This document shows, piece by piece, positions 1-64,000 of a stretch of 64,000 bases of DNA; positions within the stretch are counted from its first letter, which is position 1; every line of letters begins with the position of its first letter. The stretch is from Cupriavidus basilensis (GTDB lineage Bacteria > Pseudomonadota > Gammaproteobacteria > Burkholderiales > Burkholderiaceae). The notes below the pieces were generated by a model. The model was not told the origin of the DNA, did no database searches, and was given only the letters and a program-made list of their open reading frames with translations. A program made the position numbers and the translations under genes. The stretch lies in assembly GCF_000832305.1 (NCBI RefSeq), contig NZ_CP010537.1:3348001-3412000 (forward strand), in the 5' to 3' direction.

Positions 1-596
1 TTGCTCGCGCGGCTCACCGTGCGCCCGGCGGGCATGACAAAGGCGATGCGCCGGTGACCCAGCTCGAGCAGGTGCGACGCGGCCAGGTAGCCTGCCTGGA
101 AGTTGTCGGGCGCCACATGATCGATGCGCGCCGGCGCGTCAGGGTCGGCACCGCCGTCGTAGCTGACCATGGCCAGCCCCTGCCGGGTCGCCACCTCGAA
201 ATGTTGCTCGCCGGTGAGCGACGACACGACGATCACGCCGTGCACGCCGAACGAGAGCAAGTCGTCGAACATGCGCGACTCCTGCTCCCGGTCCCGGTTG
301 GTATTGCCCAGCAGCACGCGGTAGCCCGTCTGGCGCTGTGCCTCGGCTTCGATCTTCAGCGTCAGCTGGCCGTACATGGGGTTGGCGGTGGACGGCACCA
401 ACAGCCCCAGCATCGGCGTCTGGCCGGTCTTGAGCTGGCGCGCGACCTGGCTGGGCCGGAAGCCGAGCGTGCGGATGGCCTCCCGCACCCGCTCGAATGT
501 GGCGGGATTGAGCCGCTCGGTGCGTCCGTTGAGCACGTTGGAAACGGAGCTCACGGATACATTCGCCAGTCTGGCGACATCTTGTATGGTTGCCAT
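1..596 (-). CDS. LacI-family transcriptional regulator (3' end cut by window)
   Basis: This is the first ~198 residues of a LacI/GalR-type repressor reading leftwards out of the window. The N-terminus (MATIQDVARLANVSVSSVSN) is the classic LacI helix-turn-helix, followed by the hinge region (RPSQVARQLKTGQT) and the start of the periplasmic-binding-protein-like effector domain (LGLLVPSTANPMYG). The ATG at 596 is placed exactly by the family: translation begins a few residues before the HTH. Such proteins bind palindromic operators and release them on binding a sugar or related small molecule. The effector cannot be told, because the ligand domain is cut off and no target gene lies to the right on this strand. 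The family call is secure; the regulon is unknown. Confidence 0.93.
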   Translation of the reverse strand, partial: MATIQDVARLANVSVSSVSNVLNGRTERLNPATFERVREAIRTLGFRPSQVARQLKTGQTPMLGLLVPSTANPMYGQLTLKIEAEAQRQTGYRVLLGNTNRDREQESRMFDDLLSFGVHGVIVVSSLTGEQHFEVATRQGLAMVSYDGGADPDAPARIDHVAPDNFQAGYLAASHLLELGHRRIAFVMPAGRTVSRAS

Positions 597-1110
597 TATC
601 GGGATCTCATGCCAGCGTCATCAGGCGGGATCGCCATGGCGTCAGCGATGGCAACAGGATCAAGAACAGCAAGATCAGCAGCAACAGCAACAGCAACAGC
701 AAGACGAGGTATGTCAGCATCGGCCCCGCCCTCTGCTCCGTGCGCGTGCCGGCCATCGCGCAAGTGGCGACCGGCATCAGGTATTAAGCGTCTCCGTAAA
801 ACGATTTACTAAATCGATTTACAGATCATAGGCGGTCGTGAGACAAATGCAAGGACGATGGCTTGCCAGGTGCCGCCGCCATGGCGGCAGTACCCGGCTG
901 CGCATTCGAAAGGAAGTGATTCAGGCTGTGACCGCCTTGGCGCGGCCGACGGGCATAGCGCCAAGGGGACGGGGAAGATGGGCTGGCGATGCCGGCCGCA
1001 TTCAGGCAAGTATTGCGCGCAATCTGCAATCTATCCGGGCGCGCTGATCTACCCGGGCAACTACAGCGACTACAGGAACGACAGGAACGACAGCAACCCG
1101 CCCACCGCCC
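597..1110. other. Intergenic region with no supported gene
   Basis: This 514-bp stretch lies between the LacI-type regulator and the aldo/keto reductase stop codon. It contains a CAG/CAA hexamer repeat and, near 1065-1100, short imperfect direct repeats of the type ACTACAGGAACGACAGGAACGACAG. Open frames here translate into low-complexity Gln- or Arg-rich peptides without family motifs, so I call no gene. It presumably holds the promoter of the leftward LacI-type gene. Confidence 0.6.
676..702. repeat. CAG/CAA trinucleotide (hexamer CAGCAA x4) repeat
   Basis: CAG CAG CAA followed by alternating CAG and CAA triplets gives four consecutive CAGCAA units at 679-702. It lies about 80-105 bp upstream of the LacI-type start codon. 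Such arrays can change length by slippage. A role in spacing the promoter is speculation. Confidence 0.85.
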
Positions 1111-1914
1111 TCAATCCCAGGCAGGCGCCAACCCCTGCGGGCTGGTCAAGCGTCCGCCCCGATCCAGCGCACCGATGGCAGCCATGTCCGGCTCAGACAG
1201 CCGCACCGCAAGCGCACCCAGGTTGCCCTGCAGGTTTGCACGCTTGGTAGAAGAGGGAATCACTGCATGCCCAAGCTGCATGGCCCAGGCCAGCACCACC
1301 TGCGCAGGCGTAGCCCCGTTGCGCTGCGCAATTGCCTGAACCACCGGATCCTGCAACACCTTGCCGTAACCCAGCGTCATGTACGACGTGATCGGAATCC
1401 CCTGGCTGCGGGCAAAGTCGGCCACCTTGCGATTCTGCAGGAACGGATGCAACTCGACCTGGTTGGTCGCGATGGCACCCGCCCCCACCACGTCGATCGC
1501 CTGCTGCATCAGCCCGATCGTGAAATTGGACACCCCGATCTGACGCGTCAGCCCCTGCTCGCGAGCATCGGCCAGCGCGCCCATGAACTCGGCAACCGGC
1601 ACCCCATCACCTGGCGACGGCCAGTGGATCAGCGTCAGGTCGACATGGTCCGTACGCAGCTTGGCAAGGCTGTCCTTGAGGCTGGGCACCAGCTTGTCGC
1701 GCGACAGGTTCTCGGTCCAGATCTTGGTCGTCAGGAACAGCGCCGAGCGCGCCACGCCGCTCTCGGCGATGGCCTGGCCGACCTCGGCCTCGTTGCCGTA
1801 GATCTGTGCGGTATCGATGGCGCGGTAGCCAACGTCAAGGCCGTTGCGCACGGAGTCGATGACGGTCTGGCCTTGCAGGCGGAAGGTACCGAGGCCGATG
1901 GTGGGAATGGACAT
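1111..1914 (-). CDS. Aldo/keto reductase (2,5-diketo-D-gluconate reductase B-like)
   Basis: A 267-residue NADPH-dependent (beta/alpha)8-barrel oxidoreductase of the AKR superfamily, cytosolic. The catalytic tetrad is visible in the usual order: Asp in YRAIDTAQ, Tyr in AQIYGNE, Lys in FLTTKIW and His in LTLIHWP. The C-terminal cofactor-binding segment ([16 protein letters not shown]) is complete. Length and motifs match DkgB-type reductases that reduce methylglyoxal, diketogluconate and other aldehydes; the physiological substrate cannot be read from sequence. It ends in the intergenic region and its start is 84 bp from the stop of the SDR gene, so the two may be co-transcribed. Confidence 0.9.
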
Positions 1915-1998
1915 TGTGTTTTCCTGTGTCAGGTCATGCGTTGGCGGCCACGGCCGGCTGCGGCCATGGCCTGGATGAATGCGCGCTTCGGGCGGGCG

Positions 1999-2901
1999 TC
2001 AGGCGAGCGGCATCTCGTTCTCGATCCACGCCGTCACCGACACGTGCCCGGGCTGCCAGCCCAGCTCCGAGCGCGCGCGCCGGGCGCGCACGCGGCTGTT
2101 GGAGCCGAAGGAGTAGCGCGACTGGCCCTCGCCCCAGACGGGCGTGGCCTCTTCGACCGACCAGGACTGCACGGCCCCGAGGCCGAGCCGCCGGGCAATG
2201 GCAGCACCGATCTCCGCGTACGAAGCCTCGCCGTTCTCGACAAAATAGAAGGCGCCCGCGGGCGCGCTGTCGAGCACGCGCGCATAGAGGTCCACCACAT
2301 CGGCGATATGCACGTTGGACCAGCGGTTCACGCCTGCGCCGACGATGCGCACCAAGCCGCTCTGCCTGGCCTGCGCCACCAGCGGCGGAATCTGCACGCT
2401 GTCGGCATGCAGCCCGGCGCCAACGCCGTAGATCATGCTGTTGCACAGCACGGCGCTGCGCACGCCTTGCGCGGCGGCCGCCAGCACCATCTGGTCGATG
2501 GCGTGGCGCGCCTGCTTGCCCGGCTCCACCACGAACGGCGTCTGTTCGTCGAAGATGCGCGGCGGCAAGACATTGCCGCCGGCGTCGTCGCCGATCACGC
2601 TGGAGCCGCTGGTATGCAGCAACGGCTTGCCCGTGCCGCGCAATCCGGCCAGCAGCGCGTCTATCGCGGCGCGGTGGTCGCTGCTGGCGGCGTTGATCAC
2701 GCCATCGGCCTGCGCGGCTTCGCGCGTCAGCAGGGCAGCATCGTCGAGCGCGCCCGGCACGGGCACGACGCCGCGCATGGCCAGCTGCGCGGCCTGCGCC
2801 GGGTTGCGGACCAGGCCGCGCACGCTATGCCCGGCGGCGATCAGGTGAGCAGCGACGGAGCCGCCGATAAAGCCGGCCGCGCCGGTGAGGAAGATTTGCA
2901 T
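1999..2901 (-). CDS. Atypical SDR / NAD(P)-dependent epimerase-dehydratase
   Basis: A 300-residue Rossmann protein beginning MQIFLTGAAGFIGG, the extended/atypical SDR nucleotide-binding glycine motif (GxxGxxG, residues 7-13). The start at 2901 is chosen because AGGAG lies just upstream and the motif sits at the usual distance; the frame is open much further upstream without homology. The middle (ALDDAALLTREAAQADGVINAASSD) resembles epimerases acting on nucleotide sugars or small carbonyls. I see no convincing YxxxK catalytic pair, only SMIYGVGAG, as in many atypical SDRs, so the reaction is unknown. It is followed by the aldo/keto reductase on the same strand. Confidence 0.85.
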   Translation of the reverse strand: MQIFLTGAAGFIGGSVAAHLIAAGHSVRGLVRNPAQAAQLAMRGVVPVPGALDDAALLTREAAQADGVINAASSDHRAAIDALLAGLRGTGKPLLHTSGSSVIGDDAGGNVLPPRIFDEQTPFVVEPGKQARHAIDQMVLAAAAQGVRSAVLCNSMIYGVGAGLHADSVQIPPLVAQARQSGLVRIVGAGVNRWSNVHIADVVDLYARVLDSAPAGAFYFVENGEASYAEIGAAIARRLGLGAVQSWSVEEATPVWGEGQSRYSFGSNSRVRARRARSELGWQPGHVSVTAWIENEMPLA

Positions 2902-3157
2902 GGGATGCTCCTGGAAGCGGGCTTGCGAAGCGCGCCGGATTGGGCCCGGGCCCTGAGACCCTGAGACCGTGAGGCGGTGGCCATGGCCGGATGAACATGG
3001 CCCGAGTATCCGCGCAACCCATGCAGAGAAAAACCGTGCGGCGGGCAGAACATATTTGATTCCCGCGCAAGAATGGGCGCCGCGCCCGCGCACTGGAAGT
3101 GTCTCGCTGCGTATTCGCCGTCCGGAACCTTGCCAAGCGCAACGCAACGGTGCTGCA

Positions 3158-3555
3158 TTACGCTGCGAGCTGGCAAAAGATGGGAAAGATGGCGAAAGAT
3201 CGCAAGCGGCCCCGGCGTCTACCTTGCCGGGCGCGCGTGCGCACCGGCACGTTGGGCTGCGTGCCGGTTCCGAAGTACTGGTTATAGACGCCCGAGAAAC
3301 CGGTGAAATCCGGCTTGCCCGTGGCCGGGTCCGCCACGATCAGCGCCCGCATGGAGACGATGTCGCCCATTTGGTAGCCGCGCGCCCTGAGGATGTGCTC
3401 GATCTGGCCGAGCACGTTGCGGGTCTGGGTTGCGGTGTCGCCATAGGAGGCCGCGGTATCGGGCGGCGCGGAGGCATTCGACACCGTGGGCCCCACGCCG
3501 CTGAGCACGAGTTGCTCCGCGCTGGCGGGAATCTCGATCGCCTCGGCGAACTCGC
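3158..3555 (-). pseudogene. RidA/YjgF-like protein, remnant
   Basis: The segment reading EIPASAEQLVLSGVGP, then GDTATQTRNVLGQIEHIL and GDIVSMRALIVADP up to FGTGTQPNVPVR, is a recognisable Rid-family (enamine/imine deaminase fold) sequence. The family normally continues after the PNVPVR segment with about 25 residues carrying the conserved VQVAGL...VEIEV strand. Here the frame runs instead into an Arg-rich, non-homologous tail. The N-terminal side stops near 3550, where the opposite strand begins to encode an amidase C-terminus. It is therefore a broken gene, probably truncated at both ends. An active-site Arg equivalent may be the one in PNVPVR, but function is unlikely. Confidence 0.75.
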
Positions 3556-3760
3556 GCTGCCGGTGGGATTCACGCCCGACGGCCTTCCCGTGGGCCTGCA
3601 GCTGATCGGCAGGCCCTGGGCCGAAGGTACCCTGCTTGACGCCTGCGCCGCATTCCAGCAAGCCACCAGCTGGCACCGTATCGAACCCGTGCTCAATGGC
3701 CCGGAAATGGCCGGAAGTGGCCATCATCGCGGCGGTGCCGGACCACGGGTAAGCATCTGA
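3551..3760 (+). pseudogene. Amidase (GatA-like signature family) C-terminal remnant
   Basis: On the plus strand the sequence LPVGFTPDGLPVGLQLIGRP, then WAEGTLLDACAAFQQATSWH, is the conserved C-terminal end of amidase-signature enzymes, where GLPVGLQLIG is near-invariant. The upstream catalytic Ser-cisSer-Lys domain is absent: the homology starts abruptly around 3551, exactly where the opposite-strand RidA-like homology stops. It is a fragment of about 60 codons that cannot be catalytic. The tail-to-head junction with the RidA remnant points to a deletion or inversion at this spot. Confidence 0.78.
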
Positions 3761-3861
3761 AAAGGCAGGCTGGCGCGATGGTAGACTCGGCACAGCCCCG
3801 AGCCGCGCGGGCCACCTCTATAATCCGCGCTCCCGGCCAACCATCGCAGATATCTCGCCTC

Positions 3862-5091
3862 ATGCTCAAGGAAACAGCGCAAGCCCGCCCGACACGCCGG
3901 TACGTGGAAAAACGCGAGGCGATCCTCGATGCTGCTGCCCGGCTGTTCAATCGCAAGGGCTTGCGCGGCGCCACGCTCTCGGACGTGGCGCAGGAAGTCG
4001 GCCTGAGCACCAACAGCATCACCTACTACTACCGCAAGAAGGAAGACCTTGTGGTGGCGTGCCTGATGCGCACCATCGATGAAATCGCGGGCATCGCCGA
4101 CGCCACGGCCGGCGAGCCGTTGCCGCAGGCCAGGGTGCGCCGGTTCATCGCGCTTTTCTTCCAGCGGCTGGCCAGGACTGCAACCGGCGAGCGCCCCGAG
4201 TTGATGAGCTTTCGCGAGATCCGCTCGCTGCCCGACACACACGCCGATGTTGCCTTCGCGGCCTATACGGACATGTTCCGGCGCATCCGCAAGCTGTTGC
4301 GCAGCGACACGCCCAAGGACCCCGCGCAACGCAGCGCCCTGAGCGCGGCGGCGCACCTGCTGCTGTCGCTGACCAGCGGCGCGATGACATGGGTGGAGCG
4401 CTATGAGCCAGAGGATTATCCGAAGGTGGCGGATACCGTCGTGGATATCCTGCTCAACGGCTTTGCGTCACCGTCATCGCAATGGGACAGCGCCCCGGCC
4501 GGGACGCCGCCGATCTCCAAAGCCGAAACCACGCAGGAAGCCTTCCTGCGCGCTGCCACGGAACTGCTCAACGAACTGGGCTATCGGGGCGCTTCCGCCG
4601 ATCGCATCTCCGCGCGGCTGAATCTCACCAAGGGTGCCTTCTATCACCACAACGAGAACAAGGATGACCTGATCGCCGCCTGCTTCGACCGCATGTTCGC
4701 GGTGATCCGCGATGCGCAATCGAAGGTGGAGAACGGCCCGGGCACCGGCTGGGACAAGCTGTGCGCGATCGCGCGCGCGCTGGTCGGCTATCAGTTTTCC
4801 AGCCAGGGGCCGCTGCTGCGGCTGACCATCTACGGCGCGCTGCCCGAGGAGATGCGCAAGGAGAAGATGCTGACGATGAACCGGCTGTCGGCGCGGTTTG
4901 TGCGTTTCCTGGTGCAAGGGATGCAGGACGGGTCGATCCGGGCGCTGGATCAGTCGATTGCTTCGTTGCAGGTGAATGGGATGATCAATGCCGCGGTGGA
5001 GTTGCGGCGGTGGGTGCCGGATGCATCCGGGGAGAACGCGGCGGATTTGTTTATCCGGCCTTTGTTTTTGGGAATATTTTCAGGGCAGTGA
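3862..5091 (+). CDS. Tandem double TetR-family regulator
   Basis: 409 residues with two complete TetR/AcrR-type DNA-binding domains in one chain. The first HTH (REAILDAAARLFNRKGLRGA, then DVAQEVGLSTNSITYYYRKK) is followed by a ligand domain. A second HTH begins about residue 220 (TQEAFLRAATELLNELGYRG, then RISARLNLTKGAFYHHNENK) and has its own C-terminal domain. The ATG at 3862 (MLKETAQARP) is preferred; an in-frame upstream ATG at 3778 adds 28 residues without homology. TetR proteins normally dimerise, so a covalent tandem could act as an intramolecular dimer or bind unequal half-sites. It is convergent with the ABC operon. Its target may be the neighbouring genes, but no operator was identified. 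Confidence 0.9.
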   Translation: MLKETAQARPTRRYVEKREAILDAAARLFNRKGLRGATLSDVAQEVGLSTNSITYYYRKKEDLVVACLMRTIDEIAGIADATAGEPLPQARVRRFIALFFQRLARTATGERPELMSFREIRSLPDTHADVAFAAYTDMFRRIRKLLRSDTPKDPAQRSALSAAAHLLLSLTSGAMTWVERYEPEDYPKVADTVVDILLNGFASPSSQWDSAPAGTPPISKAETTQEAFLRAATELLNELGYRGASADRISARLNLTKGAFYHHNENKDDLIAACFDRMFAVIRDAQSKVENGPGTGWDKLCAIARALVGYQFSSQGPLLRLTIYGALPEEMRKEKMLTMNRLSARFVRFLVQGMQDGSIRALDQSIASLQVNGMINAAVELRRWVPDASGENAADLFIRPLFLGIFSGQ

Positions 5092-5162
5092 GCGCCAGGA
5101 TGCATCTTTGATGCGCCTTGATGCGTTTTAGTGCACCAACGCCTGGCTCCCCGCTTGCCGCA

Positions 5163-6189
<1,027 letters not shown>

Positions 6190-6209
<20 letters not shown>

Positions 6210-7173
6210 GGAGGAAGCATGCCTTCAGGTGATTCGGGCGCACGGCACGCAGCGCGGGGCGCGACATGCCGCATTGATCGGTGGCGAGCTTGCACCGCGG
6301 CATGAAAGCGCACCCTGGCGGCAGCGCGGTGAGGTCGGGCGGCTGGCCGTCGATGGGCACCAGCGGCTGGCGGGTATCGCCGTCGATGCGCGGCACCGAG
6401 GCCATCAGCCCGCGCGTGTACGGGTGCGCGGGATGGCCGTAGAGCTCGCGCGCCGTGGCGGTCTCGACCATGCGGCCGCCGTACATCACGGTCACGCGAT
6501 CGGCATAGCGGGCCACCACGCCCAGGTCGTGCGTGATGAGCACCAGCGCCGTGCCGGACTGGCTGGCCAGGTCCTTGAGCAGGTCGAGGATCTGCGCTTG
6601 CACCGTGACGTCGAGCGCGGTGGTGGGCTCGTCCGCGATGATCAGCTGCGGCTTGCAGGCCAGCGCCATGGCGATCATGGCGCGCTGGCGCATGCCGCCC
6701 GAGAACTGGTGCGGATAGGCGCCCAGCCGGCTCTGCGGCTCGGGGATCTGCACCTTGCCAAGCAGCTCGCCGGCGATGCCCAGCGCGGTCTTCCACGGCA
6801 TGCCCTGGTGCAGGTTGATCGGCTCGGCGATCTGCTTGCCCACGGTGAGTGCCGGGTTCATCGACGACATCGGCTCCTGGAAGATCATCGCGATCCGGTT
6901 GCCGCGAATCGCACGCATTTTTGCCGGGCTGAGCTTGAGCAGGTCCTGCCCGTCAAAGCGGATCTCGCCCGCTTCGATGCGGCCCGCCGGGCTGGGAATC
7001 AGGCCCAGGATGGATAGCGCGGTGACGCTTTTCCCCGAGCCGGACTCGCCAACGATGGCCAGCGTCTCGCCGGGGGCGACATCGAACGAGACCTGGTCCA
7101 CCGCCGTGACCACGCCCCGGTCGGTGCGAAAGCGCGTGGTCAGCTGGTTCACCTGCAAGATGGGCTGCGTCAT
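6190..7173 (-). CDS. Dipeptide/oligopeptide ABC transporter ATP-binding protein (DppD/OppD type)
   Basis: 327-residue ATPase with Walker A GESGSGKS near residue 40, signature [15 protein letters not shown], Walker [13 protein letters not shown], switch LITHDLGVV and the subfamily C-terminal [17 protein letters not shown] motif. FSGGMRQR is the usual variant for the DppD/OppD partner. It lies 72 bp after the solute-binding gene and overlaps the next ATPase gene, so all components appear to be made from one transcript. It energises uptake through the permease pair encoded upstream. Confidence 0.93.
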
Positions 7174-7245
7174 ACGGGCCTCCTTGAAAGGGACGGGCGT
7201 GGGACAGGAGTGGGACAGACGTGGAGCAACGTGGAAGCAAGGAAA

Positions 7246-8958
7246 TCAGAACCCCATCTTCTTCTTCATGTCCTGATCGACCCACATGCGCGCGTAGATC
7301 GGGCCGGGACGGACCGCGCCCGCACGCAGCTCGGCGTTGTAGTTCTTCACCCAGGGCCACCATGCGGTGTACACGTAAGGGGTCGGCAACCAGATATACG
7401 GCGCGTCGGCGAGCACATCGCGCGTCAGCGAGCGCAAGGCCTCTTGCCGGCGGCCGAGGTCACGCATCTGGAAGGCTTCGTTTACGCGCTGCTCGTACTT
7501 GGCGTCGCCCCACTGCGCGGCGTTCCAGACCTGGCCCTTCACGAAGCTCTTGCGGATCGTGGTGGTCGGGTTGGTATGGCCGTTGCTCATCAGGTAGCCT
7601 GGCGCATTGGTCCTGGTGGTCATGGCCGACAGGAACGCGCCGTACTCCATCGGCTGGATCTCGATGCGCACGCCAACCTGCTCCAGGTAGGCGCCGATCA
7701 GCGGCAGCAGCTCCAGGTGCTCCGGCTGGCAGGCGCATACCTGCACCTTGAAGGTGAAGCCCTTCGCGTAGCCCGCCTCGGCCAGCAGCTTGCGCGCCTT
7801 GTCCGGGTTGTAGGCGAACAGCTCCTTCACCGAGTCCGGCATGGCGCTCAGCGGCTCGAAGTAGCCGGCGTAGTCCGGATGCTGCGGGTAGGCGAACAGC
7901 TCGGCATTGCCGCCATAGAACTGCTTGACGATCTCCTGCTTGTTGACCGCCATGTTCAGCGCGCGCCGCACGCGCAGGTCGTTGAACGGCTTGGTATCGA
8001 CGCGCAGCGCCACGTACTGGCCGTTGGTCGACAGCCAGCGCGACCACTTGAGCGCCGGTGCGTTCTTCTTGAGCTCATCGACCGCGGTCCAGCGCACGGA
8101 CTCGAGCACATCCAGCTTGCCGGTGCGCAGCATGGTGTTGCGGGTGGACTCGTCCTTGACCGTGCGCAGCACGACCTTGTCGACGAAGGGCAGCTTGTAG
8201 TCCTTGCCGGCGATCTTGTCGCTATCCCAGTATTGCTCGTTCTTCGTGTAAGTGCTGGCAGTGCCCTGGACGAAGTTGCTCAGCAGGAACGGCCCGCTGC
8301 CATTCACATTTTTCCAGTTGCCGGCCCCGGCGGCGGCCACCTCCTTGGGCATGATGCCGGAGTAGTAGCCCCAGCCGAAGCGGTAATCCCATTCGGCGTT
8401 GAACGCCTTGAAGCGGAAGACCACGGTGTACTTGTCCGTTGCCTCCACCTTGTTGAGGTGGTCGTAATACGTGGGGATTTTCTTGGCGCTGGTGTTCTGG
8501 CGGTTGTAGCTGAAGACCACGTCGTCGGCCACCAGTTCGCGCTCCTCCATCACGCCCGCCTTGGCGGGGAACTTCACGCCCTTGCGCAGCTTGACTTCGA
8601 GCGTCAGCGGGTCGACCCACTTCCAGCTCTCGGCCAGTTCGCCGCGAATCGCATCCTCCGGCAGCCACGCATCAGCCTGGAACGGATACTTGCCGCCATT
8701 GCGCCTGGCCTTGGAAAGGTCGGCGGCGAAGAGCTGTTCGTAGACCTGGCCGGTATCGTAGTTCTGCTTCCAGTTCCAGTCCGCCAGGTCCCACGACAGG
8801 GCGGAGATGGTGGGATACATGGAGCCGATCTCGAGATTGCCGCCGTACTTCGGCGCTTCGGCCTGCGCGCAGGCGGCGCCAGCGGCAAGCGCCAGCACCA
8901 CGCCCGCCACGCCCGCCACCACTGAAGATATTGTCCGGTTCAAGCCGCGTCCCTCCAT
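7246..8958 (-). CDS. ABC transporter solute-binding protein, family 5 (peptide-type)
   Basis: About 570 residues. A hydrophobic signal sequence (SSVVAGVAGVVLALAAGAAC, cleavage after AQA) leads to a family 5 extracellular solute-binding domain: LAESWKWVDPLTLEVKLRKG, VFSYNRQNTSAKK and LRVRRALNMAVNKQEIV are characteristic. The ATG at 8958 has GGAGG at a 6-nt spacing; an ATG two codons upstream is too close to the same GGAGG. It would capture the ligand in the periplasm and deliver it to the permeases. It is placed between the permease and ATPase genes. The length is slightly over the usual ~530 residues, with an insertion-rich middle. The substrate is unknown. Confidence 0.92.
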   Translation of the reverse strand: MEGRGLNRTISSVVAGVAGVVLALAAGAACAQAEAPKYGGNLEIGSMYPTISALSWDLADWNWKQNYDTGQVYEQLFAADLSKARRNGGKYPFQADAWLPEDAIRGELAESWKWVDPLTLEVKLRKGVKFPAKAGVMEERELVADDVVFSYNRQNTSAKKIPTYYDHLNKVEATDKYTVVFRFKAFNAEWDYRFGWGYYSGIMPKEVAAAGAGNWKNVNGSGPFLLSNFVQGTASTYTKNEQYWDSDKIAGKDYKLPFVDKVVLRTVKDESTRNTMLRTGKLDVLESVRWTAVDELKKNAPALKWSRWLSTNGQYVALRVDTKPFNDLRVRRALNMAVNKQEIVKQFYGGNAELFAYPQHPDYAGYFEPLSAMPDSVKELFAYNPDKARKLLAEAGYAKGFTFKVQVCACQPEHLELLPLIGAYLEQVGVRIEIQPMEYGAFLSAMTTRTNAPGYLMSNGHTNPTTTIRKSFVKGQVWNAAQWGDAKYEQRVNEAFQMRDLGRRQEALRSLTRDVLADAPYIWLPTPYVYTAWWPWVKNYNAELRAGAVRPGPIYARMWVDQDMKKKMGF

Positions 8959-8977
8959 CGTCATCCTCCGTTGTTGG

Positions 8978-9913
8978 TTATCGCGATCCGCGCATGCGCG
9001 GGTCGAGCAGGTCACGTAGCGCGTCGCCGTAGACATTGATGGCATAGACGACAACGGTGAGGCAGATGCCGGGGGCCAAGGCCAGCCAGGGCCCCTGGAA
9101 CATGAAGGTGCGGCCGTTGCCCGAGAGCATGCCGCCCCAGGTCGGCGCGGGCGGCGGCACGCCCAGCCCGAGAAAGGACAGGCCGGACTCGGCCAGGATC
9201 GCGGTGCCCACGCGCGTGGTAAACAGCACAATGATGGGCGGCAGCACGTTGGGCAGGATATGGCGCCAGAGAATGCGGCCGGTGGATGCGCCCATGGACT
9301 GCGCGGCGTGCACATACATGTTCTCGCGCACCGAGACCACCGCGCTGCGGATGATGCGCGAGCCGCCCACGCCCAGCAGCAGGCCCAGCGTGCCGATGAT
9401 CTGCCAGCTGCCCGGGCCGAGCACGGACACCACCACGATCAGGATCACCAGGTCGGGAAAGCTCATCCACGCATCCACCATGCGCTGCACGATCAGGTCG
9501 AACTTGCCACCCAGGTAGCCGGTCAGGATGCCGATCAGCACCGAGATGGCGGTAGCGAGCGTGGCGGCCGACAGCCCGATGATGACCGAGAGCTGCGCGC
9601 CGTACAGGCAGCGCGAGAGCATGTCGCGCCCGAGGTTGTCGGTGCCGAAGGGGTGCGCCCACGACGGCGGCTGCAGCCGCTTCATCATGCTGATCTCGTT
9701 GACGCCATAAGGCGCCAGCCAGTCGGCAAAGACGCCGCAGAACAGGAAGATCATGCAGATCACCGCGCCGGCGGCGCCCAGCGGCTTCTCGCGGAACAGG
9801 CGGCCCACCAGTACGAAGGCTGACCCTAGCCGGCCCGGGACAGGCGTGGGCGGCGCGCCAGGGACGGCTTGCGCCGCCTTGAGCGCCGGGGCGTTTGCGA
9901 TTGGACGTGCCAT
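8978..9913 (-). CDS. ABC transporter permease (DppC/OppC type)
   Basis: 311 residues with an N-terminal cytoplasmic stretch, a first membrane helix (GAAGAVICMIFLFCGVFADW), the periplasmic HPFGTDNLGRDMLSR motif typical of DppC-type permeases, then about five more helices. The EAA-like loop (VHAAQSMGASTGRILWRHIL) contacts the ATPases. The ATG at 9913 overlaps the TGA of the upstream permease gene (ATGA), a translational-coupling arrangement. The frame stays open far upstream into the other permease gene but without homology, so this short start is right. Confidence 0.92.
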   Translation of the reverse strand: MARPIANAPALKAAQAVPGAPPTPVPGRLGSAFVLVGRLFREKPLGAAGAVICMIFLFCGVFADWLAPYGVNEISMMKRLQPPSWAHPFGTDNLGRDMLSRCLYGAQLSVIIGLSAATLATAISVLIGILTGYLGGKFDLIVQRMVDAWMSFPDLVILIVVVSVLGPGSWQIIGTLGLLLGVGGSRIIRSAVVSVRENMYVHAAQSMGASTGRILWRHILPNVLPPIIVLFTTRVGTAILAESGLSFLGLGVPPPAPTWGGMLSGNGRTFMFQGPWLALAPGICLTVVVYAINVYGDALRDLLDPRMRGSR

Positions 9914-10869
9914 CAGCGATGCCTCACTTTCGGGTCGAACAGCCCGTAGCTCAGGTCCACGAGCAGGTTGATGAGCATGACGGCCACCCCGACCACCAGG
10001 AACACGCCGGTGATCACGGGATAGTCCCGCTGGTTCACGGCGTCCAGCAGGAGCAGCCCCATGCCCGGCAGCGCGAAGATCTGCTCGATCACCACGGCCC
10101 CGCCGATCAGCAGCGGCGCTTGCAGGCCGATCAGCGTCACCACCGGGATCAGCGCGTTGCGCAGCGCATGGCGCAGGATCACCAGGCGCTCGTTCAAGCC
10201 CTTGGCCCAGGCCGTGCGGATGTAGTCCTGGCGCAGCACCTCCAGCATCATGGTGCGCGTCATGCGCATGGTGATGGCCGACAGTGCCATGCCAAGGATG
10301 ATGGCGGGCACCAGCATGTTGCTGATGTGCTGGAGCGGGTCCTCCAGGAAGGGAACGTAGCGCACCTCGGGCGACCAGCCCCACCACACGGAAGGAAACA
10401 CCATGATCATCGTGCCCATCCAGAAGCTGGGTACCGCCAGCATCAGGATGGAAAACGAGCGCGCCACGTAGTCGGCCGCGGTGTCTTGCCGGATCGCCGA
10501 GAGCACGCCCACGGGCAGCGCGACCGACAGCGCCACGAACAGGGCAAGCGCGCCTAGCGAGAAGGTGGCGGGCATGCGCGCCAGCACCATCTTCAGCACC
10601 GGCTCACCCTGCCACAGCGACTGGCCGAGATCCCCGTGCAGCACGATGTTGCCGATCCAGTGGACGTACTGGAACCACATCGGCTGGTCCAGGCCCAGCG
10701 CGCGGATCAGGTCCTCGCGGCTCTTGGTGTCGGCGCTGATGTCGTTCTGGCTCAGCATCAGGTCGACCACATCGCCCGGCACCATGCGCACGATCACAAA
10801 GACGATCAGGCTGGCAAACAGCAGCGTGGGCAGCAACGCCAGCAGGCGGCGCAGGATGTAGGCACTCAT
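9913..10869 (-). CDS. ABC transporter permease (DppB/OppB type)
   Basis: 318 residues. The start MSAYILRRLLALLPTLLFAS, with a membrane helix after a short basic leader, is the standard DppB N-terminus, followed by VRMVPGDVVD and the EAA loop (DYIRTAWAKGLNERLVILRHALRNALIP). It has about six helices and is the first gene of the importer operon. The ATG at 10869 is chosen by this family N-terminus; the open frame continues upstream to about 11013 without similarity. It pairs with the DppC-type permease to form the channel. Confidence 0.92.
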   Translation of the reverse strand: MSAYILRRLLALLPTLLFASLIVFVIVRMVPGDVVDLMLSQNDISADTKSREDLIRALGLDQPMWFQYVHWIGNIVLHGDLGQSLWQGEPVLKMVLARMPATFSLGALALFVALSVALPVGVLSAIRQDTAADYVARSFSILMLAVPSFWMGTMIMVFPSVWWGWSPEVRYVPFLEDPLQHISNMLVPAIILGMALSAITMRMTRTMMLEVLRQDYIRTAWAKGLNERLVILRHALRNALIPVVTLIGLQAPLLIGGAVVIEQIFALPGMGLLLLDAVNQRDYPVITGVFLVVGVAVMLINLLVDLSYGLFDPKVRHR

Positions 10870-11314
10870 GGCGCGCCCGCTTCCGTGACGCCCGTCCAGG
10901 CCACGCCGCGCGCCCCGAAAAAAGATACCGTGGATACGATAAAAAATGCCGCCCCGACCATGCCGTCTCCTGTTCGGTGCTTCGCGTGGTCGCCAGACAC
11001 ACCAGACAAGCATCGCCTGACACGTAAATCAAGCGACATCTGGTGCCAGCAAGGAATGCATCCCTGGGCGTCTTCCACCGAGCTGCTGTTTTTTCAGATA
11101 GCCCATTCAGCATACCCAGAGTTCTAATTCATGACAACCGAACTGGCTCTTGAATGTCTAATGGATTTACCTAGGTCGGCGCCGCCGTGGCGGGCCGCTT
11201 GTGCGGCGCAAACGCGCGACGGGAAGCGCGGCGAGAAGCGCGAGGGCGAGCGCAGGCGCCACGCCTGCGCGTGGACGGCCTGCAAACACGGTTGAAGATG
11301 GTGCGCTGCGACGC
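10870..11314. other. Intergenic region upstream of the ABC operon
   Basis: This ~445-bp gap sits between the first permease gene and the end of the acyl-CoA dehydrogenase gene, both leftward. It should hold the ABC operon promoter. A/T-rich patches around 10915-10950 (minus strand TTTTTTATCG, TTTTTTCGGG) are candidates but no confident -35/-10 pair was identified. No coding sequence with family similarity was found. Confidence 0.5.
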
Positions 11315-12454
11315 TCAGTAGCCGCGCAAGGTCGCCCAGCGCTGGGCGTGGAAGTTGGTGTCGCCGAGCAGGATCTGCGCGGCGCAGGCGCGCTTCATGT
11401 AGAAGCCGATTTCGAACTCGTCGGTCATGCCAATGCCGCCGTGCATCTGCACGGCCTCCTGCACCGCGAGCATCGCCGTGGACCCGGCGCGGGCTTTGGC
11501 CGCGGATACCAGCGCGATTGGCTGCGCCGGGCCGTCGTCGAGCAGTTGCTGGCTGCGCAGCACCGCCGCGCGCGTGATCTCGATCTCGCTGAACAGATGG
11601 GCAGCGCGATGCTGCAGCGCCTGGAACTCGCCGATGATCTTGCCGAACTGCTTGCGCTCTTTCAGGTATTGCAGCGTGCGCTCGAAGGCCTCGTCGGCAA
11701 TGCCAACCAGCTCGGACGCCAGCGCCGCACGGGCGATATCGAGCGCGTGCTCAAGCATGGCCGCGCCGCTACCGGCCTCGCCCAGCACCGCGTCCGCCGC
11801 CACGCGCACATCCCGGAACTGCACGCGCGCGGCATTGCGGGCATCCGCCATCACGGTGCGCTCCACGGTAATGCCATCGGCGCCGCGCGGCACCAGGAAG
11901 AGCGTGACGCCATCACGGTCGTCTGCGTTGCCGCTGGTGCGGCCCACCACGATGAGCGTATCGGCAATATGCCCATCGATGACGAAGACCTTGGCTCCAT
12001 CGAGCAAGAACCCGCCGTCATGCCGCACGGCGGCGAGCGCCTGGCGCTGCGGGCGGTGCGCCGCGCCCTCGTCGATCGCCAGCGCGGTCAGGTGCTTGCC
12101 AGCCGCGATGGCAGGCAGGAAATGCGCCTTCTGCGCTGCGCTGCCGCCCAGGGAAATCAACGAAGCGCCCAGCAAAGCGGTGGAGAAAAACGGCGTGGGG
12201 GCCAGCGTGCGGCCAAGCGCCTCCATCAGGACGCCCGCCTCCACCACGCCGAGCGCGCTGCCACCGTACTGCTCGGGTATCAGCACGCCGGCAAAGCCCA
12301 GTTCGGCAAACTCCCGCCAGAGGGCGGGCGAGAAGCCGGTGTCGTCCCGCGTGTCGCGCAGCTTGCGCAGCATCGGGATGGGTGCGCTTTCGCGCAGGAA
12401 TGTCAGGGCGCTGTCCCGCAGCATTTCCTGGGTCTGATTCAATACGATTGCCAT
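11315..12454 (-). CDS. Acyl-CoA dehydrogenase (FadE-like, small form)
   Basis: 379-residue FAD-dependent acyl-CoA dehydrogenase, cytosolic. It has the N-terminal helical domain (LRDSALTFLRESAP, LGFAGVLIPEQYGGSALG), a central beta domain (VRHDGGFLLDGAKVFVIDGH) and the C-terminal helical domain ending VQMHGGIGMTDEFEIGFYMK. It lacks the EGTxxxQ catalytic-Glu segment of the classical short/medium-chain enzymes, as do many members that work as one half of a heteromeric pair. The ATG at 12454 is set by the N-terminal homology. It follows a larger acyl-CoA dehydrogenase gene by 38 bp. Such pairs act on CoA thioesters of steroid, terpene or branched side chains, and a heterotetramer with the upstream product is plausible. 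Confidence 0.9.
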   Translation of the reverse strand: MAIVLNQTQEMLRDSALTFLRESAPIPMLRKLRDTRDDTGFSPALWREFAELGFAGVLIPEQYGGSALGVVEAGVLMEALGRTLAPTPFFSTALLGASLISLGGSAAQKAHFLPAIAAGKHLTALAIDEGAAHRPQRQALAAVRHDGGFLLDGAKVFVIDGHIADTLIVVGRTSGNADDRDGVTLFLVPRGADGITVERTVMADARNAARVQFRDVRVAADAVLGEAGSGAAMLEHALDIARAALASELVGIADEAFERTLQYLKERKQFGKIIGEFQALQHRAAHLFSEIEITRAAVLRSQQLLDDGPAQPIALVSAAKARAGSTAMLAVQEAVQMHGGIGMTDEFEIGFYMKRACAAQILLGDTNFHAQRWATLRGY

Positions 12455-12492
12455 GGTCGGTCTCGAAACGTTCCAGCGTGGAGTCGGGGCGC

Positions 12493-13677
12493 TCAGGCGC
12501 CGGGCAGGCCGAGCAAGCGCTTGGCAACAATGTTGAGCTGCACTTCGCTCGTGCCGCCCTCGATGGAGTTGGCCTTGCTGCGCAGCCAGCCGCGCGCGGT
12601 GGCGCCATCGTTGCTGCGCTCGCTCTCCCATTCCAGGGCCTCGCTGCCCCCAATCGACATCAGCAGCTCATAGCGCCGCTTGTTCAGCTCCGACCCGTAG
12701 TACTTGAGCACCGACGAGAATGCGGCAGTGCCCTCGCCCTGCCGGGCCAGGTCTAGCGCGCGCTCCCCCGCCAGGGCGAATGCCGCTTCATCGATCTCAA
12801 AGGTGGCGATCTGCGCGCGCAGCATGGGCGCATCGACCTCACCGCGCTCGTTCTGGCCGAGCGTGTCGCGGGCCAGCTTGCCCATCGGCGGGCGCTGGCC
12901 GCGCCCGCCGATGCCGCTGATCATCTCGCGCTCATGGGTCAACAAGTACTTGGCGATGGCCCAGCCGCCGTTTTGCTCGCCCACCAGGTTGGCGCGCGGC
13001 ACCACCACATCGTCAAAGAAGGTTTCGCAGAACGGCGACTTGCCGGAGATCAGCACGATGGGCCGCGCCGTCACGCCCGGCGTTTCCATGTCGAACAGCA
13101 AGAAGCTGATGCCTGTGTGCTTCTGCGCCGAAAAGTCGGTACGCACCAGGCAGAAGATCCAGTCCGCCTTGTCGGCGTACGACGTCCATACCTTCTGGCC
13201 GTTGACGACAAAGTGATCGCCGCGCTCGTCCGCGCGCGTTTGCAGCGAGGCCAGGTCCGACCCGGCATTGGGCTCCGAGTATCCCTGGCACCAGCGGATC
13301 TCGCCGCGGGCGATCCTGGGCAGATGCTCGCGCTTCTGCGCTTCCGAGCCAAAGCGGAGCAAGGCCGGGCCAAGCATCCAGATGCCGAAGCTTTGCAATG
13401 GCACGCGGCAGCCAAGCGCTTGCATTTCCTGGCGCAACACCTTGGCCTGCTCGCGGGAAAGGCCGCCGCCGCCATACTCGCGCGGCCACTCCGGCACCGT
13501 CCAGCCTTTCTCCCCCATGCGCGCGAGCCAGAGGCGCTGCGCCTCGGACTGGAAGCGGTACTTGCGCCCGCCCCAGCAGATGTCGTCTTCGTTGCGCACG
13601 GGCTGCCGCATTTCGGGCGGGCATTGCGCTTGCAGCCAGGCACGTACCTCCTGCCGGAAGGTTTCCAGGTCATCCAC
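12493..13677 (-). CDS. Acyl-CoA dehydrogenase (FadE-like)
   Basis: About 394 residues. Motifs include GWTVPEWPREYGGGGLS, the FAD/substrate region WCQGYSEPNAGSDLASLQTR, GDHFVVNGQKVWTSYADKAD and the C-terminal SIEGGTSEVQLNIVAKRLLG, which carries a Glu in the catalytic-base position. The preferred start is GTG at 13677, preceded by AGGAGA at about 5 nt; an upstream ATG at 13755 lacks support. It oxidises an acyl-CoA to the 2,3-enoyl-CoA and probably pairs with the downstream dehydrogenase. It is divergent from the hydrolase/MFS/ligase operon, suggesting one catabolic locus with a shared control region at 13678-13922. Confidence 0.9.
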   Translation of the reverse strand: MDDLETFRQEVRAWLQAQCPPEMRQPVRNEDDICWGGRKYRFQSEAQRLWLARMGEKGWTVPEWPREYGGGGLSREQAKVLRQEMQALGCRVPLQSFGIWMLGPALLRFGSEAQKREHLPRIARGEIRWCQGYSEPNAGSDLASLQTRADERGDHFVVNGQKVWTSYADKADWIFCLVRTDFSAQKHTGISFLLFDMETPGVTARPIVLISGKSPFCETFFDDVVVPRANLVGEQNGGWAIAKYLLTHEREMISGIGGRGQRPPMGKLARDTLGQNERGEVDAPMLRAQIATFEIDEAAFALAGERALDLARQGEGTAAFSSVLKYYGSELNKRRYELLMSIGGSEALEWESERSNDGATARGWLRSKANSIEGGTSEVQLNIVAKRLLGLPGA

Positions 13678-13922
13678 GCTTGTCTCCTGTTTTTTGGCTT
13701 GTCTTGTTTTGTTCTGATTTGGATTCGTTATATAAGCCCGACTTGGCAACGTCAATACTCAATTTCCAAAAATGAAAACGTGGCATGGCCAAACACCGCA
13801 TCATTGCTGCCATGCATGCATTTACTGCCGATGTGATAGCATTCCCGAAAACATACCGTAACCACTAAACCGGCAAGCGAACCAAGCCGGTCCGCGCCCG
13901 TGGGGCGCAACCAGGAGACAAT
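13678..13922. promoter_or_regulatory. Divergent promoter region of the acyl-CoA locus
   Basis: This ~245-bp, comparatively A/T-rich region separates the leftward acyl-CoA dehydrogenase operon from the rightward hydrolase operon. A TATATAA stretch (13729-13735) is a candidate -10 for one side. No regulator gene adjoins it. The plus-strand end carries AGGAG just before the GTG at 13923. Assignment as a control region rests on gene orientation. Confidence 0.5.
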
Positions 13923-14858
13923 GTGGAGGCTGAAGCCAGCAGCGCGCCGCGCTGTGCCATCCTTGCCTTTCCCGGTGCCCGGGCGCCGGATCGCTCGCGC
14001 ACCGTCAGCGCCGACGGCATCCGCATCGCCGTCCATGAGTGGGGCCCGATTGACGCCACGCCGATCCTGCTGGTGCATGGCGCCATGGATTTCGCGCGAA
14101 CCTTCGATGTCTTCGCGCCGCTGCTGGCCGATGCCGGCTACCGCGTGGTGTCTTACGACCAGCGTGGCCACGGCGACTCCGAGCATGCCGACCTGTACAG
14201 CTGGGTCGCGGACGAGCGGGACCTGCTGGCGGTGGCCGACTCGGTCACGCGCGAGCCGCTGATCGCAATCGGCCATAGCAAAGGCGGCTCGTTGCTGGTG
14301 CATGCGATCCAGGCGCTGCCGCACCGCTTCACCCGCTTTGTCGCCATCGATGGCCTGCCCTTTCGCAATCCGCACGCGGACAGCGCCGTGCGCGACAAGA
14401 AGTCGATGACCGCGCCCATCATCACGCACTGGCTCGATACGCGCCGGCAAAGCCCGGGCCTCGCACGCAAGCCCGGCACCCTTGAAGAACTCGCCCGGCG
14501 GCGCGCCCGCATGAACCCGCGGCTGGCCCATGCATGGCTGTGCTACCTGGCCGCGCTCGGCGCGCGGCAGGATGCCGACGGCTGGCGCTGGAAGCTCGAC
14601 CCGGTGATCGGCTCCTCCGGCTTTGGCCCCATGCGCGCGCGCTGGATGACCGACCGCCTGCCGGGCTTTCCCATTCCCATGCTGGCCATCTTCGGCACGC
14701 AGCGCGAGCCGATGGGGTGGGATGCCACCGCAGCCGACCTGGCGCCGTACTTCCCGCCCTCGACCCAGGTACAGGTGATGGCCGACACCGGGCACTTCAT
14801 CCATATCGAGCAGCCACAAGAGACCGCGCAACACATCCTGCCCTTCCTCCGTTCATGA
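13923..14858 (+). CDS. Alpha/beta-fold hydrolase
   Basis: 311 residues. The oxyanion-hole motif ILLVHGAMD is at about residue 52 and the nucleophile elbow GHSKGG places Ser119. A C-terminal GHFIHIEQPQE supplies the catalytic His. This is a complete serine-hydrolase triad framework typical of esterases, C-C bond hydrolases or haloalkane-type hydrolases. The GTG start is supported by AGGAG 7 nt upstream. It opens a rightward operon with an overlapping second hydrolase, an MFS carrier and a CoA ligase/beta-oxidation fusion. It may therefore hydrolyse an imported ester or lactone to a carboxylate that is then activated with CoA. Confidence 0.88.
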   Translation: MEAEASSAPRCAILAFPGARAPDRSRTVSADGIRIAVHEWGPIDATPILLVHGAMDFARTFDVFAPLLADAGYRVVSYDQRGHGDSEHADLYSWVADERDLLAVADSVTREPLIAIGHSKGGSLLVHAIQALPHRFTRFVAIDGLPFRNPHADSAVRDKKSMTAPIITHWLDTRRQSPGLARKPGTLEELARRRARMNPRLAHAWLCYLAALGARQDADGWRWKLDPVIGSSGFGPMRARWMTDRLPGFPIPMLAIFGTQREPMGWDATAADLAPYFPPSTQVQVMADTGHFIHIEQPQETAQHILPFLRS

Positions 14859-15529
14859 CCCTCTACCTGCGCCACAATCGCCTGCGCCTTGCCCTGCATC
14901 CGCTCAAGACCGGCAGCGGGCCCGCGCTGCTGTTGCTGCACGGCCTGGGCGAGCGATCGCCGGACACATTGCCGGCGGAGTACGCCGGCTGGCCCGGCAC
15001 GGTGCACGCACTGGATTTCACCGGGCACGGACGCTCGGACATTCCGCGCGGCGGTGGCTACAGCTGCGAGTTCCTGATGGCGGATGCGGATATCGCACTG
15101 GCGCACCTGGGCCCGTCGACCGTGGCGGGGCGCGGGCTGGGCGGCTATATCGCCTTGCTGCTGGCCGGCGCGCGCCCGGAGCAGGTGCGCGGCGCCATCC
15201 TGCGCGATGGCCCCGGCCTGGCCGGCGGCGGCACCGCCGCACGCAATCCGTATATCCCGGTGGTGGATACCACGCGCACCGGCCCGCCCGACCCGTACGC
15301 CATCGCCGACCTGGCAACTGACGTGCGCCCGCCGAGCTACGCGGCCAACTACGCGATGCTGGCCGCGCAGCACTCTGACACGCCGCAGCCGATCTCCGTG
15401 TGCACGCGCGAGCGCCCGGACTGGCTGAAAGCGGTGACAGAACTGCTCTCGCTGGAGAAGGTCGAACTGGACCAGGCGCTGCAACACTACGCGGCGCAGG
15501 CGGCGATGCGTGGAGACGCTCAGGCATGA
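14855..15529 (+). CDS. Alpha/beta-fold hydrolase-like protein with Gly at the nucleophile position
   Basis: 224 residues, starting ATG 14855 inside the preceding stop (ATGA overlap). It shows the alpha/beta-hydrolase layout: ALLLLHGLGE oxyanion region, DFTGHGRSD, then the nucleophile-elbow strand STVAGRGLGGYIALLLAGA. Where the family has G-x-S-x-G the sequence reads G-R-G-L-G, so the catalytic Ser is replaced by Gly94. No GH motif for the catalytic His is evident near the C-terminus, which is also short. It may be non-catalytic, for example a binding or partner subunit, or may use another residue. Translational coupling to the canonical hydrolase upstream suggests they work together. Confidence 0.82.
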   Translation: MTLYLRHNRLRLALHPLKTGSGPALLLLHGLGERSPDTLPAEYAGWPGTVHALDFTGHGRSDIPRGGGYSCEFLMADADIALAHLGPSTVAGRGLGGYIALLLAGARPEQVRGAILRDGPGLAGGGTAARNPYIPVVDTTRTGPPDPYAIADLATDVRPPSYAANYAMLAAQHSDTPQPISVCTRERPDWLKAVTELLSLEKVELDQALQHYAAQAAMRGDAQA

Positions 15530-16863
15530 AAGCGGAACTCGCCGCACAGGCCGCCCGTGGCACAAATGCCGGACATGGCGATGCGCACGCACTGGCGGAG
15601 GACAGCTTCCGCGCCCACGTACAGCAGCACCTGCCACGCAACGCACGCGCCTACCTGATCCACGGCATGCTGGGCATGACCGGCTTCCGGCTGGTGACCG
15701 CTCCCACCTTCGTGCCGGCCTATATCTACCTGCTGTCCGGCTCCAAGCTGGTGGTGGGGTGCGTGCTTGGCGCGCAGTACGCCGGCATGGCGATGTCCTC
15801 CATCTGGGGCGCCACGCAGATCGAGCATCGCCAGCGCGTGATGCCGCTGATCTACCTGGTGGGCTGGCTGGTGCGCCTGCAGATCCTCGGCCTGGGCTTG
15901 TCCGCCTTCCTGCTCTCGGGCGACGGCGCGCTGGCCGCCGCCGCCGGGTTCCTGCTGCTGTTCGGCCTGTTCAACGGCGTGCAGAACGTCACCTTCAACT
16001 ACCTCACGTCCAAGATCATCCCGCTGGAGCGGCGGGGCGCGTTGAGTGCGTTCCGCAATTTCCTCGGCGGGCTGATCGCGGCGGCGGTGGCCTATCTGGG
16101 CGGCCGCTTCCTGGTTGGCGGCAATGTGTTCGGCAATGGCTACGCCACCACCTTCCTCACCGCCTTCGTCCTTACCAGCCTGGGCATCTCCGCGCTGACC
16201 CGCATGCGCGAGCCGGTGCTGCACGATGTACGCGTGCAATCGGGCTTTCGCCAGCGCCTGCGCGAAGTACCGGCGCTGCTGCGCGCGGACCAGCACTACG
16301 TGCGCTTCTTCGTGGCCCGCGCGCTGGTGGCGTTCAGCATGATGGCGGTGCCGTTCTATGCCATCTACGTTGGCAGCCATCTGCCGCTCTCGGGTGCCAC
16401 GCTGGGCTACCTGAGCATTGCCTACCTGCTGGCGCAGACCACCAGCAACCTGATCTGGGGCCGCCTGGCCGACCGCCACGGCTATCGGCTGGTGTTCCTG
16501 TGCAGCATCGGGCTGTGGGTGCTGTCCACTGCCGCGCTGCTGCTCTGCGATGGCCTGGGCGCGTTCCTGCTGGTGTTCTGCGGGCTGGGTGCCAGCTTTG
16601 GCGGCTACTTTCTGTCCGCGGACAACTTTGCGCTGGAGTTCGGCAACCGGCGCGATCGCCCGATGCTGCTGGCGGTGTCGGATACGGCCACCTACACGAT
16701 GATGGCGTGCGGGCCGATCCTCGGCGGCATGCTGGCGCAGGGGGTGCGCTTCTCGCTGGTGTTCGTCGCGGCCATGCTGGTCATGAGCATCGCCTTTGTG
16801 CTCGCCCTGCGGGTGGAGGAGCCGCGCCGCCGCCCGCGGCCGCAGCGCGAGGGCAACGCGTAG
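15526..16863 (+). CDS. MFS transporter
   Basis: 445 residues with about twelve hydrophobic segments after a soluble N-terminus (TGFRLVTAPTFVPAYIYLLS as helix 1). A typical MFS loop WGRLADRHGYRLVF sits in the second half. The ATG at 15526 overlaps the upstream stop (ATGA). The C-terminus is basic (RRRPRPQREG). The context, between hydrolases and an acyl-CoA ligase, suggests uptake or export of the carboxylate or ester handled by this locus. The substrate cannot be inferred from motifs. Confidence 0.88.
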   Translation: MKAELAAQAARGTNAGHGDAHALAEDSFRAHVQQHLPRNARAYLIHGMLGMTGFRLVTAPTFVPAYIYLLSGSKLVVGCVLGAQYAGMAMSSIWGATQIEHRQRVMPLIYLVGWLVRLQILGLGLSAFLLSGDGALAAAAGFLLLFGLFNGVQNVTFNYLTSKIIPLERRGALSAFRNFLGGLIAAAVAYLGGRFLVGGNVFGNGYATTFLTAFVLTSLGISALTRMREPVLHDVRVQSGFRQRLREVPALLRADQHYVRFFVARALVAFSMMAVPFYAIYVGSHLPLSGATLGYLSIAYLLAQTTSNLIWGRLADRHGYRLVFLCSIGLWVLSTAALLLCDGLGAFLLVFCGLGASFGGYFLSADNFALEFGNRRDRPMLLAVSDTATYTMMACGPILGGMLAQGVRFSLVFVAAMLVMSIAFVLALRVEEPRRRPRPQREGNA

Positions 16864-16926
16864 CGCCAACCTCAGGATTAACGGGATCAACGGGATCAAC
16901 GGGATCAGGGATCACCAGGAGACAGG

Positions 16927-20767
<3,841 letters not shown>

Positions 20768-20784
<17 letters not shown>

Positions 20785-21814
20785 GCAGTTCCGGCGCTGC
20801 GTGCTGATGCGCCCCCTTGGCCGGCCCGGCCTTGGGGGCCATGTAGCGCCGCAACTCCACCCACTGCCACGACAGCAGCGCCGGGATGCCGAAGAGCACC
20901 TCGCGCGCGCGCTTGACCAGTGCCAGCGACAATGCCACCTGCGGGTCGACGCCAAGCAGGTGCCCCAGCAGCAGCATCACGGCCTCCTGCACGCCAAGGC
21001 CGGCCGGCACGAAGAAGGCCACATGGCGCACGGCCTGCGTCAGTGACTCGATCGCCAGCGCCTGCCAGAGCGGGACGGGATGGCCCAGCAGCCACAGCGC
21101 GAACCAGATCTCCGCCGCGCCCAGGGCAAGGCCGGCGAACTGCCAGCACAGCGCGGCCAGCAATTCGCGGCGGCGCGCATTCAGCGCACGGATCTGCGCG
21201 TCGAGCCGGGCGCCGTCGATCAGCGCGACCACCCGGTGGTCCGTGCCGAACAAGCGACGCGCGGCGCCCTCCAGCCGCTCGAACAGCGCGCTATGGCGCA
21301 GCGAGAGCGCAAACAACACTGGCACCGGCAAGGACAGCAGCAAGCCAGCCAGGATCACCCAGGCGTGGCCATCGCCGTCACCGAGCGCCAACAGCAGCAA
21401 CACCACGCCGAGCGCGGAGAACAGGTACTGTGCGAACAGCGTCACCATGACTTCCACCACGATGCTGGCGGTCACCGCCGTGGTATCCGTAATGCGCAAG
21501 CGGGTCAGCCGGATGCCAACCAGCTCGCCACCCACACCCACGGTGGGCAGCAGCCGGTTGACCGCCTCGCGCACGGTGGCCACCCACCAAAGGAAGGCAA
21601 GGCCAGCGGACTCATCGGGATCGGCTGACGTCAGCAACACCCGCCAGCCTTGCGCGTCCAGCAGCAGCGGCAGGGCGTGGAAGGGCACGAGCAGCAGCAG
21701 CGGCCAGCCGGCCTGGCCAACGATGTGGCCAATGTCGGCCGCGCCTTCGTGCAGCACCAGTGCGCTCAGGGCTAGCAAGCCCAAAAGGCCGGTCAGGTAG
21801 ATCAGGCGCTTCAT
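20768..21814 (-). CDS. hpnL: HpnL, hopanoid-associated integral membrane protein (LPG synthase TM-like)
   Basis: 348 residues, about eight membrane segments, in the UPF0104/lysylphosphatidylglycerol-synthase TM superfamily. The conserved TVGVGGELVGIRLTRLR and the motif VPAGLGVQEAVMLLLGHLLG are the diagnostic blocks. It is the last gene of hpnIJKL, its start overlapping the end of hpnK by 4 bp. HpnL is usually linked to hopanoid (lipid) biosynthesis or transport by gene neighbourhood, and its exact activity is not established. The 3' end overlaps the convergent FadB-like ORF by 17 bp. Confidence 0.88.
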
Positions 21815-22662
21815 GCGGGGGCCAGGGCACCAGGCGCGCCAAAGATGTCGGTAAAGCCGCCGCTGCGCACGCCGGCTCGCTCCAGCGTCTCGCGCACGCG
21901 GGGCGACAGCAGCGCGGCCAGCTCGTCGGCATGGCGATAGCCATGCATGCTAGGTGCCACCTCGGCGCCGGAGACCACGCCGGGATGCAGGTAGATCTCG
22001 CCCACGCCCGCCGGCAGCTCCGCCAGCGCAGCCAGCAAGGTGGCTTCGTCCATGCGGCCGCTATTGGCGATGCCAAGCACGTAGTCGTTGTGGGCAATGC
22101 CGGCCAGGTCCAGCCGCCGGCGCAGCAGGGTCAGCCAGGGCCGCAGCAACAGCGGCGCCGCAGGCTCGCTGGGCAGGCGCATGGCGCGCAGGCCGAACTC
22201 GCGGCCGATCCGCAAGATCAGGGACAGCACGGTGGGATGCAAGTGGAAATGCTTGTGGGTGTTCACGTGGTCCAGCGTCAGCCCGGTGGCGGCGAACGCC
22301 TCGAACTGGGCGCGGATCTCCGCGGCCAGCTGGCGCCGCACATGCGGCAGAAAGAAAAAGCGGAAGCCGTCGCGCGCCATGGCCGAGCCGAAGCGGCCAT
22401 GCGCATCCACCAGCGCCGGGATGGCAGCCGGGGCCAGCACCGCCGGGCCGTCAGCCAGCACCACATGCAGGCCCACGCGCAAGCGCGGCAGGCGCCTGGC
22501 GCGCGCCACCGCGTCGGCGGCCGCGCTCGCGCCCACCATCAGGCTGGCGGCGTTGAGCACACCATCGCGGTGCGCCAGCTCCACCGCTTCGTTGACACCG
22601 CCGTGCAGGCCGAAATCGTCGGCGGTGATGATCAGGGCACGCCGCGCAGGATCAGACGCCAC
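21811..22662 (-). CDS. hpnK: HpnK, YdjC-like deacetylase of hopanoid head group
   Basis: 283-residue YdjC/ChbG-type carbohydrate deacetylase. The metal-binding TADDFG motif (Asp15-Asp16) follows a short N-terminus, and the His-rich LDHVNTHKHFHLHP segment is the second metal/catalytic site. In Burkholderia HpnK removes the acetyl group from N-acetylglucosaminyl-bacteriohopanetetrol made by HpnI. It is separated by 17 bp from hpnJ and overlaps hpnL by 4 bp. The position inside hpnIJKL supports the hopanoid-specific assignment over chitin disaccharide deacetylase. Confidence 0.9.
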   Translation of the reverse strand: MASDPARRALIITADDFGLHGGVNEAVELAHRDGVLNAASLMVGASAAADAVARARRLPRLRVGLHVVLADGPAVLAPAAIPALVDAHGRFGSAMARDGFRFFFLPHVRRQLAAEIRAQFEAFAATGLTLDHVNTHKHFHLHPTVLSLILRIGREFGLRAMRLPSEPAAPLLLRPWLTLLRRRLDLAGIAHNDYVLGIANSGRMDEATLLAALAELPAGVGEIYLHPGVVSGAEVAPSMHGYRHADELAALLSPRVRETLERAGVRSGGFTDIFGAPGALAPA

Positions 22663-22679
22663 AGGATCGCTCGCCAGGG

Positions 22680-24101
22680 TCAGGCCTCGTGCGAGCGCAG
22701 GAATCGGAAGAACTCCACCCCTTCGCGCAGGCGGCGCTTCATCATGTCCCAGCTGCCCAGCATCTCGCGCACGATTTCCCAGATCTTGCCCGGACGGAAG
22801 TAGAAGCGCTTATAGAAGGTTTCCACGCCATGGTAGATCTCTTCCTTGCTCAGGTGCGGATAGCTGATCGCGGCCAGCTGCACGCCCTTGTCGTTGACCA
22901 GGTTGATGACCTTGTTGTCTTCCAGCCAGCCGTTTTCCACCGCCTGCCGGTATAGCGTGGTGCCCGGATAGGGCGCTGCCAGCGAGACCTGGATCGTGTG
23001 CGGGTTGATGTCCTTCGCGTAGGCGATGGTCTTCTCGATCGTCTCGCGGGTCTCGCCGGGCAGGCCGAGGATGAAGGTGCCGTGGATGATGATGCCGAGC
23101 TTGCGGCAGTCCTCGGTGAAACGACGCGCGATATCGGTGCGCAGGCCCTTCTTGATATTGAGCAGGATCTGGTCGTCGCCGGACTCGTAGCCCACCAGCA
23201 GCAAGCGCAGGCCGTTCTCCTTCATGATCTTGAGCGTGCTGTAGGGCACGTTGGCCTTGGCATTGCAGGACCACGTCACGCCCAGCTTGCCCAGCCCGCG
23301 CGCGATCTCCTCCACCCGCGGCTTGAAATCCGTGAAGGTGTCGTCGTCGAACATGATCTCCTTGACCTCGGGCATGTTCTCCTTGATCCACTTGACCTCG
23401 GCGATCACGTTCTCCGGGGAGCGCGTGCGATAGCGGTGCCCGCCCACGGTCTGCGGCCACAGGCAGAAGGTGCACTTGGAGCGGCAGCCGCGCCCGGTAT
23501 AGATCGAGACGTAGGGGTGCTTCAGGTAGCCGATGAAGTAGTTGTCGATCTTCAGGTCGCGCTGGTAGATGGGTGCCACGAAGGGCAACTCATCCATGTT
23601 CTCGATCATCGGGCGCGGGCCGTTGTGCTCCTGCGAGCCATCGGGCAGCTTGTAGCTCAGGCCAAGCACGTCCTTGAGCGGCTTGCCGGCGGCCACCTCC
23701 TGGCAGGTGTAGTCGAATTCCTCGCGGCACACGAAATCGATGGCGGGGCTCGCGCCGAGCGTGCCGCCGGGGTCGACGGCGGGCTTGGCGCCCACCATGC
23801 CGATCATCACCCCGGGGTGGCGTGCCTTGAGTTCTTCCGCGAACTTGGCATCGGTGGGAAAGGACGGCGTGCTGGTATGGATGATGACCAGTTCATAGCC
23901 GGCGGCGATATCCAGCGTTTCCTGCACACCCAGGCCGTCGGCGGGCGCGTCGAGCACGCGGCTGTCCGGCACCAGGGCGGCGGGCTGCGCCAGCCACGTC
24001 GGGTACCAGAACGATTTGATCTCGCGCTTGGCTTGGTAGCGCGAGCCGGCGCCGCCGTCAAAGCCATCGAAGGAAGGCACCTGGAGGAAGAGGGTTTTCA
24101 T
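22680..24101 (-). CDS. hpnJ: HpnJ, radical SAM hopanoid-modifying enzyme
   Basis: 473 residues with an N-terminal cobalamin-domain-like region (ELVIIHTSTPSFPTD), then the radical-SAM cluster motif GRGCRSKCTFCLWPQ (CX3CX2C). SAM-domain blocks follow, such as MFDDDTFTDFKPR and LLLVGYESGDDQILLNIKKG. The ATG at 24101 (MKTLFLQVPSFDGFDGG) is the family start; an upstream open frame is not homologous. In Burkholderia cenocepacia HpnJ is needed to convert the glucosaminyl head group of bacteriohopanetetrol to the cyclitol ether. It overlaps hpnI by 4 bp, so translation is coupled. Confidence 0.93.
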   Translation of the reverse strand: MKTLFLQVPSFDGFDGGAGSRYQAKREIKSFWYPTWLAQPAALVPDSRVLDAPADGLGVQETLDIAAGYELVIIHTSTPSFPTDAKFAEELKARHPGVMIGMVGAKPAVDPGGTLGASPAIDFVCREEFDYTCQEVAAGKPLKDVLGLSYKLPDGSQEHNGPRPMIENMDELPFVAPIYQRDLKIDNYFIGYLKHPYVSIYTGRGCRSKCTFCLWPQTVGGHRYRTRSPENVIAEVKWIKENMPEVKEIMFDDDTFTDFKPRVEEIARGLGKLGVTWSCNAKANVPYSTLKIMKENGLRLLLVGYESGDDQILLNIKKGLRTDIARRFTEDCRKLGIIIHGTFILGLPGETRETIEKTIAYAKDINPHTIQVSLAAPYPGTTLYRQAVENGWLEDNKVINLVNDKGVQLAAISYPHLSKEEIYHGVETFYKRFYFRPGKIWEIVREMLGSWDMMKRRLREGVEFFRFLRSHEA

Positions 24102-25375
24102 AGCAGCCTCGGGGGATTCAAGCCGTTTGTCGAACGGGACGACTGGCGTTCCGGCACGCCATTGTCTGTCCCCTCCGTCATCAAGGGAAGGGGGCGACGC
24201 GTTACGCGAGCACCCTGGTAAGGTTCCATGGCCGCACGCGCCACCGGCGCGCGCGGCTGCGGCGGCGCGTCGGCTGTGGGCGGGTCTCGCACCGGCAATA
24301 TCCGATCGCGCCAGCGCACCTGCGAACCAGCCAGTGCAACCGCCCACTCCACGAGCAGCAGGGTATCACGCAGCGGCGCCATCAGCGCGGCGCCGATGCG
24401 CCCGGCCAGGATGCTGCGCGCCAACCCGCCCACCAGCACCGCGGCCAGCACCAGCGGCTGCGGCGAAAGCCAGGCGGCCAGCGCCAGCATCGGCCAGGTG
24501 AACGTGATGAAGGTGAAGGCGAAGCCAGCCGGATTGAGCGAGCGGATGGTGCGCATCCACCGCAATTCATGCGCCCAGAGATCAGAAAGACTGGATTCCG
24601 TCACATCGGTGGTGACCATCTCATCCGACAGCACTGTCTCCAGACCCCGCCGCCGAACCAGCTCGCCCAGCCAGAAATCGTCAGCAAGCCGGTTGGAAAG
24701 CGCTTCGAACCCGCCAATTGCGGCCAGCGCGTCACGCCGCATGGCAATGGTGGCGCCAAAGCAAAAACTGCGGGAGCCGCCCGCGTGGGCGATCCGCACC
24801 GAAGGCGCGAACCAGTGGTCGATAAATCCCGCCCCCAGGCGCGACCAGAAGCCGCCGACCGGATGGCCGCGATACAGGCAAGTCACCACACCGACCGGGG
24901 CATCGGCCAGGGGGGCGGTAACGCGTGCCAGATAATCCGGCGCCACGGCAATGTCGCTATCGGCGACCACCAGCCATGCGTGGCGCGCGCTGGCGCAAAG
25001 GTTGATCAGGTTGCTGGCCTTGAGATTGCTGCCATGCACCCGGGGATCGATGACCAGGTCGATCTCGCAGGCGGGGAAATCGGCGCGCAAGCGCTCCACC
25101 ACGCCAATGGCAGGATCGTCGGCGGCGCGTACGCCAAACACGATCTGGTAGGCGGGGTGCTGCTGTCGGCACAAGGTGGCCAGGTTTTCGTAGAGACGAG
25201 GCTCGGCGCCGCACAGTGGCTTGAGCACGCTCACCGGGCGAAGGCTCGCGCTATCCGGGGCTACGCAGGCGGGGGCTGGGCCGGGCGAGGACCGTCGGCT
25301 GATCCACGCCGCCGCCACGGCATATCCTGCCGCGAGCCATGCCACTGCCGGACCAGCAAGCCCTCCCAACGTCAT
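24098..25375 (-). CDS. hpnI: HpnI, ceramide-glucosyltransferase-like hopanoid glycosyltransferase
   Basis: 425-residue membrane glycosyltransferase of the GT21 (ceramide glucosyltransferase) type: an N-terminal membrane helix, VSVLKPLCGAEP, the D-x-D region WLVVADSDIAV, the acceptor Asp in LADDFWLG and the HELRWMRTIRS (Q/R-xx-RW-like) motif, then C-terminal membrane helices. It would add N-acetylglucosamine to bacteriohopanetetrol, the first of the HpnI-HpnK-HpnJ steps. A Pro/Arg-rich C-terminal tail of about 60 residues looks non-conserved. It is first gene of the operon, with its promoter in 25376-25617. Confidence 0.9.
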   Translation of the reverse strand: MTLGGLAGPAVAWLAAGYAVAAAWISRRSSPGPAPACVAPDSASLRPVSVLKPLCGAEPRLYENLATLCRQQHPAYQIVFGVRAADDPAIGVVERLRADFPACEIDLVIDPRVHGSNLKASNLINLCASARHAWLVVADSDIAVAPDYLARVTAPLADAPVGVVTCLYRGHPVGGFWSRLGAGFIDHWFAPSVRIAHAGGSRSFCFGATIAMRRDALAAIGGFEALSNRLADDFWLGELVRRRGLETVLSDEMVTTDVTESSLSDLWAHELRWMRTIRSLNPAGFAFTFITFTWPMLALAAWLSPQPLVLAAVLVGGLARSILAGRIGAALMAPLRDTLLLVEWAVALAGSQVRWRDRILPVRDPPTADAPPQPRAPVARAAMEPYQGARVTRRPLPLMTEGTDNGVPERQSSRSTNGLNPPRLL

Positions 25376-25617
25376 CTCGGCCAGCCCTCAAATAAGGTTT
25401 TGACTAAAGTTGTACGGTATAGCGCAAATACTTAAGGAAGTATTAAGGCGAAATATGACGTACAGAAGTTATTTCGTCCACTAGTAAGATCGCGGATGGC
25501 GTGGGGACAACGTGGAGTACCCAAAGTGGACGAGAAAGATATTGATAACAATTCTTGTTAATTCCATTTTTATCGGAAGGACCAGGCCCGGGGACAGGCC
25601 CTGAGCGCCAGCTACGC
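25376..25617. promoter_or_regulatory. hpnI upstream region and rraA-like 3' hairpin
   Basis: An A/T-rich 240-bp gap between the hpnI start and the RraA-like stop, both leftward, which should carry the hpnIJKL promoter. CTGAGCG (25601-25607) and CGCTCAG (25615-25621) form a perfect 7-bp inverted repeat around the RraA-like stop codon. No T-tract follows on the minus strand, so it is a weak terminator candidate at best. Confidence 0.45.
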
Positions 25618-26352
25618 TCAGAGCGCCTCGCCCTCCTTGAGCACGCCCGCCGCCCGCAAGGACGCGTCGAGCCAGGCCGGGCGCAATGCCTGGCCTGACC
25701 GGATGCCGTCGATCCGCTTTCGCTCCGCCGTCACCTTCTCGGCCGCCCTCCCGATCAGCCCGGCCACCTTTTCGCGCTCGATCACCACCACGCCATCGGC
25801 GTCGCCGATCACAAGATCACCGGCCCTGACCGTGACGCCGCCGCATTGAATCGGATGGTTGACGCGGCCGGGCACAAGCTTGGTGGGACCATTTGGATTT
25901 GTGCCAACGGAATACATCGGAAAGCCCAGTTCACGAATCTCATCGGCGTCGCGCGATGCCGCGTCCAGCACCACCGCCGCCACGCCAAGCGCCTTGCACT
26001 GGTTCGTCATGATGGCACCCATCAGCGCGCACGACTGGTCGCCCTTGCCGTCCACCACAATCACGTCGCCTGGCTTTGCGAGCGCCATGGCGGCGTGAAT
26101 CATCAGGTTGTCCCCCGGCCGGACTTCGACCGTGAGCGCGGTCCCGCAGAAGCGGCTCGCGCGGTCGAGCGGTGCGATGCGCCCGTGCATGCCGCCCCGG
26201 CGCCCCGCCACATCCGCGAAGATCGAAGCGGCGAACCGAGACGCCTGCTCGATCAGGTCCGGGCGAACACGCTCGAAGTCCCGGACCATATCCGGCAGGC
26301 TGCCCTCGACGTCCATGTCGACGTCCATGTCGATGTCCATGTCGATGTCCAT
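25618..26352 (-). CDS. RraA-like / 4-hydroxy-4-methyl-2-oxoglutarate aldolase-family protein
   Basis: About 244 residues. Family blocks are GTALTVEVRPGDNLMIHAAM, GDVIVVDGKGDQSCALMG, the metal/substrate motif VVLDAASRDADEI and GDLVIGDADGVVVI. The RraA fold includes the RNase E inhibitor and the HMG/CHA aldolases. The Asp-Arg-Asp region and the catabolic neighbourhood (aminotransferase, Bug receptor) favour an aldolase or a decarboxylase-like role. The ATG at 26352 gives an odd N-terminus MDIDMDIDMDVDMDVEG encoded by a 12-bp tandem repeat; the family core begins around MVRDFERV. It starts 11 bp after the Bug receptor gene in the same operon. Confidence 0.85.
   Translation of the reverse strand: MDIDMDIDMDVDMDVEGSLPDMVRDFERVRPDLIEQASRFAASIFADVAGRRGGMHGRIAPLDRASRFCGTALTVEVRPGDNLMIHAAMALAKPGDVIVVDGKGDQSCALMGAIMTNQCKALGVAAVVLDAASRDADEIRELGFPMYSVGTNPNGPTKLVPGRVNHPIQCGGVTVRAGDLVIGDADGVVVIEREKVAGLIGRAAEKVTAERKRIDGIRSGQALRPAWLDASLRAAGVLKEGEAL
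26308..26352 (-). repeat. 12-bp tandem repeat encoding Met-Asp-rich N-terminus
   Basis: Nearly four units of GACATGGACATC/GACATGGACGTC encode a repeating M-D-[I/V]-D tetrapeptide at the very start of the RraA-like protein. The array is in frame (12-bp unit), so length changes would keep the frame but alter the N-terminus. It also offers several alternative ATG codons. Confidence 0.85.
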
Positions 26353-26363
26353 GCCGTGTCTCC

Positions 26364-27338
26364 TTAGTTCAGCGTGACGTTGGCTTCTTTGATCACGCTG
26401 ACCCATTTGCGCTTGTCGGTGGCCAGGAACTCGCGGAATTTATCCGACGTGCTGCCAACCACCTCCATGCCGTCCTGGCTCAGGCGCTGCGCAATCTCCG
26501 GCTGGCGCAGCACCTGCGCCACGTCGTGCTGCAAACGCGCCACCACGCTGGCCGGCGTGCCCTTGGCCGCGCAAAGCCCGGTCCACGCCACGGGGTCAAA
26601 CCCCGGCACGCCCGACTCCGCGAATGTCGGCACGTCGGGCAGCGATTGCAGGCGCTGCAGCGACGCCACGCCAAGCACGCGCAGCTTTCCGGATTTCGCG
26701 TAAGGCAATGAGCTGATGGGCTGATCGAAGATCAGGGAGACCTGGCCGCCGAGCAGGTCCGTCATCGCCTGGCCCGTGCCCTTGTAAGGCACATGGACAA
26801 TGTTGATGCCGGCACGCAGCTTGAGCATCTCGCCCGCGAGGTGGCCCGCCGTGCCATTACCGGACGAAGCAAAGTTCAGTTTGCCCGGATTGGCCTTGGC
26901 ATACGCGATCAGCTCCCTGACGTTGTGGATGGGCAGCGCCGCGTTGACCAGCGCGATATATGGCGTGTTGGCGATCAGGGACACCGGAATGATGTCGGTC
27001 TGCGGATCGTAGCTGACCTTCTGCAAGGACGGCTGGATGGACAGCATCCCCGTGGTGCAGATCATCAGCGTGTGGCCATCGGCTGGCGCCTTGAGCATGG
27101 TGTCGGCCGCGATGTTGCCGCCGGCGCCGGGGCGGTTGTCGATCAGCACCTGCTGGCCCAGGGCCTCGGACAGCTTGGGCGCAAGCAGACGGGCGACGAT
27201 ATCGTTCGAGCCACCAGGAGAAAAGCCCACAAGGATGCGGATCGGCCTCGAGGGATACGCGGGCTCGCCATGGGCAGCCGTGGCAAGCAGCGGCAAGCCC
27301 GCCGCGACGAGGCGAAGACACTTCAGCAGAAAGTTCAT
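26364..27338 (-). CDS. Bug-family (TctC-like) periplasmic solute receptor
   Basis: 324 residues. A signal peptide (LLKCLRLVAAGLPLLATAAH, cleavage near HGEP) leads to the tripartite tricarboxylate receptor domain with YPSRPIRILVGFSPGGSNDI, GQQVLIDNRPGAGGNIAADT and IVHVPYKGTGQAMTDLLGG, all hallmark Bug motifs. These receptors are greatly expanded in Burkholderiales and bind carboxylates or small aromatic acids in the periplasm. No TctA/TctB membrane partners adjoin it, as is usual for orphan Bug proteins. It lies 42 bp downstream of the aminotransferase gene. Confidence 0.93.
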   Translation of the reverse strand: MNFLLKCLRLVAAGLPLLATAAHGEPAYPSRPIRILVGFSPGGSNDIVARLLAPKLSEALGQQVLIDNRPGAGGNIAADTMLKAPADGHTLMICTTGMLSIQPSLQKVSYDPQTDIIPVSLIANTPYIALVNAALPIHNVRELIAYAKANPGKLNFASSGNGTAGHLAGEMLKLRAGINIVHVPYKGTGQAMTDLLGGQVSLIFDQPISSLPYAKSGKLRVLGVASLQRLQSLPDVPTFAESGVPGFDPVAWTGLCAAKGTPASVVARLQHDVAQVLRQPEIAQRLSQDGMEVVGSTSDKFREFLATDKRKWVSVIKEANVTLN

Positions 27339-27380
27339 GGTGCGCCCTGGTGGATGGAGTCAAGGAAGGTCGTGCGATGC

Positions 27381-28586
27381 CTAGCGAATCAATGCGGCGG
27401 CCGCGGCTTCGATCCGGCGGCAGCCCTCGTCCAGTTGCGCCATGCTGGCGGCAAACGAAAGCCGGAAGTGCGTATCGACGCCGTAGGCGGAGCCCTGCAG
27501 TACCGCCAGATCCTGCGAGTCCAGCACCCAGTTGACCCAGTCGTCGCTGGACCGGATCACCGAGCCGTGCGGCGTGCGCGCGCCGATCAGCGCTTCGCAC
27601 GAAGCAAAGACATAGAAGGCGCCGGCTGGCGCCTGGCAGTGAATGCCGTCGACCTGCCCGAGCGCGGCAACGACCCTGTCCCGGCGCGCCTGGAACACCG
27701 CCTTGTTGGCCGCGATGAAGTCCTGCGGGCCGTCCAGCGCCGCGATCGCCGCGGCCTGCGCCACCGCATTGGCACCGGACGTGCTTTGCGATTGCAGCTT
27801 CACCATCGCCTTGATGAGCGGCGCAGGCGCGCCGGCGTAGCCGATGCGCCAGCCCGTCATCGCGTAGGCTTTCGAGACGCCGTTGATGGTCAGCGTGCGC
27901 GCCTTCAGTGACGGAGCGGCTTGCGCCAGCGTGACAAAGGCGGCGCCGTCGTAAGTGAGGTGCTCGTAGATGTCATCCGTCATCACCCAGACGTGCGGGT
28001 GACGCTCCAGTACCTCGGCAATGGCAACCAGCTCCGTGCGGGTATAGGCGGCGCCGCTGGGGTTGTTCGGCGAATTGAGGATCAGCCAGCGAGTGCGCGC
28101 GGAGATGGCACGCTCGAGCTCCTCGGGCGTGAGCTTGAACCCGTTCTCCGCCTGGCATGCCACGAACACCGGCACGCCACCGGCAAACAGCGTGATATCC
28201 GGGTACGACACCCAGTATGGCGCGGGCACGATGACCTCGTCGCCCTGTTGCACCGTGCACATGAGCGCATTGAAGATGACCTGCTTGGCGCCGGTGCTGA
28301 CGATGATCTCGCTGGCCGCATAGTCGAGACCGTTCTCCCGCTTGAATTTTTGCGCGGCGGCGTGGCGCAGCTCGGCCGTGCCCCCCACATCGGTGTAGCG
28401 CGTCTTGCCGGCTTGCATCGCACGCCAGGCGGCTTCCCGGATGTGGGCCGGGGTCTCGAAGTCCGGCTCCCCGGCGGTGAGGCCGATCACATCGCGCCCC
28501 GCGGCGCGGAGCTCCCGCACGCGTTGGCCCGCCATGGAACTGGGAGAGGGCTTGATTCGGTTGAGTCGGTCGGTGAGCGAAAGCAT
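27381..28586 (-). CDS. Class I PLP aminotransferase (aspartate aminotransferase-like)
   Basis: 401 residues of fold-type I aminotransferase, subgroup I-gamma. Motifs are LTAGEPDFETPAHI, IFNALMCTVQQGDEV, LILNSPNNPSGAAYT, the catalytic Lys in INGVSKAYAMTGWRIGY and the C-terminal substrate Arg in FRLSFAAS. The ATG at 28586 (MLSLTDRLNRIKPS) is the typical start; the longer frame to 28646 has no support. It is the first gene of an operon with the Bug receptor and the RraA-like protein, divergent from a LysR regulator. The set suggests transamination of an imported amino or keto acid followed by aldol cleavage. Confidence 0.9.
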   Translation of the reverse strand: MLSLTDRLNRIKPSPSSMAGQRVRELRAAGRDVIGLTAGEPDFETPAHIREAAWRAMQAGKTRYTDVGGTAELRHAAAQKFKRENGLDYAASEIIVSTGAKQVIFNALMCTVQQGDEVIVPAPYWVSYPDITLFAGGVPVFVACQAENGFKLTPEELERAISARTRWLILNSPNNPSGAAYTRTELVAIAEVLERHPHVWVMTDDIYEHLTYDGAAFVTLAQAAPSLKARTLTINGVSKAYAMTGWRIGYAGAPAPLIKAMVKLQSQSTSGANAVAQAAAIAALDGPQDFIAANKAVFQARRDRVVAALGQVDGIHCQAPAGAFYVFASCEALIGARTPHGSVIRSSDDWVNWVLDSQDLAVLQGSAYGVDTHFRLSFAASMAQLDEGCRRIEAAAAALIR

Positions 28587-28739
28587 GCGGCGTGGCCATG
28601 GAAGGGATCTTGCGAGAAAGTATCCGCCACCGCGCCGGCCCGGCAAAACGAGAAATCGGATTGCGCCGGTATTCCATTTTTTCGTGATGATGGCATCGTT
28701 GGTGCGAGAATATGTCGCCGCACAGAATCGGGAAATCCA
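28587..28739. promoter_or_regulatory. Divergent LysR/aminotransferase control region
   Basis: 153 bp between the two divergent start codons, the expected site of LysR binding and of both promoters. The A/T-rich patch near 28675-28690 (TTCCATTTTTTCGTGATG) is the likely core. I could not fix an unambiguous T-N11-A operator, so only the region is annotated. Confidence 0.5.
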
Positions 28740-29657
28740 ATGTCAGTCACGTTCAAGCAACTCGAAGCCTTCTACTCCTGTGTGACGCATGCATCCTTCA
28801 GCTCGGCGGCGACCAAGCTCCACGCGACGCAATCGGCCATGTCCAAGCGTGTCGGCGAACTGGAGGCGATCCTGGGCGTGCAACTCGTCCACCGCACGCC
28901 AAAGGGCCTCGTGCCCACCCATGCCGGCAGCCGGCTCCTGACCCTCGCCGAAGACGCCATGCGGCTGCGCGAGCGGATCAATGCCGAGGTCGGGCAGGTC
29001 GACAAGCTCACCGGCACCTACCGCATCGGCGTCACCGAGCTCATCGCGCTGACCTGGCTGACCAAGCTGCTCAAGGAACTCAAGAACCGGCATCCAGACC
29101 TTCAACTGGAACCGGTGGTCGATGCGGGCATGAACTTGTTCGAAGGCCTGGAGGCAAACAAGATCGACCTGGCGATCCTGCCGGGCACGTTCTGGGGCGA
29201 AGCCTACAAGACGGTGGAGGTCGGCCGCGTGGAAGATCTGTGGATGGCAAGCCCCAACCTCGCGTTACCCGACAGGCCGCTGCGCCCCGAAGAATTTGCC
29301 CGGTATCCCGTGCTGGAGCAATCCATCGGGTCCGCGAAGAACACCTTCTACGGCGCTTGGCGCCGGGAGCATGGATTCAGGTTCAAGAAGGTATTTGCCA
29401 CCAACAGCCTGACCGTATTGAGAGCACTGACCATCGAAGGACTCGGCATCAGCCAGCTTGCCCTGGACTACTTCGCCACGGATATCGAGCGAGGGCTCCT
29501 GCGCGTGGTAAAGAGCGACCCCATGCCACCGCCCCTGGTTTACTCCGCCGTGTACCGGGACGATGCCTTCAGCGCGGCGCTGGATGTCATTGCCGAGGTC
29601 GGCCGGCTTGTGTGCGACTTCTCGCGCGGACCGCATGATCTTGCGGTGACGCGGTGA
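28740..29657 (+). CDS. LysR-family transcriptional regulator
   Basis: 305 residues. An N-terminal winged HTH (FKQLEAFYSCVTHASFSSAA, then SKRVGELEAILGVQLVHRTP) is followed by the linker and the periplasmic-binding-like effector domain (YRIGVTELIALTWLTKLL). The ATG at 28740 is dictated by the HTH position. It is transcribed divergently from the aminotransferase operon with 153 bp between start codons, the usual arrangement for a LysR activator of its neighbour. The inducer is probably a substrate or intermediate of that operon. It is the last gene before the composition and gene content change. Confidence 0.92.
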   Translation: MSVTFKQLEAFYSCVTHASFSSAATKLHATQSAMSKRVGELEAILGVQLVHRTPKGLVPTHAGSRLLTLAEDAMRLRERINAEVGQVDKLTGTYRIGVTELIALTWLTKLLKELKNRHPDLQLEPVVDAGMNLFEGLEANKIDLAILPGTFWGEAYKTVEVGRVEDLWMASPNLALPDRPLRPEEFARYPVLEQSIGSAKNTFYGAWRREHGFRFKKVFATNSLTVLRALTIEGLGISQLALDYFATDIERGLLRVVKSDPMPPPLVYSAVYRDDAFSAALDVIAEVGRLVCDFSRGPHDLAVTR

Positions 29658-29865
29658 GCGCCTGTTGCGCCGTCAGTTCGATGCGCTCGCCTGCTGCTGT
29701 AACCAAGAGACGCTATCGCTTCCGCAGGCGTGATTGCTCGATCCCCCCTGAACCGCTTTGCGGTTGGGCAGCCAGGCAAGAGGTTCGGAAGCGAATCATC
29801 TCCTTCGCCCCCGTCGGGCCAATATGACGGCGCTTGGACGGGAGTATGTCCCTGGCAAGCCTGCA

Positions 29866-30066
29866 ATGCTCACTCTCGATGTTCAGCAACCGATTCGATC
29901 TTCGCTTGCATCAATAACCACAGAGGTAGACTTCGTTGAACGCGACGCCGAAGTCAAACCGTCGTCATCGCACAGCTCCCTCACCACGCACGACGAAAAC
30001 GGGCAAGAAGTGAAAATCCTGAGCGACAACATGCCGTTCGGCCGCCCCGGCGCGGGCCCGAGGCGG
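29866..30066 (+). pseudogene. Dyp-type peroxidase fragment
   Basis: The translation TTEVDFVERDAEVKPSSSHS, then LTTHDENGQEVKILSDNMPFGRPG, matches the middle of class B Dyp-type (YfeX-like) haem peroxidases, where an S-H-x-x-L segment is followed by EL/VKILRDNMPFG. The next family block, EFGTYFIGYARxP, is missing: the frame reads into unrelated sequence just after GRPGAG. Neither the N-terminal half nor the proximal haem-ligand region is found. It is a relic of about 60 codons in the 29658-30078 gap, and the gap holds no other supported gene. It lies at the left edge of the accessory-type region. Confidence 0.65.
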
Positions 30067-30078
30067 CATTCCTGCGGC

Positions 30079-30579
30079 TCAGAGAATCATTGGTCTGTCG
30101 CTCAACTCGTTCTTGCCGCTGGCCTGCGCGGGAAAATGCCTGCCCAGATGCCGGCTGATGGCCTGAACGCCGGCGATAACACCACGTTGATACTCAGCGC
30201 GTCGGAAGGCAGCCTCCATTTCCCTGCAAACGACATCCCACTCACCGGGCTCGACCTTCGCGTGGATGCCACGGTCAGCAACAATTTCAACGCTGCGATC
30301 TGCCAGCAATAGGTAAATCAGGACACCATTGTTATGTTCTGTATCCCAGACGCGCAACTGAGAGAAGACTTCGACGGCACGCGCGCGCGCCAGCCCCCCC
30401 TTGAATAGGCTCGTGAGGCTCAGCGCCCCCTCCACCGCAAAACAGAGCTGTCCGATATGTGTCGACTCGCTTTCTGCAATGGCTTGCTCGATTGCGCGCA
30501 GGGTCTCCTGCGGGAAGGCTTGCCTGACCTGCCAGTGAGTCATCAGCAGATGCCTAACGATGCGTTTGACGTTTTCCAT
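30079..30579 (-). CDS. TPM-domain protein (soluble form)
   Basis: 166 residues starting MENVKRIVRHLLMTHWQVRQ. The core (IEQAIAESESTHIGQLCFAV, then WDTEHNNGVLIYLLLADRSVEIVADRGIHAKV) is the TPM fold seen in the shorter partner of lemA/TPM operons. The family strand D-N-G-V-L-I-x-x-xxD-R appears here as NNGVLIYLLLADR. The start codon overlaps the stop of the preceding TPM gene (ATGA). There is no signal peptide, so it would be cytoplasmic or membrane-associated. TPM proteins are linked to membrane-complex maintenance and envelope stress, and the exact activity is uncertain. Confidence 0.82.
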   Translation of the reverse strand: MENVKRIVRHLLMTHWQVRQAFPQETLRAIEQAIAESESTHIGQLCFAVEGALSLTSLFKGGLARARAVEVFSQLRVWDTEHNNGVLIYLLLADRSVEIVADRGIHAKVEPGEWDVVCREMEAAFRRAEYQRGVIAGVQAISRHLGRHFPAQASGKNELSDRPMIL

Positions 30580-31421
30580 CACCACTTGCCCGAGGCACCG
30601 CCGCCGCCAAAGCCGCCGCCACCGCCACCGAATCCCCCAGAGCCCGAGCGGCCACCCGAGCGGCCCCCGATACCCAGCAAGCCCATGTGCCCGCCGCCCA
30701 GCAGCGTAAACAAGAGCGCGATTGCCGCCGCAACGATGGCAGCAAAGATGGCGCCGGAAAGCATCCACGCGACCACACCGACGGCGCCACCGGTCGCGAC
30801 TGCACCCGGGAACCTCCCCAGCATGGACCGCAATACCCCACCCAGAACCAGAGTGAGCACAAGAAGGATTGGCATCAGTTGCCGGACAGTGTCCCCCCTA
30901 TCCCCTGCCGTTTCCTTTGGCGGTGGCAGTGGCTCCCCTCCGATAACCCCAAGCATGCGGTCAACGCCTGCCGCCACGCCGCCGTAAAAATCGCGCTGCT
31001 TGAATCGAGGCACGATATCCTCACTGATGATGCGCTTGCTCGCAGCGTCAGTCAGGACGCCTTCGAGGCCGTAGCCCACCTCAATACGAAGCGTGCGGTC
31101 ATCCTTGGCAATGATGAGCAGTGCGCCGTCATCTACGCGCTTGCGTCCCAGCTTCCATTGCTCAACCACGCGAAGGGAGTACTGCTCGATGGTTTCAGGT
31201 TGGGTGGTGGGAACGATGAGAATCGCAACTTGCGCTCCCTTCTTTGCTTCGAAGGCCTGCAGCGTCTGGTCCAGGGACGCCTGCTGCTCGCGCGTGAGCG
31301 TGCCAGTCATGTCCGTCACTCGCGCGGTCAACGGCGGAACAGCAACATCGGCAATGGCCCCGAGAGACGCAAAGGCTGTCAGTGCTAGAAGCAGGCCTCG
31401 TGCTGCCGAGAGCAGGTTCAC
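30579..31421 (-). CDS. TPM-domain membrane protein (YgcG family)
   Basis: 280 residues: a signal peptide, a periplasmic TPM domain (VTDMTGTLTREQQASLDQTL, RKRVDDGALLIIAKDDRTLR, VGYGLEGVLTDAASKRII), then two membrane helices (RQLMPILLVLTLVLGGVL and a second near residue 220). A Gly/Ser-rich tail (SGGFGGGGGGFGGGGASGKW) closes the protein. That layout is standard for YgcG-type TPM proteins. It overlaps lemA upstream by 4 bp and the soluble TPM gene downstream by 1 bp, forming a tight three-gene operon. A role in envelope homeostasis is known of the family; a specific function here is inference. Confidence 0.9.
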   Translation of the reverse strand: MNLLSAARGLLLALTAFASLGAIADVAVPPLTARVTDMTGTLTREQQASLDQTLQAFEAKKGAQVAILIVPTTQPETIEQYSLRVVEQWKLGRKRVDDGALLIIAKDDRTLRIEVGYGLEGVLTDAASKRIISEDIVPRFKQRDFYGGVAAGVDRMLGVIGGEPLPPPKETAGDRGDTVRQLMPILLVLTLVLGGVLRSMLGRFPGAVATGGAVGVVAWMLSGAIFAAIVAAAIALLFTLLGGGHMGLLGIGGRSGGRSGSGGFGGGGGGFGGGGASGKW

Positions 31422-32038
31422 TTGGCACCCCCAGGGGCGCTGGCCGGCGTCGCACCGAATCCAACTTGTGGTGGCTTGGCGATACCCGCTTCGTCGGCGA
31501 CACTGAAATTTGGTTTTACCTTATAGCTAAACACCATCGCCGTCAGATTCGAAGGAAACGCACGCACAGTCACGTTGTAGGCCTGTACGGCCTGAATATA
31601 TCGATTTCGCGCAATGGAAATCCTGTTCTCAGTGCCTTCGAGCTGGGCCTGCAGGTCGCGGAAACCAGCATCCGCCTTCAGCTGAGGGTAGTTCTCCGAT
31701 ACGGCGAGAAGCCGGGACAGGGACCCGGAGAGTTGTTGCTGGGCGGCCTGGAACTGGGCAAACGCCTGCGGGTCGTTGAGCAGCGCGGGCGTGGCCTGGA
31801 TTGAACCGACGCGAGCACGGGCTTCAGTCACCTGCGTCAGCACTTCCCTTTCGTGGCTTGCGTAGCCTTTGACGGTATTCACCAGATTTGGTACCAGGTC
31901 CGCGCGACGTTGGTACTGGTTCACCACCTCGGACCAACCCGCCTTAACCTGCTCATCCTGCGACTGGATGGTGTTATAGCCACATCCTGTGAGGCTAGCT
32001 GCGAGCAGTACAACAAGCACCGACCATATTCTGCGCAC
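31418..32038 (-). CDS. lemA: LemA-family lipoprotein
   Basis: About 206 residues. The N-terminal hydrophobic stretch ends in a lipobox (LAASLTGCG), so it is a probable lipoprotein. It is followed by the helical LemA domain: WSEVVNQYQRRADLVPNLVN, VTEARARVG, LSRLLAVSENYPQLKADAGF, ENRISIARNRYIQAVQAYN. The preferred start is GTG at 32038, with AGGAGG 6 nt upstream; an ATG 14 codons earlier lacks a ribosome site. First gene of the lemA-TPM-TPM operon. Confidence 0.9.
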   Translation of the reverse strand: MRRIWSVLVVLLAASLTGCGYNTIQSQDEQVKAGWSEVVNQYQRRADLVPNLVNTVKGYASHEREVLTQVTEARARVGSIQATPALLNDPQAFAQFQAAQQQLSGSLSRLLAVSENYPQLKADAGFRDLQAQLEGTENRISIARNRYIQAVQAYNVTVRAFPSNLTAMVFSYKVKPNFSVADEAGIAKPPQVGFGATPASAPGGAK

Positions 32039-32177
32039 GAGACACCTCCTGCCTCTGGCGGCCCTCCTGACAAGCCGCATGAGTCTGCTAATCCACTAAA
32101 ACGCCCCCCGCGATGAGCACGCGCCGCCGCAAGCCGGGTTTCTATACTCATACTAGGCTGTGTGGATGACAGGTATC

Positions 32178-32191
32178 TTGACTTCGCTCAA
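32178..32191. promoter_or_regulatory. Imperfect FNR-like site
   Basis: TTGAC-TTCG-CTCAA has the symmetry and spacing of an FNR/ANR box (TTGAT-N4-ATCAA) but deviates in both half-sites. It lies in the divergent region between lemA and the methionine adenosyltransferase gene. No -10 hexamer sits at the expected distance, so it is only suggestive. Confidence 0.25.
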
Positions 32192-32329
32192 CAATGGGGT
32201 ACTCCCTCACACCGGGGCTTCCAGGACGACGTGCCAATTACATTCAGGCTCACCGAACCACGTGCTTGGGCACCTCAGGGCGCGGCATAGAATGAGTACG
32301 GGGGGGTGACCGCGTGAAGGAGGTTTGGC

Positions 32330-33511
32330 ATGCTGGCCTCGGAGAACATTGCGCTTTCCATCGCGAAGGCGCCATCACAGTGGGACGCGCGCACTGAGAT
32401 GTGCGAGCACAAGGGTATTGGTCATCCGGACAGTATTTGCGACGGTGCGGTCGAGGCTGGCGCCCGCGCCCTATGCCGGGCTTACCTCGAGACCTACGGG
32501 TCAATCCAGCATTTCAATCTCGACAAGGCGCTGCTGATTGGCGGCATGAGTGCACCGAAATTCGGAGGCGGTGAGCTGCTGCGCCCAATGCGATTGATAG
32601 TCTCCGGCCCGGTGACCAACCTGCCGTCGGCCACGGCTGAGGCAGTCGTTGAGCAGGCCATTCGCGAGTACCTGACAGCAAGCTTAGGCGGGATTGGCAA
32701 TACGATTCACATCGAGCTCGTTCTGCGCCCTTCGGCTCCGAACCTCCGGCGGGTGACTGGCTACTCCGTCCCTCTGTCCAACGACACGTCCTTTGGTGTC
32801 GGCTATGCGCCATACTCCAGCCTTGAAAGCTCGGTGCTGTCTGTCGCGCACCTTCTCAACTCAAGTGGATTCAGGGACGCTTTCAAGGCGGCAGGCCACG
32901 ACTACAAGGTCATGGGAAGTCGACTGGATGCGCATCACCGCCTCACCGTTGCTCTCGCGTTTGTCGACCAAGATGTGCACCGCGTCGAGGAATACTTCAC
33001 GCTGAAGAATGAAATTACGTCGCTTCTTGCCAGGCACATCCGTCCTTTATGCGAGATTGAAATCAATACCCTGGACGACCCCGCTGCCCGCGACGAAAGC
33101 GGACTCTACCTGACCGTCACAGGCCTGAGCGCGGAACACGGTGACGACGGTGAAGTGGGTCGTGGGAACCGGGTCAATGGCTTGATTACACCCTATCGAC
33201 CCATGTCGCTGGAGGCTGCGGCGGGGAAGAACCCGGCTTCGCATGTCGGCAAGCTCTACAACGTGTTAGCCCATCGGCTGGCAGCGCATATTGAGGCCAA
33301 CGTGGATGGCGTGGATGTCGTCTTCATCCGGCTGCTGTCTTCGATTGGGCGCCCAATCGACCAGCCGCAACTGGTCGCAATCGATGTGACCGCGGCAGAT
33401 GGGCTCTCGACCGCCCGACAACAGCAAATCCGTTACCTCGTTGGGCAGCAACTGGCGGAGCTCCCCGCCTTGGTAAAGGAACTGGTCAGCGGAACGGCGC
33501 CAGTCTTTTAG
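32330..33511 (+). CDS. Archaeal-type methionine adenosyltransferase (S-adenosylmethionine synthetase)
   Basis: 393 residues of the archaeal-type MAT family, not the bacterial MetK. Diagnostic blocks are EMCEHKGIGHPDSICDGAVE near the N-terminus, FGVGYAPYSSLESSVLSVAH, and the catalytic GRGNRVNGLITPYRPMSLEA followed by AGKNPASHVGKLYNVLAH. AAGGAGG lies 5 nt before the ATG. It would make SAM from ATP and methionine in the cytosol. A bacterium of this kind has MetK for housekeeping, so this is probably an acquired paralogue with a specialised role, next to lemA/TPM and the YHS-FtsH-PPK2 operon. No motif appears lost. Confidence 0.93.
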   Translation: MLASENIALSIAKAPSQWDARTEMCEHKGIGHPDSICDGAVEAGARALCRAYLETYGSIQHFNLDKALLIGGMSAPKFGGGELLRPMRLIVSGPVTNLPSATAEAVVEQAIREYLTASLGGIGNTIHIELVLRPSAPNLRRVTGYSVPLSNDTSFGVGYAPYSSLESSVLSVAHLLNSSGFRDAFKAAGHDYKVMGSRLDAHHRLTVALAFVDQDVHRVEEYFTLKNEITSLLARHIRPLCEIEINTLDDPAARDESGLYLTVTGLSAEHGDDGEVGRGNRVNGLITPYRPMSLEAAAGKNPASHVGKLYNVLAHRLAAHIEANVDGVDVVFIRLLSSIGRPIDQPQLVAIDVTAADGLSTARQQQIRYLVGQQLAELPALVKELVSGTAPVF

Positions 33512-33646
33512 GTCCGCAATCCCGGCCCAGTCTGCTTGCCATCGGTGCCGGCAGGACTTCTCTAACGTCGTCTGCCCATTCTTGCGCTGTTCCGCGTTCA
33601 ACGCCGCCGCACCCACGGCACCAAATCATCGCAGTTGCAGCATTTC

Positions 33647-33660
33647 TTGATTCGCATCAA
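33647..33660 (+). promoter_or_regulatory. Consensus FNR/ANR box of the YHS-ftsH-ppk2 operon
   Basis: TTGAT-TCGC-ATCAA is a perfect FNR consensus. A -10-like GATACT (33682-33687) is centred 31 bp from the box centre, the geometry of a class II (-41.5) FNR-activated promoter. The YHS start codon follows about 54 bp further on. The element is read directly from sequence; activation by a chromosomal FNR-type regulator under oxygen limitation is inference. Confidence 0.75.
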
Positions 33661-33740
33661 GAGACAAAGCCGATGGGAGCCGATACTGAGAATGCAAATC
33701 ATGCGTTGCAGGCTGCTACTCGCCATAGGCAGAGGATGTG

Positions 33741-34142
33741 ATGCCCACGAGCTCCGCTACCCCCTATGGGGACAAATACGGCGTTACCGATGCGCAGACG
33801 GCCCCGGCGACCGCCCAAGGCACAGCCGCGCCCCCGCAACGGGTGCGGGACCCGGTTTGCGGCATGGGAATCTCCCCCGGGGAAGCCGCTGCCAGCACGG
33901 AGGTTGACCAGAAGCAGAAGCGCTACTGGTTCTGCTCGCATTGCTGCGAACAGGTCTTCCTCGCCAAGGACCCCATCTGCGGGATGATCGTCGACAAGGC
34001 GACGGCCCTAGCCACCGAGCGAGGCAACCGCAAGTACTACTTTTGTGGTGAGAGTCACCTTCGAACTTCCGACTCGCCAGAGAGCGAGATGAAAGCAATC
34101 ACGGACTGGATTTCCGATGGCTTCAGACATCCCGACCGCTGA
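33741..34142 (+). CDS. YHS/TRASH-domain metal-binding protein (C-terminus probably frameshifted)
   Basis: 133 residues with two Cys-containing metal-site repeats: RDPVCGMGISPGEAA with YWFCSHCCEQVF, then KDPICGMIVDKATALA with KYYFCGESH. D-P-V-C-G-M plus a downstream F-C-S-x-x-C is the YHS signature, seen in copper ATPase N-termini and heavy-metal chaperones. There is no signal peptide, so it is cytosolic as read. The frame stops at 34142 after DWISDGFRHPDR, but another frame immediately continues into a clean hydrophobic helix, suggesting a lost membrane anchor. It is first gene behind the FNR box, upstream of ftsH and ppk2. A metal-sensing or delivery role is inferred. Confidence 0.8.
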   Translation: MPTSSATPYGDKYGVTDAQTAPATAQGTAAPPQRVRDPVCGMGISPGEAAASTEVDQKQKRYWFCSHCCEQVFLAKDPICGMIVDKATALATERGNRKYYFCGESHLRTSDSPESEMKAITDWISDGFRHPDR

Positions 34143-34246
34143 CATGGTGGTCCGTCATCTATCCGGCCATCGTGTTCGCGGTCGGGTTCTTCGCCGCCGG
34201 CGCCTTCTTTGCGTGGCTACAGAATATGCTGCGAGGAAACGACTGA
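34103..34246 (+). pseudogene. Out-of-frame transmembrane tail of the YHS protein (or small coupled ORF)
   Basis: In a frame different from the YHS protein the sequence reads QTSRPLTWWSVIYPAIVFA, continuing VGFFAAGAFFAWLQNMLRGND before a TGA at 34244-34246. It is one strong membrane helix with basic/polar ends. No ATG, GTG or TTG opens this frame after its upstream stop. It is best explained as the natural C-terminus of the YHS protein displaced by a single-base indel near 34100-34140. A non-canonical start or programmed frameshift is the alternative. Confidence 0.55.
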
Positions 34247-34371
34247 CCCAGGAACCCGAACCGTTGCCACGGCAAAGGTACAGCACCCCGCACGTTTGCC
34301 GACCTAACCTCACCTCTGGACCGACTCCCGGCCGCCACACGGCCGTTTGCTAAGAAGATAAGAGGCCCCCA

Positions 34372-36315
34372 ATGGAACCGCGTCAACAACAGTTCTCCCT
34401 CTTGTACGTACTTGCGGCAGCCGTGATGATGCTTGCCATACAGAGCTACATAGGCACCTCTCATATCGAAACCCTGCCATACAGCGATTTCAAGGTCCTG
34501 CTCAAGGCCGGCAAGCTCAAGAACGTCGCGCTTGGGGAGGCGGCCATCACGGGTACGCTCAGCACTGAGGGCATCGATAAATTTCTTCCCAAGCAGCAGG
34601 TCGACGAGATGCTGCGCGAGGGGAAAGGCGACCATCAGTTTTCCACGCTCCGGGTCAATGACCCCAATCTGGTTCAAGACCTCGAAGCGGCCAAAGTACG
34701 CTTCGTCGGGGAAGCCGATAGCAAGTGGATTGGCGTCCTGCTCTCGTGGATTGTGCCGGCGCTCCTGTTCTTTGCAATCTGGAGCTTCATGATTAAGCGT
34801 ATGGGCGGGGCCGCCAGCGGGATGCTGGAGATTGGGAAGAGCAAGGCCAAGGTCTATATGCAGAAAGAAACTGGCGTGACCTTTGCCGATGTCGCTGGCA
34901 TCGACGAGGCCAAGGAGGAGCTCTCTGAAATCGTGAACTTCCTGAAGGACCCTCAGCGCTACAGACGCCTCGGCGGCAAGATTCCAAAGGGTGTGTTGCT
35001 GCTGGGGGCACCGGGTACCGGCAAAACCCTTCTCGCGAAGGCCGTTGCCGGAGAAGCTGGTGTGCCTTTCTTCAGCTTGAGCGGCTCCGACTTCGTTGAG
35101 ATGTTCGTTGGCGTGGGCGCAGCACGGGTGCGCGACCTGTTCAACCAAGCCGAGAGCAAGGCGCCCTGCATCATCTTCATCGACGAACTCGACGCGCTGG
35201 GCAAAACCCGCGCGTTCAATGCAATGGGCGGCAATGAGGAGCGCGAGCAGACGCTGAACCAGTTGTTGGTGGAGATGGACGGCTTCGATACCAATAAGGG
35301 GGTCATCATTATGGCGGCCACCAATCGTCCTGAGATTTTGGACCCCGCCCTGTTGCGTCCAGGGCGGTTTGACCGCCATGTCGCACTCGACCGTCCAGAC
35401 CTGAAAGGCCGCGAGCAGATTCTCAAGGTCCATGTCAAAAACGTTGTCCTCGCCCCCACCGTTGAGCTAACAAAATTGGCGGCGCGCACACCTGGATTCG
35501 CCGGAGCCGACCTCGCCAACCTCGTCAACGAGGCCGCGTTGCTGGCGGCTCGCAAGGGGGAGGATGCGGTGGAGATGACCGACTTTGATGAGGCACTGGA
35601 CCGCATTGTTGGCGGGTTGGAAAAGAAGAACCGTGTGATGAATCCTCAAGAAAAGGAAACCATTGCCTACCACGAAGCGGGTCATGCCATCGTGGCGGAG
35701 TCGCGGCCACGCGCTGACCGTGTCTCGAAAGTTTCCATCATTCCGCGTGGTGTGGCCGCGCTTGGTTATACGCAGCAAACACCGACGGAGGACCGCTATC
35801 TACTGAAGCAGAGCGAACTGCTTGACCGACTTGATGTGCTGCTCGGTGGCCGCGTCGCCGAGCAAATTGCTTTTGGGGATGTGTCGACCGGTGCACAGAA
35901 CGATTTGCAGCGCGCCACCGACATGGCGCGCCAGATGATTACCCAGTTTGGGATGAGTGAACAGCTTGGACTGGCAACCTATGAGGAAATGCGAAATCCC
36001 ATGTTCATGGGCGCTGGCATGATGCCACGAGAGCGCAAGGAATACAGTGAAAGCACGGCGCAGATGATTGATACCGAGGTCAGACAGATTCTGGCCGATG
36101 CGAACGGGCGAGTGAAGCAAACACTGCTGGCAAATCGGAACAAACTCGACGCACTGGCCAAGCTACTGCTCGAGCAAGAGGTCGTAGACCGGTCTGCCCT
36201 CGACTTGCTGCTATCCGACAAAGTTACCCCGCTGACGCCGGGAAAGCATGCTGCAGAGACCGCCGAAACACCAGACCCACGGACGCGGAACAATGAAAAA
36301 AACGAAGGCAAGTAA
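34372..36315 (+). CDS. ftsH: FtsH-family AAA+ membrane metalloprotease
   Basis: 647 residues. Two N-terminal helices ([18 protein letters not shown] and [20 protein letters not shown]) flank a periplasmic domain. The AAA module has Walker A GAPGTGKT near 213, Walker [13 protein letters not shown], and the second-region-of-homology [19 protein letters not shown]. The zinc protease domain has HEAGH near 434. It degrades misfolded or short-lived membrane and soluble proteins at the inner membrane. The Walker B reads ELDALGKTR rather than the housekeeping EIDAVGRxR, so it is probably an acquired paralogue. Its 3' end overlaps ppk2, and the operon lies behind an FNR box. Confidence 0.95.
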
Positions 36316-37099
36316 CCAAGAGGATGACGCTGAAGTCAGTTCCATTTCGCATGGCGAATACGAAGAGGAACTGCATTTACTTCAGATTGAGCTGGTGAAA
36401 CTGCAAAGGCACTTCCTCTGCTGCAACGACCGGATACTGGTCATTTTCGAGGGGCGAGATGCCTCCGGGAAGGACGGAACGATTAAGCGCATCGTGGAGC
36501 ATCTCAGTCCGCGCGAAACGCGAGTGGTCGCGCTCGGGAAGCCATCCGACCGCGACCGAGGCTCATGGTATTTCCAACGATTTGCGGCGGAGTTGCCTGC
36601 CGCCGGAGAATTCACGCTCTTTAATCGCAGTTGGTATAACCGGGCAGGTGTCGAGCACGTGATGGGCTTTTGCACTGACGCGGAGCACGAGGAGTTCATG
36701 TCTAGCGTCCTTGAGTTCGAAGGCATGCTGGTTCGTTCTGGCATTCGTCTCATCAAATACTACCTGGACATCACCAAGCCGGAACAGAAGAAGCGACTTG
36801 AGGACCGCCGGCGCGACCCGCTAAAGCAATGGAAGATAAGCCCCATCGACGAGCAGGCAGTCTCGCTTTGGAATAAGTACAGCAAGGCTCGAAACGAGAT
36901 GTTTGCCCGCACCAACGCTGTCGTGCCATGGAACGTCGTCAGCGCAGACGATAAACGCCTGGCGCGCCTCAATGTCATCAAGGATTTGCTGCATCGTCTT
37001 CACTATGCGGACAAGGATGAGCAGCTGATTCGCCCACGTCGGCAGATTGTGTTTCCCTATGCAGATGAACACCTGCTGAGCGGAGCCATTGCGAAATGA
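36293..37099 (+). CDS. ppk2: Polyphosphate kinase 2 (PPK2)
   Basis: 268 residues starting ATG 36293 within the end of ftsH (23-bp overlap, translational coupling). It has the PPK2 P-loop (IFEGRDASGKDGTIKRI), FNRSWYNRAGVEHVMGF with the conserved SWYNRAG block, KYYLDITKPEQKKRLEDR (lid region) and WNVVSADDKRLARLNVI. It transfers phosphate between polyphosphate and nucleotides, commonly regenerating ATP or GTP from polyphosphate in the cytosol. Coupling to an ATP-hungry protease under a low-oxygen-type promoter suggests polyphosphate-driven energy supply. Class I-like by length; the nucleotide preference is not deducible. Confidence 0.93.
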   Translation: MKKTKASNQEDDAEVSSISHGEYEEELHLLQIELVKLQRHFLCCNDRILVIFEGRDASGKDGTIKRIVEHLSPRETRVVALGKPSDRDRGSWYFQRFAAELPAAGEFTLFNRSWYNRAGVEHVMGFCTDAEHEEFMSSVLEFEGMLVRSGIRLIKYYLDITKPEQKKRLEDRRRDPLKQWKISPIDEQAVSLWNKYSKARNEMFARTNAVVPWNVVSADDKRLARLNVIKDLLHRLHYADKDEQLIRPRRQIVFPYADEHLLSGAIAK

Positions 37100-37346
37100 G
37101 CCAATAGTCACACATGGCGGTGCCGGCCTAGGTGGCAAGATGAAGACCAGCATCATTGAAGTCGGCGGGTTCTTATCCGTCCTGAGTGCGCGTGGTCCGG
37201 TAACAAGTAACTGTGGATGTTGAGATTGACAAGCCTGATGTTCGCCGTAGTGGTCTTGTATCGACGCCCAGAACCTTTCCTGTGCCGAACGGCCTGGGCG
37301 GTTCGGGAGACGCAACGGAAGAGCCCGTGCAGGTTAGCCCGCACCG

Positions 37347-37368
37347 GCACGCATGCATGCATGCGTGC
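37347..37368. repeat. 22-bp perfect palindrome at the copF 3' end
   Basis: GCACGCATGCATGCATGCGTGC is its own reverse complement and ends 2 bp beyond the stop codon of the copper ATPase gene. It could extrude a hairpin and act as a 3' stabiliser or factor-assisted terminator. No T-tract follows, so it is not a canonical intrinsic terminator. The surrounding 37100-37369 holds no supported gene. Confidence 0.7.
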
Positions 37369-37369
37369 A

Positions 37370-39826
37370 TTAAATCTTCGCCTTCCGCAGCCGCAATGCA
37401 TTTGAGACTACCGAGGCAGAACTAAGACTCATCGCCAGCGCAGCAATCATGGGAGATAGCAACCAACCGGTAGACGCGTACAACACCCCTGCGGCAAGCG
37501 GCACCCCCAAAGCGTTGTAGACAAAGGCAAATCCGAGGTTCTGCTTCATGTTCCAGATTGTTGCCTCTGACAACTCCCGCGCGCGGGCAATGCCACGCAG
37601 GTCTCCTTTGACAAGCGTCACTTGCGCACTGTTCATCGCGACATCGGTGCCCGTGCCCATGGCAATGCCCACATCGGCCTTCGCGAGCGCCGGCGCGTCG
37701 TTGATGCCGTCGCCGGCCATCGCAACAACTCTGCCTTCCGCCTGGAACTTCGAGACCAGCGCCAGCTTGTCGGCCGGCTTCACCTCGCCGTGGAACTCGT
37801 CAATACCCAGCTTTGCGGCCACCGACTTGGCCGTCACCACGCCGTCCCCAGTGGCCATCACAACCCGAATGCCCACCTCTCTCAGCCTGGCGAGCGCTTC
37901 GGGCGTAGTGGGTTTCACGGGGTCTGACACGGCGAGAATCCCTGCCAGCTTTCCATCAACGGCAAGATACATGACGCTTGCGCCCTGGGCGCGTAGGGTG
38001 TCACCCTCGCCGGCTAGGGAATCCGTACCAATGCCTTCGGCTTGCATCAGCGCGGTGTTGCCAAGCGCCAGCTTCCTGCCGGCGACAATCCCTCGCACCC
38101 CAATGCCCGTGCCAGATTCGAAGTTCTCTGCCTTCTGAAGTACTAGATTGCGCTGGCGAGCCGCCTCAACAATAGTGGCGGCAAGAGGATGCTCGCTGCC
38201 CTGGTCGAGGCTTGCGGCCAGCCGAAGAACTTCCTCTTCCGTGAAACCGTTCGCGCCAATCGCGCGTTCGAACGTGGGACGACCTTCAGTCAGGGTGCCG
38301 GTCTTGTCGACAATCAGCGTGTCCACCTTCCGTAGATTCTCAATGGCCGCCGCATCACGAAACAGCATACCGTTCGATGCACCTTTTCCGCTCGCCACCA
38401 TAATAGACATCGGCGTAGCTAGTCCAAGCGCACACGGGCATGCAATGATGAGAACAGCGACAGCATTGATGAGGCCATACACCCAGCTCGGCTCTGGACC
38501 GAAGAAGCCCCAAGCGAAGAAGGTAATCAGCGCGATACCGACCACCGCCAGAACGAACACCCCGGCCACCTTATCGGCCATCCTCTGCATCGGCGCCTTG
38601 GAGCGTTGTGCCTGTGCGACCATCTGAATGATTTGCGACAGCACTGTCTGAGAGCCGACTTTCTCGGATTTGATGACGAGGCTGCCGGACGTGTTCATCG
38701 TCGCACCAATGACGTGGTCGCCCACCCGCTTGGTAACAGGAATCGGCTCCCCGGTAATCATCGATTCATCCAGCGAGCTCGAGCCCTCGGTCACAACGCC
38801 GTCCACCGGCACTTTCTCGCCTGGCCGTACGCGAAGCGTGTCCCCAACGTGGACATGTGTCAGCGGCACGTCTTCCTCGGTACCGTCCGCATTGATGCGC
38901 CGTGCTGTCTTTGGTGCCAGGCCGAGCAGCGACTTGATAGCAGCCGACGTTTGCGACCGTGCCTTCAACTCCAGCAACTGGCCAACCAGCGTCAACGAAA
39001 TGATGACGGCGGCGGCCTCGAAATACACACCGATTCGACCGTGGGCCGCGAAGGCCTCGGGAAAGACGCCAGGAGCGACCGTTGCAATCACGCTGTAGAG
39101 ATACGCGGCGCCGGTGCCAAGTCCAATCAGGGTCCACATGTTTGGGCTGCGATTGATGAATGACTGCATGCAGCGCTGGAAGAACGGCAGCCCCGCCCAG
39201 AGGACCACGGGAGTGGCGAGAAGCAGCTCCACCCAACTCTGGGTAGACACCTCCATTAGGTCAAGCTGATGCCCGAACATCGCCAGAATGAACACGACGA
39301 CCGTCAGCGGGAGCGTCCACCAGAAGCGATGACTGAAATCGACAAGTTCTGGATTTTCCTCCTCGTCTAGACCTGGGATTATCGGCTCCAGTGTCATGCC
39401 GCATTTCGGACAGTTCCCCGGGTGGTCTTGCCGAATCTCCAGATGCATCGGGCAAGTGTAGATAGTGCCTTCCGAGGCGAAGGCAACCGAGGCGTCCACT
39501 GCGGGAGCGATGTACTTGAGAGGCTCGGCCTCGAATTTCTTCTGGCACGATTCACTGCAAAAGAAGTAGCGGACCCCATCGTGCTCGCTATGGAAATGCG
39601 AATCCGCTGTGACCGACATACCGCAGACCGGGTCATTCAGTTGCGTCGCGGCATCCGGGGCGGCGTGGCCATGGTTGTGCTCACACCTCACGTGGCTTTC
39701 AGGAGCGGAAGGGTTCGAATTACCGTGCTGATGATGAGAGCCATGGTCATGCTCGTTACCCAAAGATTGCCCACCGCTCGCGTGTTGGTTGTGGGAGTCC
39801 GTATCCTTACCGCGTTGGTCGCTCAT
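37370..39826 (-). CDS. copF: Copper-translocating P-type ATPase (CopF-like)
   Basis: 818-residue P1B-ATPase. It has a His-rich N-terminus ([23 protein letters not shown]), a YHS domain ([15 protein letters not shown] with [12 protein letters not shown]), then a heavy-metal-binding Zn-ribbon-like domain ([20 protein letters not shown]). The pump core follows: TGEP in [13 protein letters not shown], the CPC transmembrane motif [10 protein letters not shown], phosphorylation site DKTGTLT and hinge [16 protein letters not shown]. It pumps Cu(I) from cytosol to periplasm. It is the distal gene of a leftward copper cluster, separated from the rest by a broken cupredoxin gene. Confidence 0.95.
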
Positions 39827-40060
39827 CTGAAGTGCTCCAGGTCATTCGTCGCGCCGCGCGTCAACTTGCTCGCCCCTCGCCGTCGCCAGCCTCGCGTTTC
39901 AGCTACGACCGGCATTACCACCGTGGAACAGATGCATGAGCTTGCACAGCAGAATTAGAGCATACGGCCACGACGTTACAATATGATTCGAATGTTCGCG
40001 TCCGACAAACATTATGGATTCCGTTAGCTGACGTGCACACCCAACTTGCGCGCCCGGCGT

Positions 40061-40374
40061 TCAGCCGAATAACTCGCCTTCGGTCCCGAGTACCATCTCG
40101 TGCTCCTCTTTGCCTGCGTTCTTGACGTTGAAGCGAATGGTCTCTCCTCTCTCCTCTCTTCACCGTAATCACGGCGGGGGTGAAGCGCATATCGTCGGTC
40201 ATCTCAACATTGATGCTCCGACTCACTTTCTTCGGGTCCCCTGGCTTGCCGAAGGCTGTCACCCCACCACCACCGTGCCCGTGGCTGTGCCGCCATGCCG
40301 GCTGGTCGCCGGCTGCGAACACCACGCCTGACAGCGCCGTGGCAGCGGTGAATGCTGCCAGTTGGCAACTTCAT
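40061..40374 (-). pseudogene. Cupredoxin (copper-binding, CopI-like), frameshifted
   Basis: Pieces of one cupredoxin are spread over three frames. A signal-peptide-like LAAFTAATALSGVVFAAGDQ sits out of frame with the ATG at 40374. Next is GKPGDPKKVSRSINVEMTDD, RFTPAVITVKRGE. After a shift comes ETIRFNVKNAGKEEHEMVLG, TEGELFG and a premature TGA at 40061. The second shift coincides with a 7-bp tandem duplication (TCTCTCC twice, 40141-40154). The usual C-terminal Cys-Met copper-site loop is absent. The gene is therefore dead by at least two indels plus truncation. An intact form would carry copper in the periplasm next to the oxidase and CopCD. Confidence 0.82.
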
Positions 40375-40433
40375 CGATGGCTTCATTGAGCCTCGCCTTC
40401 AATTGATGCCTGATTGTGAAAACACAGGACAAC

Positions 40434-41378
40434 TTAGGACGTACCTGGCAGCGGGCTCGCTACCAGCACCGTAGCAGCAACCAATACCCCTGCTAGCACC
40501 CACGACTCCACATATAGAATGGCGGCGAAGCGCCTGATTTGGCGAGCGAGAGACACGGATGACCCGCTTTTCAACGAGGCCAACAAACGAGGCATTTCAA
40601 AGAACCGATTGTGCCCCCCGAGAGCCGCAGCAGCTACCGCGAGGGAAACCTTCAGCACGAGCAGTTGCCCGTACGCCGAGCCGAGCAAATTGCCGGGCGG
40701 ACCTACTCCTCGCCACCCGTTATAGGCTCCGGTGACAAAGAGCGCGATAAGCGCGTACGTGGCCGTATCGGATAGCGATTGAATGAAAGACGCACCGTTC
40801 TGGTGGTCACCCTGTGAAGCCTCGGCCATCTTCGGCGCCACCATGAACGCGGCGACCCACACGATGCCAACCCAAGTACTAACGGCCAGAAGATGAATCC
40901 AATCGGCCCAAACCGGCAGACTGAACGCGCCAGCGTCCACGGGATGGCCCGAATGGCTTCGGCTCAGTGCAAAACCCGCAAGCCCAAGCCCCTGAGCCAG
41001 TTGGCAGCCAAAGGCGCTTCCGGTCCAAGGGAAGAACGAAATGAGGGTGACAAAAAGCATGAAGGCAGCGCCAATACCCCAAGCGCGACCGAATTCCGTT
41101 TCCGTCAGCATCGAGCGCACCGCCGGCCAGGCGTCTGCCAGCGAAGACTCGCTCATCAGCGCGCAATGTATCCAGAAGGCGAGTACGCCTGACAGCAGCG
41201 CAACGATGGCACTGCCCCTGAATGCCCGCACCAACCGTCGGCTGACATCGGCTTGCCACGGCGACGGGGAACGAGCCAGCCAGCGCTCGCTCAACAAGGT
41301 ACCGACGAGCAAGGCAAAACTGAGGTTCTGCAGTGCCGTCAATGCAAGCCGCGAGATGCCAAGGAGACCGTCATTCAT
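40434..41378 (-). CDS. copD: Copper resistance membrane protein CopD
   Basis: 314 residues, about eight membrane helices. Conserved histidines are in RSHSGHPVDAG and WADWIHLLAVSTWVG, with the FVTGAYNGWRGVG motif and C-terminal helices VLKVSLAVAAAALGGHNR as in the CopD family. The ATG at 41378 overlaps the copC stop (ATGA); a GTG one codon upstream is an alternative start. CopD is thought to move copper across the inner membrane in partnership with periplasmic CopC. Order in the operon is copC then copD, as usual. Confidence 0.93.
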   Translation of the reverse strand: MNDGLLGISRLALTALQNLSFALLVGTLLSERWLARSPSPWQADVSRRLVRAFRGSAIVALLSGVLAFWIHCALMSESSLADAWPAVRSMLTETEFGRAWGIGAAFMLFVTLISFFPWTGSAFGCQLAQGLGLAGFALSRSHSGHPVDAGAFSLPVWADWIHLLAVSTWVGIVWVAAFMVAPKMAEASQGDHQNGASFIQSLSDTATYALIALFVTGAYNGWRGVGPPGNLLGSAYGQLLVLKVSLAVAAAALGGHNRFFEMPRLLASLKSGSSVSLARQIRRFAAILYVESWVLAGVLVAATVLVASPLPGTS

Positions 41379-41752
41379 CACTTCACCGTGAATTTATAGT
41401 CGCCCTTGACCTTGTGCCCGTCGTGCGTCATGACGGTCCAGTGCACGGCATAGGAACCCGACGACAGTTTCGGGACAGCAACCGTCAGCACACGCGGATT
41501 CGACGCGTCGACTTTGGCTTTCTCCTTGCTAACGACTGTGCCGCTGGCGTCGGCAACGCTCACATTGCTGAATGCCGGCTCCAGGTCTTCATTGAACGTC
41601 AGTCGAAGTGGACCCGCCAGCGCGTCAACCGTGCTACCCGCAGCCGGGTCTGCGCCTTCGAGTTTGCCGTGTGCAGATGCGATGGCGGGCGACAGTCCGA
41701 TAGCGGCGGCGGTCGCGAGGCCCATCAGCGTTTTCCGGGTCAGTGCTTTCAT
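41378..41752 (-). CDS. copC: Periplasmic copper-binding protein CopC
   Basis: 124 residues: a signal peptide ending IASAHG, so the mature N-terminal His (HGKLEGADPAAGS) is the first Cu(II) ligand. The Ig-like CopC fold then shows PLRLTFNEDLEPAFSNV and the C-terminal ligand segment YAVHWTVMTHDGHKVKGDYKF with Asp and His. It is the full-length family form without the Met-rich Cu(I) loop. Upstream, 69 bp separate it from the CusF-like gene; downstream it is coupled to copD. Confidence 0.95.
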   Translation of the reverse strand: MKALTRKTLMGLATAAAIGLSPAIASAHGKLEGADPAAGSTVDALAGPLRLTFNEDLEPAFSNVSVADASGTVVSKEKAKVDASNPRVLTVAVPKLSSGSYAVHWTVMTHDGHKVKGDYKFTVK

Positions 41753-41821
41753 GTGTATTCTTCCTCTGTGATTTCGGGCAGGTCATGGCGGCCGGGAGCC
41801 GGCCGCCTTTCGCAGGAGCGC

Positions 41822-42166
41822 TTACTGCACCTGAAGCTTGGTGACAGTCAGTGCACCATTCAAATCCTCGGCAACGAAGTCAATCTTGTCGCCAACCTTT
41901 ACTTGCGAAATCATGGCCGGCTCTTTGACCCTGAAGACCATCGTCATCCCTTCCATCCCGAGGTTTTCCAGCGGACCATGCTTGATAGTGAGCTTCCCGC
42001 TAGCGGCGTCGACCTTCTTGACCTCGCCGTGCGACATGCTCCCGGCGGTTGAACTTGCCTTGTGACCTGAGCTACCGCTCATGTCCATGTCGCCTGCGCC
42101 AGCAAACGCGGAGGCCGAGCACGCGAGTGCCAAGCCAACAACAATCGATACAAATCCCTTCTTCAT
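41822..42166 (-). CDS. CusF-like periplasmic copper-binding protein
   Basis: 114 residues. After a signal peptide (SIVVGLALACSASAFAGAGD) comes a short His/Met linker and a CusF domain: HGEVKKVDAASGKLTIKHGP, ENLGMEGMTMVFRVKEPAMI, VGDKIDFVAED. The GMTM-F segment and the upstream His supply the Met/His/aromatic Cu(I)/Ag(I) site. It would pass periplasmic copper to efflux or oxidase partners. It sits between the multicopper oxidase and copC on the same strand. Confidence 0.92.
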   Translation of the reverse strand: MKKGFVSIVVGLALACSASAFAGAGDMDMSGSSGHKASSTAGSMSHGEVKKVDAASGKLTIKHGPLENLGMEGMTMVFRVKEPAMISQVKVGDKIDFVAEDLNGALTVTKLQVQ

Positions 42167-42232
42167 GACTCTTACTCCGATAGTTGAACGATAGACGCGA
42201 ACCGGATACGCTCCGGCCCGTTGAAATCAGCG

Positions 42233-43525
42233 TTACGGCAGTTCGCCGGTGTACTCATAGGCGACTGTTCCTTTCGGATGCTTGTACCAACCCGGGTCTT
42301 TGTAGTCATTCCGTCCCAGACCTTCTCGCACCTTGAGTACAGTGAACATGCCACCCATCTCAACCGGACCGAAGGGACCTTGCCCGGTCATCATCGGCAA
42401 AGTGTTGTCTGGCAACGGCATCTCCATTCCCCCCATGTCAGACATACCGGCTTCTCCCATCGCCATGTAATCGGGCACGAGCTTGCTCATCTTCTTGGCA
42501 AGGTCCTTCTGCTTAACCCCGATCATGGTGGGGACCTGGTGCCCCATGGCGTTCATGGTGTGATGCGACTTGTGGCAATGGAAAGCCCAGTCACCGGGAT
42601 TGTTGGCCACGAACTCAATCGCGCGCATCTGCCCGACTGCAACGTCGGCCGTCACCTCGGGCCAGCGAGCGGCCTTGGGGACCCAGCCCCCGTCCGTGCC
42701 CGTCACTTCGAAGTCAACTCCATGCAGGTGAATTGGGTGATTCGTCATGGTGAGGTTGCCGATACGGATACGCACACGGTCACCGAGGCGCGCGGGCAAC
42801 GAGTCGATACCGGGGAACACGCGGCTGTTCCACGTCCACATATTGAATTCAGTCATGGTAGCGACGCGCGGCGTGTACGAGCCCGGGTCGATGTCGTAGG
42901 CAGACATCAGGAACACGAAGTCGCGGTCGACTCGCATGAACGACTGGTCTTTCGGATGCACGACGATAAAGCCCATCATGCCCATCGCCATCTGCACCAT
43001 TTCATCTGAATGGGGGTGATACATGAACGTGCCGGACTTGCCCATGACAAATTCATAGACAAAGGTCTTGCCCGGTTTGATATGCGGCTGCGACAGTCCA
43101 CCCACCCCATCCATACCGGAAGGCAGGATGACACCATGCCAGTGAACCGTGGTGTGCTCCGGCAATTTATTCGTCACGAAAATGCGGACCTTATCCCCTT
43201 CCACGCATTCGATGGTCGGCCCCGGACTCTGCCCGTTGTAGCCCCAGAGATGGGCTGTCATCCCTGGTGCGAATTCGCGCTCGACCGGTTCGGCAATAAG
43301 GTGAAATTCCTTCCAGCCATTGCGCATGCGCCAGGGTAACGTCCAGCCGTTGAGCGTTACCACGGGGTTATAGGGCCGTCCCGATGAAGGAAGGAGTGGA
43401 GGCTGCGTGGCAGCGCCGGATTGCAGAGGTGCTTCCGGCAGCGATGCCGCACCGGCTTTGGACACCACGGCGGCACCGAGCATGGCGGCACCGGAGCCTT
43501 GTAGGAATTGTCGACGGGAAACCAT
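42233..43525 (-). CDS. Multicopper oxidase (periplasmic copper oxidase, Tat-exported)
   Basis: 430 residues starting MVSRRQFLQGSGAAMLGAAV, a twin-arginine signal. The copper ligands appear in order: HWHGVILPSG, HPHSDEMVQM, HPIHLHGVDFE and HCHKSHHTMNAMG, covering types 1, 2 and 3 sites. A Met-rich tail (MGEAGMSDMGGMEMPLP) is typical of cuproxidases that oxidise Cu(I) to Cu(II). At 430 residues it is clearly shorter than the ~600-residue PcoA/CopA. It belongs to the smaller family seen with TolC-like partners in Cupriavidus copper clusters. Its start is 2 bp after the stop of the TolC-like gene, so the two are tightly linked. Confidence 0.93.
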   Translation of the reverse strand: MVSRRQFLQGSGAAMLGAAVVSKAGAASLPEAPLQSGAATQPPLLPSSGRPYNPVVTLNGWTLPWRMRNGWKEFHLIAEPVEREFAPGMTAHLWGYNGQSPGPTIECVEGDKVRIFVTNKLPEHTTVHWHGVILPSGMDGVGGLSQPHIKPGKTFVYEFVMGKSGTFMYHPHSDEMVQMAMGMMGFIVVHPKDQSFMRVDRDFVFLMSAYDIDPGSYTPRVATMTEFNMWTWNSRVFPGIDSLPARLGDRVRIRIGNLTMTNHPIHLHGVDFEVTGTDGGWVPKAARWPEVTADVAVGQMRAIEFVANNPGDWAFHCHKSHHTMNAMGHQVPTMIGVKQKDLAKKMSKLVPDYMAMGEAGMSDMGGMEMPLPDNTLPMMTGQGPFGPVEMGGMFTVLKVREGLGRNDYKDPGWYKHPKGTVAYEYTGELP

Positions 43526-43527
43526 GG

Positions 43528-44958
43528 TTACTGTCCTTTTCCGTTCGGCACGGTCATCTGTTTGATCTGTGGCGTGGCAGCCGCGTCGGCTTGTACGGGT
43601 AGCGCGCCCCCAAGCGAGCGTTGAAGGTCCGTCTCGGCCACCCAATAATCGCGAAGGCTGCCGATGTAGGTATTGACGCCGTCCACCTGCGCGCGCGTTT
43701 CGACCAGAAGCTCAAACACGCTAGCCAGCATGCCGTTGTAACGCAGCATCATTTCATCAACGATGGCCTTGCGCACCGGCACGACTTCATCGCGGTAGTG
43801 CCTGGCGATGTCGTAGCTCGTCTGGTAGCTCGCATAGGACTCGCGAACTTCCGAGCGCGCATTGATTGCGGTCTGCGCGAGTTGGTTCACGGCGAGCATA
43901 TAAACCGCTTCGGCACGCGCCACACGGGCGCTTCCCCAATCAAACAGCGGAATCTGCACGCTGATTTCGTAACCTGTCTCAGGCGGTGTATTCGATAGAC
44001 TGTTGCGCAGGTAGCCCACGTCCAGGACGTTGATAAAGCGTGTGGCCTTGGTTAGTCCGAGCGACGAAGCAACGCTCTGCGTCTGCAGCTTGCCGGCCTG
44101 AATATCGAGGCGGTTCTGCATGGCGTAGCCTTCGAGCTCCCCGAGTTCTGGCCGTTCCTTTGGCAGGTCCGGCAAGCGGTCTGGCAGCGTGAAATTCGCG
44201 CCGGTGCCCCACAATCCAATGGCGCGAACGAGTTTTTCCCGGTCGGAGATGGCTTGACGCCTGGCCCGCGCAAGCGCACCGGCGGTATCGGCGTAGAACG
44301 CCTGCTCGCGCGCCAGGTCGAGCTTGCTGAAGTTGCCAGCGGCCGCCAGGCGTCTCGCAAATTCTGCCCCCGCTTCGGCGCTCTCATTCACTTGCCCGGC
44401 GTACAGCGAAAACTGCTGTGCCGCGACGGCATTGACGTAGGCCTTGCGCGCTTCGGCTGCAACCTTCACGGTCTCATTGGCGACCAATAGCTTCGTCTGC
44501 TCATAACGCTTGCCTTCAATCTGGGAGATGAAGGGCAAAGTCAGGACGTTAAAGAAGGCGAGAGTAAAGGTCCGCTCGATCGACAGGTCGCTCCCTGCAT
44601 GCTTGCGGCTGAAAGTAAAACCTGGATTAGGCAAGCGGCTGGCTTGTACATAGTCGGCCTCGGAGATGCCAAGTTCGGCATAGGTGGCCTGCAAGCCTCG
44701 GTTGTTGAGCAGCGCCAGTTGTACTGCACCATCCATCGTCAAAGGCTGCGCAAGCAATTCCTGGGAGCGCTTGTATACGCTGTCCTGGTCCTCTTCTGAC
44801 CTGACCCAAGCAACGTCTTTGCCGAGCCGCTCCTTGGCAACAGAGGAGACGGAATTGAAGCCACCGTCCTTTGAGAACGTGGCACAACCGCCCAGGAACA
44901 CAGAAGCGGCCAGCGCCAATGCGCCAAGCCTCAAGGCTTGTATTGCTCTAATTGACAT
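43528..44958 (-). CDS. TolC-family outer-membrane efflux lipoprotein
   Basis: 476 residues. A lipoprotein signal ends LGGCATFSKDGG, and two outer-membrane-factor repeats follow (LTMDGAVQLALLNNRGLQAT, ADYVQASRLPNPGFTFSRKH; then LPKERPELGELEGYAMQNRL, GYEISVQIPLFDWGSARVAR). The ATG at 44958 has AAGGA at a proper spacing. It lacks neighbouring RND or membrane-fusion genes, so it may serve copper efflux with another pump or act in place of a CopB-type outer-membrane protein. It precedes the oxidase gene by 2 bp. Confidence 0.92.
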   Translation of the reverse strand: MSIRAIQALRLGALALAASVFLGGCATFSKDGGFNSVSSVAKERLGKDVAWVRSEEDQDSVYKRSQELLAQPLTMDGAVQLALLNNRGLQATYAELGISEADYVQASRLPNPGFTFSRKHAGSDLSIERTFTLAFFNVLTLPFISQIEGKRYEQTKLLVANETVKVAAEARKAYVNAVAAQQFSLYAGQVNESAEAGAEFARRLAAAGNFSKLDLAREQAFYADTAGALARARRQAISDREKLVRAIGLWGTGANFTLPDRLPDLPKERPELGELEGYAMQNRLDIQAGKLQTQSVASSLGLTKATRFINVLDVGYLRNSLSNTPPETGYEISVQIPLFDWGSARVARAEAVYMLAVNQLAQTAINARSEVRESYASYQTSYDIARHYRDEVVPVRKAIVDEMMLRYNGMLASVFELLVETRAQVDGVNTYIGSLRDYWVAETDLQRSLGGALPVQADAAATPQIKQMTVPNGKGQ

Positions 44959-44972
44959 TGCAAGTCCTTGCA

Positions 44973-45302
44973 TCACATCTTGTGGTCCGAGTGGTCGGCC
45001 GGCCCCGCCGGCATGGGGTGGACCCGCTCAGCCCCGGCGGGCGCCGGCTTGGGCATCTTCATGGTGCCCATGCCGCCTGCTCGGGCGCCGCTCGCCGGAG
45101 AGACAGCGGCATTGGTGTCCTTCCAAGGCGCCACCTTGGGCTCCTTGTAGGGAACGTATTCATCGAAGGTGCGCGGCACCTTGAGCGTGGTGGTGGGCGC
45201 GTTGGGGTCAAGCGGGTCCGGTCGCGGCGACGACGCCTGCGCATAGACGGACGCCCAGACGACCGCCAGGCTGGCGCCAGCCAGCATGCGTGTCAGAGAC
45301 AT
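44973..45302 (-). CDS. Small secreted protein of the copper operon, unknown
   Basis: 109 residues with a signal peptide (MLAGASLAVVWASVYAQA), a Pro-rich middle (RTFDEYVPYKEPKVAPW) and a Met/His tail (GGMGTMKMPKPAP, HPMPAGPADHSDHKM) able to bind copper. I do not recognise a named domain. It is the first gene of the leftward copper operon, 14 bp upstream of the TolC-like start, with a palindrome 41 bp before its ATG. A periplasmic copper-binding role is inferred from composition and position. Confidence 0.78.
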   Translation of the reverse strand: MSLTRMLAGASLAVVWASVYAQASSPRPDPLDPNAPTTTLKVPRTFDEYVPYKEPKVAPWKDTNAAVSPASGARAGGMGTMKMPKPAPAGAERVHPMPAGPADHSDHKM

Positions 45303-45342
45303 GTCAAACCTTGTGAGTGTGAAGCTTTGAGTGCCGCGTTAT

Positions 45343-45356
45343 CCACAATTCTGTGG
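45343..45356 (-). promoter_or_regulatory. Palindrome CCACA-ATTC-TGTGG upstream of the copper operon
   Basis: A perfect 5-bp inverted repeat with a 4-bp spacer lies 41 bp before the first copper-operon gene, a fitting place for a repressor or two-component regulator site. No copRS or cueR gene is in the window. Binding is untested and the regulator unknown. Confidence 0.4.
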
Positions 45357-45400
45357 CAACGCACGATGAGTGCGCCCAAAAAATGGACGCACCTAGGGCA

Positions 45401-45817
45401 TCAGACGACCGAGGCAGGCGGACGCTGGAGCGCGTCCGGGATGTGACTGACAAAGGCTTCCATCAGGCTCGAAGGAACCTGTGCTGGCGCATTGTCGAGG
45501 TGAACAAAAAGAGGGAATGCATAGGGGACGACCGAGCAAAGCGAACAAGCGGCGCAGCCTGGGCACGCATGACCTGCATGCTTTCCAGATTTGCCCTGCT
45601 GCTTAATATCCGCATCGCTCATGTGCGCGATGCAGTGGTCGTCGTCTCCATCGGACGATACCGTGATGACGCCTTCATGGACAGCAGACTGGACCCGCAC
45701 TGCGCTCGCATAAGCCTGCGTCGCGCCTTTTACCATCATCGTGGCCGCAGTCACCCCTTGCAGCGGAAGTGCTGCAATCAGGAGCAAGAGAAGGAAACGT
45801 GAGACCAGTCGAAGCAT
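45401..45817 (-). CDS. Secreted Cys/His-rich protein of copper cluster, unknown (CopL-like)
   Basis: 138 residues. A hydrophobic leader (FLLLLLIAALPLQGVTA) is followed by a cluster of possible metal ligands: DDDHCIAHMSDAD and GKHAGHACPGCAACSLCSV. Organisation and size resemble small copper-inducible proteins annotated as CopL or DUF2946, but the resemblance is in composition more than in a firm motif. It is transcribed leftward toward the copper operon, 98 bp from the next start. A periplasmic copper-binding or regulatory role is inferred. Confidence 0.7.
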   Translation of the reverse strand: MLRLVSRFLLLLLIAALPLQGVTAATMMVKGATQAYASAVRVQSAVHEGVITVSSDGDDDHCIAHMSDADIKQQGKSGKHAGHACPGCAACSLCSVVPYAFPLFVHLDNAPAQVPSSLMEAFVSHIPDALQRPPASVV

Positions 45818-46039
45818 CGGGGGCGATAACGGCCTTATGGCTGCAGACCTCTAGTTTAGCGGATGCGCGCTGCCGCTCCAATAGGAGTCGCCTGCGAGAC
45901 ACGACTTGCCCGCTATCGGAAAAGGGGTTGACCCTGCCATAGCGGGAAGGTCTAAGGCGGGGCAGCGCACGGCCGGCCATCAAAGCCCCCCCCCGCGGGC
46001 AGGTGAATTGGCCGGCATTACCCAGAGCAGACTGAACTC

Positions 46040-46552
46040 CTACGGCTTCATCATGCCGCCGCCCATCCCCTGTCGGTCCATCATCATCTGCATCATTTCC
46101 TGCATCATCTCCATACGCTGGCCCATCATGTCGTGACACATGGGCATGTGCTCCGCCATGTCCGCCTGGTTCATCGGCATTTTTCCCTGCATGGCGCCAC
46201 GACCCTGCATCATCGGCATCGTGCTGTGCATTAGGGCCATACTATCCTGCATTACCTTAGCCTGCTCCGCCATCAGTGCCTGACGCTCTTCCGGCGTCTT
46301 GGCTCTCGACAGCCGTTCGTGCAGCGCACGCATATGTGCAATCTGCGCGTCCATGTCGGCATTCCTCTGCGCGGCATCCTTCGGCGCTGGACGCTTTGGT
46401 GCCGTCCCCTTCTGTGGTGCAGTAGCGGCAGCCTGCGCATGGCTATGGTCATGCGCAGCATCGGCTGGCTGCGGACCGGCCGAAAGCGCTAGCGGCGCCC
46501 AGATAAGCGCCGAAACCGCGATAAGAATGGGGGCTGATAGATTTCCGGACAT
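46040..46552 (-). CDS. Methionine-rich periplasmic protein (copper-binding type)
   Basis: 170 residues. A signal peptide (LIAVSALIWAPLALSAG) leads to a His patch (AAHDHSHAQ), a helical middle (QIAHMRALHERLSRAKTPEE, RQALMAEQAKVMQDSMALMH) and a Met-rich C-terminus (MMGQRMEMMQEMMQMMMDRQ). The Met pattern fits Cu(I) binding or sequestration in the periplasm. It closely parallels the protein at 50769-51329 in layout. A consensus FNR box with a suitably placed -10 lies upstream. No enzyme motif is seen. Confidence 0.82.
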   Translation of the reverse strand: MSGNLSAPILIAVSALIWAPLALSAGPQPADAAHDHSHAQAAATAPQKGTAPKRPAPKDAAQRNADMDAQIAHMRALHERLSRAKTPEERQALMAEQAKVMQDSMALMHSTMPMMQGRGAMQGKMPMNQADMAEHMPMCHDMMGQRMEMMQEMMQMMMDRQGMGGGMMKP

Positions 46553-46630
46553 GGTGCCGTTCTCGCTTGGTGGGTATCTAAGACGCGATAGCGCGTATTT
46601 TTTAATCTACTCGCATATGCCAAAAGGGCC

Positions 46631-46644
46631 TTGATTGATATCAA
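46631..46644 (-). promoter_or_regulatory. Consensus FNR/ANR box upstream of the Met-rich gene
   Basis: TTGAT-TGAT-ATCAA is a perfect FNR consensus. On the minus strand TAGATT (46609-46604) is centred 31 bp from the box centre, as in class II FNR promoters, and the start codon at 46552 follows with a leader of about 44 nt. The box is symmetric, so a rightward role is possible, but no good gene lies there. Confidence 0.7.
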
Positions 46645-47264
46645 GCTTGAGAAACCTGAGCACAACATGCGCGAGTCCGGACTCGGTCAGAGGAAGCCGG
46701 AAAACAGTACTTGACCTTACCTCCATGGGAACGTCCATATTCGCAAACATGAGGACGTGTTTGCGGTGTTCAAAAGAGCTTCCCATGAGAAGGAACTCGA
46801 GTTGGCGACGACATTCTCCTCGCGCTATGAAAACATAGCGCGCCGGCGGAAGGATGCGCAGCAGCTCGACCTTGCCTATCTCCTCCTCGCCGCGTCCTGC
46901 CAGGAGGGTGACTTACCTCAAAAAACGCCATCATCCTGCGACGGGAAATCGGAACCACCAGTAGGCAAGACGGCCGAGGAGCGGTTGGTTTCCATGCCAT
47001 CTCGCCCGGAAGGGGATGGGACGAACGATACAGGCAGAGAATGAAGCGATTTTGGCGTGTGGATACTTGCAGCTGCTCTGCGCTATGGGCGTCCGTCATG
47101 CCATCTTCGGCATCTTGCGCTGCTAGCACGGCGGATTCGCCCCCTCCTCAAACGACACGCTGGCGCAAGGCCTTAGCCGACCGTTGAACTTTACGAGTTC
47201 TGCATTTTGATTTTTACAGGACTCTTTCTGAAGGAGAAGTTCTTGGTAAACGTAGATATCGGGT
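46645..47264. other. Gene-poor region
   Basis: About 620 bp between the FNR box and the end of the iron permease gene. A rightward 95-codon frame (46757-47044) begins MFAVFKRASHEKELELATTF and has no recognised domain. Its later half is low in coding character, so I do not call it. Nothing else is supported. Confidence 0.45.
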
Positions 47265-48044
47265 TTATCCCTTTCCCACCTGAGTTACCGCTTTCCGGCC
47301 AGATAGTGTCGAGAAGATGAGGAACCCGAGCGGTACCAGCACCAGGCTGTAGCTGAGCCATATCCCGTACACACCCTCCGGACCATAGGGCTCCGTCAGG
47401 TCATGCCAGTGTTTATTGTTGACGAGCGGCAACCTTCCAGCCTCCGAAAACTCATGTACGGCATAGATGGCCAACTGAATGGAGAACAGCACCATGAAGA
47501 CGGCCGTGACCTGAAAGAACAGCGAAAGATTGACTCGTCGTCCGTATCGGCTCCACGCCCAGGCCAAGGCACCCGCGCAAGCCAAGCCCAGCAGACCACC
47601 CAAGGCCAGTTGACCCGTGGCCGCGCCAGCCGCGAGGGAGGCAATCATCGTGGCCGCCTCGACGCCTTCACGTCCGACCATCAGGAGCACGAAGGCAAAA
47701 ACAGCAAGCCAGGGGCCCGCCGCTTTCTCGTCAGAGACTTGGGAAAGCCGGTTTCGGATTTCTCCTGCCATGGCTTTGCCGTGCCGGAGCATATGCCAAG
47801 TACAAGAAACCACGAGGGCACCAGCCAACAGCGCCAGCCACCCCTCCGCGAGCGGGCTGATGCCACCTACGCGGAACAACACGAGCCCAAGTACCGCCGA
47901 CATCACAAGGGCAGCGAGGACGCCAGTCTTGGCCGCGCCCGCAAGGTGCTGGCGCCCGGTCTTCTGCAGGAATGCGAAGGTGATAGCGGCAATAAGAAAC
48001 GCCTCCACACCTTCTCGAAAGGTAATCATGAGCATCGCGAACAT
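47265..48044 (-). CDS. FTR1-family iron permease
   Basis: 259 residues, about seven membrane helices. Both iron-coordinating REGxE motifs are present: MITFREGVEAFLIA in helix 1 and LLMVGREGVEAATMI in helix 4. The ATG at 48044 puts the first motif in the normal place. FTR1/EfeU proteins import iron across the inner membrane, usually with a ferroxidase or periplasmic partner (EfeO/EfeB, P19). None adjoins here, although a multicopper oxidase is encoded nearby. A Fur-like site precedes it. A trailing KAVTQVGKG tail is short and basic. Confidence 0.9.
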   Translation of the reverse strand: MFAMLMITFREGVEAFLIAAITFAFLQKTGRQHLAGAAKTGVLAALVMSAVLGLVLFRVGGISPLAEGWLALLAGALVVSCTWHMLRHGKAMAGEIRNRLSQVSDEKAAGPWLAVFAFVLLMVGREGVEAATMIASLAAGAATGQLALGGLLGLACAGALAWAWSRYGRRVNLSLFFQVTAVFMVLFSIQLAIYAVHEFSEAGRLPLVNNKHWHDLTEPYGPEGVYGIWLSYSLVLVPLGFLIFSTLSGRKAVTQVGKG

Positions 48045-48070
48045 CGTGGCCCTCGTCCGGCATCGCAAAC

Positions 48071-48089
48071 AATAACAAGAATCATTACA
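48071..48089 (-). promoter_or_regulatory. Fur-box-like sequence upstream of the iron permease
   Basis: AATAACAAGAATCATTACA matches 13 of 19 positions of the Fur consensus GATAATGATAATCATTATC, including an unbroken AATCATTA. It lies about 27 bp before the permease start, where Fur would block transcription when iron is sufficient. Confidence 0.55.
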
Positions 48090-48389
48090 ATATAGCGCAA
48101 ACGAAAAGTCTGTGTGGAATTAAGGAGGACGGTGACACACCTGCGTCAATGTTATTTTTGCGGCACATCACACCCAACAAAAACCCGCAACAACCCGCAC
48201 AGGTCGGAGTAATGAACCGTTTCCACGCCAACGCTGCTGCCTTGACCAACGTGTCCTCGACAGGTGCGTGCTCTGCGCTCAGGAAGGAGCCACCGTGGGG
48301 CCACTCACGTGGAAACAAGATGCGGTTGGTAGATTCCATGGCCCCAAAGAATTCCGTTAGGAATGCAGGACTGAGCAGCGTGATGGCTC
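48090..48389. other. Intergenic region between ArsA and the iron permease
   Basis: About 300 bp. A leftward 84-codon frame (48085-48339; MESTNRILFPREWPHGGSFL, then ITPTCAGCCGFLLGV) has a Cys-containing hydrophobic segment but no recognised family. It is noted without a gene call. No terminator was identified. Confidence 0.4.
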
Positions 48390-50141
48390 CTATGAAACAA
48401 CCTGCTCAAGACCGTGGTGACCGACTGGTGCTTCAGCCAACCAGGGAATGAGCGCACAACGCGTCGCGAGCTTGTCTGCGACACGCCTGACAAACGGCAC
48501 CTCATACGCCCCACGCTGGCAAAGCAGGGGGTTGTGTGTACCGCTGGCCAGCAGGGACTGATTAATTACCCATGCAAATGGCTCAATACCAGCCCGCGCA
48601 AGGTCACCTTGCAGGCGCTCCGCTTCATGGACGGGTGTCGCTTCTGGCAGCGTCACAATCAGAACCCGCGTGTACTTTTTGTCGCGCAGGCGCGGGAGTA
48701 GTTGGCGCACTGATTCTGGCATATCGCCTTGAGTACGCATGACTTCCCGATGATAGGCTTCAGCCGCATCGAGAAGCAGGATGGTGTGGCCTGTGGGGGC
48801 GGTGTCGAGCACGACAAATCCATCCTTACCTTCATCCACGGTCCGGGCAAAGGCTCTGAAGATGGCGATCTCCTCCGTGCATGGCGAGCGCAAGTCCTCC
48901 TCCAGCATTGCGCGACCGCCAGCATCCAGGCTCTTTCCCGCCTTCTCCAGAACCTCACGCGTGTATTGTGCGACTTCGTGCTCAGGGTCGATGCGAGTCA
49001 CCGTCAGCCCGGGAACGTCGCCATCCATGGCTGCTGCCACATGCGCGGCTGGGTCGGTCGTCGAGAGCACGACCTTGCCTCCCCGCTTCGCAAGCGACAA
49101 GGCAATAGCCGCAGCCACCGTGGTCTTTCCGACGCCGCCTTTACCCATGGTCATGATGACACCGTGGCCTCCTTGAGCAATTTCCTCAATCAGACTGGCT
49201 AATCCGGGGGGCAACGGTGTCTGCGGCATTGTCTCCGAGGTTGCAGCAGACTCTGCACGCTCGGGATGAGCCATCAGTCGAAGGGCGTCCAATCCAACCG
49301 TACCTTTAGGTAGGAAGGGAATCGTTGTTCTGGTCAGACCGGCCAGCGCATCTGGTATGTTTGCCAGGGCCTCCCTGGCACGCTGCGACATAGCCAAGGC
49401 AATAGCATCGTTCGTTTGTTCTGTCGTAAAGAGCCCGTTAATGGCCAACGTGAGATTCCGAACCCCCAGTTCGGCCAACTCCCCACGGGTGCGATTGGCT
49501 TCGCGAAAAGAGGACACTTCCGGTCGGCTGACCAAAACGACGGTGGTTTCTGCCGGATTCGATAGGCGCTCCACCGTCGCCGCGTACAACGCCTTTTGCT
49601 TCTCCAGACCCGCTAGCGGCCCGAGACAAGAGGCTCCTCCCGTCGAGGAACCGATGAACTCGTTCCACGCGGTTGGTAACGTCAGAAGGCGAAGCGTATG
49701 CCCGGTGGGAGCCGTGTCAAAAATCACATGGTCGAATTCTGCCGTTGCCTGGGGGTCTCCCAGAAGCTTCGAGAACTCATCGAATGCCGCAATTTCAACA
49801 GTACAGGCGCCGGAGAATTGTTCCTCCATGCTTTGAATCGCTGCGGCCGGCAGAACGCCCCGATAGGGGGTCACCATGCGTTCTCGATAGGCGCGGGCTG
49901 AGGCTTCCGGGTCAATATTCAACGCAAAAAGACCTGCTGCGCCTGGAATGGCGGTCGGCACCTGGCTCAACGCAACACCCAATACCTCGTCCAGATTGGA
50001 GGCCGGGTCGGTGCTGACAATCAACACGTTCTTCCCAGCTTCGACCAAGGCGAGGCCCGTGGCACAGGAGAGCGAGGTTTTGCCGACGCCGCCTTTGCCC
50101 GTGAAAAACAGATAGCGCGTTGCGGTATTTGGCAATGTCAT
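48390..50141 (-). CDS. arsA: ArsA arsenite-stimulated ATPase
   Basis: 583 residues with the duplicated ArsA layout. Half A has P-loop FFTGKGGVGKTSLSCA, DPASNLDEVL and FDTAPTGHTLRLL. Half B has P-loop MTMGKGGVGKTTVAAA, TTDPAAHVAAAM and LDTAPTGHTILLL. Two cysteines fall in the metalloid-binding areas (SGACTVEIAAF in half A and LRSPCTEEIAIF in half B); a third Cys (LLCQRGAYE) lies near the C-terminus. It normally energises the ArsB arsenite channel using metalloid handed over by ArsD. No arsB, arsC or arsR is visible here. It starts 12 bp after the ArsD-like gene. Confidence 0.94.
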   Translation of the reverse strand: MTLPNTATRYLFFTGKGGVGKTSLSCATGLALVEAGKNVLIVSTDPASNLDEVLGVALSQVPTAIPGAAGLFALNIDPEASARAYRERMVTPYRGVLPAAAIQSMEEQFSGACTVEIAAFDEFSKLLGDPQATAEFDHVIFDTAPTGHTLRLLTLPTAWNEFIGSSTGGASCLGPLAGLEKQKALYAATVERLSNPAETTVVLVSRPEVSSFREANRTRGELAELGVRNLTLAINGLFTTEQTNDAIALAMSQRAREALANIPDALAGLTRTTIPFLPKGTVGLDALRLMAHPERAESAATSETMPQTPLPPGLASLIEEIAQGGHGVIMTMGKGGVGKTTVAAAIALSLAKRGGKVVLSTTDPAAHVAAAMDGDVPGLTVTRIDPEHEVAQYTREVLEKAGKSLDAGGRAMLEEDLRSPCTEEIAIFRAFARTVDEGKDGFVVLDTAPTGHTILLLDAAEAYHREVMRTQGDMPESVRQLLPRLRDKKYTRVLIVTLPEATPVHEAERLQGDLARAGIEPFAWVINQSLLASGTHNPLLCQRGAYEVPFVRRVADKLATRCALIPWLAEAPVGHHGLEQVVS

Positions 50142-50153
50142 TTGAATTCCCGC

Positions 50154-50756
50154 TCAGCAGCAACCAGATTTCGGGTTGCAGCCAGGGCTGCCCACTCTAA
50201 TGTGCGGTTTCTCCGCAGTTGTAAGGGTGATGCCCAACTTCTGCGCGAGTTGCTGGCGGGATGGGTACACCCCGGTGGCGACGATGTGGCCATCAACGCA
50301 AAGGATGGGGAGGCGGTCCATGCCCGCCTCCATTTCCTTGACCACGGCCGGATTGGCGGCGAAGGCCTGTGGCTCCTGGCCCAGATTGTGGCGCTCCACG
50401 GCAATGCCATGTTGCGCCACCCACTTCAGGTCAGCGGCAAACTGGGCAAGTATCGGGTCGACCTCAACACCGCAAACACCTGTCGAACAGCACATGGCAG
50501 GGTCAAATACTTCAAGTTTCGTCATGATGTTTTCTTTCGTCGGAACTGAACGGCAACCTTCGGCCCGTTGAACCGGCGGACACGGTACGTCACCGTAGGA
50601 ACAGAAGACACAACAATCGCCAGGCTTTGGTTTCATGACGGTCTTGCAACCGAGACACTCATAGAACCACTGACAGGCTTCGGTCGGCATCGTTTCCCTG
50701 CTGCCATGGCCGCAACGGGGACAAGTCAGCGTAGACTCAAGAATCACATCCATCAT
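50154..50756 (-). CDS. arsD: Zinc-ribbon (GDCCVFCSYG) domain fused to ArsD metallochaperone
   Basis: One open frame of 200 codons. Residues 1-~70 form a Cys-rich domain: LTCPRCGHGSRETMPTEACQ, YECLGCKTVMKPKPGDCCVFC, SYGDVPCPP. That block is usually a stand-alone protein of about 70-80 residues. From Met78 (50525) it is ArsD: KLEVFDPAMCCSTGVCGVEV with the vicinal Cys pair CC and the third Cys, then NPAVVKEMEAGMDRLPIL, GVYPSRQQLAQKLG and a CC C-terminus. ArsD delivers arsenite to ArsA. Only a weak ribosome site (GAAAG) precedes the internal ATG, so the fusion may be real, though separate ArsD translation is possible. Confidence 0.85.
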   Translation of the reverse strand: MMDVILESTLTCPRCGHGSRETMPTEACQWFYECLGCKTVMKPKPGDCCVFCSYGDVPCPPVQRAEGCRSVPTKENIMTKLEVFDPAMCCSTGVCGVEVDPILAQFAADLKWVAQHGIAVERHNLGQEPQAFAANPAVVKEMEAGMDRLPILCVDGHIVATGVYPSRQQLAQKLGITLTTAEKPHIRVGSPGCNPKSGCC

Positions 50757-50768
50757 TTGTAGCTCTCG

Positions 50769-51329
50769 CTATTGGGATGGCTGGCGGGGCGACTGCGGCT
50801 GCATCCACATGTGTTGGTGTTGCATCATGTTGTCCATCATCATTTGTTGCATGCCCATGTACTGGTCCATCATGTACTGCCGCTGCTTCATTTGCTCAGG
50901 GGTCAGTTTCGAATAGGCGCCCCCCATCTGCCCCCAACCCATCATAGGACCGCCCATCATGTGGCCGCCGGGACCACCAGGACCACCAGGGCCACCCATC
51001 ATGTGGCCTCCCGTCATTGGCCCGCCCATCATCCCTCGGCCCCACATGCCATGCATCATGCCCATCGTGCTCTGCATGGTTGCCCAGTGCTCCTCAAGTA
51101 ACTTCTGGCGCTCCTTCGGGTCCTGCGTCTGGCGGATTTTTTCCATCTGCTCCTGCATCTTCTTCATGTTTTCCTGAACCTGCGCCGTCTGCTTGTCGAA
51201 CTCGGCGACATTAGGTTGCTCTTGTTTCGCCGGAGTCGCCTTCGCGTCTGGTTTAGCTTGCTGGGCAAGCGCCGGCATCACTGAGAGGACGGCTGCGGAT
51301 AACACCGCCACTATGATTTCTCTCTTCAT
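50769..51329 (-). CDS. Methionine/histidine-rich periplasmic protein
   Basis: 186 residues. A signal peptide (IIVAVLSAAVLSVMPALA) is followed by a helical, charged middle (EFDKQTAQVQENMKKMQEQM, EKIRQTQDPKERQKLLEEHW). A Met/Gly section (MMHGMWGRGMMGGPMTGGHM, GGPGGPGGPGGHMM) and a Met/Gln/His end (MMMDNMMQHQHMWMQPQ) complete it. It is predicted to be periplasmic and to bind Cu(I)/Ag(I). Same layout as the product of 46040-46552. It precedes the arsD-like gene by 12 bp on the same strand and may share its transcript. Confidence 0.82.
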   Translation of the reverse strand: MKREIIVAVLSAAVLSVMPALAQQAKPDAKATPAKQEQPNVAEFDKQTAQVQENMKKMQEQMEKIRQTQDPKERQKLLEEHWATMQSTMGMMHGMWGRGMMGGPMTGGHMMGGPGGPGGPGGHMMGGPMMGWGQMGGAYSKLTPEQMKQRQYMMDQYMGMQQMMMDNMMQHQHMWMQPQSPRQPSQ

Positions 51330-51652
51330 CTTGTCTCTCCTCTATGGCAAGTAACGACCTTTCCGGCAAGGCCCAGTCGAGGACGGCGCCGGTCGAACTC
51401 AGGGAAGACGCCTGATTTGAAATCCGCGCGACAAGTCATGACGCGCGATAGCATGGCCCCTTTTCTATGGCAAGGATAGTGCGCCCCACTTGGGCGGCAT
51501 TGACGCAAGACAAGAGTTCGGATGGTTGCGCGCTCTCGGCCATCGGTAATGCGGATTTACTGCCGACTGGCAAGCAATGCATCGCGAGATCTGTCCTGAC
51601 CGCGCAGGGAGCGCCAGGCTTTTGTCCTTTCGCAGAATGCAATGCCACAGGA
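51330..51652. other. Intergenic region between Met-rich gene and Crp/Fnr regulator
   Basis: About 320 bp between divergent genes, expected to contain promoters in both directions. Open frames here show no family match. No FNR consensus box is present, only a short GATTT-G-AAATC inverted repeat near 51413-51423. Confidence 0.45.
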
Positions 51653-51668
51653 TATGATTGAAATCATA
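51653..51668 (+). promoter_or_regulatory. Operator 1 of the Crp/Fnr regulator (autoregulatory site)
   Basis: TATGATT-GA-AATCATA is a perfect inverted repeat 21 bp before the preferred start codon (51690). Its core TGAT-N4-ATCA is FNR-like with A in place of the outer T. A near-copy lies immediately downstream of the gene. Confidence 0.65.
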
Positions 51669-51689
51669 CGCATCACCCCATTCATTGAC

Positions 51690-52289
51690 ATGATTTCATC
51701 AAAGAGACAAGGCTTTCCTGCCGCCCTGCGACCAAGCTCCGTCCGCACTACATATGAGGCTGGCGCCGCCATTTTCCGACTGGGCAGTCCGGCCCATTCA
51801 GTCTTCTTCGTTGAGTCTGGGGCTGTTCGTCTGATGCGACTCGGTCGCTCCGGCGAGGAGGTGATTCTTCATGATGCACGTGCCGGTGAATTTTTCGCCG
51901 AAGCCTCTCTCGACAGCCCTAAGTACCACTGCAACGCAGTGGCAAGTGAGCGCACCGAACTTCTGCAGGTACCCGCTTCGGCGCTGCGCGAGTTGCTCGA
52001 CGCCGACCGGGAATTTTCCCGTCAGTGGGTCGCACTGCTCGCACGACAACTGCGCGCAGTCCGGACTCGTGTCGAACGCCTCTCTCTGAAGAGCGCGGCG
52101 GAGAGGGTCCGTCACCTCCTTGTTTCAGAGGGGCACGGCCCCCATTGCGAGGTAACTCTGGACGGCACGTTGAAGGACCTCGCGCGCAATCTGGGCCTCA
52201 CACATGAGGCACTCTACAGAACCCTCGCAGCGATGGAGAAAGAGGGGGTCATTGAGCGGCGGAACTCGGTCCTGCGCCTCTTGCGTTGA
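51690..52289 (+). CDS. Crp/Fnr-family transcriptional regulator without Fe-S cysteines
   Basis: About 199 residues: cyclic-nucleotide-binding-type beta-roll (TYEAGAAIFRLGSPAHSVFF, then GAVRLMRLGRSGEEVILHDA), dimer helix (LDADREFSRQWVALLARQLR) and a C-terminal winged HTH (GTLKDLARNLGLTHEALYRT). The recognition helix E-A-L-Y-R keeps the Glu and Arg of FNR (E-T-I-S-R) with Tyr for Ser. It has only two cysteines and no N-terminal cluster, so it is not an oxygen-sensing FNR. ATG 51690 puts the operator upstream of the gene; ATG 51642 or 51654 would put it inside. It likely controls itself and the next gene through two matching palindromes. Confidence 0.85.
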   Translation: MISSKRQGFPAALRPSSVRTTYEAGAAIFRLGSPAHSVFFVESGAVRLMRLGRSGEEVILHDARAGEFFAEASLDSPKYHCNAVASERTELLQVPASALRELLDADREFSRQWVALLARQLRAVRTRVERLSLKSAAERVRHLLVSEGHGPHCEVTLDGTLKDLARNLGLTHEALYRTLAAMEKEGVIERRNSVLRLLR

Positions 52290-52298
52290 GGCTCAACG

Positions 52299-52318
52299 CA
52301 TATGACTGAAATCATATG
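52299..52318 (+). promoter_or_regulatory. Operator 2 of the Crp/Fnr regulator (upstream of secreted protein gene)
   Basis: CATATGACTGAAATCATATG has 7-bp perfect arms (CATATGA/TCATATG) and shares the TGA-N-TGAA-ATCATA core of the site before the regulator gene. It lies about 110 bp upstream of the secreted-protein gene at 52420. Confidence 0.65.
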
Positions 52319-52419
52319 CCCGTGAGCAATATGAGTTCACGATGATAGGGGCTCTGTATGTGGCTTTATCCCGCACATTGGTTGCCTGTACCTTTAACGC
52401 CTAAGACGAGACATATCCC

Positions 52420-52941
52420 ATGACGAAGAACCTCCTGCCCACAATACTCGCTGGCCTCATTTGCCTGCCGTTCACGTCGCAGGCCGCTGATACCCAACGC
52501 CAAGCCGAAGTCGCCAGACTCGGCGCGGATGTGATGCCGTTTAGCTTAAACGCGACGACTCACATTTTCACCAAGACCAGCGACGGTGGAACTCAGCGTG
52601 TAGTGGCGAAGGACGCGTCCGACATGCAGCAAACCAAACTGGTGCGGCAGCACTTGCATGACATTCAGACCCAGTTCCTGAAGGGAGACTTCTCTGGGCC
52701 ATCGCACGTCCATGGCAAGGGGATGCCTGGCCTTGCCGAACTGCAGAGCGCAACACCTGGCCAAATCTCCATCACCTACGAGGAGGTGGACGGTGGGGCG
52801 GAGGTCACGTATCGGACGGCTGACGCCAAGTTGGTCTCTGCGCTCCACGCTTGGTTCGATGCCCAAGTCTCCGACCATGGGAAAGATGCAGTGGCGGGCC
52901 AAGAAAGCAATCACGCACATCATGGTCATATGCCAATGTGA
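52420..52941 (+). CDS. Secreted protein of unknown function, putative Crp/Fnr target
   Basis: 173 residues. A signal peptide ends LPFTSQA-AD. The mature part has FSLNATTHIFTKTSDGGTQR, LVRQHLHDIQTQFLKGDFSG, then GKGMPGLAELQSATPGQISI and a His/Met tail (HAHHGHMPM). I recognise no enzyme motif. The order of a helical His-containing segment (QHLHDI) followed by a beta-rich half is consistent with a small periplasmic binding protein. It is 130 bp downstream of the Crp/Fnr gene and behind a copy of its operator, so regulation by it is likely. Function unknown. Confidence 0.75.
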   Translation: MTKNLLPTILAGLICLPFTSQAADTQRQAEVARLGADVMPFSLNATTHIFTKTSDGGTQRVVAKDASDMQQTKLVRQHLHDIQTQFLKGDFSGPSHVHGKGMPGLAELQSATPGQISITYEEVDGGAEVTYRTADAKLVSALHAWFDAQVSDHGKDAVAGQESNHAHHGHMPM

Positions 52942-52964
52942 CCGCGAGGAGTGTCTTTTCCGCC

Positions 52965-53850
52965 ATTTCGCAATCGCGCGTGCAACAGGCATTGACCTGG
53001 ATACCGAGCCGGCGAAGTGCATCGATAAGACTACGCGAATCGGGGCGCGGCGCATCGTACAGATAAGCGAGACCGACCAATTGCAATGGTGCCGCACCGT
53101 CGGCCTTTGCAACTGCCAGTACACGCTCCCCCTTCCGGGCTTCCGCGTTTGCCCGTTCTTCCAGTTCGTTGATGTCCTGAGGACTGCGGTCCGCCGCCTG
53201 CGCAACAGTTCGCAAGGCGCCCTGTACGCAGCGTACTGTTCGGCCCCCGAATGCCTTCACCGCCTCGGTACGTCGGGTAGTCGCAGAGAACGGCTGGAAA
53301 GACAGTGTCCTGGTGGCAACGCTCGCTTGCTTCGCTACTGCGGCGCGAAGAAACGCTAGGTCAATCGGGTCCTCATTCGCCTCGTTCGACGCAAGAGCTG
53401 CGACCTCGATAACGTCGTCCTCACCAAAGCCAGGCTCGGCCTGCACCAGCTTGAGGGAAAGGTCCATGGAGCCCAACGCGCTGCTTACCGTGAACATGAC
53501 AGGCAAAGCGACTGGCACCGCGCTCATCAGCAATACCAGCGCGATAGGAAGCGTGTCGAGCAGTGGCAGTCCTTTGAGGTACGAGAGACCACTAGCGTCA
53601 GCACCACGAGCGCACCCACAATAATAAGCAGCCAGCGAACCACGCGTGCGACGACCTCCTCGACGTGCAACTTCGGGGGCGCGCTGGCGACGAGCTCCGT
53701 AGTCCGGCCGAAATAGGTATGGGTCCCGGTTTCAACCACCACCCCATTCCCCTCGCCCCGGCGTATCGTTGCGCCGGCATACAGGGTATCGCCCGCGTTC
53801 ATTTCCACTTCGCGCGACTCACCGGTGAGTACAGTGGCTCGCCGCATACT
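52965..53850 (-). pseudogene. P-type (H+-type) ATPase, decayed
   Basis: Remnant of a plasma-membrane proton-type P-ATPase. The first piece has VLTGESREVEMNAGDTLYAG and RWLLIIVGALVVLTLVVS. A frameshift near 53535 leads to LMSAVPVALPVMFTVSSALG, then EVAALASNEANEDPIDLAFL and QLVGLAYLYDAPRPDSRSLI. Between GSMDLS and LKLVQAEPG about 35-40 family residues are missing, including the phosphorylated DKTGT loop. After LGIQV the MLTGD hinge is gone, and the sequence resumes in another frame (MPVARAIAKW). The N-terminal third and the C-terminal membrane domain are absent. The product cannot be a pump. Confidence 0.85.
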
Positions 53851-54391
53851 GAAAAGGTAGGCCATGAACGTAAAGAAGGAAGAAGAACCCGCACGCTGGA
53901 GAGTCAACTGTCCAGTTTGTTGATGCACGACAGAAATCCGTCGACGACCCCGGCGGACGGGGTCAGGCTGGCAATGCAAAGAAGACGCAATAAGGACGCC
54001 AAACCGACGAAATGACTTACAGGCATGACAATCGAAGATCCGGTGGCGCGAACACGTGGCCCATCGATATCGTTTTGAATGCAGGCAGCGGCCATTTTCT
54101 AGGTAGGCGCAACGGATGTCGTCCTGTGCGAACGAGCTACGCCCGGGAGCATGTACCGCCCGCCCCGACGTTCACAAAACTGCAACAATTTCGGGTTAGC
54201 GTGCCTACCCGGCACACAGGTACATACTCCGTTGGGGGTGACGATTTTTGACACAATCCGTATCGGTGTGCCCCACCCACCAATCTCACTGACATCCGAG
54301 GACAAGCGGCTCGCGCTCAGCAGCTTAGCCATCGCGCTTAGCGGCCATAGGACCGCTCCGCCGCCCCGGCTAACGGATGTTAAGACGCCAT
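53851..54391. other. Non-coding or heavily decayed region
   Basis: About 540 bp with no intact gene. A short plus-strand frame near 54012 reads TWPIDIVLNAGSGHFLG, reminiscent of the start of a diacylglycerol-kinase-like domain (I-x-x-N-x-x-SG), but nothing follows it. The region lies between two gene remnants and looks like further decay. Confidence 0.4.
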
Positions 54392-54585
54392 TCAGCGCGG
54401 GCCGAGAACCCCGGCCATGGCAGACTCACGCATCCCTTGGCGTATATCTAGCTGTCCATTGGCATCGCGCCACAGGATTGCGGGGGCAGCCCGCAGACCC
54501 AATGAGGCCATCAGCATCTCCTTGGCATCGAGCTTTGCCTTCACCGCCAGCGGGAACCGCAGATACAACGAATCAATATCGCCAT
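54392..54585 (-). pseudogene. DsbG/DsbC-like thiol:disulfide interchange protein, C-terminal fragment
   Basis: The last ~45 codons (KAKLDAKEMLMASLGLRAAP, then AILWRDANGQLDIRQGM and VLGPR) match the C-terminal thioredoxin-fold end of DsbG/DsbC. In the family N-x-x-LM-x-x-LG-x-x-ATPAI-x-x-x-D-x-xG is conserved; here cis-Pro context reads AAPAI. The catalytic CxxC and dimerisation domain are missing because the frame joins unrelated sequence, next to the SQR fusion gene. A remnant, not functional. Confidence 0.65.
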
Positions 54586-54587
54586 TG

Positions 54588-56255
54588 CTAGTCCAGCAGC
54601 GCCGGCTGCGCCATCCACTCGCGGCCTTTGAGCATCCCGTCCCAGTAAAGCGGCGGCAGGATGCGCTCTTTGAGAAACCATGCGGCGCGAGACGGTTTGG
54701 TGCCATCAATGAGCCAGGCTGGGAAGCTAGGCGCAACCTTGCCACCATACAGAAACTCGGCCAGCACCACCTTGCCTCGCTCCACCGTCAGCGGGCAAGA
54801 GCCATACCCGTCGTACTGCGCTTGGCCTACGGCGTAACTCAGGCTGGCGAGTATGTTGTGCGCGACCACAGGTGCCTGCTTGCGAGCGGCCGCTGCCGTC
54901 TTTGCGTTCGTGGTATTGCTCACATCGCCGAGGGCGTAGATGTTTGCGTAGGTCTTATGGCGCAGGGTGGCTGGGTCAACATCCACCCAACCGGCAGCAT
55001 CCGCCAGTGGGCTGGCTCGCACAAAGTCCGGTGCGGTCTGCGGTGGCACCACATGAAGCATGTCGAAATCGGTATCGACCATCTCCTTGCTGCCATCTGG
55101 CATGGCCCGCATGAACGTGGCACGCCGACGCGGGCCGTCAATCCTCTTGAGCGTATGGCCAAAGCGCAGGTCGATGCCGTAAGCCTTCACATACTCCATC
55201 AGCGCCGGGACATAGTCCGGCACGCCGAAGAGCACGGCCCCGGCATTGAAGAACTGGATCTGCGTGTCTTTCAGCGTGCCGTTGCGGCGCCACGTATCGC
55301 ATGAGAGATACATGGCCTTCTGTGGCGCACCGGCGCACTTGATGGGCATCGGAGGTTGCGTGAAGAGCGCCTTGCCACCGCGCAAAGCGCGAACCAGTTC
55401 CCACGTGTATGGCGCGAGGTCAAATCGATAATTCGACGTCACGCCATTTCGCCCCAGCGTTTCAACCAGGCCGTCGATACCGTGCCAGTCAATCTTGAGG
55501 CCCGGGCATACCACGAGGCGCTGATAGCGGACCACCCGGCAGCCCTCAAGGACAACCGCATTCCTCTCTGGCTCGAATGCCACCACGGCGGCCTTGAGCC
55601 AGCGGACACCGGCTGGCACGCGGGAGGCCATCGTGCGGGCAGTGGACGCAGCCGGGAAGACGCCTGCGCCGACCAGGGTCCAGCCTGGCTGGTAATAGTG
55701 CACGTCGGCCGGGTCGATGATGGCGATGTCTAGCTCGGGCTCACGTGCGCGCAGGCTGGACGCGACCGCGATGCCGGCAGCACCGCCGCCGACGATGACT
55801 ACCGCGTGCTCCGCGTCGACGACTTCCACCGGCGTCTTGCCAGCGTTGGCAATGCGCTGTACCACCGCTTTCAGGTCGAAGCCCGCTTGGGCCGCGCGCT
55901 CCTGTATTCCCGCGACGGGCAGCTTGTCAGCTTGCGACAAGGCCCAGAGCGTTGCCGAGCGGGTTCCGGTGCGGCAATACGCCAGGATAGGCTTGGGAAG
56001 TTCCGCGCACAGTGCCGCGAATGCCGCCGCCTGTTCGGCCGAGGCTTGTCCAGGCACCACGGGTTGATGAACCGCTTGCAGGCCTGCTTGTTTCGCCGCT
56101 TGCGCGATTTCTTGAAAATTTGGCTGGTCGGACGCTTCGCCGTCCGGACGGTGGCACACGATGGCGCGATAGCCGAGCGCCTTCAGTGAAGCTACATCAG
56201 TGGCACTGATTTGCGGCGATATCGAGAGGTCCGGCGTAAGGGCGCGCGGATTCAT
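54588..56255 (-). CDS. DUF442 domain fused to sulfide:quinone oxidoreductase-like flavoprotein
   Basis: 555 residues. The N-terminal ~110 are a DUF442 (beta-lactamase-hydrolase-associated, phosphatase/rhodanese-like) domain with active-site loop AYCRTGTRSATLW. From about 150 there is an FAD-binding oxidoreductase: VVIVGGGAAGIAVASSL, DPADVHYYQPGWTLVGAG, RLVVCPGLKIDW and the SQR cysteine motif MPIKCAGAPQKAMYLSCD, then YALGDVSNTTNAKTAAA. The two cysteines (VVCPG and IKCAG) match SQR catalytic positions. It would oxidise sulfide to persulfide, passing electrons to quinone. It starts 12 bp after the persulfide-dioxygenase-like gene; together they form a sulfide-detoxification operon. Confidence 0.92.
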   Translation of the reverse strand: MNPRALTPDLSISPQISATDVASLKALGYRAIVCHRPDGEASDQPNFQEIAQAAKQAGLQAVHQPVVPGQASAEQAAAFAALCAELPKPILAYCRTGTRSATLWALSQADKLPVAGIQERAAQAGFDLKAVVQRIANAGKTPVEVVDAEHAVVIVGGGAAGIAVASSLRAREPELDIAIIDPADVHYYQPGWTLVGAGVFPAASTARTMASRVPAGVRWLKAAVVAFEPERNAVVLEGCRVVRYQRLVVCPGLKIDWHGIDGLVETLGRNGVTSNYRFDLAPYTWELVRALRGGKALFTQPPMPIKCAGAPQKAMYLSCDTWRRNGTLKDTQIQFFNAGAVLFGVPDYVPALMEYVKAYGIDLRFGHTLKRIDGPRRRATFMRAMPDGSKEMVDTDFDMLHVVPPQTAPDFVRASPLADAAGWVDVDPATLRHKTYANIYALGDVSNTTNAKTAAAARKQAPVVAHNILASLSYAVGQAQYDGYGSCPLTVERGKVVLAEFLYGGKVAPSFPAWLIDGTKPSRAAWFLKERILPPLYWDGMLKGREWMAQPALLD

Positions 56256-56267
56256 GGTGTACTCCTC

Positions 56268-57128
56268 TCAAATAGCGTTAAGCGGAATCTTCAGGTACCG
56301 AATGCCGTTCGCATCGGCGGGTGGCAACTCCCCGGCGCGGATATTGACTTGAACCGCAGGCAGAATCAGTGTCGGCATCGCCAGCGTTGCATCGCGCGCC
56401 TGACGCATGGCAAAAAACTGTTCCTCGCTCACGCCATCGTGCACGTGGATGTTGCATTCACGCTGGGCGTGTACGGTCGTTTCCCACATGGGTCCACGGC
56501 CTTCAGGCGGATAGTCGTGACACATGAAGAGGCGGGTATCGCCTGGCAGGTCCAGCAGCTTGCGGATGGAGCGGTACAACTCATGTGCATTGCCACCGGG
56601 AAAGTCGCAGCGGGCCGTGCCGACGTCGGGCATGAACAGCGTGTCGCCGACGAAGACTGCATCCCCAATCTGGTATGCCATGTCAGCAGGTGTATGGCCG
56701 GGCACATGCAGCGCCTTGCCCGTCATGCCGCCAATGGCGAATTCCTCGTTTTCCTCGAACAGGTGGTCGAACTGTGAACCGTCGAGCCGAAACTCCGGCT
56801 CCAGGTTGAACAGCTTCTTGAACACGCCCTGCACGCTGCGAATGTGCTGGCCGATGGCAATCCTGCCACCCAGCTGACGCCGGAGATAAGGTGCGGCGGA
56901 CAAATGGTCGGCGTGCGCATGCGTTTCCAGAATCCACTCGACCTGCAGTTCATGCTCACGCACGAAGGCGATGACCTTGTCGGCACTCACCGTCGAGGTC
57001 CGACCCGCTTTGGGGTCATAGTCCAGAACGGAGTCGATGATGGCGCACTCTGGACGCCGCTCCTGATAGACCACGTAGGTCACGGTCCAGGTCGCGGGGT
57101 CGAAGAACGGTTGAATGGTCGGTTGCAT
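56268..57128 (-). CDS. Persulfide dioxygenase-like metallo-beta-lactamase-fold protein (BLH/ETHE1 type)
   Basis: 286 residues. The metal-binding motif ETHAHADHLSAAPYL, then HVPGHTPADMAYQIGD and VFVGDTLFMPDVGTARCDFP, define an MBL-fold hydrolase of the ETHE1/BLH group; CHDYPPEGRGP supplies the last His. The D-V-G-T-A-R-C-D-F-P segment is typical of the persulfide-dioxygenase lineage, which oxidises glutathione persulfide to sulfite, as distinct from glyoxalase II. It is transcribed divergently from the SqrR/BigR-type repressor and leads the SQR fusion. Confidence 0.9.
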   Translation of the reverse strand: MQPTIQPFFDPATWTVTYVVYQERRPECAIIDSVLDYDPKAGRTSTVSADKVIAFVREHELQVEWILETHAHADHLSAAPYLRRQLGGRIAIGQHIRSVQGVFKKLFNLEPEFRLDGSQFDHLFEENEEFAIGGMTGKALHVPGHTPADMAYQIGDAVFVGDTLFMPDVGTARCDFPGGNAHELYRSIRKLLDLPGDTRLFMCHDYPPEGRGPMWETTVHAQRECNIHVHDGVSEEQFFAMRQARDATLAMPTLILPAVQVNIRAGELPPADANGIRYLKIPLNAI

Positions 57129-57154
57129 GCGGGCCTCCTTGGCTGCAACACATT

Positions 57155-57168
57155 CTATTCACAAATAG
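57155..57168. promoter_or_regulatory. Candidate SqrR/BigR operator
   Basis: CTATT-CACA-AATAG is a perfect inverted repeat in the A/T-rich 84-bp gap between the divergent MBL gene and repressor gene. A second A/T-rich block (TTCAATATACTATC, 57177-57190) follows. The site would let the repressor control both directions. Confidence 0.55.
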
Positions 57169-57212
57169 TTTATTTTTCAATATACTATCAGCATCGAAAT
57201 TGAAGGCGAACC

Positions 57213-57536
57213 ATGAGCGAGTCCCATCCCGCCATTGACCTGGGCACCATGCAGGCTGCTGCAGCGCAAGCCTGCGCGCTGCTCAAGGTGCTGGCAAATC
57301 AAGACCGGCTGCTGCTGATGTGCCAGTTATCCCAGGGCGAGTTGTCCGTCGGCGAACTGGAAGAGCGGCTCGCCATCCGGCAGCCAACGCTTTCCCAGCA
57401 GCTCGCCGTGCTCCGTGAAAACGGCCTGGTGACAACGCGCCGAGAGGGCAAGAGCATCTTCTATTCCATCGCGAGCCAGGAGGCGCTTGCCGTGATGGCT
57501 GTGCTGTATGAGCAGTTTTGCGCCAACACCAAGTAG
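57213..57536 (+). CDS. ArsR-family repressor of the SqrR/BigR (persulfide-sensing) type
   Basis: 107-residue winged-HTH repressor: LLKVLANQDRLLLMCQLSQG, VGELEERLAIRQPTLSQQLA (recognition helix) and LVTTRREGKSIFYSIAS (wing). Cysteines at positions 37 (LLMCQL) and 103 (EQFCANTK) are 66 residues apart, the same spacing as the reactive C41/C107 pair of SqrR. It should form an intramolecular polysulfide bridge and release DNA when sulfide accumulates. It is divergent from the SQR/PDO operon and directly upstream of the YeeE/YedE transporter genes. Confidence 0.92.
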   Translation: MSESHPAIDLGTMQAAAAQACALLKVLANQDRLLLMCQLSQGELSVGELEERLAIRQPTLSQQLAVLRENGLVTTRREGKSIFYSIASQEALAVMAVLYEQFCANTK

Positions 57537-57546
57537 GGGGCCCGAT

Positions 57547-57981
57547 ATGTTGATTGACCTGGGTAACTTCACACCTGGCCTGTCGCTGGCCGGAGGGCTC
57601 ATCATTGGCGCAGCTGCTGCCGTGCTCGTCCTGTTCAACGGCCGGATTGCGGGCATCAGCGGCATCCTCGGGGGGCTGCTCGGCTTGCCGCGCAACGACA
57701 TGGCATGGCGCGTGGCCTTCCTCGTCGGGCTGGTCGGCGCCCCTGTCCTGGCCAGCCTGCTCGGCAAGCCGGCGACGCCCGATATTCAAGCGAGCTGGGG
57801 GGAAATTCTGGTCGCCGGCTTCCTGGTCGGCCTCGGTACCCGCTACGCCAGCGGCTGCACGAGCGGCCATGGGGTATGCGGCATCGCACGCGGGTCCATC
57901 CGCTCGCTGGTCGCGACCATGACCTTCATGGCGGCGGGCTTCCTGACCGTCCTCGTACAACGACACATGATTGGAGGCTGA
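57547..57981 (+). CDS. YeeE/YedE-family half transporter (PmpA-like)
   Basis: 144 residues, four membrane helices. Conserved Cys are in [19 protein letters not shown], the signature of the sulfur-transport YeeE/YedE family. The ATG at 57547 follows AGGGGG. It begins 10 bp after the repressor stop. Half-size subunits of this type pair with the next gene product to make one pore for thiosulfate-like or other sulfur species. Confidence 0.92.
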
Positions 57982-57982
57982 C

Positions 57983-58414
57983 ATGACCACCGTCGCTGCA
58001 TTGCTGGCCGGCCTGCTTTTCGGCATCGGCCTGATGGTTTCCGGCATGGCCAACCCGGCAAAAGTACTGGGCTTCCTCGACCTGACGGGACGCTGGGACC
58101 CGTCCCTGGCCTTTGTCATGGTCGGGGCAATAGGCATCGGCTCGCTCGCCTTCTTCATCGCCAAACGTCGCAAACGCTCGTTACTGGGACTACCCGTCCA
58201 ACTCCCGGCCAGCACCGAAATAACACCGAGGCTTGTGCTGGGCAGCACCGCGTTCGGCATTGGCTGGGGTCTGGCAGGCTTCTGCCCGGGCCCCGCACTG
58301 GTTGCAATGGGTGCGGGCTATCCGAAGGCCGTGGGCTTTGTTGCCGCCATGGTGGCAGGCATGGTCGTCTTTGAGGTGCTTGAGCGGATGAAATCCGGCA
58401 TGCAGCGGGCTTAA
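57983..58414 (+). CDS. YeeE/YedE-family half transporter (PmpB-like)
   Basis: 143 residues, about four membrane helices. [20 protein letters not shown] and [20 protein letters not shown] carry the family's second conserved Cys-containing block (GFCPGPAL). The ATG at 57983 is 1 bp after the PmpA-like stop codon, with GGAGG upstream. Together the two encode a split full-size sulfur-compound transporter. Confidence 0.92.
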
Positions 58415-58476
58415 GCTCGCCGCACGCGGCAGCTTGTGGGACTTGTCGATGCCAACACCAAGTAAGCGATGAACAG

Positions 58477-59295
58477 ATGGAGAGCATAATCGCCAGCAGC
58501 GCGGCGCTGGGCGCCGTGGTCGGACTCATCCTGGCACTGACCGGCGCCGGTGGCGCCATCCTCGCCGTCCCCCTACTGCTGTTTATCCTGCACCTCAGCG
58601 TCGCGCAGGCCGCGCCCGTCGCACTCCTTGCTGTCGGCCTGTCTGCAGCTGTCGGCGCCGTTATCGGGCTGCGCGCAGGCATCGTCCGCTACCGGGCCGC
58701 CGCACTGATGGCTGTGGCCGGCACGTTGTTCTCCCCCGTCGGCTTATGGCTTGCTCACCGCTTGCCGAACGGTCCGCTGACCTTGCTATTCGCGGCTGTA
58801 CTGGCCTTTGTGGCATTGCGGATGTTCAAGCAGACGACCGCGCCGAAGCCGCATCCAACCGAATCTGGCCACCCTTTGCCTCCGTGCCAACTGAATGCGG
58901 GTACCGGACGCTTTGTCTGGACGGCGTCCTGCACCCGCGCGCTGGCACTCTCTGGCGTCGGCGCCGGCTTTCTCTCCGGGCTGCTGGGTGTTGGCGGCGG
59001 CTTTGTCATCGTTCCGGCGCTCAGGAAGGCTACCAATGCCCCGGTGCAATCTATCGTGGCGACATCGCTGGCAGTGATTACGCTGGTATCCGCTTCCGGC
59101 GTCATCTCGACCGCCCTTGCAGGTCGCATGAACTGGCAGGTGGGCGTGCCGTTCGCCGCAGGCGCCATCACGGGCATGCTGGGCGGACGGCTTGTCGCCA
59201 GCCGTTTAAGTGGACACAGGCTGCAGCAGGGCTTTGCGCTCGTCGCAGGCCTCATCGCCTTGGGCATGGTGGCGAAGGTCGCACTGGCTGCCTGA
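58477..59295 (+). CDS. TauE/SafE-family sulfite/sulfonate exporter-like protein
   Basis: 272 residues, eight helices in two homologous halves: GAVVGLILALTGAGGAILAVP and GAGFLSGLLGVGGGFVIVPA, both carrying the G-xGGG signature. TauE/SafE proteins export sulfite or sulfoacetate, or take up small sulfonates. Here export of sulfite produced by persulfide oxidation is the likely job. It has the same direction as the PmpAB genes, 62 bp downstream. Confidence 0.9.
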   Translation: MESIIASSAALGAVVGLILALTGAGGAILAVPLLLFILHLSVAQAAPVALLAVGLSAAVGAVIGLRAGIVRYRAAALMAVAGTLFSPVGLWLAHRLPNGPLTLLFAAVLAFVALRMFKQTTAPKPHPTESGHPLPPCQLNAGTGRFVWTASCTRALALSGVGAGFLSGLLGVGGGFVIVPALRKATNAPVQSIVATSLAVITLVSASGVISTALAGRMNWQVGVPFAAGAITGMLGGRLVASRLSGHRLQQGFALVAGLIALGMVAKVALAA

Positions 59296-59374
59296 ATAAC
59301 ACGGACTACCAAGTACAACTACCCAAAAGTGCAAGCAAAAATCAATCGGCACACCCATCACCGAGGAGACATAA

Positions 59375-60199
59375 TTGAAAATCATCAAACTGCGTACTCT
59401 GGCCCAGGCTCTGGCCATGCTGTCGGCAGTTAGCGCGCCGGCACTTTCTCAACCGACGACGGTGCCCATGCCCGTCCCTGACGAGGCCTCGATTCCCAAG
59501 GGACCGATGGGCGATGCCATCAAGCGCGGCAAGGCGTTGCTGACGGACACCCACAAGCAACTTCCCGGCAACGTCGGCAATGGCTTGAACTGTACGAGCT
59601 GTCACCTCAATGCCGGGACAACAGCCTATGCCTCGCCCTGGGTAGGCCTCACCGCCGTCTTTCCGGAATACCGGTCCCGAAGCGCCAAAGTCAACTCCCT
59701 TCAGGAACGCATTAACGACTGCTTCCAGCGCTCGATGAACGGCAAGCCGCTGCCATTCGACTCGGCTGAGATGAATGCCATCCTGTCTTATATGAAGTGG
59801 CTGTCCACCGGGGTCCCGACTGGCACGAACGTGACTGGCCGAGGATTCGAAAAAATAGAGACCTCGCTGGTGCCAGACCGCGTGCACGGCAAGGCGGTGT
59901 ACGCAGCGCAATGTGCCTCATGCCATGGGGCGGAAGGCCAAGGGACCAAGAACCCGCAAGGCGGGTACATCTTCCCGCCAGTCTGGGGCAAGGATTCGTT
60001 CAATGTCGGTGCTGGCATGGCACGCATGTACACGGCAGCCGCCTTCGTCAAACACAATATGCCGCTCGGCCAGGGCGGAACGCTATCGGCACAGGATGCC
60101 GTGGATGTCGCGGCCTACTTCACCCAGCAGCCGCGACCAGACTATGCGGCCAGGGTAAAGGACTGGCCCAAGGGCGACCGACCGAAGGATGCTCGCTAA
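59375..60199 (+). CDS. Dihaem cytochrome c (TsdA-like thiosulfate dehydrogenase)
   Basis: 274 residues with a signal peptide (LAQALAMLSAVSAPALS). It has two haem sites, CTSCH (LNCTSCHLNAG) and CASCH (AQCASCHGAEG), each in a cytochrome-c domain. The segment LQERINDCFQRSMNGKPLPF, with a Cys between the sites, is the TsdA-type block expected to supply the unusual haem ligand. TsdA oxidises two thiosulfates to tetrathionate in the periplasm. The start is TTG at 59375 with GAGGAG 8 nt upstream; no ATG fits better. It follows the TauE gene by 79 bp. Confidence 0.88.
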   Translation: MKIIKLRTLAQALAMLSAVSAPALSQPTTVPMPVPDEASIPKGPMGDAIKRGKALLTDTHKQLPGNVGNGLNCTSCHLNAGTTAYASPWVGLTAVFPEYRSRSAKVNSLQERINDCFQRSMNGKPLPFDSAEMNAILSYMKWLSTGVPTGTNVTGRGFEKIETSLVPDRVHGKAVYAAQCASCHGAEGQGTKNPQGGYIFPPVWGKDSFNVGAGMARMYTAAAFVKHNMPLGQGGTLSAQDAVDVAAYFTQQPRPDYAARVKDWPKGDRPKDAR

Positions 60200-60379
60200 A
60201 CGCGCGAAGACGTGTCTCAGGGCCACAGATTCACAAGAGATTGCGCTACATCATTGTGCTGCATCCCGCAGCCCGTAAAGTTAGCGAGTTAGTGTTTGTC
60301 TTACAAGCCCGTGATGCCGGAAAGTTACCGCAATCCAGCATCCTCATTCGCATGATTTTTTCCTGGTAAGGAGCCTGCC

Positions 60380-60580
60380 ATGCAAGCAAATGTTGGAACC
60401 GTTGACCGAACGCTACGGATTATCGTTGGGCTAGTCCTGATTGGCTTGGCTGCGACAGGACGAGTTGGTGCGTGGGGCTGGATTGGCATCCTTCCGCTCG
60501 TAACGGGCCTGATGCGCGTCTGCCCTGCCTACAGCATTCTCGGTGTGAAAACGTGTTCGTCTGAACCCAAGACCAAGTGA
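60380..60580 (+). CDS. DUF2892 small membrane protein
   Basis: 66 residues: NVGTVDRTLRIIVGLVLIGL, a second helix (WGWIGILPLVTGLMRVCPAY) and SILGVKTCS, the typical DUF2892 pattern including the R-x-CP-x-Y motif. It is also found as the membrane part of YgaP-type rhodaneses. AAGGAG-like (GTAAGGAGCC) precedes the ATG. It is commonly found in sulfur and rhodanese loci; the activity of the isolated domain is unknown. Confidence 0.9.
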   Translation: MQANVGTVDRTLRIIVGLVLIGLAATGRVGAWGWIGILPLVTGLMRVCPAYSILGVKTCSSEPKTK

Positions 60581-60741
60581 GCAACGCTAATTCAGCCTTG
60601 GTCTATTGAGGTGGACCAGGGCGCGTTGGTACATCCCCAGGCGGAGACAATTGACCGTTGGCAGGCTCACGTTCGTCAGCGTTGCAGAGGCCTTGGTGCT
60701 GTTCGGCTTGCCGGCGCGCGCATCTAATCGAAGGAGATGGC

Positions 60742-61089
60742 ATGAGTGGTATCCCTGAGTTCAAAGACCTGACCAAGGAAGTCGCAACCCAGATGCGCGC
60801 CTTGCGGCAAACGCAACCGGATTTGATGGCTGCATTCGGTCAACTAGCCGTCGCTGGCACCAAAGAGGGAGCGCTGAGCAAGAAGACGCGGGAACTGGTG
60901 GCATTAGGTATCGCCATCGCATGCCGCTGCGATGATTGCATTGGCTTTCACGTACAGACGCTTGTTAAACTGGGAACAACGCGGGCCGAATTGGAGGAAG
61001 TGCTGGGCACCGCCGTGTATATGGGAGGCGGGCCTTCGATGATGTACGCCACGCATGCATTGAGAGCATTTGAGGATTTTTCGGTCTAA
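60742..61089 (+). CDS. Carboxymuconolactone decarboxylase-family (AhpD-like) protein
   Basis: 115 residues with the CMD helical fold: LMAAFGQLAVAGTKEGALSK, ELVALGIAIACRCDDCIGFH (catalytic CxxCxxxH) and VYMGGGPSMMYATHAL. The CxxC with His points to a peroxidase or thiol-reductase role of the AhpD type rather than aromatic degradation. AAGGAG is placed before the ATG. In this sulfur cluster it may act on thiol or persulfide substrates; this is inference. Confidence 0.9.
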   Translation: MSGIPEFKDLTKEVATQMRALRQTQPDLMAAFGQLAVAGTKEGALSKKTRELVALGIAIACRCDDCIGFHVQTLVKLGTTRAELEEVLGTAVYMGGGPSMMYATHALRAFEDFSV

Positions 61090-61432
61090 GCGAAGCGTTC
61101 GATGTGAATAATCAGGATGCCCCCCTCGACTGCAACGGCAGCGGAGTACAGCTTTGTGGCTGATACCAATGGCAACGCCGTCGTGACCACGTTTCTCCTA
61201 GCACGATTACGTACGACAACGCGGTTCTAGTCGTCTACCACTTCGGGGGGGAGGGCGATTGGCACCAACGCGCATCATCAGCTGATAGCACGGCCGTAGC
61301 CAATGCATGAAGCCCGCCGGGGGTTCTGCCCGGTAGACCGATTCCTCAACCGGTTGACTGATCTGGCTAGCCAAAACGAGATCAGTCCTTCCGCGGAGCG
61401 CGCGGGGCATCCTCCGTCATCTCACTCGCCTC
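61090..61432. other. Intergenic region, convergent genes
   Basis: 343 bp between the rightward AhpD-like gene and the leftward rhodanese gene. No coding frame with family similarity was found and no clear stem-loop with a T-tract was identified. It is expected to hold terminators for both sides. Confidence 0.45.
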
Positions 61433-62305
61433 TCAAGCCGTAGTCTCATACGGCAAGCCTTCCTCAATGGGGAGCGAGGGGTCTCGCGACCATTCGTTCC
61501 AAGAGCCGAAGTAAAGTCTCACATTCCTAACACCCGCCTCCTCCAGCGCAACAAATGTGTTGGAAGCCCGCGCCCCCTTGAAGCAGAAGAGAACAACTGG
61601 TGTGTCTCGACTAATTCCCACGGTTGCACACTCCGCCAAGATTTCTTCACGGGACTTGAACATCTGACCCTGTGCCGTTGGCTTCATCATCCGATACCAC
61701 TCGAGCCATACCGAGCCGGGGATTCGGCCTTTTCGCGGGCAAAAATCCTTACCATACGGCGACGAGCTTTCCCCAATCCACTCGTCGACATCCCGGACAT
61801 CGAGCTTCACGACCGTCTTGTCCGCTACAGCGGATTTCATCGCCGCCAGGTCAACGAGAATGCTGCTGGCCTTGGGGTCAACCGGAAACGTCGCGGGACC
61901 AGGCGTTGACGCCTCAGTCGTGCTGGGGAGGCCCGCTGCACGCCAAGCAGCGTATCCGCCATGAAGTACCTTAATCTTATCCCGAGGGTATCCAAGATAG
62001 CGCAACAACACGTACCCTCGGCATGATTGTCCGAACCCGGTTGTCATGGACTGCTCATAAATGACTGCCATTTCTTTCCCGGACAACCCCGCATTGCCAA
62101 AGTCCTTGGAAAACGTTTCCCGTAAAGCCGCCAGACCTTCCGATGTGGATGTTGCTAGGTAAGTGAATATCTCATGAATATTTACAGCGCCAGGCAGATG
62201 AGCTTCGGCATAGCTGGCTGCATCGCGTGTATCAATAAGAACCGCCGCCTCGGTCTTCAGCACTTCCGACAGCTCAAGCGGAGAAACGAGGACCTTGTCC
62301 GTCAT
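61433..62305 (-). CDS. Two-domain rhodanese / thiosulfate (3-mercaptopyruvate) sulfurtransferase
   Basis: 290 residues. Rhodanese domain 1 (VLIDTRDAASYAEAHLPGAV) lacks a catalytic Cys loop. Domain 2 (VVKLDVRDVDEWIGE, then VVLFCFKGARASNTFVALEE) carries the active Cys in FCFKGAR. The usual loop of rhodanese is CRKGVT and of mercaptopyruvate sulfurtransferase CGSGVT, so CFKGAR is a distinct variant and the donor is uncertain. It would transfer sulfane sulfur to cyanide or thiols, closing the local sulfide/persulfide pathway. Divergence from the rest of the sulfur cluster is by orientation only. Confidence 0.88.
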   Translation of the reverse strand: MTDKVLVSPLELSEVLKTEAAVLIDTRDAASYAEAHLPGAVNIHEIFTYLATSTSEGLAALRETFSKDFGNAGLSGKEMAVIYEQSMTTGFGQSCRGYVLLRYLGYPRDKIKVLHGGYAAWRAAGLPSTTEASTPGPATFPVDPKASSILVDLAAMKSAVADKTVVKLDVRDVDEWIGESSSPYGKDFCPRKGRIPGSVWLEWYRMMKPTAQGQMFKSREEILAECATVGISRDTPVVLFCFKGARASNTFVALEEAGVRNVRLYFGSWNEWSRDPSLPIEEGLPYETTA

Positions 62306-62725
62306 GATTCACTCCAGTAAAGTACTGCCTCGGGGAGGCAACGGACGATGGATTCCCATCTGTATGGGCAGAGCCAGAAACCCAGCACCCATGATGTCAT
62401 GGGCTATACCGGCCCCTCTAGCCGAGCGCGCCTCTTGCCACTGGATTTCAGAGTACGCCGTTGCCATGACATTGACTTGATGCCGGTCAGCCAACGCTGC
62501 GATATCTCCGCCACGCGCCCAGTTAGCTGGTCCGCGCCTCCCCGGTTCCACAGCGTAGTATGCGAACCAAATGCTCTCGCATCCACCTGACGTTGAATCG
62601 CGGGTAACAACATGTCGGAAAATCGCCAAACGCGCCGCAGACGGCACTCAACGCGGCAGTTCACAGAATCCGTGGAGCAACGCACATCGGCGTACGAACG
62701 CGACCCCGTTAAGTCACAGCTACGC
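62306..62725. other. Intergenic region upstream of the rhodanese gene
   Basis: 420 bp that should contain the rhodanese promoter. A leftward frame at 62309-62647 reads DIAALADRHQVNVMATAYSE, then GIAHDIMGAGFLALP, somewhat protein-like. I match it to no family and see no ribosome site for it. Possibly a gene remnant. Confidence 0.4.
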
Positions 62726-63919
62726 TTACCCACCTCTACTGCCTTTACGGCTGCCTAGAATCAACAGCATAGTTGCCACGGAGAATGCTGCACCGGCATA
62801 GAACGTGAACTCCGCACCTAGTCTGTCCCAGAGCCAACCGGCGAGTGCACTTGCAACCAGCAGGGCCAGACCACTGGCAAGATTGAAAACACCGAATGCA
62901 GTTCCGCGCAGTTCCACTGGCGCCGCATCAGCCACCATCGTTGCGAGCAGGCCTTGTGTCATGCCCATATGCAGGCCCCAAATCGCGACCCCGAAGAGCG
63001 TAACTGCCCAATGCGAGCCGGTCGCCAATACGATATCCGCGAGAATCAAAACTAGTAATCCCCAGACCAGAAGCTTCTTATGACTTAGTTCATCCGACAG
63101 CTTTCCGAATGGGTAGGCTGAGAGCGAATAGACAAGATTCATGGCCACAAGAACCAGTGGTGCCAAGAATAGTGGCAGGCCCAACTGCTGTGCCCGTAGC
63201 ACGAGGAAGGCTTCGCTGAATCGAGCCAATGTAAAGAAGGCACCGATGATAACCACGAACCAATAGGCTGCGTTCAGGCGCGCAAGGTTTGTGCGCTTGA
63301 TAGGGCTCACCCTCCTTGCGCCTTGGCGCTCCTCTGGCTCGCGTACGCCGAACACCAGCAGTGCAACCGACAGGGCGCCGGGGATGACCGCTACCCAAAA
63401 GATAGCCCTGAAGTTGTTCGCCCACAGCAACATCAGCCCGATGGCAATGAGAGGTCCCAGGAACGCTCCTACGGTATCGAGCGCCTGCCGTAGGCCAAAA
63501 GCGGCGCCGCGCAAGTGAGTTGGAACGATGTCAGCCACGAGCGCATCGCGCGGTGCGCCGCGAATGCCCTTGCCGACGCGGTCCACCAGTCGCGCGCCGA
63601 GCACTGTACCGATACCTGGAGCAATCGCGAACAGAGGTTTGGACAGCGCGCCAAGCGCGTATCCGACGACCGCCAGTCCCTTGCGCTTTCCCAGGTAGTC
63701 GCTCAGCGCGCCCGAGAACACTTTCACAACGAGCGCCGTTGCCTCCGCCGCACCTTCAATAAGACCAACAGCCAGAGCGCTGGCGCCGAGGGTGGTCACC
63801 ATAAAGACTGGCAGCAAGCTGTGAATCATTTCAGACGATACATCCATCAGCAGGCTAACGAAGCCCAGCATCCAGATTCCCGTTGGAATCTGACTCAACG
63901 TGCGGGCAGGAGCGGTCAT
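62726..63919 (-). CDS. MFS transporter
   Basis: 397 residues with twelve predicted helices. MFS motif A is visible as VKVFSGALSDYLGKRKGLAVV and its repeat YPFGKLSDELSHKKLLV in the second half, and RVGKGIRGAPRDALVAD is a block shared with a group of uncharacterised carriers near metal and stress genes. ATG 63919 (MTAPARTLSQIPTGIWM) is preferred; a TTG at 63949 opens a slightly longer frame. Substrate unknown; a drug or metabolite exporter is possible. Confidence 0.88.
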   Translation of the reverse strand: MTAPARTLSQIPTGIWMLGFVSLLMDVSSEMIHSLLPVFMVTTLGASALAVGLIEGAAEATALVVKVFSGALSDYLGKRKGLAVVGYALGALSKPLFAIAPGIGTVLGARLVDRVGKGIRGAPRDALVADIVPTHLRGAAFGLRQALDTVGAFLGPLIAIGLMLLWANNFRAIFWVAVIPGALSVALLVFGVREPEERQGARRVSPIKRTNLARLNAAYWFVVIIGAFFTLARFSEAFLVLRAQQLGLPLFLAPLVLVAMNLVYSLSAYPFGKLSDELSHKKLLVWGLLVLILADIVLATGSHWAVTLFGVAIWGLHMGMTQGLLATMVADAAPVELRGTAFGVFNLASGLALLVASALAGWLWDRLGAEFTFYAGAAFSVATMLLILGSRKGSRGG

Positions 63920-64000
63920 TGCCAATCCCTCTGTTCCAGGCAGAGCCAAGCCGTCATTGAGCTCGGCATTGTTGTCGACCTGCCTTTTGATTTCGTGCTA

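Follow-up and report, generated by a model that had tools for sequence, protein, structure and literature searches.

Most likely a partly deleted copy of a modular accessory cassette: an archaeal-type methionine adenosyltransferase gene and its neighbours on a metal-resistance island of Cupriavidus basilensis

Copper islands are customarily viewed as systems of efflux and oxidation. Three described systems, each drawn on here from part of its report, are among the closest comparisons with the locus considered below. Clusters of merR, copA, cupredoxin, DUF2933 and isoprenylcysteine methyltransferase genes, associated with copper, occur on genomic islands of Alteromonas and other bacteria (PMC8478169). 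In Geobacter, MetK is accompanied by an additional archaeal-type S-adenosylmethionine (SAM) synthase, which is treated under methionine metabolism (PMC545781). Finally, the lxa locus of Burkholderia cenocepacia comprises genes raised at low oxygen, including six universal stress proteins, and an Anr/FixK-type regulator has been proposed for it (PMC6127331).

The locus lies within a 64,000-nucleotide stretch of Cupriavidus basilensis DNA (the window). An earlier note had placed there an archaeal-type methionine adenosyltransferase (MAT) gene beside genes for a YHS protein, the protease FtsH and the polyphosphate kinase PPK2, and Pfam and NCBIfam profiles confirm all four families. The MAT (32330..33511, + strand; 393 residues) matches PF01941 over residues 6-388 (E 2.4e-128; 428.8 bits against a cut-off of 27) and NCBIfam NF003366 with 535.8 bits (cut-off 435), and it aligns with the solved archaeal enzymes 6s81, 4l4q and 7p83. 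All 90 near-invariant positions are retained in it, as judged from an alignment of 39 MATs (the window's and two archaeal ones included) in which these columns are at least 97% conserved, and dN/dS values of 0.185 and 0.162 show that the gene is under purifying selection. The proposal that this bacterium carries an archaeal-type enzyme is borne out, and the same genome also encodes an ordinary MetK. Its putative activity, judged from the protein sequence, is the formation of SAM from ATP and methionine.

The two other intact members of the proposed set are equally clear in the profiles. FtsH (34372..36315, +; 647 residues) is a membrane metalloprotease with AAA and M41 domains, the Walker A motif GAPGTGKT and the motif HEAGH (TIGR01241, E 2.3e-243); the other FtsH of this genome is 51% identical to it. 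PPK2 (36293..37099, +) belongs to the P. aeruginosa PPK2 family (TIGR03707, 351.5 bits against a cut-off of 301.8), and its best solved relative is polyphosphate kinase 2, 5llf (E 8.6e-76). The gene overlap reported earlier is real: the two frames share 23 bp with a PPK2 start at 36293 and 68 bp for the longest frame, and the overlap is kept in 8/8 Cupriavidus-type loci in which both genes are adjacent on one strand, counting one locus (L006) with an interrupted ftsH frame. Like MAT, both genes are apparently intact in the window.

Comparison with related loci indicates, however, that the four genes are part of a larger unit. The common Cupriavidus unit comprises divergent LemA and TPM genes, MAT, a copper P1B-type ATPase, small transmembrane and YHS proteins, DUF2933, an ICMT-type methyltransferase, DUF5676 and FtsH-PPK2. 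In the window, the block divergent from MAT (30079..32080, -) consists of LemA (31418-32080; Pfam LemA, 1.7e-57), a TPM-like ORF (30579-31421; TPM_phosphatase, 4e-42) and a second TPM-like ORF (30079-30768) with relatives in 11 loci, one of them annotated 'TPM domain-containing protein'. Beyond PPK2 lies the P1B-type ATPase (37370..39826, -), which scores over the TIGR01511 cut-off and has one CPC motif and N-terminal YHS and heavy-metal-binding (HMBD) domains in Pfam. The cassette is adjoined by genes for CopD (PF05425), a CopC-like ORF, CusF (PF11604) and a multicopper-oxidase-like ORF (40434..43645, -), where the CopC-like and multicopper-oxidase-like names come from reading the sequence and those of CopD and CusF from profiles. 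A Met-rich, putatively secreted protein (46040..46552, -) recurs with the cassette: its family was found in 7/45 MAT loci and in none of 40 control windows, the window's own copy lying outside the stretch tested. The carriers of the cassette are soil bacteria, and the islands are copper-resistance islands.

The window copy has lost some of these members. Relative to its relatives it is missing about 1.15 kb, with a junction near 34097 (blastn against L006 and L012), and as a result DUF2933 and the ICMT gene, both present in relatives, are absent from it and the YHS ORF (33738..34142, +) ends in a foreign frame. The ICMT was not found anywhere in this genome in a genome-wide search. On the far side of the junction is the remnant of a DUF5676 membrane protein gene without its start (34099..34246, +); along 197 bp its DNA is 88% identical to that of L006, and its frame HGLDFRWLQ...WWSVIYPAIVFAVGFFAAGAFFAWLQ resembles the DUF5676 proteins of relatives. 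The metal-binding YHS protein of the earlier note therefore stands as to its domain (PF04945, E 1.9e-10), but the gene is a deletion scar whose product is truncated and is not a typical member of the family. Because the relatives carry a larger cassette, part of which is gone from the window, the system as first drawn was rejected: its genes are all present, but the P1B-ATPase, DUF2933, ICMT and DUF5676 had been left out. The locus is most likely a partly deleted copy of a modular accessory cassette that Cupriavidus and its relatives carry on metal-resistance islands.

The MAT itself is a facultative and dispensable member of this cassette. It is found in 22/398 genomes of the family sample, and its dispensability follows from its decay elsewhere: in L190 the rest of the cassette is present and only the edges of MAT remain, in L012 it is interrupted, and fragments occur in other genomes. 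Additionally, MAT genes are found in unrelated contexts, for instance in the Sulfuricella group near genes for glutamate dehydrogenase and 2-oxoacid:ferredoxin oxidoreductase.

The earlier note had also described the YHS-ftsH-ppk2 operon as FNR-boxed. An exact match to TTGAT-N4-ATCAA (TTGATTCGCATCAA; 33647..33660, +) does lie between MAT and the YHS ORF, and a further box (TTGATATCAATCAA; 46631..46644, -) was found by motif search before the Met-rich gene. The 8.42-Mb genome has 14 exact sites, two of them inside the window. With up to one mismatch the window has three sites, a number reached by 10/100 shuffles and thus unremarkable, so that the case for FNR rests on conservation in relatives. 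There, a box downstream of MAT is present in 14/15 Cupriavidus loci (nine exact, five with one mismatch). Exact boxes number 15 in the 295 kb of the 15 Cupriavidus MAT loci (10/15 loci have one), where 0.49 are expected from the genome-wide rate, and 29 in the 710 kb of 37 dereplicated MAT loci (21/37 loci); none occurs in the 796 kb of the 40 control windows. In a fixed upstream stretch, 11/37 MAT clusters have a box with no more than one mismatch, compared with 65/515 other gene starts in the same loci.

The site before MAT is of a different form. The window's site (TTGACTTCGCTCAA; 32178..32191, +) has two mismatches to TTGAT-N4-ATCAA, and the common form, TTG..-N4-CTCAA, ends in CTCAA rather than ATCAA; among the 15 Cupriavidus loci it is present in nine, absent in five and not assessable in L085, and the Ralstonia loci have it too. 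All 11 aligned upstream regions share its ends, TTG and CTCAA, while the flanks diverge. The aligned loci (14 downstream and 11 upstream) were chosen where a box was seen or suspected, and the alignments therefore show conservation relative to the flanks and not frequency. Three CRP/FNR proteins of the genome (L126, L127 and L128) have a CxxCxxxxxC motif and an ETVSR helix, which we take to be marks of FNR, and are presumably of the iron-sulphur type. Overall, FNR control of the YHS-ftsH-ppk2 operon is a well-supported prediction from these boxes. That MAT shares this regulation is likely, since conserved FNR-type boxes precede the second operon and, as a variant and in fewer loci, MAT as well.

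Around MAT, the association of the four families proposed earlier recurs in Cupriavidus, and some Ralstonia have it in a rearranged form. Neither of the two outcomes that the earlier note had set against its proposal, a lack of recurrent co-occurrence and a lack of shared regulation, was encountered. Among 45 MAT loci, the P1B-ATPase is present in 21, ICMT, LemA and TPM in 16 each, DUF2933 in 15, FtsH and PPK2 in 14 each and DUF5676 in 12, these loci being related by kinship and the counts thus not independent. The 13 query families gave no match in 40 random 20-kb control windows from ten MAT-bearing replicons. In the stretches examined, 16/45 MAT loci have no P1B-ATPase, LemA, FtsH or PPK2, and 13/45 have none of 12 partner families.

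The favoured explanation, which is considered probable, is that the cassette is accessory, is switched by FNR and serves against copper and envelope stress in the absence of oxygen. Falling oxygen would turn the cassette on through FNR-type regulators. The P1B-ATPase, with its metal-binding YHS domains, and the Met-rich protein would handle copper(I), the presumed substrate, which under hypoxia could not be disposed of by oxygen-dependent multicopper oxidases. LemA/TPM, FtsH, DUF2933, DUF5676 and the ICMT-type membrane methyltransferase may serve membrane upkeep or modification, the archaeal-type MAT may give extra or stress-proof SAM, and PPK2 may use polyphosphate to sustain nucleotide triphosphates.

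Alternatively, the islands may have gathered unrelated, individually useful cargo that shares only a vehicle and a regulator. Consistent with such hitchhiking, modules come and go separately: ten ICMT loci without intact MAT, hand-chosen from 30 such genomes, have the P1B-ATPase in eight, DUF2933 in nine, FtsH in one and PPK2 in two. The window and L072 have MAT but no ICMT, and gene order and strand vary between Cupriavidus and Ralstonia. However, Cupriavidus loci with MATs that differ at about one quarter of residues from that of the window still show the order LemA-MAT-FtsH-PPK2 and the ftsH-ppk2 overlap, and the positions of the FNR boxes are conserved. Hitchhiking is judged unlikely.

A tighter version of the FNR-switched cassette, in which PPK2 with polyphosphate, MAT, the membrane methyltransferase, FtsH and LemA/TPM would form a self-contained, SAM-supplying membrane-repair system, is regarded as rather improbable. 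If it were true, methylation and membrane protein turnover would persist without oxygen while copper(I) poisons ordinary enzymes.

It is very unlikely that MAT is a dedicated supplier of SAM to the cassette ICMT, with an isoprenoid, thiol or lipid target being methylated for copper defence. The two are certainly associated: ICMT is found in 47/398 genomes of the family sample and in 17/22 of those with MAT, always on the MAT contig and within about 22 kb (17/17; Fisher p 1.6e-13 over 398 genomes, kinship not corrected), and one gammaproteobacterial MAG (L020) has DUF2933, ICMT and MAT side by side in this order. The C-terminal part of ICMT also resembles solved ICMTs (4a2n, E 4.1e-8). However, 30/47 ICMT genomes are without MAT, and strict coupling is not supported because each gene has been lost without the other, ICMT in the window and L072 and MAT in L190. 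Finally, the logic suggested by the earlier note, in which ATP regenerated by PPK2 from polyphosphate drives FtsH, and perhaps also MAT, once respiration fails, would fit the P. aeruginosa-type PPK2, the conserved ftsH/ppk2 overlap and the FNR boxes, but is highly doubtful given that ATP is common to the whole cell, that ftsH and ppk2 lie in opposite orientations in L009-type Ralstonia loci, and that near MAT PPK2 occurs without FtsH in Nevskia (L013) and L079 and FtsH without PPK2 in L080.

Searches of one open-access library returned no report under terms that join methionine adenosyltransferase to copper resistance in combination with Cupriavidus, SAM synthetase with genomic islands, copper and P-type ATPases, PPK2 with FtsH and genomic islands, or isoprenylcysteine with YHS domains and copper. 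Among known systems, the transmissible locus of stress tolerance (E. coli pECO-cbb3, L148) is likewise a mobile island for stress tolerance that carries a second FtsH, but the FtsH is only 54% identical. In the window and 42 MAT loci, ClpK, YfdX1/2, HdeD, Cls and the MscS-type channel had no tblastn match (E 1e-10, half length) and Hsp20-type matches were found in 2/43; identity with this locus was rejected, ClpK, YfdX and HdeD being unmatched. The lxa locus, compared by description only, is similarly a low-oxygen gene set of Burkholderiales, and the main text of its report does not contain 'adenosyl', 'polyphosphate' or 'FNR' (PMC6127331). Geobacter resembles the window genome in combining classical MetK and an archaeal-type MAT in one bacterium, but the passage concerned mentions no metal-island or FNR context (PMC545781); the cassette represents one setting in which bacteria use the archaeal-type enzyme alongside MetK. 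The copper clusters, as described in the part of their report drawn on here, share with the cassette family a copper P1B-ATPase, DUF2933 and an ICMT-type methyltransferase on islands and plasmids, and the main text has no 'adenosyltransferase', 'polyphosphate', 'FtsH' or 'YHS' (PMC8478169). Beyond these shared genes the cassette has LemA/TPM, MAT, FtsH-PPK2 and FNR-type boxes; of the shared ones, the window copy keeps the P1B-ATPase but neither DUF2933 nor ICMT. That copper islands carry a recurring extension of core metabolic enzymes with FNR boxes suggests that anoxic copper defence may need its own supplies of SAM, nucleotides and protein quality control, and the cassette model makes a clear, testable prediction for Cupriavidus.

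The earlier note had read MAT (an archaeal-type SAM synthetase; 32330-33511, plus strand), a YHS protein, FtsH and PPK2 as a candidate four-gene system, and both the positions and the families of these genes were confirmed. MAT is full-length and archaeal-type (PF01941, with NCBIfam NF003366 above cut-off), is aligned along its length by solved archaeal MATs (6s81, E 9.4e-87) and retains 90/90 near-invariant positions, while FtsH and PPK2 are both complete and their genes overlap. PF01941 occurs once in the genome (8.42 Mb in two contigs; window C2:3348001-3412000), as does the C-terminal domain of ordinary MetK, which is on the other contig; on domain content, MAT would therefore be the second SAM synthetase of this genome. 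Its dN/dS is 0.185 and 0.162 relative to L006 and L074, two loci fetched from other genomes, compared with 0.142 and 0.068 for PPK2, 0.062 for FtsH and 0.08 for LemA, with synonymous sites near saturation relative to L074 and a further fetched locus, L012. In a quick tree, MAT clusters with L006, L079 and a Paraburkholderia protein within a clade of Cupriavidus, Ralstonia and Variovorax proteins, the deep branches being unsure.

Scanning species genomes yielded MAT relatives at 22 loci, of which two are archaeal. PF01941 was present in 10/399 order-sample, 22/398 family-sample and 4/398 phylum-sample genomes, each sample including the window's own genome and only two of the four phylum-sample genomes being above the family cut-off. 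Twenty further MAT neighbourhoods were fetched and their reading frames clustered. A common Cupriavidus order is a divergent LemA-TPM-TPM2 group, then MAT, P1B-ATPase, a small TM protein, small YHS, DUF2933, ICMT-type methyltransferase, DUF5676, FtsH and PPK2, with variants and losses among loci (gene names are from Pfam); annotation of C. pinatubonensis plasmid p2 gives this order except for ICMT. Among 45 MAT loci, which contain two archaeal loci and near-identical ones (four Ralstonia, the pair L083/L084 and the plasmid pair L123/L149), the partners were P1B (21), ICMT, LemA and TPM (16 each), DUF2933 (15), FtsH and PPK2 (14 each), DUF5676 and small YHS (12 each), ABC1 (10), the small TM protein (c13; 8) and a Met-rich protein (7). 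P1B, LemA, FtsH and PPK2 were all missing at 16/45 loci, and all twelve partner families at 13/45. The survey bore out the co-occurrence of the families first singled out: they recur around MAT, and none of the twelve partner families was found in 40 random 20-kb control windows from ten MAT-bearing replicons, the controls being all Burkholderiaceae and some MAT loci coming from outside that family.

The cassette is differently arranged elsewhere. For instance, four near-identical Ralstonia loci (L009-type) have MAT with LemA/TPM and ABC1 kinase, and FtsH and PPK2 on opposite strands a few kb from MAT; Ralstonia L007 has P1B, ICMT, LemA/TPM and ABC1, and lacks FtsH and PPK2. Plasmids of Burkholderia vietnamiensis and Paraburkholderia aromaticivorans carry MAT with ABC1 kinase, P1B-ATPase and a multicopper oxidase. 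A different context is seen in Sulfuricella/Sulfurimicrobium-type genomes (L016, L017, L027, L089), where MAT has genes for glutamate dehydrogenase and 2-oxoacid:ferredoxin oxidoreductase close by. Additionally, a thymidine/AMP-phosphorylase-like gene is found in neighbourhoods L007, L014, L015 and L026, and a PRPP-synthetase-like gene in L014, L026 and L091; such nucleotide-enzyme genes suggest a wider stress set.

An FNR box (TTGAT-N4-ATCAA, up to one mismatch) is present downstream of MAT in 14/15 Cupriavidus loci: exact in nine (L012, L072, L074, L075, L076, L078, L080, L085 and the window) and with one mismatch in five (L006, L008, L073, L077, L079). Its distance from MAT is 65-156 bp in 13 of these 14 (L080 has an intervening frame), and ten have it 85-91 bp ahead of the next cassette gene (P1B or YHS frame); the latter distance is 218 bp in L008, and the longest frame of the next gene begins ahead of the box in L076, L079 and L085. 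In the fifteenth locus, L011, MAT and a divergently oriented P1B gene have an exact box between them. When the 14 box-bearing loci were aligned, the box columns were conserved and the upstream flanks divergent. A variant box with ends TTG and CTCAA precedes MAT in 9/15 loci (L006, L012, L072-L075, L077, L079 and the window, at 32178-32191, TTGACTTCGCTCAA) and is retained in all 11 sequences chosen for alignment; it is not at the corresponding place in L008, L011, L076, L078 or L080, and the L085 contig begins inside MAT, so that its upstream region is not covered.

The 15 Cupriavidus loci (294,996 bp) contained 15 exact boxes and the 37 dereplicated MAT loci (710,107 bp) contained 29, compared with none in the control windows (796,040 bp). 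A fixed interval around the start of MAT gave a weaker result: a box with up to one mismatch was present there in 11/37 clusters versus 65/515 other gene starts from the same, themselves box-rich, loci. Among ten cassette loci without MAT, two have an exact box and six more a one-mismatch box. The window also encodes a secreted-looking Met-rich protein (46040-46644), whose family is in 7/45 MAT loci besides the window. An exact box precedes its gene in the window, L072, L078 and L085; in L011 the exact box falls inside the longest frame, L008 has a one-mismatch box, and L014 and L026 have none within 220 bp. Three regulators encoded by the window's own genome (L126, L127, L128) have CxxCxxxxxC and an ETVSR helix, one of them being encoded ~33 kb left of the window.

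Co-occurrence with MAT was counted for the ICMT-type methyltransferase (METHYLTRANSFERASE) in the 398 family-sample genomes (E up to 1e-30). ICMT was present in 47/398, including 17/22 MAT genomes (Fisher p 1.6e-13), every time on the MAT contig and within about 12 kb in 15 genomes and at ~19 and ~21 kb in two; the remaining 30 ICMT genomes lack MAT, and ICMT was not found in the window's genome. Ten ICMT loci without intact MAT, our choice out of the 30, contained P1B (8/10), DUF2933 (9/10), LemA (5/10), FtsH (1/10) and PPK2 (2/10). One locus, L190, has all cassette members except MAT. Its gap (11190-11940) matches the DNA upstream of MAT (best E 1.5e-12) and the MAT 3' end (best E 1.9e-11), and retains both FNR-like boxes; the MAT remnant is weak at the protein level (E 0.15). 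MAT has thus been deleted from L190. Since MAT and ICMT are lost separately, no claim is made that supplying ICMT is the reason for MAT's presence.

Alignment with L012 indicates that the window copy is itself a deletion derivative of the cassette. Window positions 33960-34096 correspond to L012's second YHS part; from 34099 onward the match resumes ~1.15 kb further along L012, within DUF5676. In L012, the DNA that the window lacks comprises the YHS gene's end, the complete DUF2933 and ICMT genes and the beginning of DUF5676; the window YHS ORF thus ends in a foreign frame and is followed by a DUF5676 tail without a start. A second, smaller gap (~0.13 kb) lies within the YHS gene. In the closest relative, L006 (MAT 91% identical), DUF2933 and ICMT are still present, but the frame of FtsH is interrupted.

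The MAT-FtsH-PPK2 genes are located on a metal-resistance island, because CopD, CusF, a P1B copper ATPase, FTR1 and ArsD/ArsA are encoded from ~30 kb of the window onward and G+C drops from about 65-69% to 57-63% between 28 kb and the window's end (mostly 55-62% over the next 40 kb, with extremes of 52 and 65%). The ArsA-family ATPase, with ArsD upstream, lies at 48390-50756, and the island also encodes a CRP/FNR-family regulator (51690-52289) with EALYR read at the place of FNR's ExxSR. Possible persulfide/sulfide genes lie at 54588-57981: a BLH-phosphatase and FAD-oxidoreductase fusion (ORF 54588-56255, Pfam scan) and, named by reading the sequence, a metallo-beta-lactamase-like protein, an ArsR-like regulator and YeeE-like proteins.

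Multicopper oxidases require oxygen, copper(I) toxicity is greater without it, and FNR is active in its absence; PPK2 of the P. aeruginosa-type family uses polyphosphate to form nucleotide triphosphates. From this background and the cassette anatomy, we infer an oxygen-off switch as the common control of cassette functions, which would jointly raise the export and binding of copper, the turnover of membrane proteins, SAM supply and the use of polyphosphate. Hypothetically, PPK2 could power FtsH, as the earlier note had proposed.

No description of the joined, FNR-boxed cassette was found in the open-access literature searched. Its copA-DUF2933-ICMT portion is already described on islands (PMC8478169), as is a bacterium with both MetK and an archaeal-type MAT in another paper (PMC545781).
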